NCBI RefSeq assembly: GCF_008042075.1
Contig: NZ_RDBN01000033.1
Location: 408,272 to 447,067, forward strand
Direction of reading: 5' to 3'
Length of the DNA: 38,796 nt
Origin: Streptomyces sp. UW30
Lineage (GTDB): Bacteria; Actinomycetota; Actinomycetes; Streptomycetales; Streptomycetaceae
Below, piece by piece: positions 1 to 38,796 of this stretch. The number at the start of each line of letters is the position of its first letter. Position 1 is the stretch's first letter. The position numbers and the translations under genes were made by a program. Below the pieces are notes generated by a model. It worked only from the letters and a program-made list of their open reading frames with translations. It made no database searches and was not told the DNA's origin.

Positions 1-7
1 ACGCCGG

Positions 8-937
8 GTGTGGCCGCGCACCTTCCACGACCGCCTCACCGCCCCGCTCCCCGGCATCAAGACCCTCGCCCGCTTCGCCCGCGAGGGCGCCGTACGCCCG
101 GGCCGGGAGGGCCTCGCCGACATCCCGCGACTGCCCTTCGAGCCGGGCCCGCTGCCCCGCGTGGACGCCCGCACGATCGCCGTCTCGTGGGCGGGTCACG
201 CCAGTTGGGTGGTCCGGATCGGCGGACTGACCGTGCTCACCGACCCGGTCTGGTCGCGCCGCATCATCGGCACCCCGGCCCGCATCACCCCCGTCGGCGT
301 CGCCTGGAACGCCCTGCCGCGCGTGGACGCGGTCGTCATCAGCCACAACCACTACGACCACCTGGACGCCCCCACGCTGCGCCGACTCCCGCGCGACACC
401 CCCGTGTTCGTGCCGGCCGGCCTCGCCGCCTGGTTCCGGCGCCGCCGGTTCACCCAGGTCACCGAGCTGGACTGGTGGGAGGCGGCCGAACTGTCAGGCG
501 TCCGCTTCGACTTCGTGCCCGCCCATCACTGGTCCAAGCGCACCCTCCTCGACACCTGCCGCAGCCTGTGGGGCGGCTGGGTGCTCACGGCCCCCGACGG
601 ACAGCGCGTGTACTTCGCGGGCGACACCGGATACGGCCACTGGTTCACCCGCATCGGCGAGCGCTACCCCGGCATCGACCTCGCCCTGCTCCCCATCGGC
701 GCCTACGACCCACGCTGGTGGCTCAGCGACGTCCACTGCGACCCGGAGGAGGCGGTTCGGGCGGCCCAGGATCTGGGCGCGCGGCGGATGGCGCCGATGC
801 ACTGGGCGACGTTCGTGCTGTCGGCGGAGCCCGTCCTGGAGCCCCTCACGCGGGTGCGGGCGGCATGGGAGAAGGCGGGGCTGGCGCGGGAGGACCTGTG
901 GGACCTGGCAGTGGGAGGATCACGGGTTCTGAAGTAG
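8..937 (+). CDS. MBL-fold metallo-hydrolase (NAPE-PLD/UlaG-like)
   Basis: A 309-residue protein of the metallo-beta-lactamase superfamily, closest in layout to the NAPE-PLD/UlaG-like lactonase and phosphodiesterase branch. The metal-binding HxHxDH signature is seen as HNHYDH (His113, His115, Asp117, His118), preceded by the strand motif WAGHASW near residue 61. Further ligands are likely in the PAHHWSKR segment, the FAGDTGYG loop and the final MHWATF. The substrate cannot be told from sequence. The GTG at base 8 is the first start visible, but the frame stays open to the window edge, so the true start may lie upstream. A second, distinct MBL gene lies nearby on the opposite strand. Confidence 0.85.
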   Translation: MWPRTFHDRLTAPLPGIKTLARFAREGAVRPGREGLADIPRLPFEPGPLPRVDARTIAVSWAGHASWVVRIGGLTVLTDPVWSRRIIGTPARITPVGVAWNALPRVDAVVISHNHYDHLDAPTLRRLPRDTPVFVPAGLAAWFRRRRFTQVTELDWWEAAELSGVRFDFVPAHHWSKRTLLDTCRSLWGGWVLTAPDGQRVYFAGDTGYGHWFTRIGERYPGIDLALLPIGAYDPRWWLSDVHCDPEEAVRAAQDLGARRMAPMHWATFVLSAEPVLEPLTRVRAAWEKAGLAREDLWDLAVGGSRVLK

Positions 938-1009
938 CCGACGCTCAGTGGATGCCGAGAGCTTGGGGGAGCGACCAGCCACGACGGGCCCGCAGCCTGC
1001 AATGAAGCC

Positions 1010-1630
1010 TCACTTGGCAGGTCGAACCCGTTTCCACACACCCGGCGCCGCGCTGATCACCACGGTCAGCACGACCGCCGCCACAACCCCCTCCCACGGC
1101 TCGTCGAACAGCGACCCACCCAGAATCCCGATCAACTGATACGTCACAGCCCAGGCCAGGCAGGCCGGAAAGTTCCCCCGGGCAAACCGCCGCATCGGCC
1201 ACGCGGCCAGCAGGCAGGCCAACATCACCGGCAACCGCCCCGCCGGCACCAGCCGGGACAGCACCAGCACCGCCACCCCGTGCGCGGCGAGCCGATCCTG
1301 CGCCTGCGTGAGCCGCTCCTCCGGCGCCCGCGAGCGGATCGCCTCCAGCCAGCGCGAACCGTTCTTCGAGCCCATGCCACGCCGCCCCAGCCAGTACAGC
1401 GTCACATCGCCCAGAAACGCGGCCGTGGACGCCGTCACGAAGACCAGCGCCAGCGAAAACGGCGCCGTCTGGTGAAACGCCACCACCGCCGCCGAACTCA
1501 CCAGCGCCCCCGTCGGCACGATCGGCACCAGCGCCCCGATCAGCACCAGCAGGAACAGCGTCGGATAACCGATCGCCTGCTGCGTCGACTCGTGCGGCAC
1601 CGTTGTCGCGGCGGCGGCCAGCACGGTCAT
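1010..1630 (-). CDS. DedA-family (VTT domain) membrane protein
   Basis: A 206-residue integral membrane protein of the DedA/VTT family, whose members are implicated in lipid scrambling and envelope homeostasis. Hydrophobic segments alternate with the family hallmarks: an N-terminal re-entrant region rich in G, A and P (GALVPIVPTG), an acidic loop (FLGDVTLYWLGRRG) and the conserved RLVPAGR segment near residue 125. The ATG overlaps the stop of the upstream MBL gene as ATGA (1627-1630), so the two are probably translationally coupled. The specific role in this organism is unknown. Confidence 0.85.
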   Translation of the reverse strand: MTVLAAAATTVPHESTQQAIGYPTLFLLVLIGALVPIVPTGALVSSAAVVAFHQTAPFSLALVFVTASTAAFLGDVTLYWLGRRGMGSKNGSRWLEAIRSRAPEERLTQAQDRLAAHGVAVLVLSRLVPAGRLPVMLACLLAAWPMRRFARGNFPACLAWAVTYQLIGILGGSLFDEPWEGVVAAVVLTVVISAAPGVWKRVRPAK

Positions 1631-2400
1631 CGGGCCACCTCCAGGCGCACACTCTCCCCGTGCGCGAGCCGGTGCACCGACACGCCGGGCGCGCGCTCGG
1701 CCGCGAGACGCGCGAACTCGTCCCCGGGCGCGTGGAATTCATGAGGGCGCACGGCGTCCAGGCCGATCGGCCAGTACGTGCCGTAGTGCACCGGCACCGC
1801 ACTGCGCGGCGCGAGCCGGACCAGTGCCTCGGCCGCGCGCCCCGCGTCCAGGTGGCCCTCCCCGAGATACGGTCCCCAGCCGCCCACCGGAAGCAGCGCC
1901 ACGTCGACCGGGCCCACTTCCTTCGCCATGGCGTCGAACAGCCCGGTGTCCCCGGCGAAGTACGTACGTCCCTCCCCCTCGACGACATAGCCGAGCGCGG
2001 GGGAGCGGTGCCGCCCGACGGGCAGCCGCCGCCCGTCGTGCCGCGCCGGAACGGCCCGTACCGCCACGTCGTCGACCGTGGTCACGTCCCCCGGCGCCAT
2101 CTCGGTCACCCGCAGATGGGAGAGCCGGCGCAGACCCGGTACCGCGCCCGGCGCGCCCCGGGGCACGAGCAGGCGGGTGTCCTGGGGCAGCCCGGCCAGT
2201 GACGGAACGTGCAGGTGGTCGGCGTGGAGGTGGGAGACCACGGCGACGTCAGCGCGCCGGGCGTCGGGCGCCGGTAGCGCGCCCCGGCGGCGGTGCAGGT
2301 GTGCGAGCCGGCGTGCGAACAGAGGGTCGGTGAGGATGCGCACGTTCGAGTCCTCGATCGTGCAGGTGGCGTGACCCCACCAGGTGATCTCCACCGGCAC
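1627..2400 (-). CDS. MBL-fold metal-dependent hydrolase
   Basis: A 257-residue UlaG/YtnP-like MBL hydrolase. It shows TWWGHAT near residue 7, HLHADH at 57-62, a FAGDTGLFD loop, and GHLD and VHYGTYWP metal/active-site segments. The frame is open further upstream, but I chose the GTG at 2400 because AAGGAGG sits 8 nt ahead of it and the translation upstream is low-complexity, proline/serine-rich shadow. It is the first gene of a two-gene minus-strand unit with the DedA gene. The pairing suggests an envelope or lipid-related job, but that is inference. Confidence 0.85.
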   Translation of the reverse strand: MPVEITWWGHATCTIEDSNVRILTDPLFARRLAHLHRRRGALPAPDARRADVAVVSHLHADHLHVPSLAGLPQDTRLLVPRGAPGAVPGLRRLSHLRVTEMAPGDVTTVDDVAVRAVPARHDGRRLPVGRHRSPALGYVVEGEGRTYFAGDTGLFDAMAKEVGPVDVALLPVGGWGPYLGEGHLDAGRAAEALVRLAPRSAVPVHYGTYWPIGLDAVRPHEFHAPGDEFARLAAERAPGVSVHRLAHGESVRLEVAR

Positions 2401-2485
2401 CTTCTTTGCCTCCTTCGCGCGACTCCCCGAAGCGTACGGGCTGGAGTAGGGTCGGGGCCCGAAACCCGGAGGTGAGGGGGACGCC

Positions 2486-2893
2486 ATGGGGCCATCCATT
2501 GTGCGCGTCACGGCGATCGCCAGTCTGACGCCGCTCGAAGAGCTGGACGCCGACCCCTTCCTGGTGGACTCCCGCAGCCAGCACGCGATGTGCACGCGTT
2601 GGGCCGCCGAGCACGGGTACGTCGTGGCGCGCGAGCTGCTCGTACGCGGGTTGCGCGCCGACCACAGCGTCCTGTGGGAGGGCGTCCGCCCCGGCCTCGA
2701 CCTGTTCGTGGCGCCCAGCCGGCGCGTGCTGGAGAGCGCGTTGTCGTCGGTGGAGGAGTTCACCGCGGAGTGCGCCCGGCGCGGGGTGCGGGTGGAGACG
2801 GTGGGGCGCGCGGAGCCGTTGTACGACGCGCAGATGAAGGCACGGGTGCATCGGAGGCTGTCGATGCCGACCGCGGGGTACGACGGGCGCTAG
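2486..2893 (+). CDS. Small protein with degenerate resolvase-like N-terminal domain
   Basis: A 135-residue protein with a good ribosome site (GGAGG about 15 nt upstream, followed by GAGGGGG). I do not recognise a named family. Its order of motifs echoes the serine-recombinase catalytic domain: an initial RVT (family RVS), a DSRSQ...C.RWAAEHGYVVARE segment like the (L)xxQxxxCxxxAxxxGY helix, then RPGLDLFV and ARRGVRVETV like the RPxLxxLL and GVxxxSV strands. The catalytic serine appears to be threonine, and no DNA-binding zinc or recombinase domain follows. It is probably a conserved actinobacterial protein with a non-catalytic resolvase fold. The comparison is by eye only. Confidence 0.6.
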   Translation: MGPSIVRVTAIASLTPLEELDADPFLVDSRSQHAMCTRWAAEHGYVVARELLVRGLRADHSVLWEGVRPGLDLFVAPSRRVLESALSSVEEFTAECARRGVRVETVGRAEPLYDAQMKARVHRRLSMPTAGYDGR

Positions 2894-2946
2894 GCGCTCC
2901 GCTGGTGGTGCCGGGTTGTGTCGCCTTTTGTCTGCGGCGCCGTTGT

Positions 2947-2990
2947 GGCTGGTCGCGCAGTTTCCCGCGCCCCTTTGAGGGGCGCTGCCC
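2947..2990. repeat. Streptomyces-type intergenic stem-loop
   Basis: The stretch GGCTGGTCGCGCAGTTTCCC leads into a 7-bp perfect hairpin GCGCCCC / loop TTTGA / GGGGCGC (2967-2985). Closely similar wording recurs at about 19996-20028 in this window (GGCTGGTTGCGCGGTTCCCC then CGCCC-TGA-GGGCG), and a related hairpin lies at 8641-8662. This is the familiar dispersed intergenic element of Streptomyces genomes. It may act as a bidirectional transcription end between the two flanking plus-strand genes, but lacks a T-tract. Confidence 0.6.
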
Positions 2991-3084
2991 CACCGCAGCC
3001 GGCAAGGGGAACCGGCGGGCCCGAAGGACCGTTGTGTCAGGCTGAGGGCGTAAAGGCCTGTTTCGGACGTGAGGTGGGCTGGGC

Positions 3085-5166
3085 GTGCGTGGGCGTTGGC
3101 GGCGGGTTGCCAGTCAGGTCGGGCGGAGTGTGACCGTGTGGGCGGTCTCCACCGTCACCATGCTCGTGCTCGCCGGGATCCTGCCGGACTTCCAGCTGCA
3201 GTCGGCGGACGGTGACAGCGCCACCCGTATCGCCATCACCGCGGCCCTCGGCGCCGGTGCGTTCGGTCTGCTCTCCGCGCTGGTCTGGCCCCTCCTCGTC
3301 CGGCTGCTGCTCCTCGTTCCCGCGCTGGTGCTCGGCCTGCTGGTGTTCTTCCTCAACGGCTCGCTGCTCATCGTCGCCCTGCGCCTGGTGCCCTCCGGCG
3401 ACAGCGAGGCCGCCCCCGAGACCGCCGTCATCGTCGCCGCCGTGATGTCCGCCGTCGCCTCCGCCACCGGCGGCGCCCTGGCCGTACGCGACGACGACGC
3501 CTACCGCCGCCGGCTGTACCGCCTCGCCGACCGCCGGCGCCGGGCCCTGCCCCCCGGCCCCTCCAGCCCCGGCACCGTCTTCATGCAGCTCGACGGCGTC
3601 GGCCACGACCTCCTCCTCGCCGCCGTCGGCAAGGGCCTGATGCCCACCGTCGCCCGCTGGCTGGGGGAGGACACCGGTCACGGCGTGCGCACCACCCACC
3701 GGCTCACCCCCTGGCGCACCGACTGGTCCAGCCAGACCGGCGCCAGCCAGCTCGGCATCCTGCACGGCAGCAACCACGACGTCCCCGCGTTCCGCTGGTA
3801 CGAGAAGGCCGGCCGCGAGGTGATGGTCTGCAACCGCCCCACCAGCGCCGCCGAGCTCCAGCGCCGCGCCATCGACCGCACCGGCGACGGCGGACTGCTC
3901 AGCGCCGACGGCGCCAGCCGCGGCAATCTCTTCAGCGGCGGCGCCGACGAACAGGCCCTCGTGCTGTCCATCGCGACCAGGCGGCGAGATCGCCGCAACC
4001 GCTCCCGCGCGGGCTACTTCGCCTACTTCTCCGACCCCGCAAACGCCGTCCGCACCGCCCTGTCCTTCGTCGCCGAGGTCGGCCGAGAGATCGGCCAGTC
4101 CACCAGGGCCCGCGCCCGAAAGGCCCGGCCGAGGGTCTCCCGCGGCGGCCTCTACCCGTTCATCCGCGCCTTCGCGACCGTCGTCGAGCGGGACGTCGTC
4201 GTCGCCGCGGTCATGGGCGACATGTTCGCCGGCCGCACCGCCGTCTACGCCGACCTCGTGGCCTACGACGAGGTCGCGCACCACTCCGGGCCGTTCGGCC
4301 GCGACGCCGACAAAGTCCTCGAACGGCTCGACCGGGCGCTGGCGTTGATCGAGAAGGCCGCCGAGCACGCGCCGCGGCCGTACCGGATCGTCGTGCTGTC
4401 GGACCACGGCCAGAGCCCCGGCGAGACCTTCCGCGCCCGCTACGGCCTCGGCCTCGGGGACCTGGTGCGGGCCGGCTGCGGGCTGCCCGTGCCGCGCAGG
4501 GCCCGGCGCACCCACAGCGGCGCCGAGGCCCGCGCGGCCGTGCGGGCGGCGCTGCGCCGGCCCGTCGAGGAGGGCGGCGACCAGCACCGCCCCTCGCGCC
4601 GCCGCTCCGAGCCGCTGGTGCTGGCCTCCGGCAACCTCGGCCTGGTCTCCTTCCCGGACGTGCCGCACCGCATGACCAAGGAGGAGATCGACGCCCGCCA
4701 CCCGGCCCTGCTCACCACGCTCGCCAACCACCCCGGCATCGGCTTCCTGCTGGTGCGCAGCGAGCGGCACGGCGGGGTCGTGCTCGGCGCGTACGGGGCG
4801 GAGATCCCCCTGGACCGGCTGGACGACGATCCGGGGCCGCTGGAGGTCTTCGGGCCGGGCGCCGCCGACGCCGTGCGTCGCACGCACTCCTTCCCGAACA
4901 CCGCCGACATCATGGTCAACTCCGCGTACGACCCGGCCGACGGGGAGGTTCTCGCCTTCGAGGAGCAGATCGGCTCGCACGGCGGGCTCGGCGGCGCGCA
5001 GGGCCGACCGTTCCTGCTGTCGCCGCTCGCCCTGTCCGCGCCGCTCGACGACGGGGAGGACCTCGTCGGCGCCGAGCATGTGCACCGGGTGCTGCGCCGC
5101 TGGCTGGGTGAGGCGAACGGGCCGCAGGTGCCGGTGGAGGCGGAGCCGCAGGAGCGGGCCGCCTGA
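3085..5166 (+). CDS. Phage-holin-like membrane domain fused to alkaline-phosphatase-superfamily phosphodiesterase
   Basis: A 693-residue fusion. Residues about 15-135 hold four hydrophobic segments resembling the Phage_holin_4_2 (mycobacterial 4 TMS holin-like) family. After an arginine-rich linker, a type I phosphodiesterase/nucleotide pyrophosphatase fold begins at VFMQLDGVGHDLL (Asp170 a likely metal ligand). Other likely metal-site segments are DWSSQTGASQLG, the DEVAHHSGPF loop and the VVLSDHGQSPGE motif. The catalytic domain probably lies on one face of the membrane. The GTG start at 3085 gives the complete first membrane segment. The fusion is recurrent in actinobacteria; its substrate is not known to me. 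It ends 81 bases before the MoxR operon. Confidence 0.8.
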   Translation: MRGRWRRVASQVGRSVTVWAVSTVTMLVLAGILPDFQLQSADGDSATRIAITAALGAGAFGLLSALVWPLLVRLLLLVPALVLGLLVFFLNGSLLIVALRLVPSGDSEAAPETAVIVAAVMSAVASATGGALAVRDDDAYRRRLYRLADRRRRALPPGPSSPGTVFMQLDGVGHDLLLAAVGKGLMPTVARWLGEDTGHGVRTTHRLTPWRTDWSSQTGASQLGILHGSNHDVPAFRWYEKAGREVMVCNRPTSAAELQRRAIDRTGDGGLLSADGASRGNLFSGGADEQALVLSIATRRRDRRNRSRAGYFAYFSDPANAVRTALSFVAEVGREIGQSTRARARKARPRVSRGGLYPFIRAFATVVERDVVVAAVMGDMFAGRTAVYADLVAYDEVAHHSGPFGRDADKVLERLDRALALIEKAAEHAPRPYRIVVLSDHGQSPGETFRARYGLGLGDLVRAGCGLPVPRRARRTHSGAEARAAVRAALRRPVEEGGDQHRPSRRRSEPLVLASGNLGLVSFPDVPHRMTKEEIDARHPALLTTLANHPGIGFLLVRSERHGGVVLGAYGAEIPLDRLDDDPGPLEVFGPGAADAVRRTHSFPNTADIMVNSAYDPADGEVLAFEEQIGSHGGLGGAQGRPFLLSPLALSAPLDDGEDLVGAEHVHRVLRRWLGEANGPQVPVEAEPQERAA

Positions 5167-5202
5167 AAAATCGGCTGCGTACGAGGGGCCGCAGGCACAC
5201 AC

Positions 5203-5228
5203 TGTTCGAGTCGCAAACCGCTCGAACA
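5203..5228. promoter_or_regulatory. Inverted repeat upstream of MoxR-DUF2201 operon
   Basis: An exact 8-bp inverted repeat TGTTCGAG / CTCGAACA with a 10-nt spacer lies just before the ribosome site (AAGGAG, 5234-5239) of the MoxR-like gene. It could be an operator or a hairpin in the leader. No regulator is identifiable for it. Confidence 0.4.
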
Positions 5229-5247
5229 CTCCCAAGGAGCACCTGCC

Positions 5248-6309
5248 TTGCAGGCAGCCGTCACCGTCACGCCCACCCGTATCCCCGAACTCCTCCTCGG
5301 CCTCGCCACCGTGCGGCCGGTCTTCATCTGGGGCGCTCCCGGCATCGGAAAGTCGTCCCTCGTCAGGGACTTCGCCGCGTCGCTGGGGCTGGAGTGCGTG
5401 AGCCTGCTCGGCACCCAGCTCGCGCCGGAGGACCTGATCGGCGTGCCGCAGATCCGTGACGGACGCTCGGTGTTCTGCCCGCCGGAGGCCATCGCCCGCG
5501 ACGAGCCGTACTGCCTGTTCCTGGACGAGCTGAACGCGGCGACGCCGGACGTGCAGAAGGCGTTCTACTCGCTGATCCTGGACCGCCGTATCGGCAACTA
5601 CGAACTGCCGAAGGGCTCCATCGTCATCGGCGCCGGAAACCGCGCCACGGACAACGCCCTGGCCCGCCCCATCGCCTCCGCCCTCGTCAACCGGCTCACC
5701 CACGTCCACCTGGAGGCGTCCGCCAAGGACTGGCTGACCTGGGCCGCGAACAACGACATCCACCCGTGGATCCTGGACCACCTCACCGACCGCCCCGACC
5801 ACCTGTGGTCCAAGCCGCCGAAGACCGAGGAGCCGTTCTCCACGCCCCGCTCCTGGCACATGCTCTCCGACGCGCTGCACTCCTTCGGCCGCGACCTCGA
5901 CGAGGAGACCCTGAAGGTCGTGGCGCACGGCACGCTGACGCCGACGCATGCGACCGCGTTCTGCGGATACGTCAAGATCGTGCGCAGCCAGTACGGCATC
6001 GAGGCGATCATCAAGGGCGACGCCCGCTGGCCGCACCGAATGCAGGACCGTGACCTGCTCTACTACCTCGCCGAGTCCTTCCGCGGCCGGCTGATCAAGG
6101 AACTGCCGGTCAGCAAGGAGCACATGTCGGCGAGCGGCCGGCAGACCGCGTACCGCGCGAAGTCGCTGCTGGTGCAGCTCGCGGAGATCTCCGTCGAGGT
6201 CGCGCAGAGCGTCATCGCCTCCGACGCCGACGGCAATCCCGTACTGCCGGCCTGGTTCCTGGTGGAAGCCGCGCGGGACATGCCCCGGCTGGTGGAGGCG
6301 CGGCGATGA
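5248..6309 (+). CDS. MoxR-family AAA+ ATPase
   Basis: A 353-residue AAA+ ATPase of the MoxR type, a family acting as chaperone or metal-insertion ATPases together with VWA-domain partners. Walker A is WGAPGIGKSS (about residues 28-37), Walker B is CLFLDELNAA, and a sensor-1-like GAGNRATDN follows. The start is TTG at 5248, supported by AAGGAG 8 nt upstream; no better ATG fits the N-terminus. It overlaps the next gene by ATGA, so the two proteins are made together and probably work as a pair. Confidence 0.88.
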   Translation: MQAAVTVTPTRIPELLLGLATVRPVFIWGAPGIGKSSLVRDFAASLGLECVSLLGTQLAPEDLIGVPQIRDGRSVFCPPEAIARDEPYCLFLDELNAATPDVQKAFYSLILDRRIGNYELPKGSIVIGAGNRATDNALARPIASALVNRLTHVHLEASAKDWLTWAANNDIHPWILDHLTDRPDHLWSKPPKTEEPFSTPRSWHMLSDALHSFGRDLDEETLKVVAHGTLTPTHATAFCGYVKIVRSQYGIEAIIKGDARWPHRMQDRDLLYYLAESFRGRLIKELPVSKEHMSASGRQTAYRAKSLLVQLAEISVEVAQSVIASDADGNPVLPAWFLVEAARDMPRLVEARR

Positions 6310-8111
6310 GCCGCACCCACGACAAGGGGAAAGGGAAGAAGAAGCGGGACCTTGCGGCGGAGGCCTTCGCCGAGGGCATGCGGCTGGTGCGGGCCAACCC
6401 GGCGCTCGCCGCGGTCGAGTTCACCGTCTGCCGCCACGAGAACTGCGAACAGGCGCCGCGCGACGGCCTCCTTCGCGTCGAATCCGACGGCGTCCTGCAC
6501 GTCCACCCCGACCGGCTCACCGAACCCGCCACCTGGGCCTGGGCCATCGCACACGCCGTCCTGCACCTCGGCTTCGGCCACGTCCCTTCCAAGAAGGGCA
6601 CGCCCGTGCAGCCCGACCGCGCCGACCTCGCCGCCCGCTGCGCCGTCGTCAACCGCTTCCTGCTCAGCAGCCCGGTCGGCACGGCCCCGGACCACCTGCC
6701 CCTGACCTACCCGGACGGCGACGAGGAACAGCTCGCCGCGCGCTGGCGGCGCGACGGCATACCGGCCGCGTACGAGCGCTGCGGCACGGCGGGCCCGGAG
6801 CCCGACCTGCTGCTCGTGGAGTGGATGGGCTGGTTCGGGTCGCCCCCGGACCACCAGCTGGCGTTCGCGACCGCGCTGACCCGGACCGTGTCGACCGCGA
6901 TGGACCTGGCGGGCGGCCGCCGCGACTCCATGGACGGCGAGCCCGTCAAGAAGCGGCCCTGGCAGTGGGCGCTGGAGTGGTTCATCACCTCCTACCCGCT
7001 GCTCGGCGGCATCGCGGCCGGCATCAAGCTGGTCGCCGACGCCGAACTCGCCCGCGCGCACGGCATCGCCGTCGCCGCCGTCAACCCCGAGGCCGGCGAG
7101 ATCTACATCAACCCGCTGCGCCACTTCGAGGACGAGGAATGGCGGTTCATCCTCGCCCACGAGATGCTGCACGCCGCCCTGCGGCACGGCGACCGCTGCG
7201 GGGCCCGCGACCCCTACCTCTTCAACGTGGCCTGCGACTACGTCATCAACGGCTGGCTGCGCGAGATGCAGGTCGGCGAGATGCCCCAAGGGCTGCTGTG
7301 CGACCAGGAGTTGGCGGGCCTGTCGGCCGAGGAGGTATACGACCGGATCGCCGGCGACCTGCGCCGGATACGCCGGCTGGCCACCCTGCGCGGCAAGGGC
7401 GTCGGCGATGTGCTGGGCGCCCCGCTCGGCGCGCCCGGCGACGCCTGCGACCTCGACGAGTTCTACCGCCGCGGCCTCTCCCACGGCCTCGATCTGCACC
7501 AGCAGCAGGAGCGCGGCTTCCTGCCCGGCGGTCTCGTCCAGGAGATCCGCGCGCTCAGCCATCCGCCACTGCCCTGGGACGCCCGGCTCGCCCGCTGGTT
7601 CGACGAGTTCGTGCCACGCCCCGAGCCGGTGCGGACGTACGCCCGTCCCGCGCGCCGTCAGGCGTCGACGCCCGACATCCCGCGCGCCGGCCGCTACTTC
7701 CCGCCCGAGGAGATCGCCCGCTGCACCTTCGGCGTCGTCCTGGACACCTCGGCGTCCATGGGCAGCGTGCTGCTCGGCAAGGCGCTGGGCGCCATCGCCT
7801 CCTACGCCGCCGCCCGGGACGTACCGGCCGCGCGGGTCGTGTTCTGCGACGTGGCGCCGCACGACGCCGGCTATGTGCCGGTGACGGACATCGCGGGGCG
7901 GGTGCGGGTGCACGGGCGCGGCGGTACGGTCCTGCAGCCCGGGATCGACCTGCTCCAGCGCGCGGACGACTTCCCGCCGGGCGCGCCCGTCCTCGTCATC
8001 ACCGACGGCTGGTGCGATGTGCTGCGGGTGCGGCGCGAGCATGCGTACCTCATTCCGCAAGGCCGTCGCCTGCCGTTCACCCCGCGTGGGCCGGTCTTCC
8101 GGGTGAGTTGA
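6306..8111 (+). CDS. DUF2201 putative metallopeptidase/VWA-like protein, MoxR partner
   Basis: A 601-residue protein with the two DUF2201 modules. The N-terminal part carries a zincin-type helix HEMLHAALRHGDR (HExxH) followed by a short CDYVINGWL segment. The C-terminal part is a VWA-like domain starting at GVVLDTSASMGS, a MIDAS-type DxSxS motif, and ending with the VITDGWCD strand. It starts inside the stop of the MoxR-like gene (6306-6309). MoxR ATPases usually remodel or metallate VWA partners, so the pair is likely one functional unit; the client is unknown. Confidence 0.85.
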   Translation: MSRTHDKGKGKKKRDLAAEAFAEGMRLVRANPALAAVEFTVCRHENCEQAPRDGLLRVESDGVLHVHPDRLTEPATWAWAIAHAVLHLGFGHVPSKKGTPVQPDRADLAARCAVVNRFLLSSPVGTAPDHLPLTYPDGDEEQLAARWRRDGIPAAYERCGTAGPEPDLLLVEWMGWFGSPPDHQLAFATALTRTVSTAMDLAGGRRDSMDGEPVKKRPWQWALEWFITSYPLLGGIAAGIKLVADAELARAHGIAVAAVNPEAGEIYINPLRHFEDEEWRFILAHEMLHAALRHGDRCGARDPYLFNVACDYVINGWLREMQVGEMPQGLLCDQELAGLSAEEVYDRIAGDLRRIRRLATLRGKGVGDVLGAPLGAPGDACDLDEFYRRGLSHGLDLHQQQERGFLPGGLVQEIRALSHPPLPWDARLARWFDEFVPRPEPVRTYARPARRQASTPDIPRAGRYFPPEEIARCTFGVVLDTSASMGSVLLGKALGAIASYAAARDVPAARVVFCDVAPHDAGYVPVTDIAGRVRVHGRGGTVLQPGIDLLQRADDFPPGAPVLVITDGWCDVLRVRREHAYLIPQGRRLPFTPRGPVFRVS

Positions 8112-8177
8112 GCCCGAGTGTGATCGGATGGGGGGCACGGACCCAGGAAAACGGGCCCCCACGCGAAAGGAAGAATC

Positions 8178-8606
8178 GTGGCTACCACGCGCTCCGCACA
8201 CACCGTTTGGGAAGGCAACCTGCTCGAGGGCAACGGTGTCGTCCACTTCGACTCTTCCGGTGCCATCGAGGCGCAGCCGGTCACGTGGGCCTCGCGCTCC
8301 CAGGACGCGAACGGCAAGACCAGCCCGGAGGAGCTGATCGCCGCCGCGCACTCCAGCTGCTTCTCCATGGCGCTGTCGCACGCCCTGCACGGCGCGGGCA
8401 CGCCTCCCACCAAGCTCGTCACCTCGGCCGACGTGAACTTCCAGCCGGGTGAGGGCATCACGGGGATTCACCTCACGGTCGAGGGGACGGTGCCGGGGAT
8501 CGACAACGAGGCGTTCGTCGCTGCCGCGGAGGATGCCAAGGCCAACTGCCCGGTGAGCCAGGCGCTGAAGGGCACGAACATCACGCTGTCCGCCAAGCTG
8601 GCGTAA
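8178..8606 (+). CDS. OsmC/Ohr-family peroxiredoxin
   Basis: A 142-residue OsmC-family protein, a cytoplasmic thiol-dependent (organic) hydroperoxide reductase. The two redox cysteines are visible: Cys61 in AAHSSCFSMAL and Cys124 in KANCPVSQAL. The glutamate-containing SPEELIAAAH segment is typical of the family. The GTG start at 8178 follows GAAAGGAAG. Length is normal for OsmC. It stands alone and is followed by a strong hairpin (8641-8662). Confidence 0.92.
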   Translation: MATTRSAHTVWEGNLLEGNGVVHFDSSGAIEAQPVTWASRSQDANGKTSPEELIAAAHSSCFSMALSHALHGAGTPPTKLVTSADVNFQPGEGITGIHLTVEGTVPGIDNEAFVAAAEDAKANCPVSQALKGTNITLSAKLA

Positions 8607-8640
8607 CGCTCCGCTGGGGGAGCCGCATATCGACGCCGCC

Positions 8641-8662
8641 CCGCGCCCCTTCGGGGGCGCGG
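8641..8662. terminator. Hairpin with TTCG loop downstream of osmC-like gene
   Basis: A 9-bp perfect stem CCGCGCCCC / TTCG / GGGGCGCGG lies between the OsmC gene and the next plus-strand gene. UUCG tetraloops make very stable hairpins. There is no T-run, which is normal for many Streptomyces terminators; it is also related to the dispersed intergenic stem-loop seen at 2947 and 19996. Confidence 0.55.
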
Positions 8663-8694
8663 TCCCCGCCCCCGTCTCAGGAAGTCGACCGAGG

Positions 8695-9414
8695 ATGCCC
8701 TCACCTCCCGCCGTCTCCGCTCACCGTGGTGGGACCGAGCGTGCCGGTGCTGCTACCTGGCAGGCGTATGAGGATGCGCTGCTCAGTGGTGCCGAGTATG
8801 TGGAGTTCGACATTCGGCGGACGGCGGACGGCGTGTTCGTCGTCCATCACGATGCCCGGGTGGGCCCGATCGGACCCCTGCTGTCCCGGATCACCTACGC
8901 CGAGCTGTGCGAGCGTGCCGGGTACGTCGTGCCCGTCGTCGACGACGTCATGGGGCTCATCGCCGGGAAGCTCGAAGGGCACCTCGATCTGAAGGAGACC
9001 GGATACGAGCGTGAGCTCGTCGAGCGGGCGGTCGCGCTGCTCGGGGAGGACGGGTTCGTCGCCACGACCCTGGAGGACCGTTCCGTCGCCGCGATCTCGC
9101 GGGCCTTTCCCCGGGTGCGCACGGCCCTGTCGCTGGGGCGGCACCGAGGAGGCGTCGGGCCGGCGCGGCTGGCCCGGATCCGGCTGAGCGAGCTGTTGCC
9201 CATGCGGCGGATCCGCGCCTGCGGTGCGACCGGCGTCGCCGTGCACCAGCGCCTCGCGCGTGCGACCGTGTTGCGGGAGGCGTCCCGCAACGGACTGTTC
9301 ACCATGGTGTGGACCGTCAACGAGGACCGGCAGATGCGGGCCTTTCTGGCCGATCCGCGCGTCGACGTCCTGATCACCGACCGGCCCCGCCGCGCCCTGG
9401 CCCTGCGGGGCTGA
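8695..9414 (+). CDS. Glycerophosphodiester phosphodiesterase family protein
   Basis: A 239-residue GDPD-family enzyme that would hydrolyse glycerophosphodiesters to glycerol-3-phosphate and an alcohol. It has the N-terminal AHRGG motif, the YVEFDIRRTADGVFVVHHD segment containing the ExD and catalytic histidine, the GHLDLKE strand and a C-terminal TVNED / VDVLITDRP end typical of the TIM barrel. No signal peptide is evident, so it is probably cytoplasmic. The ATG at 8695 has AGGAAG about 10 nt upstream. Confidence 0.9.
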   Translation: MPSPPAVSAHRGGTERAGAATWQAYEDALLSGAEYVEFDIRRTADGVFVVHHDARVGPIGPLLSRITYAELCERAGYVVPVVDDVMGLIAGKLEGHLDLKETGYERELVERAVALLGEDGFVATTLEDRSVAAISRAFPRVRTALSLGRHRGGVGPARLARIRLSELLPMRRIRACGATGVAVHQRLARATVLREASRNGLFTMVWTVNEDRQMRAFLADPRVDVLITDRPRRALALRG

Positions 9415-9462
9415 GCGCCCGCTCAGCCCTCGTTCGGCACCCGCCCCCGGGTCACTCGCCCC

Positions 9463-9483
9463 ATTGACAAGAGCCCACTCAAG
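9463..9483. promoter_or_regulatory. HAIR-like HspR site overlapping a TTGACA -35 element
   Basis: The HspR operator HAIR has the consensus CTTGAGT-N7-ACTCAAG. Here a perfect right half ACTCAAG (9477-9483) is preceded, at exactly seven bases, by ATTGACA (9463-9469), which keeps only the TTGA core. TTGACA is also a full consensus -35, although the matching -10 (TGTGCT at 9487) is poor. It lies 45 bases before the dnaK start, where heat-shock repression would act. Binding is inferred. Confidence 0.45.
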
Positions 9484-9528
9484 TTTTGTGCTGGAGTTCA
9501 AGAGGTGCCCTGGCGGAAGGGGACAACG

Positions 9529-11406
<1,878 letters not shown>

Positions 11407-11416
11407 GGGCCGCCGC

Positions 11417-12139
11417 CTAGGACCCGGTCCTCTCCCAGCCCCGCCGCTCCGGCCGCGGCCCCAGTTGCTCGGGGTCGCGGCTGCGGTACACCAGGTACGG
11501 CCGGAACAGGTACTGCACCGGCGCACTGAACATGTGCACCAGCCGGGTGTACGGCACCAGCGCGATCAGCGCCATGCCGATCACCGCGTGGATCTGGTAC
11601 AGCACCGGCACGCCCTGCATCCGGACCAGGTCCGGCTGGAGGGTGAACAGGCTGCGGGCCCAAGGGGCGATGGACTGGCGGTAGTCGTAGCCGTCGCCGG
11701 ACGAGTGGGCCAGCTTGGCGACCATGCCCATCACGATCGCCGCCACCAGCACGACGTACATGAGCTTGTCGTTGGTCGTCGTCGCCCGGAACACCGGTGC
11801 GTTGGTGCGCCGGCGGTACAGCAGCAGCGCGATCCCGGCGACCGTCACCACTCCCGCCGCCGTACCGCCGTAAAGGGAGAACAGGTGGTACGTGTGCTCG
11901 CTCACGCCGAGCGAGTCCGTCCAGGACTCGGGGACGAACAGCCCCACCAGATGGCCGACCAGCACGAACAGGATGCCGTAGTGGAAGGCGGGCGAGGCGA
12001 TGTTCAGCAGCCTCGACTCGTAGACCTGGGAGGAGCGGGTCGTCCAGCCGAAGCGGTCGTAGCGGTGGCGCCAGACCAGGCCGGCGACCAGCAGGGCGAA
12101 GGTGACGTAGGGCAGGACGCCCCACAGAAGCGTGGTCAT
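11417..12139 (-). CDS. narI: Respiratory nitrate reductase gamma subunit (cytochrome b)
   Basis: A 240-residue membrane protein, the haem b subunit that takes electrons from menaquinol and passes them to NarH. Five hydrophobic segments are visible. Candidate haem-ligand histidines lie in SPAFHYGILFVLVGHLVG and in YQIHAVIGMALIALVPYTRLVH. The start MTTLLWG at 12139 overlaps the narJ stop as ATGA, so the long upstream extension of this frame is not used. It is the last gene of narGHJI. Confidence 0.93.
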   Translation of the reverse strand: MTTLLWGVLPYVTFALLVAGLVWRHRYDRFGWTTRSSQVYESRLLNIASPAFHYGILFVLVGHLVGLFVPESWTDSLGVSEHTYHLFSLYGGTAAGVVTVAGIALLLYRRRTNAPVFRATTTNDKLMYVVLVAAIVMGMVAKLAHSSGDGYDYRQSIAPWARSLFTLQPDLVRMQGVPVLYQIHAVIGMALIALVPYTRLVHMFSAPVQYLFRPYLVYRSRDPEQLGPRPERRGWERTGS

Positions 12140-12630
12140 GGGCGCACCCCCGGGTGTGCGGTCGGCAGGGTGGCGCACACGGCGTCCAGGACGGACGCGT
12201 ACGGTGTGCCGAAGTCGGTGAGCCGGGCGCGGAGCTGCTCCAGGCACTCGCGGTGTTCCAGCAGCAGGTCGGTGTCGCCGGTGCGGGCCGCGAACTCCAG
12301 GACCGCGGGCAGGAAGTCGGGCAGTTCCTCGCCGGTGAGCTCCAGGCCGTGGGCGCGGTAGACGTCCTTGAAGCGGAGCAGCGACATGCCGCGCCGCCGG
12401 GTGTCCCCGTCGAGCCACCAGGTCAGATACAGGCTGTGGCGGTTCTTGAAGTCGAAGACCTCGACGTAGTGCGCGGCCAGTTCCTGCGGCTCGGTGACCG
12501 CCGCGTGGTCGGTGAACTCCCGCAGCTGCGGGGCGGCCTCGCGCAGCAGGGGCAGCCGGGCGCGGAAGTCGTCGTCGGGGTAGGTCAGACAGAGCGCGGC
12601 CGCCTGGTAGAGCACCTCGAAGGACGGCAT
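12136..12630 (-). CDS. narJ: Nitrate reductase assembly chaperone (delta subunit)
   Basis: A 164-residue TorD/NarJ-type chaperone needed to insert the molybdenum cofactor into NarG before membrane attachment. Typical features are YQAAALCLTYPDD at the start, the HYVEVFDFKNRHSLYLTWW segment (family YVxxFD...LyL) and the GMSLLRFKDVYRAHG stretch. The ATG at 12630 forms a TGATG overlap with the narH stop, fixing the start. Confidence 0.92.
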   Translation of the reverse strand: MPSFEVLYQAAALCLTYPDDDFRARLPLLREAAPQLREFTDHAAVTEPQELAAHYVEVFDFKNRHSLYLTWWLDGDTRRRGMSLLRFKDVYRAHGLELTGEELPDFLPAVLEFAARTGDTDLLLEHRECLEQLRARLTDFGTPYASVLDAVCATLPTAHPGVRP

Positions 12631-14261
12631 CAGGTCTCCTCGACGTCGGCTGTGCGGGTCAACTCGGCCGCGTCGGCGGCGTCGTCCGAGGTCTGTCGTC
12701 GGCGCAGGGCATGGAAGTTCTCCACCGTCACCAGCGGCAGCAGCTTGCGGCCCGAGTCCTGGCCGACCGGCCCGTCCCCGCCCATCCCGGGCCCGCCGTC
12801 GAAGTCGAGGCTGCACCCCTGTGGCAGCGCCGACTCCTCAAGGCGCCGGGCGTCGCCGACGGCCGCCGTCGGAATGACGTACCGGTCCTCGTACTTGGCG
12901 ATCGCCAGCAGCCGGTACATCTCCTCGATCTCCCCGGCCGCCATGCCCACCGCGGCCGGCACCGAGGGATCCGGTTCCTCCCCGAGGTTGATCGCCCGCA
13001 TGTGGGAGCGCATCGCGGCGAGCTTCTCCAGCGAGGAGCGGACCGGGCCGATGGCGCCGGCCGTGAACATCCCCGCCAGATACTCCAGCGGGATGCGCAG
13101 ACTGTCGATCGCGCCGAACAGATTCCCCGCGTGCTCGCCGTCGTGCCCGGTCTCCGCCAGCGCGTCCACCACCGGGGACAGCGGAGGGATGTACCAGACC
13201 ATCGGCATCGTCCGGTACTCCGGATGCAGCGGCAGCGCCACCCGGTACTTGCTGATCAGCGCGTGCACGGGCGAGCGGCGGGCCGCCTCCAGCCAGTCGT
13301 ACGGGATTCCCGCCTCCTCGCACGCCCGCCGCACCTCGCTGTCCTCCGGGTCGAGGAAGACACCCAACTGCGCCTCGTACAGGTCCCGTTCGCGCGGGAC
13401 GGAGGCCGCGGCCGTCACCCTGTCCGCGTCGTAGAGCACCACCCCGAGGTAGCGCAGCCGGCCCACGCAGGTCTCCGAGCAGACCGTCGGCAGACCGACC
13501 TCGACCCGCGGATAGCACATCGTGCACTTCTCGGCCTTGCCGGTGGCGTGGTTGAAGTACACCTTCTTGTACGGGCATCCCGTCACGCACATCCGCCAGC
13601 CCCGGCACCGGTCCTGGTCGACGAGGACGATGCCGTCCTCCGCCCGCTTGTACATCGCCCCCGACGGGCACGCGGCCACACAGGACGGGTTGAGGCAGTG
13701 CTCGCAGATGCGCGGCAGATAGAACATGAAGCTCTGCTCGAACTCGAACCGCACCTTGTCGGAGGCCTGCTGACGGGCCTGTTCGACCATCGGGTCGAGG
13801 TCACCGTAGGCGGGGGCGCCGGCGAGGTTGTCGTCCCAGTTCGCCGACCACTCGATCTTCATCGGCTTGCCGTCGAGCTGGGAGATCGGCCGCGCGACCG
13901 GGTAGTCGTCGCCCAGTGGGGCGTCGGTGAGGTTCTTGTAGTCGTACGTCCAGGGCTCGTAGTAGTCCTTGATCTCCGGCAGTTCGGGGTTGGAGAAGAT
14001 CCCGGCGAGTTTGCGGAAGCGGCCGCCCGCCTTCAGCTTCAGCGCGCCGCGCCGGTTCAGCTCCCAGCCGCCGCGCCAGCGCTCCTGGTCCTCGTAGCGG
14101 CGCGGGTAGCCCTGGCCGGGGCGGGTCTCGACGTTGTTGAACCAGACGTACTCCATGCCGCGCCGGTTGGTCCACGCCTGCTTGCAGGTGACCGAGCAGG
14201 TGTGACAGCCGATGCACTTGTCGAGGTTCATCACCATCGCGATCTGGGCCATCGGACGCAT
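12630..14261 (-). CDS. narH: Respiratory nitrate reductase beta subunit (iron-sulfur)
   Basis: A 543-residue electron-transfer subunit. It carries the four cysteine groups of NarH: CIGCHTCSVTC, CEHCLNPSCVAACP, CRGWRMCVTGCP (with the tryptophan that marks the 3Fe-4S cluster) and CTMCYPRVEVG...CSETC. The start MRPMAQIAM at 14261 shares its A with the narG stop (TGATG); an internal ATG at 14252 is also possible. It relays electrons from NarI haem to NarG. Confidence 0.94.
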   Translation of the reverse strand: MRPMAQIAMVMNLDKCIGCHTCSVTCKQAWTNRRGMEYVWFNNVETRPGQGYPRRYEDQERWRGGWELNRRGALKLKAGGRFRKLAGIFSNPELPEIKDYYEPWTYDYKNLTDAPLGDDYPVARPISQLDGKPMKIEWSANWDDNLAGAPAYGDLDPMVEQARQQASDKVRFEFEQSFMFYLPRICEHCLNPSCVAACPSGAMYKRAEDGIVLVDQDRCRGWRMCVTGCPYKKVYFNHATGKAEKCTMCYPRVEVGLPTVCSETCVGRLRYLGVVLYDADRVTAAASVPRERDLYEAQLGVFLDPEDSEVRRACEEAGIPYDWLEAARRSPVHALISKYRVALPLHPEYRTMPMVWYIPPLSPVVDALAETGHDGEHAGNLFGAIDSLRIPLEYLAGMFTAGAIGPVRSSLEKLAAMRSHMRAINLGEEPDPSVPAAVGMAAGEIEEMYRLLAIAKYEDRYVIPTAAVGDARRLEESALPQGCSLDFDGGPGMGGDGPVGQDSGRKLLPLVTVENFHALRRRQTSDDAADAAELTRTADVEET

Positions 14262-17200
14262 CAGTACTCGACCTCCTGGCTGCGGCGGCGGATGACCGTC
14301 ACCTCGTCGCGCTGGTTGCCTGTCGGGCCGAGGTAGTTGAACGCCCAGGAGAGCTGGGCGTACCCGCCGACGAGATGGGACGGCTTGAGGATCAGCCGGG
14401 TGAGCGAGTTGTGGATGCCGCCGCGCCTGCCGGTGGCCTCCGTCTTCGGGACGGCGATGGTGCGTTCCTGCGCGTGATGCATGTAGACGGTGCCGGCCGG
14501 CATCCGGTGCGAGACGACGGCCCGGGCGACGACCACGCCGTTGCGGTTGGCCGCCTCCACCCAGTCGTTGTCGACGACACCGATCGCGTCGGCGTCCTGC
14601 GGGGACATCCAGATGTTCTGGCCGCCCCGGGAGAGGGCCAGCATGAACAGGTTGTCCTGGTACTCCGAGTGGATGGACCACTTGTTGTGCGGGGTGAGAT
14701 AGCGGACCGTCACCTCCTTCTGCCCGTCCGGTCCCAGGCGCGGTTCGCCGAACAGCTTGTTCATGTCCAGCGGCGGCCGGTAGACGGGAAGAGCCTCACC
14801 CAGCTCGTGGATCCAGTCGTGGTCGAGGAAGAAGTGCTGGCGGCCGGTGAGGGTGTGCCAGGGCTTGAGGTGCTCGGTGTTGAGGGTGAAGGCGGTGTAG
14901 CGCCGCCCGCCCGACTCGCTGCCCGACCACTCCGGTGAGGTGATCACCGGCACGGGCGCGGCCTGCGTGTCCGCGTACGTGATCCGCTTGCCCTCGTGCT
15001 CGGCCGCCAGGTGCGCCATCTCCCGCCCGGTGCGGGCCTCCAGGGTGCGGAAGCCCTGGGTGGCGAGGCGGCCGTTGGTGCTGCCGGACAGGGCGAGGAT
15101 GGTGTTCGCCGCCTTCACGGCCGTGTCGAGGCAGGGCCGGCCGTCGCCCGTCACGCCGTTCAGCCGGCGCAGGTCCTCGACCTCCTCGTCCGGCCGCAGC
15201 GTGATGCCCTTGGCGGGCAGCCCGAGTTGCTCCACCAGCGGCCCGAGCGAGGCGAACTTGGCGCCGATCGCCGTGTAGTCCCGCTCCACGACGGTCAGGT
15301 TCGGCAGGGTCTTCCCGGGCACCGGATCGCACTCCCCGCGCCTCCAGTCCAGGACGACCCCGCCCGGCTGGGCGATCTCGCCCGGGGTGTCGTGCTGGAG
15401 CGGCGTGGCCACCAGGTCCTTGCGCACGCCGAGATGGTCGACGGCCAGCTCGCTGAGCCGCTCGGCCAGCGCCTTGAACGCGTCGAAGTCGGTGCGCGCC
15501 TGCCACGGCGGATCGACGGCCGGGGTGAAGGAGTGGACGAAGGGGTGCATGTCCGTGCTGGACAGGTCGTGCTTCTCGTACCAGGTGGCGGCGGGCAGGA
15601 CGACGTCCGACAACAGCGTGGACGACGTCTGGCGGAAGTCCAGCGACAGCAGCAGGTCGAGCTTGCCCTCGGGCGCCTCGTCGTGCCAGGCCACCTCGTT
15701 CGGGCGGACGTCCTCGGGCGCCTCCTCGGCCCGGAGCGAGGAGTGCGTGCCGAGCAGGTGCCGGGTGAAGTACTCCGCGCCCTTCGCCGACGAGCCGAGC
15801 AGGTTGGCCCGCCACAGCGTCACAATGCGCGGCCAGTTCTCCGGCGCGTCCGGGTCCTCGCAGGCGAACTTCAGCGTCCCCGCGCGCAGTTCGGCCACCA
15901 CCCGCGACACAGGATCGCCGAACACCTCGCCGAGCTCCAGCGGGTTGCGGTCGAAGGTCGGATACGACGGCATCCACCCCGCACGCGCCGACAGCGCCAG
16001 GCAGTCCGCGCCCGTCATCCCCCGGAACCGCCCCGTGCCCAAGGGCGAGGCGAGCACGTCGGCCGTGAACCGGTCGTAGCGCCACTGGTCGGTGTTCAGG
16101 AACCAGTACGCCGTGCCGATCATCTGGCGCGGCGGGCGTGACCAGTCCGACGCGGCCGCGAGCGTCGCCCAGCCGGTCACCGGGCGGCACTTCTCCTGGC
16201 CGACGTAGTGCGCCCAGCCGCCGCCGTTGCGGCCCTGGCAGCCGGTGAGCTGGAGCAGGGCGAGGAAGGTGCGGTAGATCGTCTCGGAGTGGAACCAGTG
16301 GTTGGTGCCGGCGCCCATCAGGATCATGCAGCGGCCCTTCGACCGCTCGGCGGTGTCCGCGAACTCCCTCGCGATCCGCACGCACTTGGCCGCCGGGACG
16401 GAGGTGTGCGCCTCCTGCCAGGCCGGCGTGCCGGGCGAATCGGCGTCGTCGTACGACGCGGGCCAGCGGCCCGGCAGCCCCGGCCGCGCCACCCCGTACT
16501 GCGCGAGCAGCAGGTCGAAGACGGTCGTCACCAGCGGGCCGTTCGCGCCGCCGAGCTTGGTCACCGGGACGCCACGGCGTATGACCTCGCCGCGCCCCTG
16601 CCCGTGCGGCCCGCCCTCGGTGTCGAAGCGGGGCAGCAGCACCTCGACACCCGCGGACACCGCACTGCCGTACAGGCTCAACCGGGGCCGGATGTCGCCG
16701 AGTTCGAGGTTCCAGCTGCCCTTGCCCGACTCGGTCCAGCGAAAGCCGAGGGAGCCGTTCGGTGCGAGCGCGCGACCCGACACCTCGTCCAGCACGACCG
16801 TCTTCCACGCGGCGCCCTCGCCCTCCTGCCCCAGGTCCGAGGCGCGCAGGAACTTCGCGGGGACGTAGGCGCCGTCCCGCTCCTCCAGGGTGACCAGGAA
16901 GGGCAGGTCGGTGAACTGCCGTACGTAGTCCGCGAAGAACGGGGTCTCCCGGTCGACGAAGAACTCCTTGAGGACGACGTGCCCCATGGCCAGGGCCAGC
17001 GCGCCGTCCGTGCCGGGATGCGGATGCAGCCACTCGTCGGCGAACTTGGCGTTGTCGGCGTAGTCCGGGGCGACCACCACGACCTTCTGGCCCCGGTAGC
17101 GGGCCTCCGCCATCCAGTGCGCGTCGGGCGTGCGGGTCACCGGGACGTTCGAGCCCCACATCACCAGATACGCCGCGTCCCACCAGTCGCCCGACTCCGG

Positions 17201-17962
17201 TACGTCGGTCTGGTCGCCGAAGACCTGCGGGGAGGCGACGGGCAGATCCGCGTACCAGTCGTAGAACGACAGCATCGGGGCGCCGATCAGGGAGTGGAAG
17301 CGGGCGCCCGCCGCGTGCGACACCATCGACATCGCGGGGATGGGGGAGAAACCGGCGATGCGGTCGGGGCCGTGAGTCTTGATGGTGTGGACGTGCGCCG
17401 CCGCGACCATCTCGACCGCCTCGTCCCAACTCGCCCGCACCAGGCCGCCCTTGCCGCGCGCCTGCTGGTAGCGGCGGCGGCGCTCGGGGTCGCCCTGGAT
17501 GTCCGCCCAGGCCAGGACGGGGTCGCGGAGGCGTTCCTTCGCCTCCCGGTACATCTGCAGGAGGACGCCCCTGATGTACGGGTAGCGGACCCGGGTCGGG
17601 GAGTAGGTGTACCAGGAGAAGGCGGCGCCGCGCGGGCAGCCGCGGGGCTCGTACTCGGGGCGGTCGGGGCCGACGCTCGGATAGTCCGTCTGCTGGGACT
17701 CCCAGGTGATGATGCCGTCCTTGACGTACACCTTCCAGCGGCAGGAGCCCGTGCAGTTCACGCCGTGCGTGGAGTTCACGACCTTGTCGTGGCTCCACCG
17801 GTCCCGGTAGAACGCGTCCGCCTCCCGCCCGCCGGTCAGCGCCACGCTGTGCAGATCGCGCGCGGGCGTGCCCGGCCGGAAGAACCTGCCGGCCTTCAGC
17901 AGCGCCGCGCCCGGCTCGGCGGGTGGCGTGGGCGTCGTGGGCGGTATCCGGGTGTCGGTCAC
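14261..17962 (-). CDS. narG: Respiratory nitrate reductase alpha subunit (Mo-bisMGD)
   Basis: A 1233-residue catalytic subunit that reduces nitrate to nitrite. The FS0 cluster ligands are in place: His66, Cys70, Cys74 (HGVNCTGSC) and Cys109, with the same spacing as Escherichia coli NarG. Molybdopterin-binding regions such as VMWGSNVPVTRTPDAHW and the C-terminal NTEHLKPWHTLTGRQ are intact. The GTG start at 17962 follows AGGGAG. It heads narGHJI, all four genes overlapping. Streptomyces commonly carries several nar operons; this sequence alone does not say which copy this is. No clear promoter was seen in the short upstream gap. Confidence 0.95.
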   Translation of the reverse strand: MTDTRIPPTTPTPPAEPGAALLKAGRFFRPGTPARDLHSVALTGGREADAFYRDRWSHDKVVNSTHGVNCTGSCRWKVYVKDGIITWESQQTDYPSVGPDRPEYEPRGCPRGAAFSWYTYSPTRVRYPYIRGVLLQMYREAKERLRDPVLAWADIQGDPERRRRYQQARGKGGLVRASWDEAVEMVAAAHVHTIKTHGPDRIAGFSPIPAMSMVSHAAGARFHSLIGAPMLSFYDWYADLPVASPQVFGDQTDVPESGDWWDAAYLVMWGSNVPVTRTPDAHWMAEARYRGQKVVVVAPDYADNAKFADEWLHPHPGTDGALALAMGHVVLKEFFVDRETPFFADYVRQFTDLPFLVTLEERDGAYVPAKFLRASDLGQEGEGAAWKTVVLDEVSGRALAPNGSLGFRWTESGKGSWNLELGDIRPRLSLYGSAVSAGVEVLLPRFDTEGGPHGQGRGEVIRRGVPVTKLGGANGPLVTTVFDLLLAQYGVARPGLPGRWPASYDDADSPGTPAWQEAHTSVPAAKCVRIAREFADTAERSKGRCMILMGAGTNHWFHSETIYRTFLALLQLTGCQGRNGGGWAHYVGQEKCRPVTGWATLAAASDWSRPPRQMIGTAYWFLNTDQWRYDRFTADVLASPLGTGRFRGMTGADCLALSARAGWMPSYPTFDRNPLELGEVFGDPVSRVVAELRAGTLKFACEDPDAPENWPRIVTLWRANLLGSSAKGAEYFTRHLLGTHSSLRAEEAPEDVRPNEVAWHDEAPEGKLDLLLSLDFRQTSSTLLSDVVLPAATWYEKHDLSSTDMHPFVHSFTPAVDPPWQARTDFDAFKALAERLSELAVDHLGVRKDLVATPLQHDTPGEIAQPGGVVLDWRRGECDPVPGKTLPNLTVVERDYTAIGAKFASLGPLVEQLGLPAKGITLRPDEEVEDLRRLNGVTGDGRPCLDTAVKAANTILALSGSTNGRLATQGFRTLEARTGREMAHLAAEHEGKRITYADTQAAPVPVITSPEWSGSESGGRRYTAFTLNTEHLKPWHTLTGRQHFFLDHDWIHELGEALPVYRPPLDMNKLFGEPRLGPDGQKEVTVRYLTPHNKWSIHSEYQDNLFMLALSRGGQNIWMSPQDADAIGVVDNDWVEAANRNGVVVARAVVSHRMPAGTVYMHHAQERTIAVPKTEATGRRGGIHNSLTRLILKPSHLVGGYAQLSWAFNYLGPTGNQRDEVTVIRRRSQEVEY

Positions 17963-18031
17963 AGGCGCGCTCCCTTGCTTGCCCTGATCACGAACCTAGG
18001 GCGAGGCGGGGGAGCGCACCCGTTCTCGGCG

Positions 18032-18041
18032 CCCGTACGGG
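18032..18041. repeat. Perfect 10-bp palindrome between methyltransferase stop and narG
   Basis: CCCGTACGGG is a perfect palindrome immediately after the methyltransferase stop codon and about 70 bases upstream of the narG start. It could be an operator for nar or simply chance in GC-rich DNA. Confidence 0.25.
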
Positions 18042-18857
18042 TCAGGGCTTGCGGGCGACCCCCGCGTACACGGGCACGATGCCCTCCGCCTGGGCCGCCA
18101 CGTCCGCCGGCTCCGGACGCCAGCCGTAGACCGGGATGACACCCGGGCCGAGCAGCTCAAGGCCGTCGAAGAAGCGCGAGAACTCGGCGAGCGAGCGGGG
18201 GAAGAACGGGGTGCCGCTGCGCCGGAAGTGGTTCGCCGCGTTCTCGATGGCCTGCGGGCTGAGGTCCGGGGTGACCTGGGACAGGATCAGGTAGCTGCCC
18301 GGGGCCAGCGTGTCGACGTACCTCTCCAGCAGGCCGTACACGTCGTCGCCGTCGGGGTCCTCGCCCAGGTAGTGGGTCAGCGCCACCAGCGACAGTGCGA
18401 CCGGCCGGGCGAAGTCCAGGGACTCGCCGGCCCGGCTCAGCAGGGCGTCCACGTCCCGGACGTCGGCGTGCACATAGTCCGTGCCGCCCTCGGCGGACCC
18501 GTGCAGCAGCGCCTCCGCGTGCCGCAGCACGATCGGGTCGTTGTCGGCGTAGACGACCCTGGACTCCGGCGCGACGCCCTGCGCGACCTGGTGCAGATTG
18601 GGCTCAGTGGGGATGCCGGTGCCGATGTCCAGGAACTGGCGCACCCCGGCCTCGGCGGCCGTGCGCACGGCCCGGTGCATGAACCGGCGGTTCGCGCGCG
18701 CACCGCGCAGGACCGTGCCGTCCACGGCGAGGATCTTCCGGGCCAGCTCCTCGTCCACCGGGTAGTTGTCCTTGCCGCCCAGCCACCAGTCGTAGACGCG
18801 CGCCGGATGCGGCCGGCTGGTGTCGACGCGGGCGGGCGCGGACTCGGATCCGGTCAT
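18042..18857 (-). CDS. SAM-dependent methyltransferase (PF04672/DUF574 type)
   Basis: A 271-residue member of an actinobacteria-specific SAM methyltransferase family. The hallmark HPARVYDWWLGGKDNYPVD is near residue 17, followed by FLDIGTGIPTEPN (motif I) and RVVYADNDPIV (motif II). The substrate is unknown. The start at 18857 (MTGSES) has AGGAG about 10 nt upstream; the longer frame runs into the repeats. Such genes typically sit beside an XRE/DUF5753 regulator, as here, and the upstream gap is filled by tandem repeats. Confidence 0.85.
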   Translation of the reverse strand: MTGSESAPARVDTSRPHPARVYDWWLGGKDNYPVDEELARKILAVDGTVLRGARANRRFMHRAVRTAAEAGVRQFLDIGTGIPTEPNLHQVAQGVAPESRVVYADNDPIVLRHAEALLHGSAEGGTDYVHADVRDVDALLSRAGESLDFARPVALSLVALTHYLGEDPDGDDVYGLLERYVDTLAPGSYLILSQVTPDLSPQAIENAANHFRRSGTPFFPRSLAEFSRFFDGLELLGPGVIPVYGWRPEPADVAAQAEGIVPVYAGVARKP

Positions 18858-18914
18858 GCGGTGCGGTCTCCTCGTGGGCTCGATCGCCGTGGTGGTGCTC
18901 TGCCGGTGCTGTGT

Positions 18915-19047
18915 CTCAACAGGTCTCGCGGTACTCAACAGGTCTCGCGGTACTCAACAGGTCTCGCGGTACTCAACTGGTCTCGCTGTACTCAACAGGT
19001 CTCGCGGTACTCAACTGGTCTCGCTGTACTCAACAGGTCTCGCGGTA
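18915..19047. repeat. Seven 19-bp tandem repeats at the 3' end of the XRE regulator gene
   Basis: Seven contiguous 19-bp units with no spacers. Units 1, 2, 3, 5 and 7 read CTCAACAGGTCTCGCGGTA; units 4 and 6 (18972-18990, 19010-19028) are the variant CTCAACTGGTCTCGCTGTA. Unit 7 contains the last codons and stop of the XRE gene (EYRETC-stop on the minus strand), so the array is a serial copy of the gene's own 3' end. It occupies most of the gap to the downstream methyltransferase gene and could bear on its expression. Confidence 0.95.
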
Positions 19048-19893
19048 CTCCCGCAGGATCTTCTTCGTGCGCTCCGCCGACGCGGCGGCCGTCGACATGT
19101 GGTCCAGGACCTCCAGATGCGCGGCGACCTCCGTGCGGGAGTCCAGATACAGGGCGCCGCTCAGATACTCCGTGTAGACCATGTCGGGCAGCTCCGGCTC
19201 TCCGAAGCGGAACAGGGTGAAGGGCGCGTACGTCCCCGGGTGCGGGCCGAAGGCGAACTCGGCGATCTGGAGCGTGACACGGTCGCGCTCGGCGAACTCC
19301 AGAAGCCTGTCCACCTGGTCGCGCATCACCACGCCACCACCGCTCACCGGGCGCCGCAGCACCGTCTCGTCCATGATCACCCACAGGTGGGGCGGGTCCG
19401 GGCGCTCCAGCAGCCGCTGGCGCTCCATGCGCAGGGACACATGCCGCTCCACGGTCTGCGGCCCGGTCTGCCCGATGGTTCCGGCCCGCATCACGGCACG
19501 GGCGTACTCCTCCGTCTGGAGCAGGCCGGGCACGAAGTGCGGCTCGTAGGACCGGATGATCCGCGCGGCGCCCTCCAGGCTCACATACAGACTGAACCAG
19601 TCCGGCAGCACGTCGTGGAACCGCTGCCACCAGCCCGGCTGGTTGGCCTCCTCGGTCAGCGAGACGAACGCGGCCGCCTCGTCGTCCGGGACGCCGTACG
19701 TCTCCAGGAGCACCTGCACGTACGGGATCTTCAGGGCGACCTCGGCCGTCTCCATGCGACGTATCGTCGCCGCGGTCACGCGCAGGACCTGCGCGGCCTC
19801 GTCGCGTCCCAGGCCGGACGCCTCTCGCAGTTCCTGCAAGCGTTTGCCGAGCACCACCTGGCCCACGGTGGGCGCGGGCCGCCGCTCACTCAC
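19030..19893 (-). CDS. XRE-family regulator with DUF5753 C-terminal domain
   Basis: A 287-residue regulator of the type abundant in Streptomyces (WhiJ-like). An N-terminal helix-turn-helix covers about residues 15-70 (GKRLQELREASGLGRDEAAQ then VTAATIRRMETAEV). The DUF5753 domain follows, with the marker SYEPHFVPGLLQTEEYARA and the RQRLLERPDPPHLWVIMDE stretch. The GTG start at 19893 has GGGAGG 6 nt upstream. It is co-directional with, and probably regulates, the neighbouring methyltransferase gene. Its final codons lie within the first (as transcribed) unit of the 19-bp array. Confidence 0.9.
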   Translation of the reverse strand: MSERRPAPTVGQVVLGKRLQELREASGLGRDEAAQVLRVTAATIRRMETAEVALKIPYVQVLLETYGVPDDEAAAFVSLTEEANQPGWWQRFHDVLPDWFSLYVSLEGAARIIRSYEPHFVPGLLQTEEYARAVMRAGTIGQTGPQTVERHVSLRMERQRLLERPDPPHLWVIMDETVLRRPVSGGGVVMRDQVDRLLEFAERDRVTLQIAEFAFGPHPGTYAPFTLFRFGEPELPDMVYTEYLSGALYLDSRTEVAAHLEVLDHMSTAAASAERTKKILREYRETC

Positions 19894-19989
19894 GCCACGC
19901 CTCCCCTACGCGCCGGAAGTACGGGATGCAGTGTGCCACGTTCCGGTTACCCATGGGGGTGGCCGGTCCTGGCTGCCGACTGCGGGCCG

Positions 19990-20030
19990 GTGGGGGCTGG
20001 TTGCGCGGTTCCCCGCGCCCTGAGGGCGTT
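19990..20030. repeat. Streptomyces-type intergenic stem-loop, second copy
   Basis: GGGGGCTGGTTGCGCGGTTC leads into CCCGCGCCC and a short hairpin CGCCC-TGA-GGGCG (20016-20028). The lead-in is nearly the same as at 2947-2966, which marks a dispersed intergenic element rather than a gene-specific site. Confidence 0.55.
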
Positions 20031-20085
20031 GCCATTACCCCGCAGGTAATCGACCGGCCCGCTGCTCCGCGAGACCGTTGAGGCA

Positions 20086-20123
20086 CCGGATTCCGGGCCG
20101 GCGCACTCCGGTCCGGAATCCGG
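20086..20123. promoter_or_regulatory. Perfect 11-bp inverted repeat upstream of membrane protein gene
   Basis: CCGGATTCCGG (20086-20096) and its exact complement CCGGAATCCGG (20113-20123) are separated by 16 bases, about 45 bases before the start at 20167. It lies in the divergent gap between the XRE regulator and the membrane protein, so it may be an operator; with no T-tract it is a poor terminator. Confidence 0.4.
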
Positions 20124-20166
20124 GTCCTGTCGCACGCCACTCGACCCCGACGGAGGGTGACTCGTC

Positions 20167-20592
20167 ATGTCCGCCACCTCGCTTGCCGCGCTTGCCCGGA
20201 CCTCCGACCCGCAGACCGTGCTGCGCCGTTTTCTGGCCCTGGACGCCGTGGTGACCGGGGCGAACGGGCTCGCCTATCTCGTCGCGTCCGGCCCGCTCGG
20301 CCGGCTTCTCGGGGTCGACTCGGGGCTGCTGATCGCGCTCGGCGCGTTCCTCGCGGTGTACGCCGGCGGCGTCGGGCTGCTCGCCTCCCGTGCCCGGCCC
20401 GCCGCTCTCCCGGTGCGTGCCGTGATCGAAGCCAACCTCGCATGGGCGGTGCTGAGTCTCGTCGCGCTGGCGGTGTGGCTGTCGCCGTCCACCTCGGGTG
20501 CCGTGTGGACCGTCGTGCAGGCGGTGACCGTGGCCGGGTTCGCGGCGCTTCAGCACACGGCTCTGAAGGCTCGTCAGGGCAGCAGCGACTGA
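20167..20592 (+). CDS. Small four-helix integral membrane protein
   Basis: A 141-residue hydrophobic protein of no family I can name. Four membrane segments are visible, at about residues 25-45, 52-72, 83-103 and 109-128, with basic residues between them. The ATG at 20167 follows GGAGGGTGACTC. Its 3' end overlaps the convergent regulator gene by 19 bases. No function can be assigned. Confidence 0.75.
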   Translation: MSATSLAALARTSDPQTVLRRFLALDAVVTGANGLAYLVASGPLGRLLGVDSGLLIALGAFLAVYAGGVGLLASRARPAALPVRAVIEANLAWAVLSLVALAVWLSPSTSGAVWTVVQAVTVAGFAALQHTALKARQGSSD

Positions 20593-21404
20593 AGGTACTT
20601 GACCGTCGCCGGGTCGGCCGGGAGCAGTGTCTCGATGGCCAGCTCGGCGACGGTCACGTCCATGGGCGTGTTGAAGGTGGAGATGGAGGAGATGAAGGAC
20701 AGCACGCGGCCCTCGTGCTCGATCTGCATCGGCAGCGCGAAGTACGGGACGGGCTCGTCCGGTTCCGGGCCCGGCGCGTCCGCGGGCACCGGGTACGCGG
20801 CGACCTCCTCGTACAGCCGGCGCAGCGGTTCGGAGCGGTGCAGGGCGATCTGCCGTTCCATCTGGGAGAGGAGATGGCCGCGCCACTCGCGCAGGTTGCG
20901 GATGCGCGGCGCGAGGCCCTCCGGGTGCAGGGTCAGGCGCATCGCGTTGAGCGGGGGTTCCAGGAGGTGCTCGGGGATGTCGTCGAGGAGCATGAGGATG
21001 CCCCGGTTGGCCGCGTGCACGTTGTACATCGCGTCCACCACGAGCGCCGGGTACGGCTCGTAGCCCTGGATCAGCTGTTCCATGCCCGCGCGCAGCGCGT
21101 CCAGAGCCGGGTCGTCGAGGGGGGTCTCCGGGTAGTGCGGGGCGTAGCCGGCGGCCAGCAGCAGCGCGTTGCGCTCGCGCACCGGCACCTCCAGGTGCTC
21201 GGCCAGCCGCAGCACCATCTCCTCGCTGGGCCGGGAGCGGCCCGTCTCGATGAAGCTGATGTGCCGTGCCGAGGAATCGGCCCGCAGCGCCAACTCCAGC
21301 TGGCTGACCCGCCGTTGCTCCCGCCAGGCCCGCAACAAGGGGCCGACGCCCTGACCGGAGGGGGCGATGACGGGCTGGGCGCTGCCGGACGGGACGATGG
21401 TCAT
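20574..21404 (-). CDS. Helix-turn-helix regulator with MmyB-like ligand domain
   Basis: A 276-residue XRE regulator: HTH at about residues 20-75 (LLRAWREQRRVSQLELALRA, ending SRPSEEMVLRLAEHLEV), then the MLTR/MmyB-like ligand-binding domain with the markers ALVVDAMYNVHAANRG and SFISSISTFNTPMDVTVAEL. The start at ATG 21404 lacks a ribosome site, but a TANNNT hexamer (TACGGT) ends 7 nt before it, which is the arrangement of leaderless Streptomyces messages. The ligand and target are unknown. Confidence 0.85.
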   Translation of the reverse strand: MTIVPSGSAQPVIAPSGQGVGPLLRAWREQRRVSQLELALRADSSARHISFIETGRSRPSEEMVLRLAEHLEVPVRERNALLLAAGYAPHYPETPLDDPALDALRAGMEQLIQGYEPYPALVVDAMYNVHAANRGILMLLDDIPEHLLEPPLNAMRLTLHPEGLAPRIRNLREWRGHLLSQMERQIALHRSEPLRRLYEEVAAYPVPADAPGPEPDEPVPYFALPMQIEHEGRVLSFISSISTFNTPMDVTVAELAIETLLPADPATVKYLQSLLP

Positions 21405-21545
21405 GGTTACGACCGTAGTCGAGGAGCGGGTGGAATGGCCGGGCTGGGACGTCGTTCCTGGTGGGGGACCGTGTACCGCGCCCGCGTGGGCCCCTCTGGG
21501 GGAGTACACCCCCGACCGCACCTTGCGCTCGACCGCAAGCCCGGC

Positions 21546-21752
21546 CAGGTCAACCCCGACTCCAAGGGCTGCGCCGCGGTGATGCGCTCGGCCCCCTTCG
21601 GCCTGGTGAAGCCGCCGACGTGGCCTTCACCATGGCCGCCCGTGCCGCCCGGATCACCCACGGTCACCCCACCGGGTACCACGCGGCGGTCGCAGATCGC
21701 CGCGCTCGCCGCGCTCGCCGACGGCCCGGCGGCCGAAAGTGTGCGCCGCTGA
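21546..21752 (+). pseudogene. ADP-ribosylglycohydrolase remnant
   Basis: The 446-base gap between the MmyB-like regulator and the dehydratase gene holds a decayed ADP-ribosylglycohydrolase fragment. One frame reads NPDSKGCAAVMRSAPFGL, a second (from about 21617) reads DVAFTMAARAARITHGHPTG, and the first resumes as QIAALAALADGPAAESVRR before a stop. In intact family members these blocks follow each other in one frame. The N- and C-terminal parts are missing and at least two frameshifts are present, so no enzyme is made. Confidence 0.75.
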
Positions 21753-21850
21753 CCATGGGGCATGCGTCTGACCAGGGCCGTCGCGCCCGGCGTGTGGCAG
21801 GCTGAAGACGAACCATCCCGTAGCCCTCCCGCGCAGGAAGGAGCGAGGCC

Positions 21851-22153
21851 ATGCCCCTTGAACCGCTGTCGCAGAAGGAGATCGAGGACCGGCTCGCGGA
21901 GCTGCCGGGCTGGTCGCAGGAAGGCGACCGCATCGCCCGCTCCTACCGGCTCCCCTCGCACTTCGCGGCCACGGCGATGGTCGTGCACATCGCCCAGGTC
22001 CAGGAGGAGCTCGACCACCACACCGACCTCACCCTGGGCTACAACACGGTGTCGCTCACCGTGAACACCCACACCGTGGGCGCCGTCACCAAGCGGGACT
22101 TCACCCTCGCCCGCAGGATCGAGGAGCTCGCCCCCGGCCACGGGGCACAGTGA
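21851..22153 (+). CDS. Pterin-4a-carbinolamine dehydratase
   Basis: A 100-residue PCD/DCoH-family enzyme, which dehydrates 4a-hydroxytetrahydropterin formed by aromatic amino acid hydroxylases. The active-site pattern is present: His56-His57 in EELDHHTDLTLGYN, His74 in VNTHTVG and Asp83 in TKRD. Length is normal. The ATG at 21851 follows GAAGGAGCGAGGCC. The stop overlaps the next start as GTGA, so it is coupled to the methyltransferase gene. Confidence 0.92.
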   Translation: MPLEPLSQKEIEDRLAELPGWSQEGDRIARSYRLPSHFAATAMVVHIAQVQEELDHHTDLTLGYNTVSLTVNTHTVGAVTKRDFTLARRIEELAPGHGAQ

Positions 22154-22902
22154 CGCGCGTGCTGGACTACGACAAGGAAGCGGAGCGGTACGACGCCTCG
22201 CGCGGCGGCGAGCCACGGGCGGCGGCCGCCGCGCAGGCCGTGCTGGGCTTTCTGCCGGACGGCACCCGGCGGCTGCTCGACGTCGCGTGCGGCACCGGCA
22301 TCGTGACGCGGCGGCTCGCCGCGGGGCGGGACGGCCTGCGCGTGACCGGCGTCGACCTCGCGCCCGCGATGGCCCGGCAGGCCGCCGCCCGCATGCCCGG
22401 CGCGGTCGTGCTCGCCGACGGCCGCCGGCTGCCGTTCCCGCACGGCCGGTTCGACGCGGTCAGCAGCGTGTGGCTGCTGCATCTCGCGCAGTCCACCGAG
22501 GACGTACGCACCATCGTCGGCGAGTGCGCCCGGGTACTGCGGCCCGGCGGGTTCTACGTCACCACGGTCGACAAGGCCGCCGCCCACAACGTGGGCAGTG
22601 ACATCGATGCCGTGATGGCCACCCGCCCACGCCGCCCGGCCCGGGACACAGCGGCGCTCGTCGAGTCGTACGCCCTCTCCCACGGCCTGGTCCCGGCAGG
22701 CGGGACCCGTTTCGCCGGTCACGGTCAGGGGCGCAGCCCCCGCCGCACGGTGGCGGACCTGCGTCGGGGCTGGTTCGTGACGGTGCCGCCCGGTGGGGCG
22801 CTCGCGGACGGTTTCGCGGCCCGTCTGGCGCAGCTCCCGGACCAGGACCGTCCCCGGCCCGACCCGGTGTTCACGCTGCGGGCGTTCCGCAAGCCGGGGT
22901 GA
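22150..22902 (+). CDS. Class I SAM-dependent methyltransferase
   Basis: A 250-residue Rossmann-fold methyltransferase (Methyltransf_11/25 type). Motif I is LLDVACGTGIVTRRLA (about 42-57), followed by VTGVDLAPAMARQAA and the post-motif RFDAVSSVWLLHLA. The GTG start overlaps the upstream stop. The substrate is unknown. Its 3' third, from about 22706 to beyond the stop codon, is duplicated downstream in tandem, so the C-terminus may have been reshaped by recombination. Confidence 0.88.
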   Translation: MTRVLDYDKEAERYDASRGGEPRAAAAAQAVLGFLPDGTRRLLDVACGTGIVTRRLAAGRDGLRVTGVDLAPAMARQAAARMPGAVVLADGRRLPFPHGRFDAVSSVWLLHLAQSTEDVRTIVGECARVLRPGGFYVTTVDKAAAHNVGSDIDAVMATRPRRPARDTAALVESYALSHGLVPAGGTRFAGHGQGRSPRRTVADLRRGWFVTVPPGGALADGFAARLAQLPDQDRPRPDPVFTLRAFRKPG

Positions 22903-23440
22903 TTCTTGTCCGGAGGGCGGCCCAACTAGCGGGCGTCGTCGCGTAGTTGTACGCGCTCGTTCGCAGCTTGGTGTCGGCAGCGGGGCCCGTTTCACCGGTC
23001 ACGGTCGTCAGGGTCGCAGCCCTCGTTGCACGGTGCCGGACCTGCGTCGGGGCTGGGTCGTGACGGTGCCGCCCGGTGGGGCGCTCGCGGACGGTTTCGC
23101 GGCCCGTCTGGCGCAGCTCCCGGACCAGGACCGTCCTCGGCCCGACCCGGTGTTCACGCTGCGGGCGTTCCGCAAGCCGGGGTGATTCTTGTCCGGAGGG
23201 CGGCCCAACTAGCGGGCGTCGTCGCGTAGTTGTACGCGCTCGTTCGCAGCTTGGTGTCGGCAGCGGGGCCCGTTTCACCGGTCACGGTCGTCAGGGTCGC
23301 AGCCCTCGTTGCACGGTGGCGGACCTGCGTCGGGGCTGGGTCGTGACGGTGCCGCCCGGTGGGGTGCGCGTGGACGGTTTCGGTGCCCGGTCCGGGTGAC
23401 GCACGCCCGCAGGGCGGCCCAACTGGCCGACGGACGCGGC
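22706..23440. repeat. Three tandem copies of a ~283-bp segment (3' end of methyltransferase gene)
   Basis: Copy 1 starts at 22706 inside the methyltransferase gene, copy 2 at 22986 and copy 3 at 23269, marked by CCCGTTTC(A/G)CCGGTCACGG. Period is 280 then 283 bases; copy 1 lacks three bases in its first 30. Copies 1 and 2 share near-identity through the stop codon and about 75 bases beyond it. Copy 3 is partial: it diverges after GTGCCGCCCGGTGGGG and picks up the AGGGCGGCCCAACT segment only after a deletion. The 605 bases between the stop and the lyase gene hold nothing else recognisable. Confidence 0.92.
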
Positions 23441-23507
23441 AACTTACGCACGCGCGGCGGCGACTGAGGGAACGGAACCCGTCCGTCCTCCCGAGGAGGT
23501 ACGTCAC

Positions 23508-25381
23508 GTGCAGCACCCGCGCAAGCACCGTAGACGCCGGGCCGCCCTCGCAGCGACCCTCGCCACCGCCGCCCTGATCGCCGCCGGACTCACCACCCTG
23601 AACGGCGCCGGAACAGCCGAGGCCGCCACCGCCCGGCAGGTCGAGAAGCTCGACCGGGGCGTGGTCAGCGTCCACACCGCGAGCGGAAACCTGGTCAGCT
23701 GGCGCTGGCTCGGCACCGACCCGAACGACGTCTCCTTCAACGTCTACCGGGCCGGTACGAAGGTCAACTCGACCCCGGTCACCGGCTCCACGAACTACTT
23801 CCACGCCGGCGCCCCCGAACAGGCCGACTACACCGTCCGGGCCGTCGTGGGCGGCGTCGAGCAGGCCGACTCCGTGCACGCCGTCCAGTTCCGCCCGGGC
23901 TACAAGGACGTCCCCATCAGCCCGCCCGCCGGCGGCACGACCCCCGACGCAGTCGCGTACACCTACGAGGCCAACGACGCCTCGGTCGGCGATCTCGACG
24001 GCGACGGCGCCCTCGACTTCGTCCTGAAGTGGCAGCCCACCAACGCCAAGGACAACTCCCAGTCCGGCTACACCGGCAACACGATCGTCGACGGCGTCAA
24101 GCTCGACGGCACCCGGCTGTGGCGCATCGATCTGGGCCGCAACATCCGCTCGGGCGCGCACTACACGCAGTTCCAGGTGTACGACTACGACGGCGACGGC
24201 AAGGCCGAGGTCGCCATGAAGACGGCCGACGGCACGGTCGACGGGACGGGGGCCGTGATCGGCAACTCGTCCGCCGACCACCGGAATTCGAGCGGATACG
24301 TCCTCTCCGGACCCGAGTTCCTGACCATGTTCAACGGGCAGACCGGCAAGGCGATGGGGACCGTGGACTACCTCCCGGCCCGCGGAACGGTCTCGTCGTG
24401 GGGCGACTCGTACGGCAACCGCGTCGATCGATTCCTCGCCGGTACCGCCTACTTGGACGGCTCCCGACCCTCGCTCGTCATGGCCCGCGGCTATTACACC
24501 CGTACGGTCATCGCCGCCTGGGACTGGCGGGGCGGTGCCTTCACCCGCCGCTGGACCTTCGACACCAACTCCTCCACCAACACCGGCAAGGGGTTCGACG
24601 GCCAGGGCTCGCACAGCCTGTCCGTCGGGGACGTGGACGGCGACGGCAAGGACGAGATCGTCTACGGCGCGATGGCCGTCGACGACAACGGCAACGGCCT
24701 GTGGACCACCAGGACCGGCCACGGCGACGCCCAGCACCTCGGCGACCTCGACCCTTCGCACGCGGGACTTGAGTACTTCAAGGTCTCGGAGTCGACCGGC
24801 CAGCCCGCCGAGCTGTACATCGACCCGGCCAACGGCACCGTGAACTGGTCCTCGCCGCCTGCTGCGACAACGGCCGCGGAGTCGCCGGGGACATCTGGGC
24901 CGGCAACGACGGCGCCGAGATATGGTCCGCCTCCGACTCCTCGGTCCGCGACGAGGCCGGCGCCGCCAAGGGCCGCGAGCCGTCCTCCGTCAACTTCCTG
25001 TCCTGGTGGGACGGCGACACCGTCCGTGAACTCCTCGACGGGACCCGCATCGACAAGTACGGCACGTCGTCCGACACCCGTCTGCTGACCGGCTCCGGTG
25101 TCTCCTCCAACAACGGCACCAAGGCCACACCCGTGCTCTCGGGCGACATCCTCGGCGACTGGCGCGAGGAGGTCGTCTGGCGCACCAGCGGCAACACGGC
25201 GCTGCGGATCTACTCGACGCCGTACGAGGCGAACACGAAGATCACGACCCTGCTCCACGACACGATGTACCGCACGGGCATCGCATGGCAGAACACCGCC
25301 TACAACCAGCCCCCGCACCCGAGCTTCTTCCTCGGCAATGGCATGGCCACCGCGCCCAGGCCCGCCGTGTATACGCCCTGA
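23508..25381 (+). pseudogene. Rhamnogalacturonan lyase (PL11-like), frameshifted
   Basis: A secreted pectin-degrading lyase of the YesW/PL11 type. A signal peptide is clear: RKHRRRR, a hydrophobic stretch, and a likely cut after GTAEA near residue 39. Asp-rich calcium-binding-like loops follow: GDLDGDGALDF, YDYDGDGKAEVAMKT and GDVDGDGKDEIVYG. At about 24852-24862 the frame breaks: the ORF leaves the family sequence after NGTVNWSS, and the rest (CCDNGRGVAGDIWAGNDGA through LGNGMATAPRPAVYTP) continues in another frame to 25381. Joined, it is about 624 residues, normal for PL11. A one-base loss explains it, either real or a sequencing error. The GTG start has GAGGAGGT 7 nt upstream. Confidence 0.85.
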
Positions 25382-25415
25382 CCTCGGCCTATGTCCTGGA
25401 AAATCGACAGCTTGG

Positions 25416-25450
25416 GCGACCGCTCGCACCCTGCGGGCGGTCGCTTTCTC
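25416..25450 (+). terminator. Rho-independent terminator after rhamnogalacturonan lyase
   Basis: A 13-bp stem starting GCGACCGC and closing GCGGTCGC, with a three-base CCC loop and one G-T pair (25416-25444), is followed by TTTCTCTC. It lies 35 bases past the lyase stop codon and is the clearest intrinsic terminator in the window. It also marks the edge of ordinary chromosome before mobile-element debris. Confidence 0.88.
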
Positions 25451-25492
25451 TCGTGATCCAAAGCTGCTGGGGCGAATCTGGGGAGATCCATT

Positions 25493-25660
25493 TCAAGAGG
25501 ACCCCTCAGGAGACTCATCCGCCTCGGCGAGCTCGCCGGCCATGAACCGCCCTCGGCCAGGACCACGCTTGCGAACGTGTGCCGCAGCACGTGGAAGCCG
25601 TACTCACGCGGCATGCCCCGGGTCTCCCTGCGCCACGGCTGCTTGCCTCGCACGGCCCCA
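25493..25660 (-). pseudogene. Tyrosine integrase remnant
   Basis: The minus strand reads MPREYGFHVLRHTFASVVLA, the HxLRHTFAS catalytic box of phage-type tyrosine recombinases. Immediately after VLAEGG the frame jumps; another frame then gives a plausible integrase tail ending ELAEADESPEGSS-stop at 25493. The segment that should carry the nucleophilic tyrosine is missing, so this is an internally deleted 3' fragment. It lies 43 bases beyond the lyase terminator, a usual position for an integrase next to an attachment site. No att repeat could be confirmed by eye. Confidence 0.7.
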
Positions 25661-25744
25661 GCACTGGTCGGGTGTCGACGACGCGCGAATGTTGAACCAG
25701 CGCCGACGAACCCAAGCGTCGCCACCGGTCCACTTTTCACCCGT

Positions 25745-25855
25745 CGCCGACAGTCACCGACGTGGTGCGGCTGTGGGACGGCACCCCGGTGCCCTGCGGC
25801 GCCTCGCGCGAGACCGCGAAGCGCTCCGCTCCGTCGAGGTGGGCGGGTCATACAC
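25745..25855 (+). pseudogene. IS982-like transposase fragment
   Basis: One plus-strand frame reads TDVVRLWDGTPVPCGASRET then AKRSAPSRWAGH, which resembles the DGTPVPCG catalytic-core region of IS982-type transposases. The flanking parts of the transposase are absent and no terminal inverted repeats were found, so it is a remnant. The rest of the gap 25382-25960 shows no intact gene. Confidence 0.6.
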
Positions 25856-25960
25856 CAGCGAGACCATCATCTCGGCCTGGTCCCAGTACCCCCGCAGTTC
25901 CCACCAGACCCCCTATGAGCTGCGGCGGCTCATTTCTGAACGGAACACACATCACTCGAG

Positions 25961-27580
25961 TCAGCGTGCCCGCTCCACCCGGCGCTCGTCCCACACCGGC
26001 TCTTGGGTCTCGCGTACCCAGCCGTCGCTGCCGAAGACCAGGAAGCGGTCGAAGAACCGTGCGAACCAGCGGTCGTGGGTGACCGCCAGGACCGTCCCCT
26101 CGTACGACTCCAGACCTTCCTGGAGAGCCTCCGCCGACTCCAGGTCCAGGTTGTCCGTCGGCTCGTCCAGCAGCAGCGCGGTGGTCCCCTGGAGCTCCAG
26201 CAGCAGGATCTGGAAACGGGCCTGCTGGCCACCGGAGAGGCGGTCGAAGGTTTGGTCCCCCTGGCGGTCCAGCTCGTAGCGGCGCAGCGCCGACATGGCC
26301 GCGCCGCGGTCCTGGGCGTGCTCCGTCCACAGGATGTCCACCAACGTGCGCCCCATCAGCTCCGGATGCGCATGCGTCTGAGCGAAATGACCCGGTATCA
26401 CCCGTGCGCCCAGCTTCACCACTCCCGTGTGGGCGACGTCCTCCCCGGCCAGCAGCCGCAGGAAGTGCGATTTACCCGAGCCGTTGGAGCCGAGGACCGC
26501 CACTCGCTCGCCGTAGAAGACCTCCAACGAGAACGGCTTCATCAGCCCGGTCAGCTCCAGATGCTCGCATGTGACGGCCCGCACCCCGGTCCGGCCACCC
26601 CGCAGACGCATCCGGATCTCCTGCTTGCGCGGCGGCTCCGGCGGCGGGCCGATCTCCTCGAACTTGCGCAACCGGGTCCGGGCCGCCTGGTAACGGGAGG
26701 CCATATCGTCGCTGCGCGCGGCGTACTGCTGCAGGTCCTGTACCAGCTTCCTGAGCTGGGCGTGCTTCTCGGCCCAGCGGCGGCGCAGTTCCTCGAACCG
26801 GGCGAACCGCTCCTGCCGTGCCTCGTGGAAGGAGCCGAAGCCGCCACCGTGCACCCAGACGTCGGAGCCGGCCGGTCCCGGCTCCACCGCGATGATCCGC
26901 CCGGCTGCGCGGGCCAGCAGCTCCCGGTCGTGCGAGACGAACAGAACGGTCTTGCCGGTCTCGGCGAGTCGCTCCTCAAGCCATCGTTTGCCCGGTACAT
27001 CCAGATAGTTGTCGGGTTCGTCCAGCAGGAGGACCTCGTCCGGACCGCGCAGCAGCGCCTCCAGCACGAGCCGTTTCTGCTCACCACCCGACAGAGTGCG
27101 CACCTGGCGCCACTGCGCCTTCTCGTACGGCATCCCGAGCGCGGCCATGGTGCACATGTCCCATAGAGTCTCCGCCTCGTAGCCTCGCGCCTCCGCCCAG
27201 TCGGCGAGGGCCTGGGCGTACTTCATCTGGGCGGCCTCGTCGTCCACCGTCATCATGAGGGTTTCGGCCGCGTCGACGGCCCGGGCGGCCTGCTGGATGC
27301 GCGTCGGCGCCACCGACACCAGCAGATCGCGGACCGTGGTCTCGTCCCGCACCGAGCCGACGAACTGCCGCATCACCCCGACGCCGCCACTGGAAGTCAC
27401 GGTGCCGCCGTGCGGCTTCAGCTCGCCGGACAGCAGGCGTAGCAGCGTGGTCTTGCCGGCGCCGTTCGCCCCGACCAGGGCCGCCACAGTTCCCTCGCCC
27501 ACCCGGAACGACACGTTCCCGAGTAGCACCCGACCGTCGGGCAGGTAGTACTCGAGGTGAGAGGCCTCCAGATGTCCCAT
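25961..27580 (-). CDS. ABC-F ATPase, probable ribosome-protection (self-resistance) protein
   Basis: A 539-residue cytoplasmic protein with two ABC domains and no membrane domain. Domain 1 has GANGAGKTTLLR, LSGGEQKRL and LLLDEPDNYLD; domain 2 has GSNGSGKSHFLR, LSGGQQARF and LLLDEPTDNLDLES. Between them is the basic, helical linker (about residues 240-330) that in ABC-F proteins reaches toward the peptidyl-transferase centre. As the last gene of a nucleoside-antibiotic-like operon it is the best candidate for self-protection. I start at MGHLEAS (27580), but its ribosome site is close and weak (AGGAAAG); an in-frame ATG at 27691 would add 37 residues. The 153-base gap upstream could be a leader. 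Confidence 0.88.
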   Translation of the reverse strand: MGHLEASHLEYYLPDGRVLLGNVSFRVGEGTVAALVGANGAGKTTLLRLLSGELKPHGGTVTSSGGVGVMRQFVGSVRDETTVRDLLVSVAPTRIQQAARAVDAAETLMMTVDDEAAQMKYAQALADWAEARGYEAETLWDMCTMAALGMPYEKAQWRQVRTLSGGEQKRLVLEALLRGPDEVLLLDEPDNYLDVPGKRWLEERLAETGKTVLFVSHDRELLARAAGRIIAVEPGPAGSDVWVHGGGFGSFHEARQERFARFEELRRRWAEKHAQLRKLVQDLQQYAARSDDMASRYQAARTRLRKFEEIGPPPEPPRKQEIRMRLRGGRTGVRAVTCEHLELTGLMKPFSLEVFYGERVAVLGSNGSGKSHFLRLLAGEDVAHTGVVKLGARVIPGHFAQTHAHPELMGRTLVDILWTEHAQDRGAAMSALRRYELDRQGDQTFDRLSGGQQARFQILLLELQGTTALLLDEPTDNLDLESAEALQEGLESYEGTVLAVTHDRWFARFFDRFLVFGSDGWVRETQEPVWDERRVERAR

Positions 27581-27733
27581 CTTTCCTGTGTCCTTGTCTG
27601 CTGTACGGATATGGCGTGGGTGCGCCGGCGCGCTGTGTGGGCGGGCGGCCCCAACCACGGTGCCAGGCGGGCCCGGTCGACGGCTGCTCATTATTTTCCC
27701 GGCCGCCGGCAGCCGGGGCCCCGAGGCATCCGC

Positions 27734-29029
27734 TCAGGCGTTGTGGAGGTCCGGGTCCGCTGGATCGCGGTGGGTCGAGCCGGGGGTGCCGGCCGGGGCC
27801 GTGAACCGGTGGCGTACGGCGAAGGCGACGGCGGTGCCCGCCAGCAGGGCGGCGACCGCCGCGGCGAAGGCCGCCCAGGTGCCGTAGGCGCCGACGAGGA
27901 GACCGCCGAGTTGAGCACCGACGGCGGTGCCGACGACGTTAACGGTGATGACCCAGGTGAAGGCCTCGGTGATGGCGCCTGATGGGGCCGTGCGCGCGAC
28001 GAGTTCGTACTGCACGACCGTTACCGGGGCATAGACCAGGCCGCCGACGGCGAGGGCCAAGCCTATCGACCAGTTGTCCCAGGCGAGCAGGGGCAGTGCG
28101 GTGAGCGCGGACAGGAGGAGCAGGCCGATGGCGAGGGTGCGTTCGGCGGGCCAGTCCCGGGTGCGGCTGCCATACCAGAGCCCGCCGACGACCCCGCCGA
28201 CGCCCCAGGCACCGAAGATCAGCCCGACGCTGTCCGCGGAGCCGTGTTCCTCGGCAAAGGCGGGCAGGGCTAGGTTGAACACGCCCGTGGACACGGCCGC
28301 GCAGATCAGGATGGCCAGCAATCGGACCAGGCCCGGCGAGCGCAGAGCGCCCAGCAGGTCGCTCTCGGTCTCCTCGGCGCGCCAGTTGCGCGAGGCTTGC
28401 GTGGTTGCGAAACCGATGGCACCCACGCCCGCCAGAACCCCGCCGACGACCAGGGCCGTGGCGGGGGTTCCCCAGAACAGTATGCCGCTGAGCAGCAGCG
28501 GTCCGCCGATGAAGAAGATCTCGCTGAGCACCGCCTCCAGGGAGAAGCCCGCCTCCCGGCCACTGGTGGGCAGCGCGCTCCACAGCGACCGGACAGAGCC
28601 GCTGATCGGCGGGATCGTGGCGCCCGCGACGCTCGCGCACACCAGCTGCAGGAGGCGGGCGTCAGGCGCCACGCACACCAGAGCGATCAGTGCCAGCGGG
28701 TGGACAACACCGGTAAGGAGGAGCAGGGGAGTTTGGCCGTGCACGTCGACGCGGCGGGCGACGATCGGCGCAAGCATCGCACCGCCCAGCGAGTAGCAGG
28801 CCAGCAGCAGGCCCGCGGAACCGTAGCCCGTGCCTCGCGAGGTAGCGAACACTACAAGGGCAAGCGAGACCAGGAACAGCGGGAACCGGCCGACGATGCT
28901 CCACAGCAGTGGAGCGCGCATGTCCCTGTCTCTCAGGACGGTGAGGAACCGGTTCCCGGCGGGCGCAGGCTTGGAGTCGGTTTCGGTGGACGGCTCTTCG
29001 GGCCTGCTGTCGGATACGGCATGGGTCAT
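27734..29029 (-). CDS. MFS transporter, probable product exporter
   Basis: A 431-residue major facilitator protein with about twelve hydrophobic segments and short soluble ends. It opens with RFLTVLRDRDMRAPLLWSIV, where the first membrane segment begins, and the acidic helix FSLEAVLSEIFFIGGPLLL lies near residue 165. It sits 51 bases downstream of the aminotransferase gene and ahead of the ABC-F gene, so it is most simply the efflux pump for the cluster product. Specificity cannot be read from sequence. Confidence 0.85.
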   Translation of the reverse strand: MTHAVSDSRPEEPSTETDSKPAPAGNRFLTVLRDRDMRAPLLWSIVGRFPLFLVSLALVVFATSRGTGYGSAGLLLACYSLGGAMLAPIVARRVDVHGQTPLLLLTGVVHPLALIALVCVAPDARLLQLVCASVAGATIPPISGSVRSLWSALPTSGREAGFSLEAVLSEIFFIGGPLLLSGILFWGTPATALVVGGVLAGVGAIGFATTQASRNWRAEETESDLLGALRSPGLVRLLAILICAAVSTGVFNLALPAFAEEHGSADSVGLIFGAWGVGGVVGGLWYGSRTRDWPAERTLAIGLLLLSALTALPLLAWDNWSIGLALAVGGLVYAPVTVVQYELVARTAPSGAITEAFTWVITVNVVGTAVGAQLGGLLVGAYGTWAAFAAAVAALLAGTAVAFAVRHRFTAPAGTPGSTHRDPADPDLHNA

Positions 29030-29080
29030 GGCATTCTCTCGGTTCTTGTGGGGAAGGTCCGCCGGGCAGGTGGGTGCCGT

Positions 29081-30244
29081 TCAGAGCTCGGCAACGACGG
29101 CGGCAATCTCCTTAGCGAACATGATCTGTTCCGCCTCGTCGAGTTCCGGGGTGAGCGGTATGCACAGGGTGCGGCTCAGCCGGTCGCGAGTTGCGGCGAA
29201 ACCGTCCCGGCTCAACGGCGCGTAACGGTCGTCGCCGTCGGCCAGGTTCCACGGGAACCCATCCGCGTACAGCGAGGCGCGGCCCGCCACCACCGGGTGC
29301 TCGGGCAAGAGGTACTTGTCCAAGCTCCAGCAGGGCAGCCCCCGTTCCTCCAGCCGCTCTATGGCCCGGTCTCGCAGACGTCGCGACTCCACCAGCAGCC
29401 GCACGCTGGTCTTGACGTCACCGGGGCGCTTGGGGATCACGGTGACGTCCGAGCGCTCGCCGAGCGCCTCCAGCGTCAGGGCGTAGTGCCGCTCCAGAGA
29501 GGAGAGGATCTCATCCAGCCGCCGGAACTGCTGGAGCTGTACGGCGGCCACGGCCTCGTTGGCACACAGGTTTTCGCCGTAGAACGCGCCGGGGTTCCAG
29601 CCCGGGTACTTGCCCTGCTCGCGGGCCGAGCCGTGGTCGGTGTAGGAGCGCAGGACGTCCCAATGGGCGGGGTCGCGGACCACGACCAGGCCGCCCTCGC
29701 CGGAGGTGAGGATCTTGGCGTGGTGAAAGCTGAACGTGCCCGCATAGCCGACGGTACCGGCGTGCCGCCCGTCCGTGTGGTGTCCTCCCATGGCCTGCGC
29801 GCTGTCCTCGATCAGGTACGGCACCCGCTCGGGCAGGTCGACGACAGTGCCCTCCATGTGCGCCACCACCACTCGCTCCGCGTCCGCGGGCAGCAGCGAG
29901 GCGTCCAGGCCGAACCGCTCATCGACGTCGACGAGGACCGGAACCAGTCCGCAGGACAGCACGGCACCGGCCACCGCGACGAACGTGACCGCCGGTATGT
30001 ACACGGGGTCGCCGATCCGCGGTCGGGTGCCCATCAGCGCCACGCGCAGGGCCTGTGTGCCGTTCGGCACGGTCAGCGCCCGCCCCGCGCCGAGCCGCTC
30101 GGCCGCGTACGCCTCCAGCAGGTCGGCGTTGCTCGGCGCAGGGGCGCTGTAGCGGAAGAGGACCTTGTTGTTGAGGGACCGGTGCAGTTCGGGGGTGTCC
30201 CCCAGGGAGAGGTAGTTGGCGCCGTAGGGGAAGGGACGCAGCAT
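29081..30244 (-). CDS. DegT/DnrJ/EryC1/StrS-family PLP aminotransferase
   Basis: A 387-residue sugar aminotransferase-type enzyme. PLP signatures are present: NGTQALRVAL near residue 61, the cofactor-ring aspartate in LIEDSAQ (Asp147) and the Schiff-base lysine Lys177 in FSFHHAKILTSGEGG. The ATG at 30244 has GGAAG 7 nt upstream; the longer frame lies over the neighbouring gene's end. Family members transaminate keto-sugars. In blasticidin-type pathways such an enzyme acts on the keto intermediate left by the radical SAM step, so I infer it adds an amino group to the cytosine-linked hexose here. Confidence 0.9.
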   Translation of the reverse strand: MLRPFPYGANYLSLGDTPELHRSLNNKVLFRYSAPAPSNADLLEAYAAERLGAGRALTVPNGTQALRVALMGTRPRIGDPVYIPAVTFVAVAGAVLSCGLVPVLVDVDERFGLDASLLPADAERVVVAHMEGTVVDLPERVPYLIEDSAQAMGGHHTDGRHAGTVGYAGTFSFHHAKILTSGEGGLVVVRDPAHWDVLRSYTDHGSAREQGKYPGWNPGAFYGENLCANEAVAAVQLQQFRRLDEILSSLERHYALTLEALGERSDVTVIPKRPGDVKTSVRLLVESRRLRDRAIERLEERGLPCWSLDKYLLPEHPVVAGRASLYADGFPWNLADGDDRYAPLSRDGFAATRDRLSRTLCIPLTPELDEAEQIMFAKEIAAVVAEL

Positions 30245-30296
30245 CAGCAGGCTTCCGTTCGAGGTGGGTGGACAGGGGCTGCGGGGAGAGGCCGCG

Positions 30297-31235
30297 TCAG
30301 AACGGGGCGAGCAGGAGCTGCCGGACCTGACGGGCGACGCGCTGGGCGCCGCGCCGGTCGTCGCCGGCGTGCTCCAGTGCCCGGGAGATGCTGTTCCAGA
30401 GCGGGTCGGCACCTCGGACGGCGCGGGCGGCCGAGGTGTCTGGTGCGGCCGCGTCGAGCACCTCGATGCCGGTCGCCTCCGTGATCCCTGCAAGCCGACC
30501 GGCCTGGTCCGCGTCCAGCGCTGGGAGCAGCAGCAGCGGGACCCGAGCGGCGTGCGCCTGGTTGACGGCAGTCAGCAGGGGCGAGGAGACCAGCAGCGAC
30601 GCCTCGGCCAGCAGCCGCTCCGTGGTGGCCTCCTCGACTCCTATGACGGGCAGCGCGCTGGTGTCCTCTCCGGCCGCGGACAGCAGGGCGGACCGTGCGG
30701 GCACCGGCGCGTCCAGGACCACACCGAGCAGCGGTTTCCCGTCGTACCGTGCCGCTTCCGCGGCGGCGCGCAGGGCCGCGCCCGCCCGGGCGACGGCCGC
30801 GTGGTCGGCGGGGTGCAGATCCGGCGTGGACAGCTGGACGACCGCGCCGCGCGCCGCACGCGCCCGGGCGGCCCGGGGCGGCGCGATCGTGCCGACCGTG
30901 TGCACGCCCATGGCGCGCTGCCCGCCCAGCCAGCCGGGCCGGTGCAGGCAGCGGACGGCCGACGGCGGCCAGGTGTCGCCGGGCGGGGGGCCACCGGAGG
31001 CGACGAATACAACTGGCACGCCGGAGGCGCTCAGGCGCGCGGCGAGCACATCGTCGTCGCACACCACGGCGGCGCCGAGGGCGGGGCCTGCGTCCGGCTC
31101 AGCGGTCAGCTCGACTTCGGTGAGGTGGGCGCTGACATGGCGCAGCGCGGCCCGGGACTCCAGTGTGGGTCGGGCGGCGGCGAGAACGCGCAGCCGCGGC
31201 GGGGCGGGATGCGGGGCTGTGGTGGGTGAGGACAT
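30297..31235 (-). CDS. CGA-synthase-related, glycosyltransferase-like protein
   Basis: A 312-residue protein that resembles the C-terminal half of the CGA synthase three genes upstream in gene-order terms. The alignable block is LLVSSPLLTAVNQAHAARVP here against LLASPGLTTLLETSTRGVPV there, the donor-binding region of GT-B-like enzymes. The N-terminal half is short and the glycine-rich motif of the full synthase is lacking. It may be an accessory subunit or second glycosyltransferase acting on the nucleoside; catalytic competence is uncertain. The ATG at 31235 follows CGGAG. Confidence 0.6.
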   Translation of the reverse strand: MSSPTTAPHPAPPRLRVLAAARPTLESRAALRHVSAHLTEVELTAEPDAGPALGAAVVCDDDVLAARLSASGVPVVFVASGGPPPGDTWPPSAVRCLHRPGWLGGQRAMGVHTVGTIAPPRAARARAARGAVVQLSTPDLHPADHAAVARAGAALRAAAEAARYDGKPLLGVVLDAPVPARSALLSAAGEDTSALPVIGVEEATTERLLAEASLLVSSPLLTAVNQAHAARVPLLLLPALDADQAGRLAGITEATGIEVLDAAAPDTSAARAVRGADPLWNSISRALEHAGDDRRGAQRVARQVRQLLLAPF

Positions 31236-31289
31236 GGTGGCTCCGGGCGCGGTCGGTTCCAGACGCGGGCGTGAGGGGAAGGCGGGGCG

Positions 31290-32282
31290 TCAGTAGTTCC
31301 AGGCCGGTACGGCGCCCATGCGTGCGAGGTCGTCGCTGTAGCCGGCGGCGGTCGTGGAGCAGCCGCCGCACATCGTCGGACCCTGCTGCTTGAAGAGATC
31401 CACGTGGGTGCGGAAGACGGGGCTGTCGAGCATGACCTTGCCGTCGTCGGTGCGCAGCGGCGCGCCGCCGGGGCCCTCGTCCCCCTCCTTGTGCGGAAGG
31501 CAACTGCACGAGAACATCCGGCCGTTCTTGCCGTCCAGGTAGATCACGTCCTCGGTGACCAGACACAGCGGCTCCGAGGCGCGCGGCGGCAGGGACTCCT
31601 CGAAGAAGGCCTTCTGCTCCTCGGGTGTGTCGCCGTAGAAGCGCTTGCCGAGCGGTACGAGCGTGGTGGTCGGGTCGGCGGTGTAGATGGGCTCACAGGA
31701 GGCGATGACCTCCTCCGCCGACGGATAGCGGATCTCACGGTCCAGCTTGATCGCGGACAGCTCCCACTGCTGGACGCCGAGGTCGGTCAGCACCCGCTGC
31801 AGCTCGGGCATCTGCGCGAAGTTGTGCGGTCCCACGACGGAGTTGACGCGCGGGATGATCCCCAACTCCTTTGCCCGGCGCAGCCCTTCCAGACCGTTGT
31901 CGAACATGCCGGGAGAGCGGCGGTAGACGTCGTGGGTGGCAGCGGAGGAGCCGTCCAGACTGACGATCACCTGGGCCAGCCCGGCGTCGGCGAGCCGGTC
32001 GACGAAGCGGGGCAGGAACATGCCATTCGTGATCAGCGACATGCGCATGCCGTGCTCCGTGCCCATGCGCACCAGATCGACGACGTCCCGGTGCATCAGC
32101 GGCTCGCCGCCGGTGAAGCGGACGTAGCCCACCCCCTTCGCGACCGCCTCCGGCAGCAATTCGGCGAAGTCCTCCGGGCTGAACCGGTAGGTGTCCCGGG
32201 ACAGGGCGAACTCGCACATGAAGCAGTCGGCGTTGCATGCCTCCAGCACACGGATGAACAGATAACGGTGTCGTTCCTGCAT
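31290..32282 (-). CDS. Radical SAM enzyme, BlsE-like (acts on cytosylglucuronate, predicted)
   Basis: A 330-residue radical SAM enzyme. The [4Fe-4S] motif is Cys16-x3-Cys20-x2-Cys23 (EACNADCFMC), followed by the SAM-binding FTGGEP (56-61). C-terminal cysteines (240, 259, 261, 305, 308) suggest a SPASM-like auxiliary cluster. Immediately upstream lies a CGA synthase-like gene, and the aminotransferase lies two genes downstream, which is the neighbourhood of BlsE/MilG in blasticidin S and mildiomycin clusters. BlsE has been described as modifying cytosylglucuronic acid; the exact outcome here (decarboxylation or diol dehydration) cannot be read from sequence. GAAAGG precedes the ATG at 32282. 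Confidence 0.82.
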   Translation of the reverse strand: MQERHRYLFIRVLEACNADCFMCEFALSRDTYRFSPEDFAELLPEAVAKGVGYVRFTGGEPLMHRDVVDLVRMGTEHGMRMSLITNGMFLPRFVDRLADAGLAQVIVSLDGSSAATHDVYRRSPGMFDNGLEGLRRAKELGIIPRVNSVVGPHNFAQMPELQRVLTDLGVQQWELSAIKLDREIRYPSAEEVIASCEPIYTADPTTTLVPLGKRFYGDTPEEQKAFFEESLPPRASEPLCLVTEDVIYLDGKNGRMFSCSCLPHKEGDEGPGGAPLRTDDGKVMLDSPVFRTHVDLFKQQGPTMCGGCSTTAAGYSDDLARMGAVPAWNY

Positions 32283-32296
32283 GATCGGTCAGCCTT

Positions 32297-33583
32297 TCAG
32301 GAAGGGAGGTCAGCGGGGCGGTGACTGGTGCCGCGGCGAGCCGCGGTGGCCAGCACGATGTCGGCGACCTGGGCCGCGCCGCCGGTGCCGACCAGCCGGG
32401 CCAGGGCGGTCCATTGGCCTTGCTGCCGCTCGACCGCGGCGAGGCAGGCGCCGATGCGCTCGGTCAGGGCCGCGCGGACCGGCGCGGGGGTGCGGGCGGC
32501 GCGCGCGATCCCGCCGTAGATCAGTTCCAGGGCGGCATCCTCGCCGGGCGATCCACCGTCGTCCGCGACGTCACCGGGTGCCGTGACCAGGCGGGCGTCG
32601 AGCACCTCCTGGGCGCGGAACACCTCCTCGGGCCACTCGGCGACCGGCGCCTCGGTGGCCTGCGCGTAGAAGGAGGCGTTGAGGATCTGGCTGATGTTCT
32701 GCGGGGGCAGGCACACCACGGGCACCCCGCGCGTGCTGGTCTCCAGCAGCGTGGTCAGACCGGGGGAGGCGAGCAGGACGTCGGCCTCAGCGATCTCGGC
32801 CAGGAAGCCCTGGTGGCCGAGGGCGCCGCTTCGTACGTCCAGGCCCGCCGGGACGGTGATGCCGTCGAGCACCCCCTCGGGCACGTTGCCGCACAGCGTG
32901 ACCTGACGGGTGCCCCACGCGGCGAGAGCGCCAAGCACGGCCGGCACCGTCAGGGACAGGTAGGCGGAGGGGTCGTCCAGCAGCGGTGACAGCAGGCCGC
33001 CCAGGCTGACCACCGCGCGGCGTTCGCCGGCCCGCCGCACCTCGCGTCCTGTCCGAACCGGCCCGGGGACGACCACCGACTCGACCCAGCGCAGGTTCTC
33101 CACACGGGCCAGCACGGGCCAGGCCGGACCCGGCAGCCCGGGAACCAGCTGTGCGCAGTAGGCGCCGGCTCGCAGCGGCAGGCTGTCCAGGTCGTCCTTC
33201 GTCCACAGGAACGGCAGGCTGTCGACGAACACGACGGGGCAGCCTGCGTCCTCCAGCGCCACTGCAGCGGCCCGGTCCAGGACGCACACGGCGGCGTCCA
33301 GGGACCGCTCGTCCACCAGGGCGCGCAGCGCCCGCGCATCCGTGAGGTCGACGTCGTGCCACTCTTCGACACCGTGGCCGCGCACGATCTCGCGGCCGAG
33401 CCGCGAGCCGAGCCCGACGAAGCGCACGCAGTCGCCGAGCTCCGCCCGCAGCGCGTGCACGATCGCACCGAGCTTTCCGGCACTGCCCCAGCCGAACTCG
33501 ACACCGCACAGGGCGACGGTCACGGCGGTGGGCGGCCGGCCGGGCCCGGCGGCGGCTGGGAGTGTCCGCAGTGCGGTCGTCAT
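32297..33583 (-). CDS. Cytosylglucuronic acid (CGA) synthase-like glycosyltransferase
   Basis: A 428-residue GT-B-like enzyme that I recognise as related to CGA synthases (BlsD/MilC type), which join cytosine or a cytosine derivative to glucuronic acid from UDP-glucuronate. The N-terminal domain has ALCGVEFGWGSAGKLGAI (24-41) and the C-terminal donor domain has LLASPGLTTLLETSTRGVPV (270-289) then LPPQNISQ. The start MTTALRT overlaps the CMP-hydrolase stop as ATGA. Context supports the call: the preceding gene should release free cytosine and the next is a radical SAM enzyme. Close nucleobase glycosyltransferases remain possible. Confidence 0.75.
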   Translation of the reverse strand: MTTALRTLPAAAGPGRPPTAVTVALCGVEFGWGSAGKLGAIVHALRAELGDCVRFVGLGSRLGREIVRGHGVEEWHDVDLTDARALRALVDERSLDAAVCVLDRAAAVALEDAGCPVVFVDSLPFLWTKDDLDSLPLRAGAYCAQLVPGLPGPAWPVLARVENLRWVESVVVPGPVRTGREVRRAGERRAVVSLGGLLSPLLDDPSAYLSLTVPAVLGALAAWGTRQVTLCGNVPEGVLDGITVPAGLDVRSGALGHQGFLAEIAEADVLLASPGLTTLLETSTRGVPVVCLPPQNISQILNASFYAQATEAPVAEWPEEVFRAQEVLDARLVTAPGDVADDGGSPGEDAALELIYGGIARAARTPAPVRAALTERIGACLAAVERQQGQWTALARLVGTGGAAQVADIVLATAARRGTSHRPADLPS

Positions 33584-34254
33584 GCCGGCACCACCGTTTC
33601 CGCGGCGGCCGGCTCCGCCGCGGGCGTGCCGGGGCGGCCCGTCGCGTGCCGGTGGTAGGCCAGGGCCGGGTCCAGCTCCGGTGCGCTCCACGGCCCCGGC
33701 CGGACGCCGAGACCGGCCGCCCAGTCCAGGGTGGTGCGGACCGCGCCGTCGAGGCTCTGCGCGGACCAGCTGCCGTCGAACGGCAGCTGCAGCACCGGGG
33801 AGATCTCGCCGAGTGCCGAAATCATCGGGCTGTAGGTGGTGCCGGGGTCGAGCAGCAGGGCGACGGGCTTGCGCAGCGCGGAGGCCCAGCCCAGTTCGAG
33901 CGCGACGCCCGTGGAGGGCGGGGTCCCCGGGTAGGCGAGCACCAGGTCGGCGCACTGCATCGCGCGGAAGTCGGAGGGGACGCACTCCTGTGGGGGCAGA
34001 CCCCACTCGCCCCACCCCTCGTTGTGGTGGGCGTTGAAGACTGCATGCCCGGCGTCGAGAAGTGCCTCACGCAAGGCCGACAGCCGCTGCCGCCACTGCG
34101 GACGGACCACGCCATCGGCCGGATCGATGAACTGCACGAACGGCGCGGCGAGAAAGACACGCAGGCCACCGGTGAGGCCGTCGCCGATGCGCCGGCCGGC
34201 CGCGGTGTGCGCCGCGGCAGCGGACGTAGGGGGCAGGGGAGTGGTGCCGCTCAT
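33580..34254 (-). CDS. CMP nucleosidase-type hydrolase (BlsM/MilB-like)
   Basis: A 224-residue protein of the nucleoside 2-deoxyribosyltransferase-like fold. It shows the substrate loop VFLAAPFVQF (33-42), an FNAHHNEGWGEWG segment, CADLVLAYPG and the catalytic-glutamate motif STGVALELGWA (Glu120). In blasticidin S and mildiomycin clusters, members of this family split CMP (or hydroxymethyl-CMP) into the free base and ribose 5-phosphate. It overlaps both neighbours by ATGA. I infer that it supplies cytosine to the CGA synthase-like enzyme; the residue that sets preference for the plain or hydroxymethyl base was not determined. Confidence 0.75.
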   Translation of the reverse strand: MSGTTPLPPTSAAAAHTAAGRRIGDGLTGGLRVFLAAPFVQFIDPADGVVRPQWRQRLSALREALLDAGHAVFNAHHNEGWGEWGLPPQECVPSDFRAMQCADLVLAYPGTPPSTGVALELGWASALRKPVALLLDPGTTYSPMISALGEISPVLQLPFDGSWSAQSLDGAVRTTLDWAAGLGVRPGPWSAPELDPALAYHRHATGRPGTPAAEPAAAETVVPA

Positions 34255-34628
34255 GCCTGCTCACCCGCCTCGGTCAGCCGGTCATACTTCAGGGCATTAC
34301 CGCGTGCCAGCTCCACCGGGTAACGCTGCTCGTTGAGGGCGAGCTTCTCGCGGGCGGCCGCGAGCAGGTCGATACCGGCCGAACGGGACAGCCGCAGCAG
34401 ATAGTTGAGGATGTCGGCAAGTTCGTGGGCGAGTTCGCGGCGGAACTCGGGGTCCTCGAAGGGGCGTGCCGCGGCCTCCTCCGGGGTGAGCCACTGCAAA
34501 AGCGCCAGCAGTTCCCCGCTCTCGCCGCCGAGGGCCATCGCCAGGTTCTTGGGGTTCTGGAAGGCGTCCCAGCCGCGTGCGGCTACGAAGGAGTGCAGTT
34601 CGTCGGCGTACTGGTCCAGGTCACTCAT
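34251..34628 (-). CDS. MazG-like nucleotide pyrophosphohydrolase
   Basis: A 125-residue all-alpha NTP pyrophosphatase. The metal-binding pattern ExxE...ExxD is present as Glu36/Glu39 in GGESGELLAL and Glu69/Asp72 in HELADILNYLLRL. Such enzymes convert (d)NTPs to (d)NMPs plus pyrophosphate. It overlaps the GNAT gene by 8 bases and the CMP-hydrolase gene by ATGA. The position suggests that it turns CTP or dCTP into the monophosphate used by the next enzyme; a house-cleaning role is the alternative. Confidence 0.88.
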   Translation of the reverse strand: MSDLDQYADELHSFVAARGWDAFQNPKNLAMALGGESGELLALLQWLTPEEAAARPFEDPEFRRELAHELADILNYLLRLSRSAGIDLLAAAREKLALNEQRYPVELARGNALKYDRLTEAGEQA

Positions 34629-35721
34629 GTGCGTCTCCGGTGCGGTGCAGCGCTGCGGGCAGCGTCAGGCCCCATTGAACGATGCAGGTGTCGGGGTGGT
34701 ACGCGGCCGGCATCAGGCCCTCCAGGGACCAGCCGCGGCTCTGCATGAGCGCGGTGATGGCGGGATCCGGCGGCTGGTGGGTGTAGAGCTTGCGACCGAG
34801 CCCGCGGTACAGGTCGGGCAGCTGGTCCAGAAGCTGGGCGAGGACGGCTGGATGGTCCGCGCACAGCGGCATCAGCTTGACGGACAGGCCCTTCTTCGGG
34901 CCGGCGGCGGCCACTCCGCACACGGTGTTCGTTTCGTCCACCGCCACGTGGATGATCTTGAACTTCTGGTTGAGATCACCGTGGTCGCGCCGGTCGTGCC
35001 CGGCAATCAGCGCGTCCACCCAGTCCGCGTTCACACCCCGGTACGCGGGCTGCATCGCGCGCAGCACGAGCTCACGCAGCCCGGGCGCGTCCTGTGGCCG
35101 GAACAGGCGGATGCGGGCGTCGCTCACGACACCGCTGTGGTCGTCCCCGGCGGGCTCCGTGCGCAGGGTCAGGTCCTTGTAGAGCATGTGCTCGGTGCTG
35201 TCCGACTTGTACTGGCCGGGCGCGCCGCCCGCCAGCACGAAGCCATGCCAGAGGAAGAAGTCGATCGCGGCGGTGTTGGCGGCGGCGACCGTGCAGTAGA
35301 GCTGCCGGGCGCCGGCCTCGCGGGCGAAGTCCTCCGCCGCGCGCAACAGCGTGGTGCCGAGTCTGGAGCGGCTGCGGTGCTCCGGCACGAGGATCAGCGG
35401 ACTGATCTTCACCGTGCCCTGGCGCTTGACCACCAGGTGCAGCACACCCAGCCGCTCGGCGTCGGGTGTGTCGTCCGAACACAGCATGAAGGTGCGCTGG
35501 GAGTGGGAGAAGTGGCCGAACGGATCGCGTCCGGAGGCGAGATGCGCATCGAGGACGCGATCGGCGTGCGCGGCGTGGTCACCGTCGTAGAACGGGCTGA
35601 GCGTGCTGGTGAAGAGGGACCTGAGGAAGTCTCGGTCGTCCTCGCCGGCCGCGCGGATGCGGGGGGAGCCGGCCTGGGGCGGCTCAGTCGTGGGCAGGGG
35701 CGTGTGTGTCAGGGCTGTCAC
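34621..35721 (-). CDS. Tandem GNAT-domain N-acyltransferase
   Basis: A 366-residue protein with two GNAT domains. The first (about 25-190) begins RIRAAGEDDRDFLRSLF and has the acetyl-CoA loop VPEHRSRSRLGTTLL and AANTAAIDFFLWHGFVLAGG. The second (about 205-360) begins RIRLFRPQDAPGLRELVLRA and ends SRGWSLEGLMPAAYH. The GTG at 35721 has AAGGTG 8 nt upstream; the ATG at 35805 would extend into the leader. It starts the tightly overlapped part of the operon. It may acylate the amino sugar, as tailoring or self-protection, but substrate and acyl donor are not known. Confidence 0.8.
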   Translation of the reverse strand: MTALTHTPLPTTEPPQAGSPRIRAAGEDDRDFLRSLFTSTLSPFYDGDHAAHADRVLDAHLASGRDPFGHFSHSQRTFMLCSDDTPDAERLGVLHLVVKRQGTVKISPLILVPEHRSRSRLGTTLLRAAEDFAREAGARQLYCTVAAANTAAIDFFLWHGFVLAGGAPGQYKSDSTEHMLYKDLTLRTEPAGDDHSGVVSDARIRLFRPQDAPGLRELVLRAMQPAYRGVNADWVDALIAGHDRRDHGDLNQKFKIIHVAVDETNTVCGVAAAGPKKGLSVKLMPLCADHPAVLAQLLDQLPDLYRGLGRKLYTHQPPDPAITALMQSRGWSLEGLMPAAYHPDTCIVQWGLTLPAALHRTGDAHE

Positions 35722-35764
35722 CGTGTGATCACCTTGGTCTGGGTCGCTGGGCTGCTGTCGCTGT

Positions 35765-35902
35765 TCACACCAGGTGCCGTCCGGCCGAAAGGTCCCGCAT
35801 GGCACGGGACTTGCGCATGTACCGGGTGGGCGGGGTCTTCTTCAGCCAGCGGTCGGTGCCATGGGACTCCGCATCGTGGGTCGACGTCTGCCGCGGGACC
35901 AC
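35765..35902 (-). CDS. Candidate 45-residue basic small protein in operon leader
   Basis: A GTG-initiated small frame ending 43 bases before the GNAT start. The C-terminal part reads RWLKKTPPTRYMRKS then RAMRDLSAGRHLV. It is strongly basic, has no signal peptide, and nearly all third codon positions are G or C, better than the overlapping 76-residue frame (35718-35948). The ribosome site is weak (AGGG). I do not recognise a family. It could be a small protein, a leader peptide controlling the operon, or a peptide substrate. Confidence 0.4.
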   Translation of the reverse strand: MVPRQTSTHDAESHGTDRWLKKTPPTRYMRKSRAMRDLSAGRHLV

Positions 35903-35920
35903 ACGCCCTGTCGTCGCCGC

Positions 35921-35940
35921 GCGCCCGCTGCGGCGGGCGC
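35921..35940. promoter_or_regulatory. Hairpin in the operon leader
   Basis: A perfect 8-bp stem GCGCCCGC / TGCG / GCGGGCGC lies about 50 bases into the predicted transcript of the minus-strand operon, just upstream of the 45-residue ORF. It may influence leader folding; there is no T-tract on either side. Confidence 0.4.
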
Positions 35941-35995
35941 CGAGACATCAGGGGCAGGGCCTCGGCATGACCGCGGCTTTCTCGTTCGGGACAGG

Positions 35996-36025
35996 ACGCT
36001 AGGTGCGGCTGGACAGACTTGTCAA
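35996..36025 (-). promoter_or_regulatory. Predicted promoter of the nucleoside operon
   Basis: On the minus strand a consensus -35 TTGACA (36025-36020) is followed after 18 bases by TAGCGT (36001-35996), which fits the actinobacterial TANNNT -10. The -35 is part of a TTGACAAG box. Transcription would start near 35989, giving a leader of about 270 bases ahead of the GNAT gene. Confidence 0.65.
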
Positions 36026-36057
36026 TCGCTCATCGAGTCTTGTCAAACTTTGGCAAG
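36018..36057. promoter_or_regulatory. Operator region: two CTTGTCAA boxes and a 19-bp palindrome
   Basis: CTTGTCAA occurs at 36018-36025 and 36039-36046, 21 bases apart (two helical turns). The second lies in CTTGTCAAACTTTGGCAAG (36039-36057), an inverted repeat matching at 8 of 9 positions around a central C. Both boxes overlap -35 elements of the divergent promoters. The same word, as TTGACAAG and TTGACAAA, is repeated in front of the HTH-TPR regulator gene (36757-36774). I infer a shared operator, most simply for that regulator. Confidence 0.55.
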
Positions 36058-36068
36058 TGATCTAGCTT
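36040..36068 (+). promoter_or_regulatory. Predicted promoter of the signal-peptide gene
   Basis: TTGTCA (36040-36045) and TAGCTT (36063-36068) are separated by 17 bases, matching the -35 (5 of 6) and the TANNNT form of the -10. It diverges from the operon promoter, and the -35 lies inside the 19-bp palindrome. The transcript would begin about 115 bases before the peptide start codon. Confidence 0.6.
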
Positions 36069-36189
36069 CAAACTGACCGAGCGGCCGCCGCCGGCTTCCA
36101 GGGACTGACCGTTCCCGGGCCGGTCCGACCGCGCACCTGCCCGGTGGGCCTACAGACACCACCGCACTCAACTTCCCGGGGGAAGACTC

Positions 36190-36393
36190 ATGAAGGACGC
36201 CTGTCGTCGCACTACCACCGCCGTCCTGTCGGCCGCAGTCCTCGCACTCGGGGCGGCCGCCGTCCACGCCGGCACCGAGGGCCGTGCGGTCCAGGCCTCG
36301 CAGGTGAGGATCGACTGGCCGCTTCACGGCGCGCACGACGTCCGCGTGCTGTCCGCTACGGCCGCCGTGGCAGACCGCATCGACTGGCCGTAA
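36190..36393 (+). CDS. Small secreted peptide precursor with duplicated RIDWP motif (candidate signal)
   Basis: A 67-residue precursor. The N-terminus is a clear Sec signal: MKDACRRTT, a hydrophobic run (AVLSAAVLALGAAA) and a likely cut after VHA near residue 27. The remaining 40 residues contain RIDWP twice: once mid-chain as VRIDWPLHG and once as ADRIDWP at the exact C-terminus. The copies share 13 identical bases (ATCGACTGGCCG plus flank). GGGGGAAG precedes the ATG. No modifying enzyme dedicated to a RiPP is adjacent. The next gene is an HTH-TPR regulator, so a pheromone precursor of the RRNPP kind is the favoured inference. A small antimicrobial or structural peptide is the alternative. 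Confidence 0.65.
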   Translation: MKDACRRTTTAVLSAAVLALGAAAVHAGTEGRAVQASQVRIDWPLHGAHDVRVLSATAAVADRIDWP

Positions 36394-36756
36394 CCTTCGG
36401 GGCGCCCGGTTGCGGCGAGGGTTTGCCCCCTGTGCGGTACGGGTCGCGGCGACCGGCCTTGACCTGTAGGGCATCTGCGGTGACGGGCTGACCTGCGTGG
36501 AGCGTCCAGTGCGGCGGGCTGTGGCCTGCGTGGTGGGCGGCTGGGTTACTGCTCGTGACCCGACGGCGGGCGCCGGACATCCGCGGCCGGCTCCCGCTCT
36601 CCGCGACGGGACCGCTCTGCGTTCCGGCCTGGAAGCGGCGGGCCGCCGTGCGGCGTCCCACGCCGGGCGGAAGCGGTGTCCGGGCGGGGCTTGCGCAGTC
36701 CGCAGTCCCGGTGTCCGGCTGGTTTGCCGGGTCGCCGTCCCCTTCACCGGTCAGGG
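36394..36756. other. Intergenic gap with no recognisable gene
   Basis: Frames here are open only because of GC richness and lack ribosome sites or recognisable protein sequence. No clear hairpin terminator was found after the peptide gene, so read-through into the regulator gene is possible. Confidence 0.5.
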
Positions 36757-36795
36757 TTGACAAGAGTTGACAAACCTGTCTCCCATACTGAAAAT
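36757..36795 (+). promoter_or_regulatory. Predicted promoter of the HTH-TPR regulator with paired TTGACAA boxes
   Basis: TTGACAAG (36757-36764) and TTGACAAA (36767-36774) lie 10 bases apart, one helical turn. The second supplies a consensus -35 TTGACA (36767-36772), followed after 17 bases by GAAAAT (36790-36795) as a weak -10. The GTG start of the regulator is 40 bases further on. The repetition of the same box as in the divergent region suggests autoregulation. Confidence 0.6.
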
Positions 36796-36835
36796 GGTCC
36801 CATTCACGGGGACCCACAGGCTGAGGGATGGCTAA

Positions 36836-38083
36836 GTGCTCGAACAACCCGGGTTCGGACAGCTATTGAAAACCCTCCGGCAGGAGCGGGGCCTGTCCCA
36901 GGCCGAGGTTGCCGAGGGGGGCATGTCCACCGCGTATCTGTCACGCCTGGAGTCCGGGGCCCGGCGCCCGACCGCTATGGTGCTCGACCACCTCACCCGG
37001 CGACTGGGCGTGCCCGCGTCCGTTTTCCAGGGCATCCACACCTCGCTGCTGGGTCAGGCCCTCGCCTCCGCCAGTTCCTCGGATGATGCCGACGACGCTA
37101 TCCGCCTGCTCGGCGAGGCCGTCCAGGCGGATAGCGGCGAGGATCTCTCCCTGCGCTGGCTGTCCCTGTGGAAGCTGGTCCAGCTGCACGCCAAGCAGGG
37201 CAAACGCCAGGACGAAGTCGCCGCGGCACGCGAACTCACTGAACTCAGCGACCGCCTGGAGGTGTCCACCCTCCAGGTGCGCTCCCGCACTCTCCTCGCC
37301 CGCTGCCTGCGTTCCGTCGGTGACATCGACGAGGCCCGCGCCGTCGCCCAGACCGCCCTCGTTACGGCCGACAATGGGGACGTCCCAGTGGCGGACACCA
37401 TCCGCGCCCAACTGGTGCTCGTCTCGGTCGAGGCGGAGTCGGGCCTGATCACGGAGGCGCGCCGGCTCGCCGACCAGCTGCTGGAACCGATCGACGCCCT
37501 GCCCCCCGTGCTGCGTGCCGAGGCCCTGTGGTCGGCCGCCAACGTACGCATCCGTCAGGGTGACTACCCGGGTGCCGTCGAGCTGTTGCAGCGGGCCCTG
37601 ACCGAACTGCCCAGCCACGTCGACCTGGTGCTGCGGCTGCGGCTGGCCGCCTCTTCCCTGTACCTGCAGATGACCCCGCGCCGGGTGACCGAGGCCCAAC
37701 AGTGGCTGGCCGAGGCCGAAAGCGCCTTGAGTCTCTTCGGAGGCCCGCTGCACCGCCAGGAGCTTCTCGTCATCAAGGCCCATCTCGCCTTTCACCAACG
37801 GGACTTGGTGCAGGCCAAGATGCTGTGCGAACAGCTCACAGACGCCCTGCCGCAGCTGACCTTCCGCGACCGGATCCGGCTTGAGGTCCTCGCCCAGCAG
37901 ATCCGCATCCTCGAGGGCGACCGCGAAGCCGGTGTCCGCCGTATCGAGGAACTCGCCCAAGAGGCCCAGAGCGCCTCCAACGTCCACCTGGCCTCTGAGA
38001 TCTGGCGCACGCTGGCCGAGACCCTGGCCTGGGCCTCGGAGAGACAGGCCGACCCCAGCCTCCGGGAGCCCCCGGCAACCTGA
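36836..38083 (+). CDS. HTH-TPR regulator, RRNPP-like peptide-sensor architecture
   Basis: A 415-residue regulator. Residues 1-64 form an XRE helix-turn-helix (FGQLLKTLRQERGLSQAEVA, ending YLSRLESGARRPT). The rest is alpha-helical repeat: pairs such as DEVAAARELTELSDRLEVST, DIDEARAVAQTALVTAD, ALWSAANVRIRQGDYPGAVE and HLAFHQRDLVQAKMLCEQL are TPR-like. An N-terminal XRE domain with a C-terminal TPR solenoid is how Rgg/PlcR/PrgX-type proteins bind imported peptides; MalT-like sensing of something else is possible. The GTG at 36836 follows GAGGGATG. It is downstream of the secreted peptide gene and carries the shared boxes in its promoter. Confidence 0.85.
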   Translation: MLEQPGFGQLLKTLRQERGLSQAEVAEGGMSTAYLSRLESGARRPTAMVLDHLTRRLGVPASVFQGIHTSLLGQALASASSSDDADDAIRLLGEAVQADSGEDLSLRWLSLWKLVQLHAKQGKRQDEVAAARELTELSDRLEVSTLQVRSRTLLARCLRSVGDIDEARAVAQTALVTADNGDVPVADTIRAQLVLVSVEAESGLITEARRLADQLLEPIDALPPVLRAEALWSAANVRIRQGDYPGAVELLQRALTELPSHVDLVLRLRLAASSLYLQMTPRRVTEAQQWLAEAESALSLFGGPLHRQELLVIKAHLAFHQRDLVQAKMLCEQLTDALPQLTFRDRIRLEVLAQQIRILEGDREAGVRRIEELAQEAQSASNVHLASEIWRTLAETLAWASERQADPSLREPPAT

Positions 38084-38350
38084 CCGCCGGGCTCGCGGGA
38101 CTGACCGCACCGCCGGCCGAGGAGTGGCTCGACGGAAAAGAACTCTCAGCCGCGCTCTTCGACAAGCCCGGCGCGCGGCGCCGGGCGCCGGACGAGGAGA
38201 TCGGACCACGGGTGTGGCGGAGAGCCGTATGGATGTCGGCCCGGCGGACGGGTTTGCCGTCGGGGCACGACGAAGGACGGCGACACCCTCATGGGGTGCC
38301 GGGACGGGGGTACTTCGGGCGCAGCCGGGCCCACTTCCGCGCGTTCCCCA
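38084..38350 (+). other. Decayed coding region, unassigned
   Basis: One frame has good codon bias at first (TAPPAEEWLDGKELSAALF then DKPGARRRAPDEEIGPRVW) but has no start codon or ribosome site and loses its bias by about 38230. I do not recognise it. It looks like the tail of a gene truncated during rearrangement. Confidence 0.35.
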
Positions 38351-38629
38351 GTGATCGCCGGCCAGCAATACGCCCGCGTCGCCGCGGACGTCCAGCAGCT
38401 GGGCCTGTACACCTCCACCGACCGCCCCCTGGCCCCGGCCGGCATCCACCTGCGCGACGAACGCGAGGCGGAGAGCGAAGACATCAAGACCGAGATCCTC
38501 GGCACCCGCTGGAGGCGAATCCTCCTCTAGGGCCACGGCAAGGACGAATCGATCAACCTCGCCGACTTCACCCTGTGCGGCTTGAACGAGACCGCCCCGT
38601 GCGTCCCAGGGCTTCTCGGCCCGGCCTGA
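38351..38629 (+). pseudogene. Unassigned gene remnant with in-frame TAG
   Basis: The frame from GTG 38351 has near-perfect GC third-position bias: VIAGQQYARVAADVQQLGLY ... AESEDIKTEILGTRWRRILL. It is then broken by TAG (38528-38530) and continues in the same frame as GHGKDESINLADFTLCGLNE up to a TGA at 38627. The conserved look on both sides of the TAG suggests a single nonsense mutation in a small gene that is also missing its N-terminus. The family is not known to me. Confidence 0.5.
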
Positions 38630-38644
38630 GCCTACGCCCCACCT

Positions 38645-38796
38645 GCAACAAGCCTTCCCGCTCCCCTGCCGCGAGGTCGTGGAGCTGATGCTCGAGCGCG
38701 GCATCGAAGTCTCGTACGAGGATCACCGCCGGTGGTGTGCGAAGTTCGGCCAGAAGTATGCGAACCGGCTGCGCCGGCGCCGACCTCCTCCCGGTG
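38645..38796 (+). pseudogene. IS6-type transposase fragment (runs off window)
   Basis: The frame reads FPLPCREVVELMLERGIEVS then YEDHRRWCAKFGQKYANRLR and RRRPPPG, which matches the start of IS6-family transposases (FPLSFREVEELM...VSYE..RRWC.KFG..YA..LRRRRP). The usual first ~25 residues and a start codon are absent, so the 5' end looks damaged. The rest lies beyond the window, so whether the element is intact downstream is unknown. Confidence 0.75.

Follow-up and report, generated by a model that had tools for sequence, protein, structure and literature searches.

PlcR-PapR of the Bacillus cereus group, an RRNPP system, pairs a receptor built of an HTH and a TPR domain with a small exported precursor encoded beside it, the C-terminal piece of which serves as the signal. 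Phr precursors with more than one peptide copy are known, and Rap, to our knowledge, has no DNA-binding domain. In streptococci, the XRE-TPR regulators of Rgg-SHP and ComR-ComS go together with short linear peptides from single-copy precursors. Gamma-butyrolactone systems operate with an enzymatically made small-molecule ligand and a TetR-type receptor. In the text available from the literature, Actinomycetota are said to signal typically through small molecules made by enzymes, and a large RRNPP survey is limited to Firmicutes and viruses (PMC10075063). No description of an IDWP peptide-regulator pair was found among the matches listed in our literature search, most subscription journals and all preprints being outside its scope. 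Our analysis points to a family of IDWP-type peptide signals that is undescribed so far in the literature searched.

In the window, the whole 38,796-nucleotide stretch of Streptomyces sp. UW30 DNA analyzed here, an IDWP precursor gene is located at 36190 to 36393 on the forward strand (ATG start, 67 amino acids), with homologues at other loci. Translation of the open reading frame (ORF) confirmed the original prediction of a 67-residue precursor bearing its motif twice, one copy being at the extreme C terminus. The layout is MKDACRRTTTAVLSAAVLALGAAAVHA|GTEG...RIDWP...DRIDWP-stop, with IDWP at residues 41 to 44 (36310 to 36321) and 64 to 67 (36379 to 36390), both copies being identical in the orthologue. 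The N terminus combines basic residues with a hydrophobic stretch (Kyte-Doolittle, best 12-residue mean of 2.3), and a putative Sec-like signal sequence spans residues 1 to 27 (36190 to 36270), up to a cleavage-like site, AVHA|G, assigned by eye. Throughout the whole genome, ATHGAYTGGCCN followed by a stop codon occurs a single time, in the precursor gene. The window peptide had no Pfam match up to an E value of 1, and no NCBIfam model reached its cutoff against three regulators and seven precursors.

RIDWP, originally taken as the signaling unit, proved too long, and the precursor copies together with the orthologue comparison favored [IV][DEG]WP instead. RIDWP was rejected because the residue before the isoleucine varies (D in 67, G in 16, and R in 4 of 127 copies) and because the second copy in the close orthologue of the window precursor reads PIDWP, with both IDWP cores unaltered. 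The two close-orthologue precursors differ at 15 codons, none of which falls within IDWP, as would happen by chance alone about 1 time in 8; the motif is also retained across precursors with differing bodies. These comparisons make IDWP, not RIDWP, the likely core; the calculated [M+H]+ values are 530.261 for IDWP and 686.362 for RIDWP.

Downstream of the peptide gene, behind a 442-base gap with no convincing gene, the expected XRE-TPR regulator was found at 36836 to 38083 on the forward strand (GTG start, 415 amino acids). Its Pfam matches, to HTH_31/HTH_3 and TPR families, name those parts only, and Pfam, the AF2 model (pLDDT 94.6, pTM 0.84), and Foldseek agree on a single-chain receptor with an N-terminal HTH (residues about 7 to 62) and C-terminal TPR helices (residues 71 to 405). 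The best PDB match of the model in Foldseek was PlcR-PapR7-DNA (E value of 1.3e-6), followed within the first ten by NprR and phage Rap, and Z values of about 23 to 25 were obtained against NprR and most Rap chains in a structural comparison in which APPBP2 ranked first, the scores of MalT domain III and APC/C chains were level with those of Rap and NprR, and PlcR was absent from the best 50 rows. Profile matches to ComR and PlcR were confined to the HTH, alongside unrelated XRE proteins; the HTH matches also included two chains named "Transcriptional regulator" (4yv6 and 5w4m), which we take to be Rgg proteins. The modeled receptor has a fold similar to those of PlcR, NprR, and Rap, with other TPR proteins scoring equally and TPR folds being common. 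Polar or aromatic residues conserved at 85% or more accounted for 23 of the 153 positions of groove-type helices versus 4 of the 123 of outer helices. Among the conserved residues, R149, R156, W232, R267, R269, R344, and R348 are candidate peptide contacts. In the originally proposed comparison of peptide and receptor for covariation, motif residue 2 and basic receptor residues varied together the expected way in one to about two of four independent pairs, with none against, and receptor positions 261 and 340 are suggestive candidates, significance being unreachable because there are just four such pairs.

Three TTGNCAA boxes (at 36019, 36040, and 36050; 36019 to 36056) lie in the gap that separates the peptide gene from the divergent operon, and a tandem box (at 36757 and 36767; 36757 to 36773) marks the putative regulator promoter; boxes occur at equivalent positions in the orthologous locus L147. 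The box originally proposed to be shared by the peptide, operon, and regulator promoters is present in the peptide/operon gap and before the regulator; the set in the gap stands at least 210 bases from the first ORF of the operon. In the whole 9.9-Mb genome, the exact tandem TTGNCAA-N3-TTGNCAA has two occurrences, namely these two in the window, and a one-mismatch form was found at one further place; 0.017 to 0.029 exact matches would be expected from the window base composition. With up to two mismatches, the tandem box was no commoner in the whole genome than its backwards control (29 versus 41 per strand). Across 89 regulators, at least two boxes in a row, each with no more than one mismatch, were present within 420 bases upstream of 48 and absent there from the other 41, and no common -10 position was found behind the boxes. 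That the exact tandem boxes are unique in the genome and lie at both of these sites is what a receptor regulating its own locus might be expected to show.

The divergent operon, on the reverse strand, begins with a GNAT acetyltransferase gene (34621 to 35805), the true start of which may be inside the ORF, followed by a MazG-like protein (34251 to 34628; 24.7 bits, under the Pfam gathering score of 27) and a CMP hydrolase-like relative of BlsM/MilB (33580 to 34254; Pfam and homology). The next ORF (32297 to 34015) has no Pfam match at an E value of 1e-4 and presumably resembles cytosylglucuronate synthase; its real start is probably internal, because the ORF start overlaps the CMP hydrolase gene. 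Further along are a close relative of the radical-SAM cytosylglucuronate decarboxylase (31290 to 32282; Pfam and homology) and, by Pfam, a DegT/DnrJ aminotransferase (29081 to 30493), an MFS transporter (27734 to 29029), and a tandem ABC ATPase (25961 to 27691), which is probably an ABC-F type self-resistance protein and may form part of the operon. From its gene content, the operon reads as a nucleoside-type, cytosylglucuronate-type pathway. In a second species, six operon ORFs (one truncated by the end of the stretch) are 95 to 98% identical to those of the window, the regulator is 94% identical, and the peptide is 85% identical; the peptide-regulator pair was co-inherited with the operon there.

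The original idea survived the first of its proposed refutations, candidate precursor peptides being found beside regulator homologues at 57 of the 79 named loci and 8 of the 12 fresh ones. In the set of 80 regulator homologues (the 79 named loci and the window), [IV][DE]WP gave 61 matches within 1.5 kb upstream, in 38 loci, compared with 0 to 4 matches for nine re-ordered and 1 to 4 for eight substituted control motifs; [IV]GWP gave 28 upstream matches in 19 loci. Based on both motifs and on box-linked genes, a candidate precursor was assigned at 59 named loci, or 57 after the removal of two doubtful rows (L055, an 8-amino-acid ORF, and L082, an ORF without a start). Seven of the eight fresh candidates are clear and the start codon of L135 is doubtful, while L127, L129, L134, and L115 are fresh loci 87 to 90% identical to earlier ones. 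No candidate precursor was found at 20 named and 4 fresh loci. Looser rules applied to the peptide-less loci brought in IGWP, TDWP, and LDWP forms as well as, at L113, a precursor with six copies; the remaining loci yielded nothing. The peptide-regulator pairing is a conserved family that extends across many species of soil bacteria, where it recurs next to antibiotic-type clusters. A phage-borne, arbitrium-like system was rejected, since no relatives were found in viral contigs or phage records.

By a crude hydrophobicity threshold, with start codons re-chosen by script and L024 and L079 borderline, 44 of 70 precursors, including that of the window, have a signal-like N terminus, and 26 lack one yet keep the motif, which weighs against secretion being obligatory. 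Left out of the 70 were L041 (TDWP), L076 and L110 (LDWP), and L112, and matches without a start codon were also removed (a far match in L023 and the regulator's own frame in L024). Two to six motif copies are present in 36 of the 44 signal-bearing precursors, and all 26 leaderless ones are single-copy; multiple copies being restricted to signal-bearing precursors, the pattern fits export and cutting. At all eight named loci where two peptides were seen, the second is encoded by a separate signal-bearing, multi-copy gene no more than 600 bases from a tandem box. Some loci have a leaderless, single-copy second peptide, and in three of these its middle residue differs, an IGWP peptide lying beside the receptor and an IDWP peptide with a secretory-type leader some kilobases away.

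The best explanation, which we consider fairly probable, is that the cluster contains its own peptide-signal module, operating in the manner of an RRNPP system. The 67-amino-acid pre-pro-peptide would be exported by Sec and lose its leader, and the remaining 40-amino-acid pro-peptide would be cut after proline into two short peptides ending in (I)DWP, most simply IDWP. Uptake by an oligopeptide permease is plausible, the genome having 16 matches over the Pfam cutoff to the SBP_bac_5 binding-protein family. The peptide would then bind the concave TPR groove of the neighboring XRE-TPR regulator, with which the fold and the conservation are consistent, and the regulator would bind the tandem TTGNCAA sites, as their confinement to these places suggests, both at its own promoter and between the peptide gene and the operon. 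The autoregulatory loop, closed in this way, would set the timing of nucleoside operon expression, and the peptide may place the operon under density control. Of the original interpretation, the conserved pairing and the receptor-like fold were borne out, and RIDWP as the unit was not.

The leaderless precursors could also be taken to mean that the small protein acts inside the cell, its (I/V)(D/E/G)WP tail docking in the TPR groove without export, as a co-regulator rather than a population signal. Consistent with this, some leaderless precursors adjoining the regulator share N termini (MRPSVCA... and M-H-VPARRAAR...), one clade, in which L067 and L071 have a hydrophobic N terminus, retains the tail in a related ORF of as few as 21 amino acids (L072), and there are well-known cases of TPR proteins binding C-terminal tails. 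However, we regard such an intracellular role as unlikely, considering the signal-like N termini of the window precursor and 43 others, the confinement of multiple copies to these, and the separate signal-bearing gene near a tandem box at each of the eight two-peptide loci. It appears quite improbable that the regulator senses a nucleoside or another metabolite, the small protein being just another target gene with an unrelated secreted function. The genes adjoining the regulators vary widely (NRPS, ketosynthase, nucleoside, and futalosine-type) while (I/V)(D/E/G)WP recurs, and a peptide is therefore the better common ligand; a metabolite sensor would nevertheless agree with the 20 peptide-less named loci, with L006, which has no peptide in the 394 upstream bases covered and a divergent ORF that is MFS-pump-like by eye, and with the comparison to MalT, a metabolite sensor, whose TPR domain scores on a par with Rap.

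Repeated short cores behind a leader also occur in RiPP precursors, and the annotated plasmid loci sit among varied biosynthetic genes, as they would if the IDWP repeats were modified cores and the regulator merely controlled the cluster. Such a RiPP is highly improbable, given that, under crude gene calling, neighbor families other than the regulator reach at most 25 of 82 loci, that the representative of the top neighbor cluster resembles a wrong-frame artifact of this calling, that the genes of the window operon point to a nucleoside pathway, and that the box links the peptide and regulator promoters. A toxin-antitoxin reading was set aside by argument, tetrapeptide repeats that follow a secretory leader being at odds with it.

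Extending the peptide-signal module beyond the window, we tentatively consider, while leaning slightly against it, a widespread, unannotated actinomycete class of linear-peptide pheromones with an (I/V)(D/E/G)WP core, of which a secreted precursor would contain up to six copies, and with a dedicated family of XRE-TPR receptors that switch individual antibiotic-type clusters; leaderless second peptides at some loci would be a possible intracellular antagonist or self-recognition signal. If so, about a fifth of Streptomyces species, judging from 37 of 199 sampled genomes, would possess a gene-encoded signal only a few residues long, a synthetic version of which could immediately be tried for eliciting silent antibiotic clusters, and the motif together with the TTGNCAA box would be a simple finder for such clusters.

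Compared with the known systems, the window shares with PlcR-PapR the pairing of receptor and small-precursor genes and the best Foldseek match, but differs in its occurrence in Actinomycetes, its (I/V)(D/E/G)WP core in up to six copies per precursor, its tandem TTGNCAA sites, its association with antibiotic-type clusters, and a sequence similarity confined to the HTH. NprR-NprX and Rap-Phr have a TPR superhelix of similar length, but other peptides, and belong to Bacillota. The likeness to Rgg-SHP and ComR-ComS includes the XRE-TPR build and the HTH profile matches to ComR, whereas the number of peptide copies, the motifs, and the phylum differ. The XRE-DUF397 pairs of Streptomyces (Scr1/Scr2 type), as far as the available text describes them, also join an XRE regulator to a small partner affecting antibiotic production; in contrast, the window partner, in which Pfam detected no DUF397 domain, has a secretory-type leader, tetrapeptide repeats, and no Pfam family, and its regulator has a full TPR domain. 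With the gamma-butyrolactone receptors (ArpA/ScbR type), the module would have in common a cluster-situated signaling that controls Streptomyces antibiotics, and two of the plasmid loci have annotated ScbR-family genes nearby.

Searches of public genomes with the regulator recovered 204 relatives, of which the best 79 distinct loci were retained; they belonged to Streptomyces, Kitasatospora, Micromonospora, Amycolatopsis, Nonomuraea, Actinomadura, Lentzea, and other genera. Within 1.5 kb upstream of the regulators (79 loci plus the window; 116 kb in total), [IV][DE]WP matched 61 times in 38 of 80 loci, against 2.4 matches expected from its rate in 1.29 Mb farther off, a background that itself contains family members. 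In the same 116 kb, nine re-ordered motifs gave 0 to 4 matches and eight substituted motifs 1 to 4, except for [IV]GWP, a genuine variant of the motif as it turned out (28 matches, 19 loci). Counting precursors linked elsewhere in the locus to the promoter box TTGNCAA, a candidate precursor occurred in 59 of the 79 loci, or in 57 without L055 and L082. As a further test, 30 loci from unnamed Streptomyces, none used for motif discovery, were considered; 18 were set aside because their regulator shared 90% identity or more with one already in the set (in one case that of the window itself), and 8 of the other 12 had a motif-bearing small upstream ORF, 7 of these being clear. The conserved adjacent peptide-regulator pairs that the original prediction expected in other Streptomyces were found, and the IDWP repeat beside the regulator is not a chance repeat. 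Pairs lay on deep branches and tips of the receptor tree alike (89 rows), and the receptor was detected in 37 of 199 sampled genomes of the genus (E up to 1e-60). The receptor also occurred in 37 plasmid records, 35 of them from Streptomyces (L110 to L114 and L150 among our loci), with biosynthesis-type genes annotated nearby in all six regions viewed. In three public plasmid records, such precursor genes were annotated as hypothetical protein only.

In the window, the 67-amino-acid precursor (36190-36393) and the 415-amino-acid regulator (36836-38083) are both encoded rightward, and a nucleoside-type gene group (25961-35805, minus strand) runs leftward near the right end. This group, possibly one single operon, has genes for a BlsM/MilB-type CMP hydrolase and a close relative of cytosylglucuronate decarboxylase, together with those for a GNAT acetyltransferase, a DegT aminotransferase, a MazG-like protein, an MFS transporter, and a tandem ABC ATPase. 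Such a gene content is compatible with a pathway to a putative cytosine nucleoside of the blasticidin or mildiomycin type. ORFs 3' of the regulator (38084-38796) were only small or broken-looking; that at 38291-38530 has a 54% relative in L147, a locus from a second species, where it lies on the corresponding side of the regulator. Elsewhere, as judged by eye, the ORF at 19030-19893 is XRE-looking and adjoins a minus-strand ORF (18042-18938) resembling a Streptomyces SAM-dependent methyltransferase, and that at 9505-11406 is DnaK-looking. The stretch upstream of the latter contains TTGACAA (9464), perhaps a site of the heat-shock type rather than a copy of the box that accompanies the precursors and regulators.

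The palindromic TTGNCAA box is present at 36019, 36040, and 36050, in the gap between gene group and precursor, and in tandem at 36757 and 36767 before the regulator. The proposed common box is thus present both in the peptide/operon gap and at the regulator promoter. The exact gap-3 tandem occurred at two places only in the window's genome, both in this locus (expected, 0.017 to 0.029); with up to two mismatches the tandem pattern was not enriched (29 versus 41 per strand for the backwards control). Across loci, tandem boxes with a spacing of 10 or 11 bases were strongly enriched upstream of regulators; for instance, exact gap-4 tandems numbered 18 in 55.6 kb upstream versus 10 in 1.46 Mb elsewhere. 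Of 89 regulators, 48 had a run of at least two boxes (at most one mismatch each) in the 420 bases upstream. L147 has the same boxes in equivalent positions, with identities to the window of 95 to 98% for six ORFs of the operon (one of them truncated at the stretch end), 85% for the peptide, and 94% for the regulator. The regulator is the putative binder of this box. No common -10 position relative to the boxes was found, so that the regulator may be either an activator or a repressor. Next to the cassette in L147 (1-9155) lie a second receptor (7959-9155; 39% identical) and genes related to those of the GNAT protein and the aminotransferase. Boxes stand at 7318, 7339, and 7863 in this neighboring part, which yielded no peptide with the motif.

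The window precursor begins with MKDACRRTTTAVLSAAVLALGAAAVHA, and cleavage after AVHA and before G, as read by eye, would give a 40-residue pro-peptide. As anticipated, it holds two motif copies, IDWP at residues 41-44 and 64-67, the second being the extreme C-terminus. The closest orthologue differs at 15 of 67 codons, none within either IDWP, a sparing that by our own arithmetic could arise by chance alone about 1 time in 8; in the precursor body, non-synonymous change was nearly as fast as synonymous (dN 0.078, dS 0.097). Since the R preceding the second copy becomes P in this orthologue and the IDWP codons are unchanged, the conserved unit is IDWP and not the RIDWP that had been supposed. 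Over 127 family copies, position 1 was I in 113 and V in 14 and position 2 was D in 63, G in 49, and E in 15, the residues permitted there, like W and P, being set by the search pattern itself; the preceding residue was most frequently D (67 copies).

In the known RRNPP peptide-receptor systems, a peptide is exported, cut, taken up, and bound in the TPR groove of its receptor, and a plausible part for each step is present in the window's genome. The leader would direct export, the repeated Pro-ended motif would allow the pro-peptide to be cut into a short peptide, a permease may take this up (16 SBP_bac_5 matches over the cut-off), and the peptide would then bind the TPR groove of the regulator. 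Among 70 precursors from 62 loci, 44 had a signal-like hydrophobic N-terminus by a crude rule and 26 did not; at least two motif copies occurred in 36 of the 44 (23 with two, 7 with three, 5 with four, and 1, from the Kitasatospora plasmid locus L113, with six) versus 0 of the 26 (Fisher p ~2e-12, related loci not being independent). This link is the best indirect sign of extracellular processing. What weighs most against it is that the 26 leaderless peptides, all single-copy, retain the motif tail; the protein ends exactly at the motif in 11 of them and in 23 of the 44 signal-like precursors. Either the tail works intracellularly in such leaderless lines, or their peptides are a second partner, perhaps an opposing one. 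Both precursor types occur together in eight named loci (L058, L063, L068, L069, L075, L081, L084, and L091), where the leaderless single-copy peptide is divergent from the receptor (e.g., MRPSVCA...DDDIGWPKR) and the signal-bearing multi-copy precursor lies 1 to 7 kb away near its own boxes; in L058, L081, and L084, the former carries IGWP and the latter IDWP. The plasmid locus L112 likewise has two types. One receptor clade (L072, L078, L076, L088, and L110) retains a (V/L)(D/E)WP C-terminus and has apparently lost the signal-like N-terminus, its shortest ORF being 21 amino acids (L072).

The AF2 model of the regulator was confident (pLDDT 94.6, pTM 0.84; 80-row alignment). Its top Foldseek match in the PDB was PlcR with PapR7 and DNA (E 1.3e-6; TM 0.42 by query length), followed closely by NprR (TM 0.59) and phage Rap (0.56 to 0.58); LGN, MalT, and further TPR proteins ranked among them. 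A second aligner gave Z scores of ~23 to 25 for NprR and most Rap chains and 19 to 21 for AimR; its highest score was for APPBP2 (26.7), MalT and APC/C chains scored similarly to NprR and Rap, and PlcR was absent among its 50 rows. Considering these equal or better matches and the absence of PlcR, the modeled fold is evidence for kinship with RRNPP receptors, though not proof of it. The family profile matched ComR and PlcR via the HTH, alongside unrelated XRE proteins and designed TPR proteins. Polar or aromatic positions conserved at 85% or more made up 23 of 153 on groove-lining helices versus 4 of 123 on outer helices, roles assigned by hand from the AF2 model per the groove-lining pattern in TPR proteins.

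Full-text literature searches, with most subscription journals and all preprints outside their scope, found no description of an IDWP-type pair among the matches listed. Membership of the RRNPP group by descent is not proven, since the TPR homology is inseparable from that to other TPR proteins. The IDWP-type system agrees with RRNPP systems in the architectural features tested here and would work likewise. Its phylum, core motif, copy number, DNA site, and setting are different.
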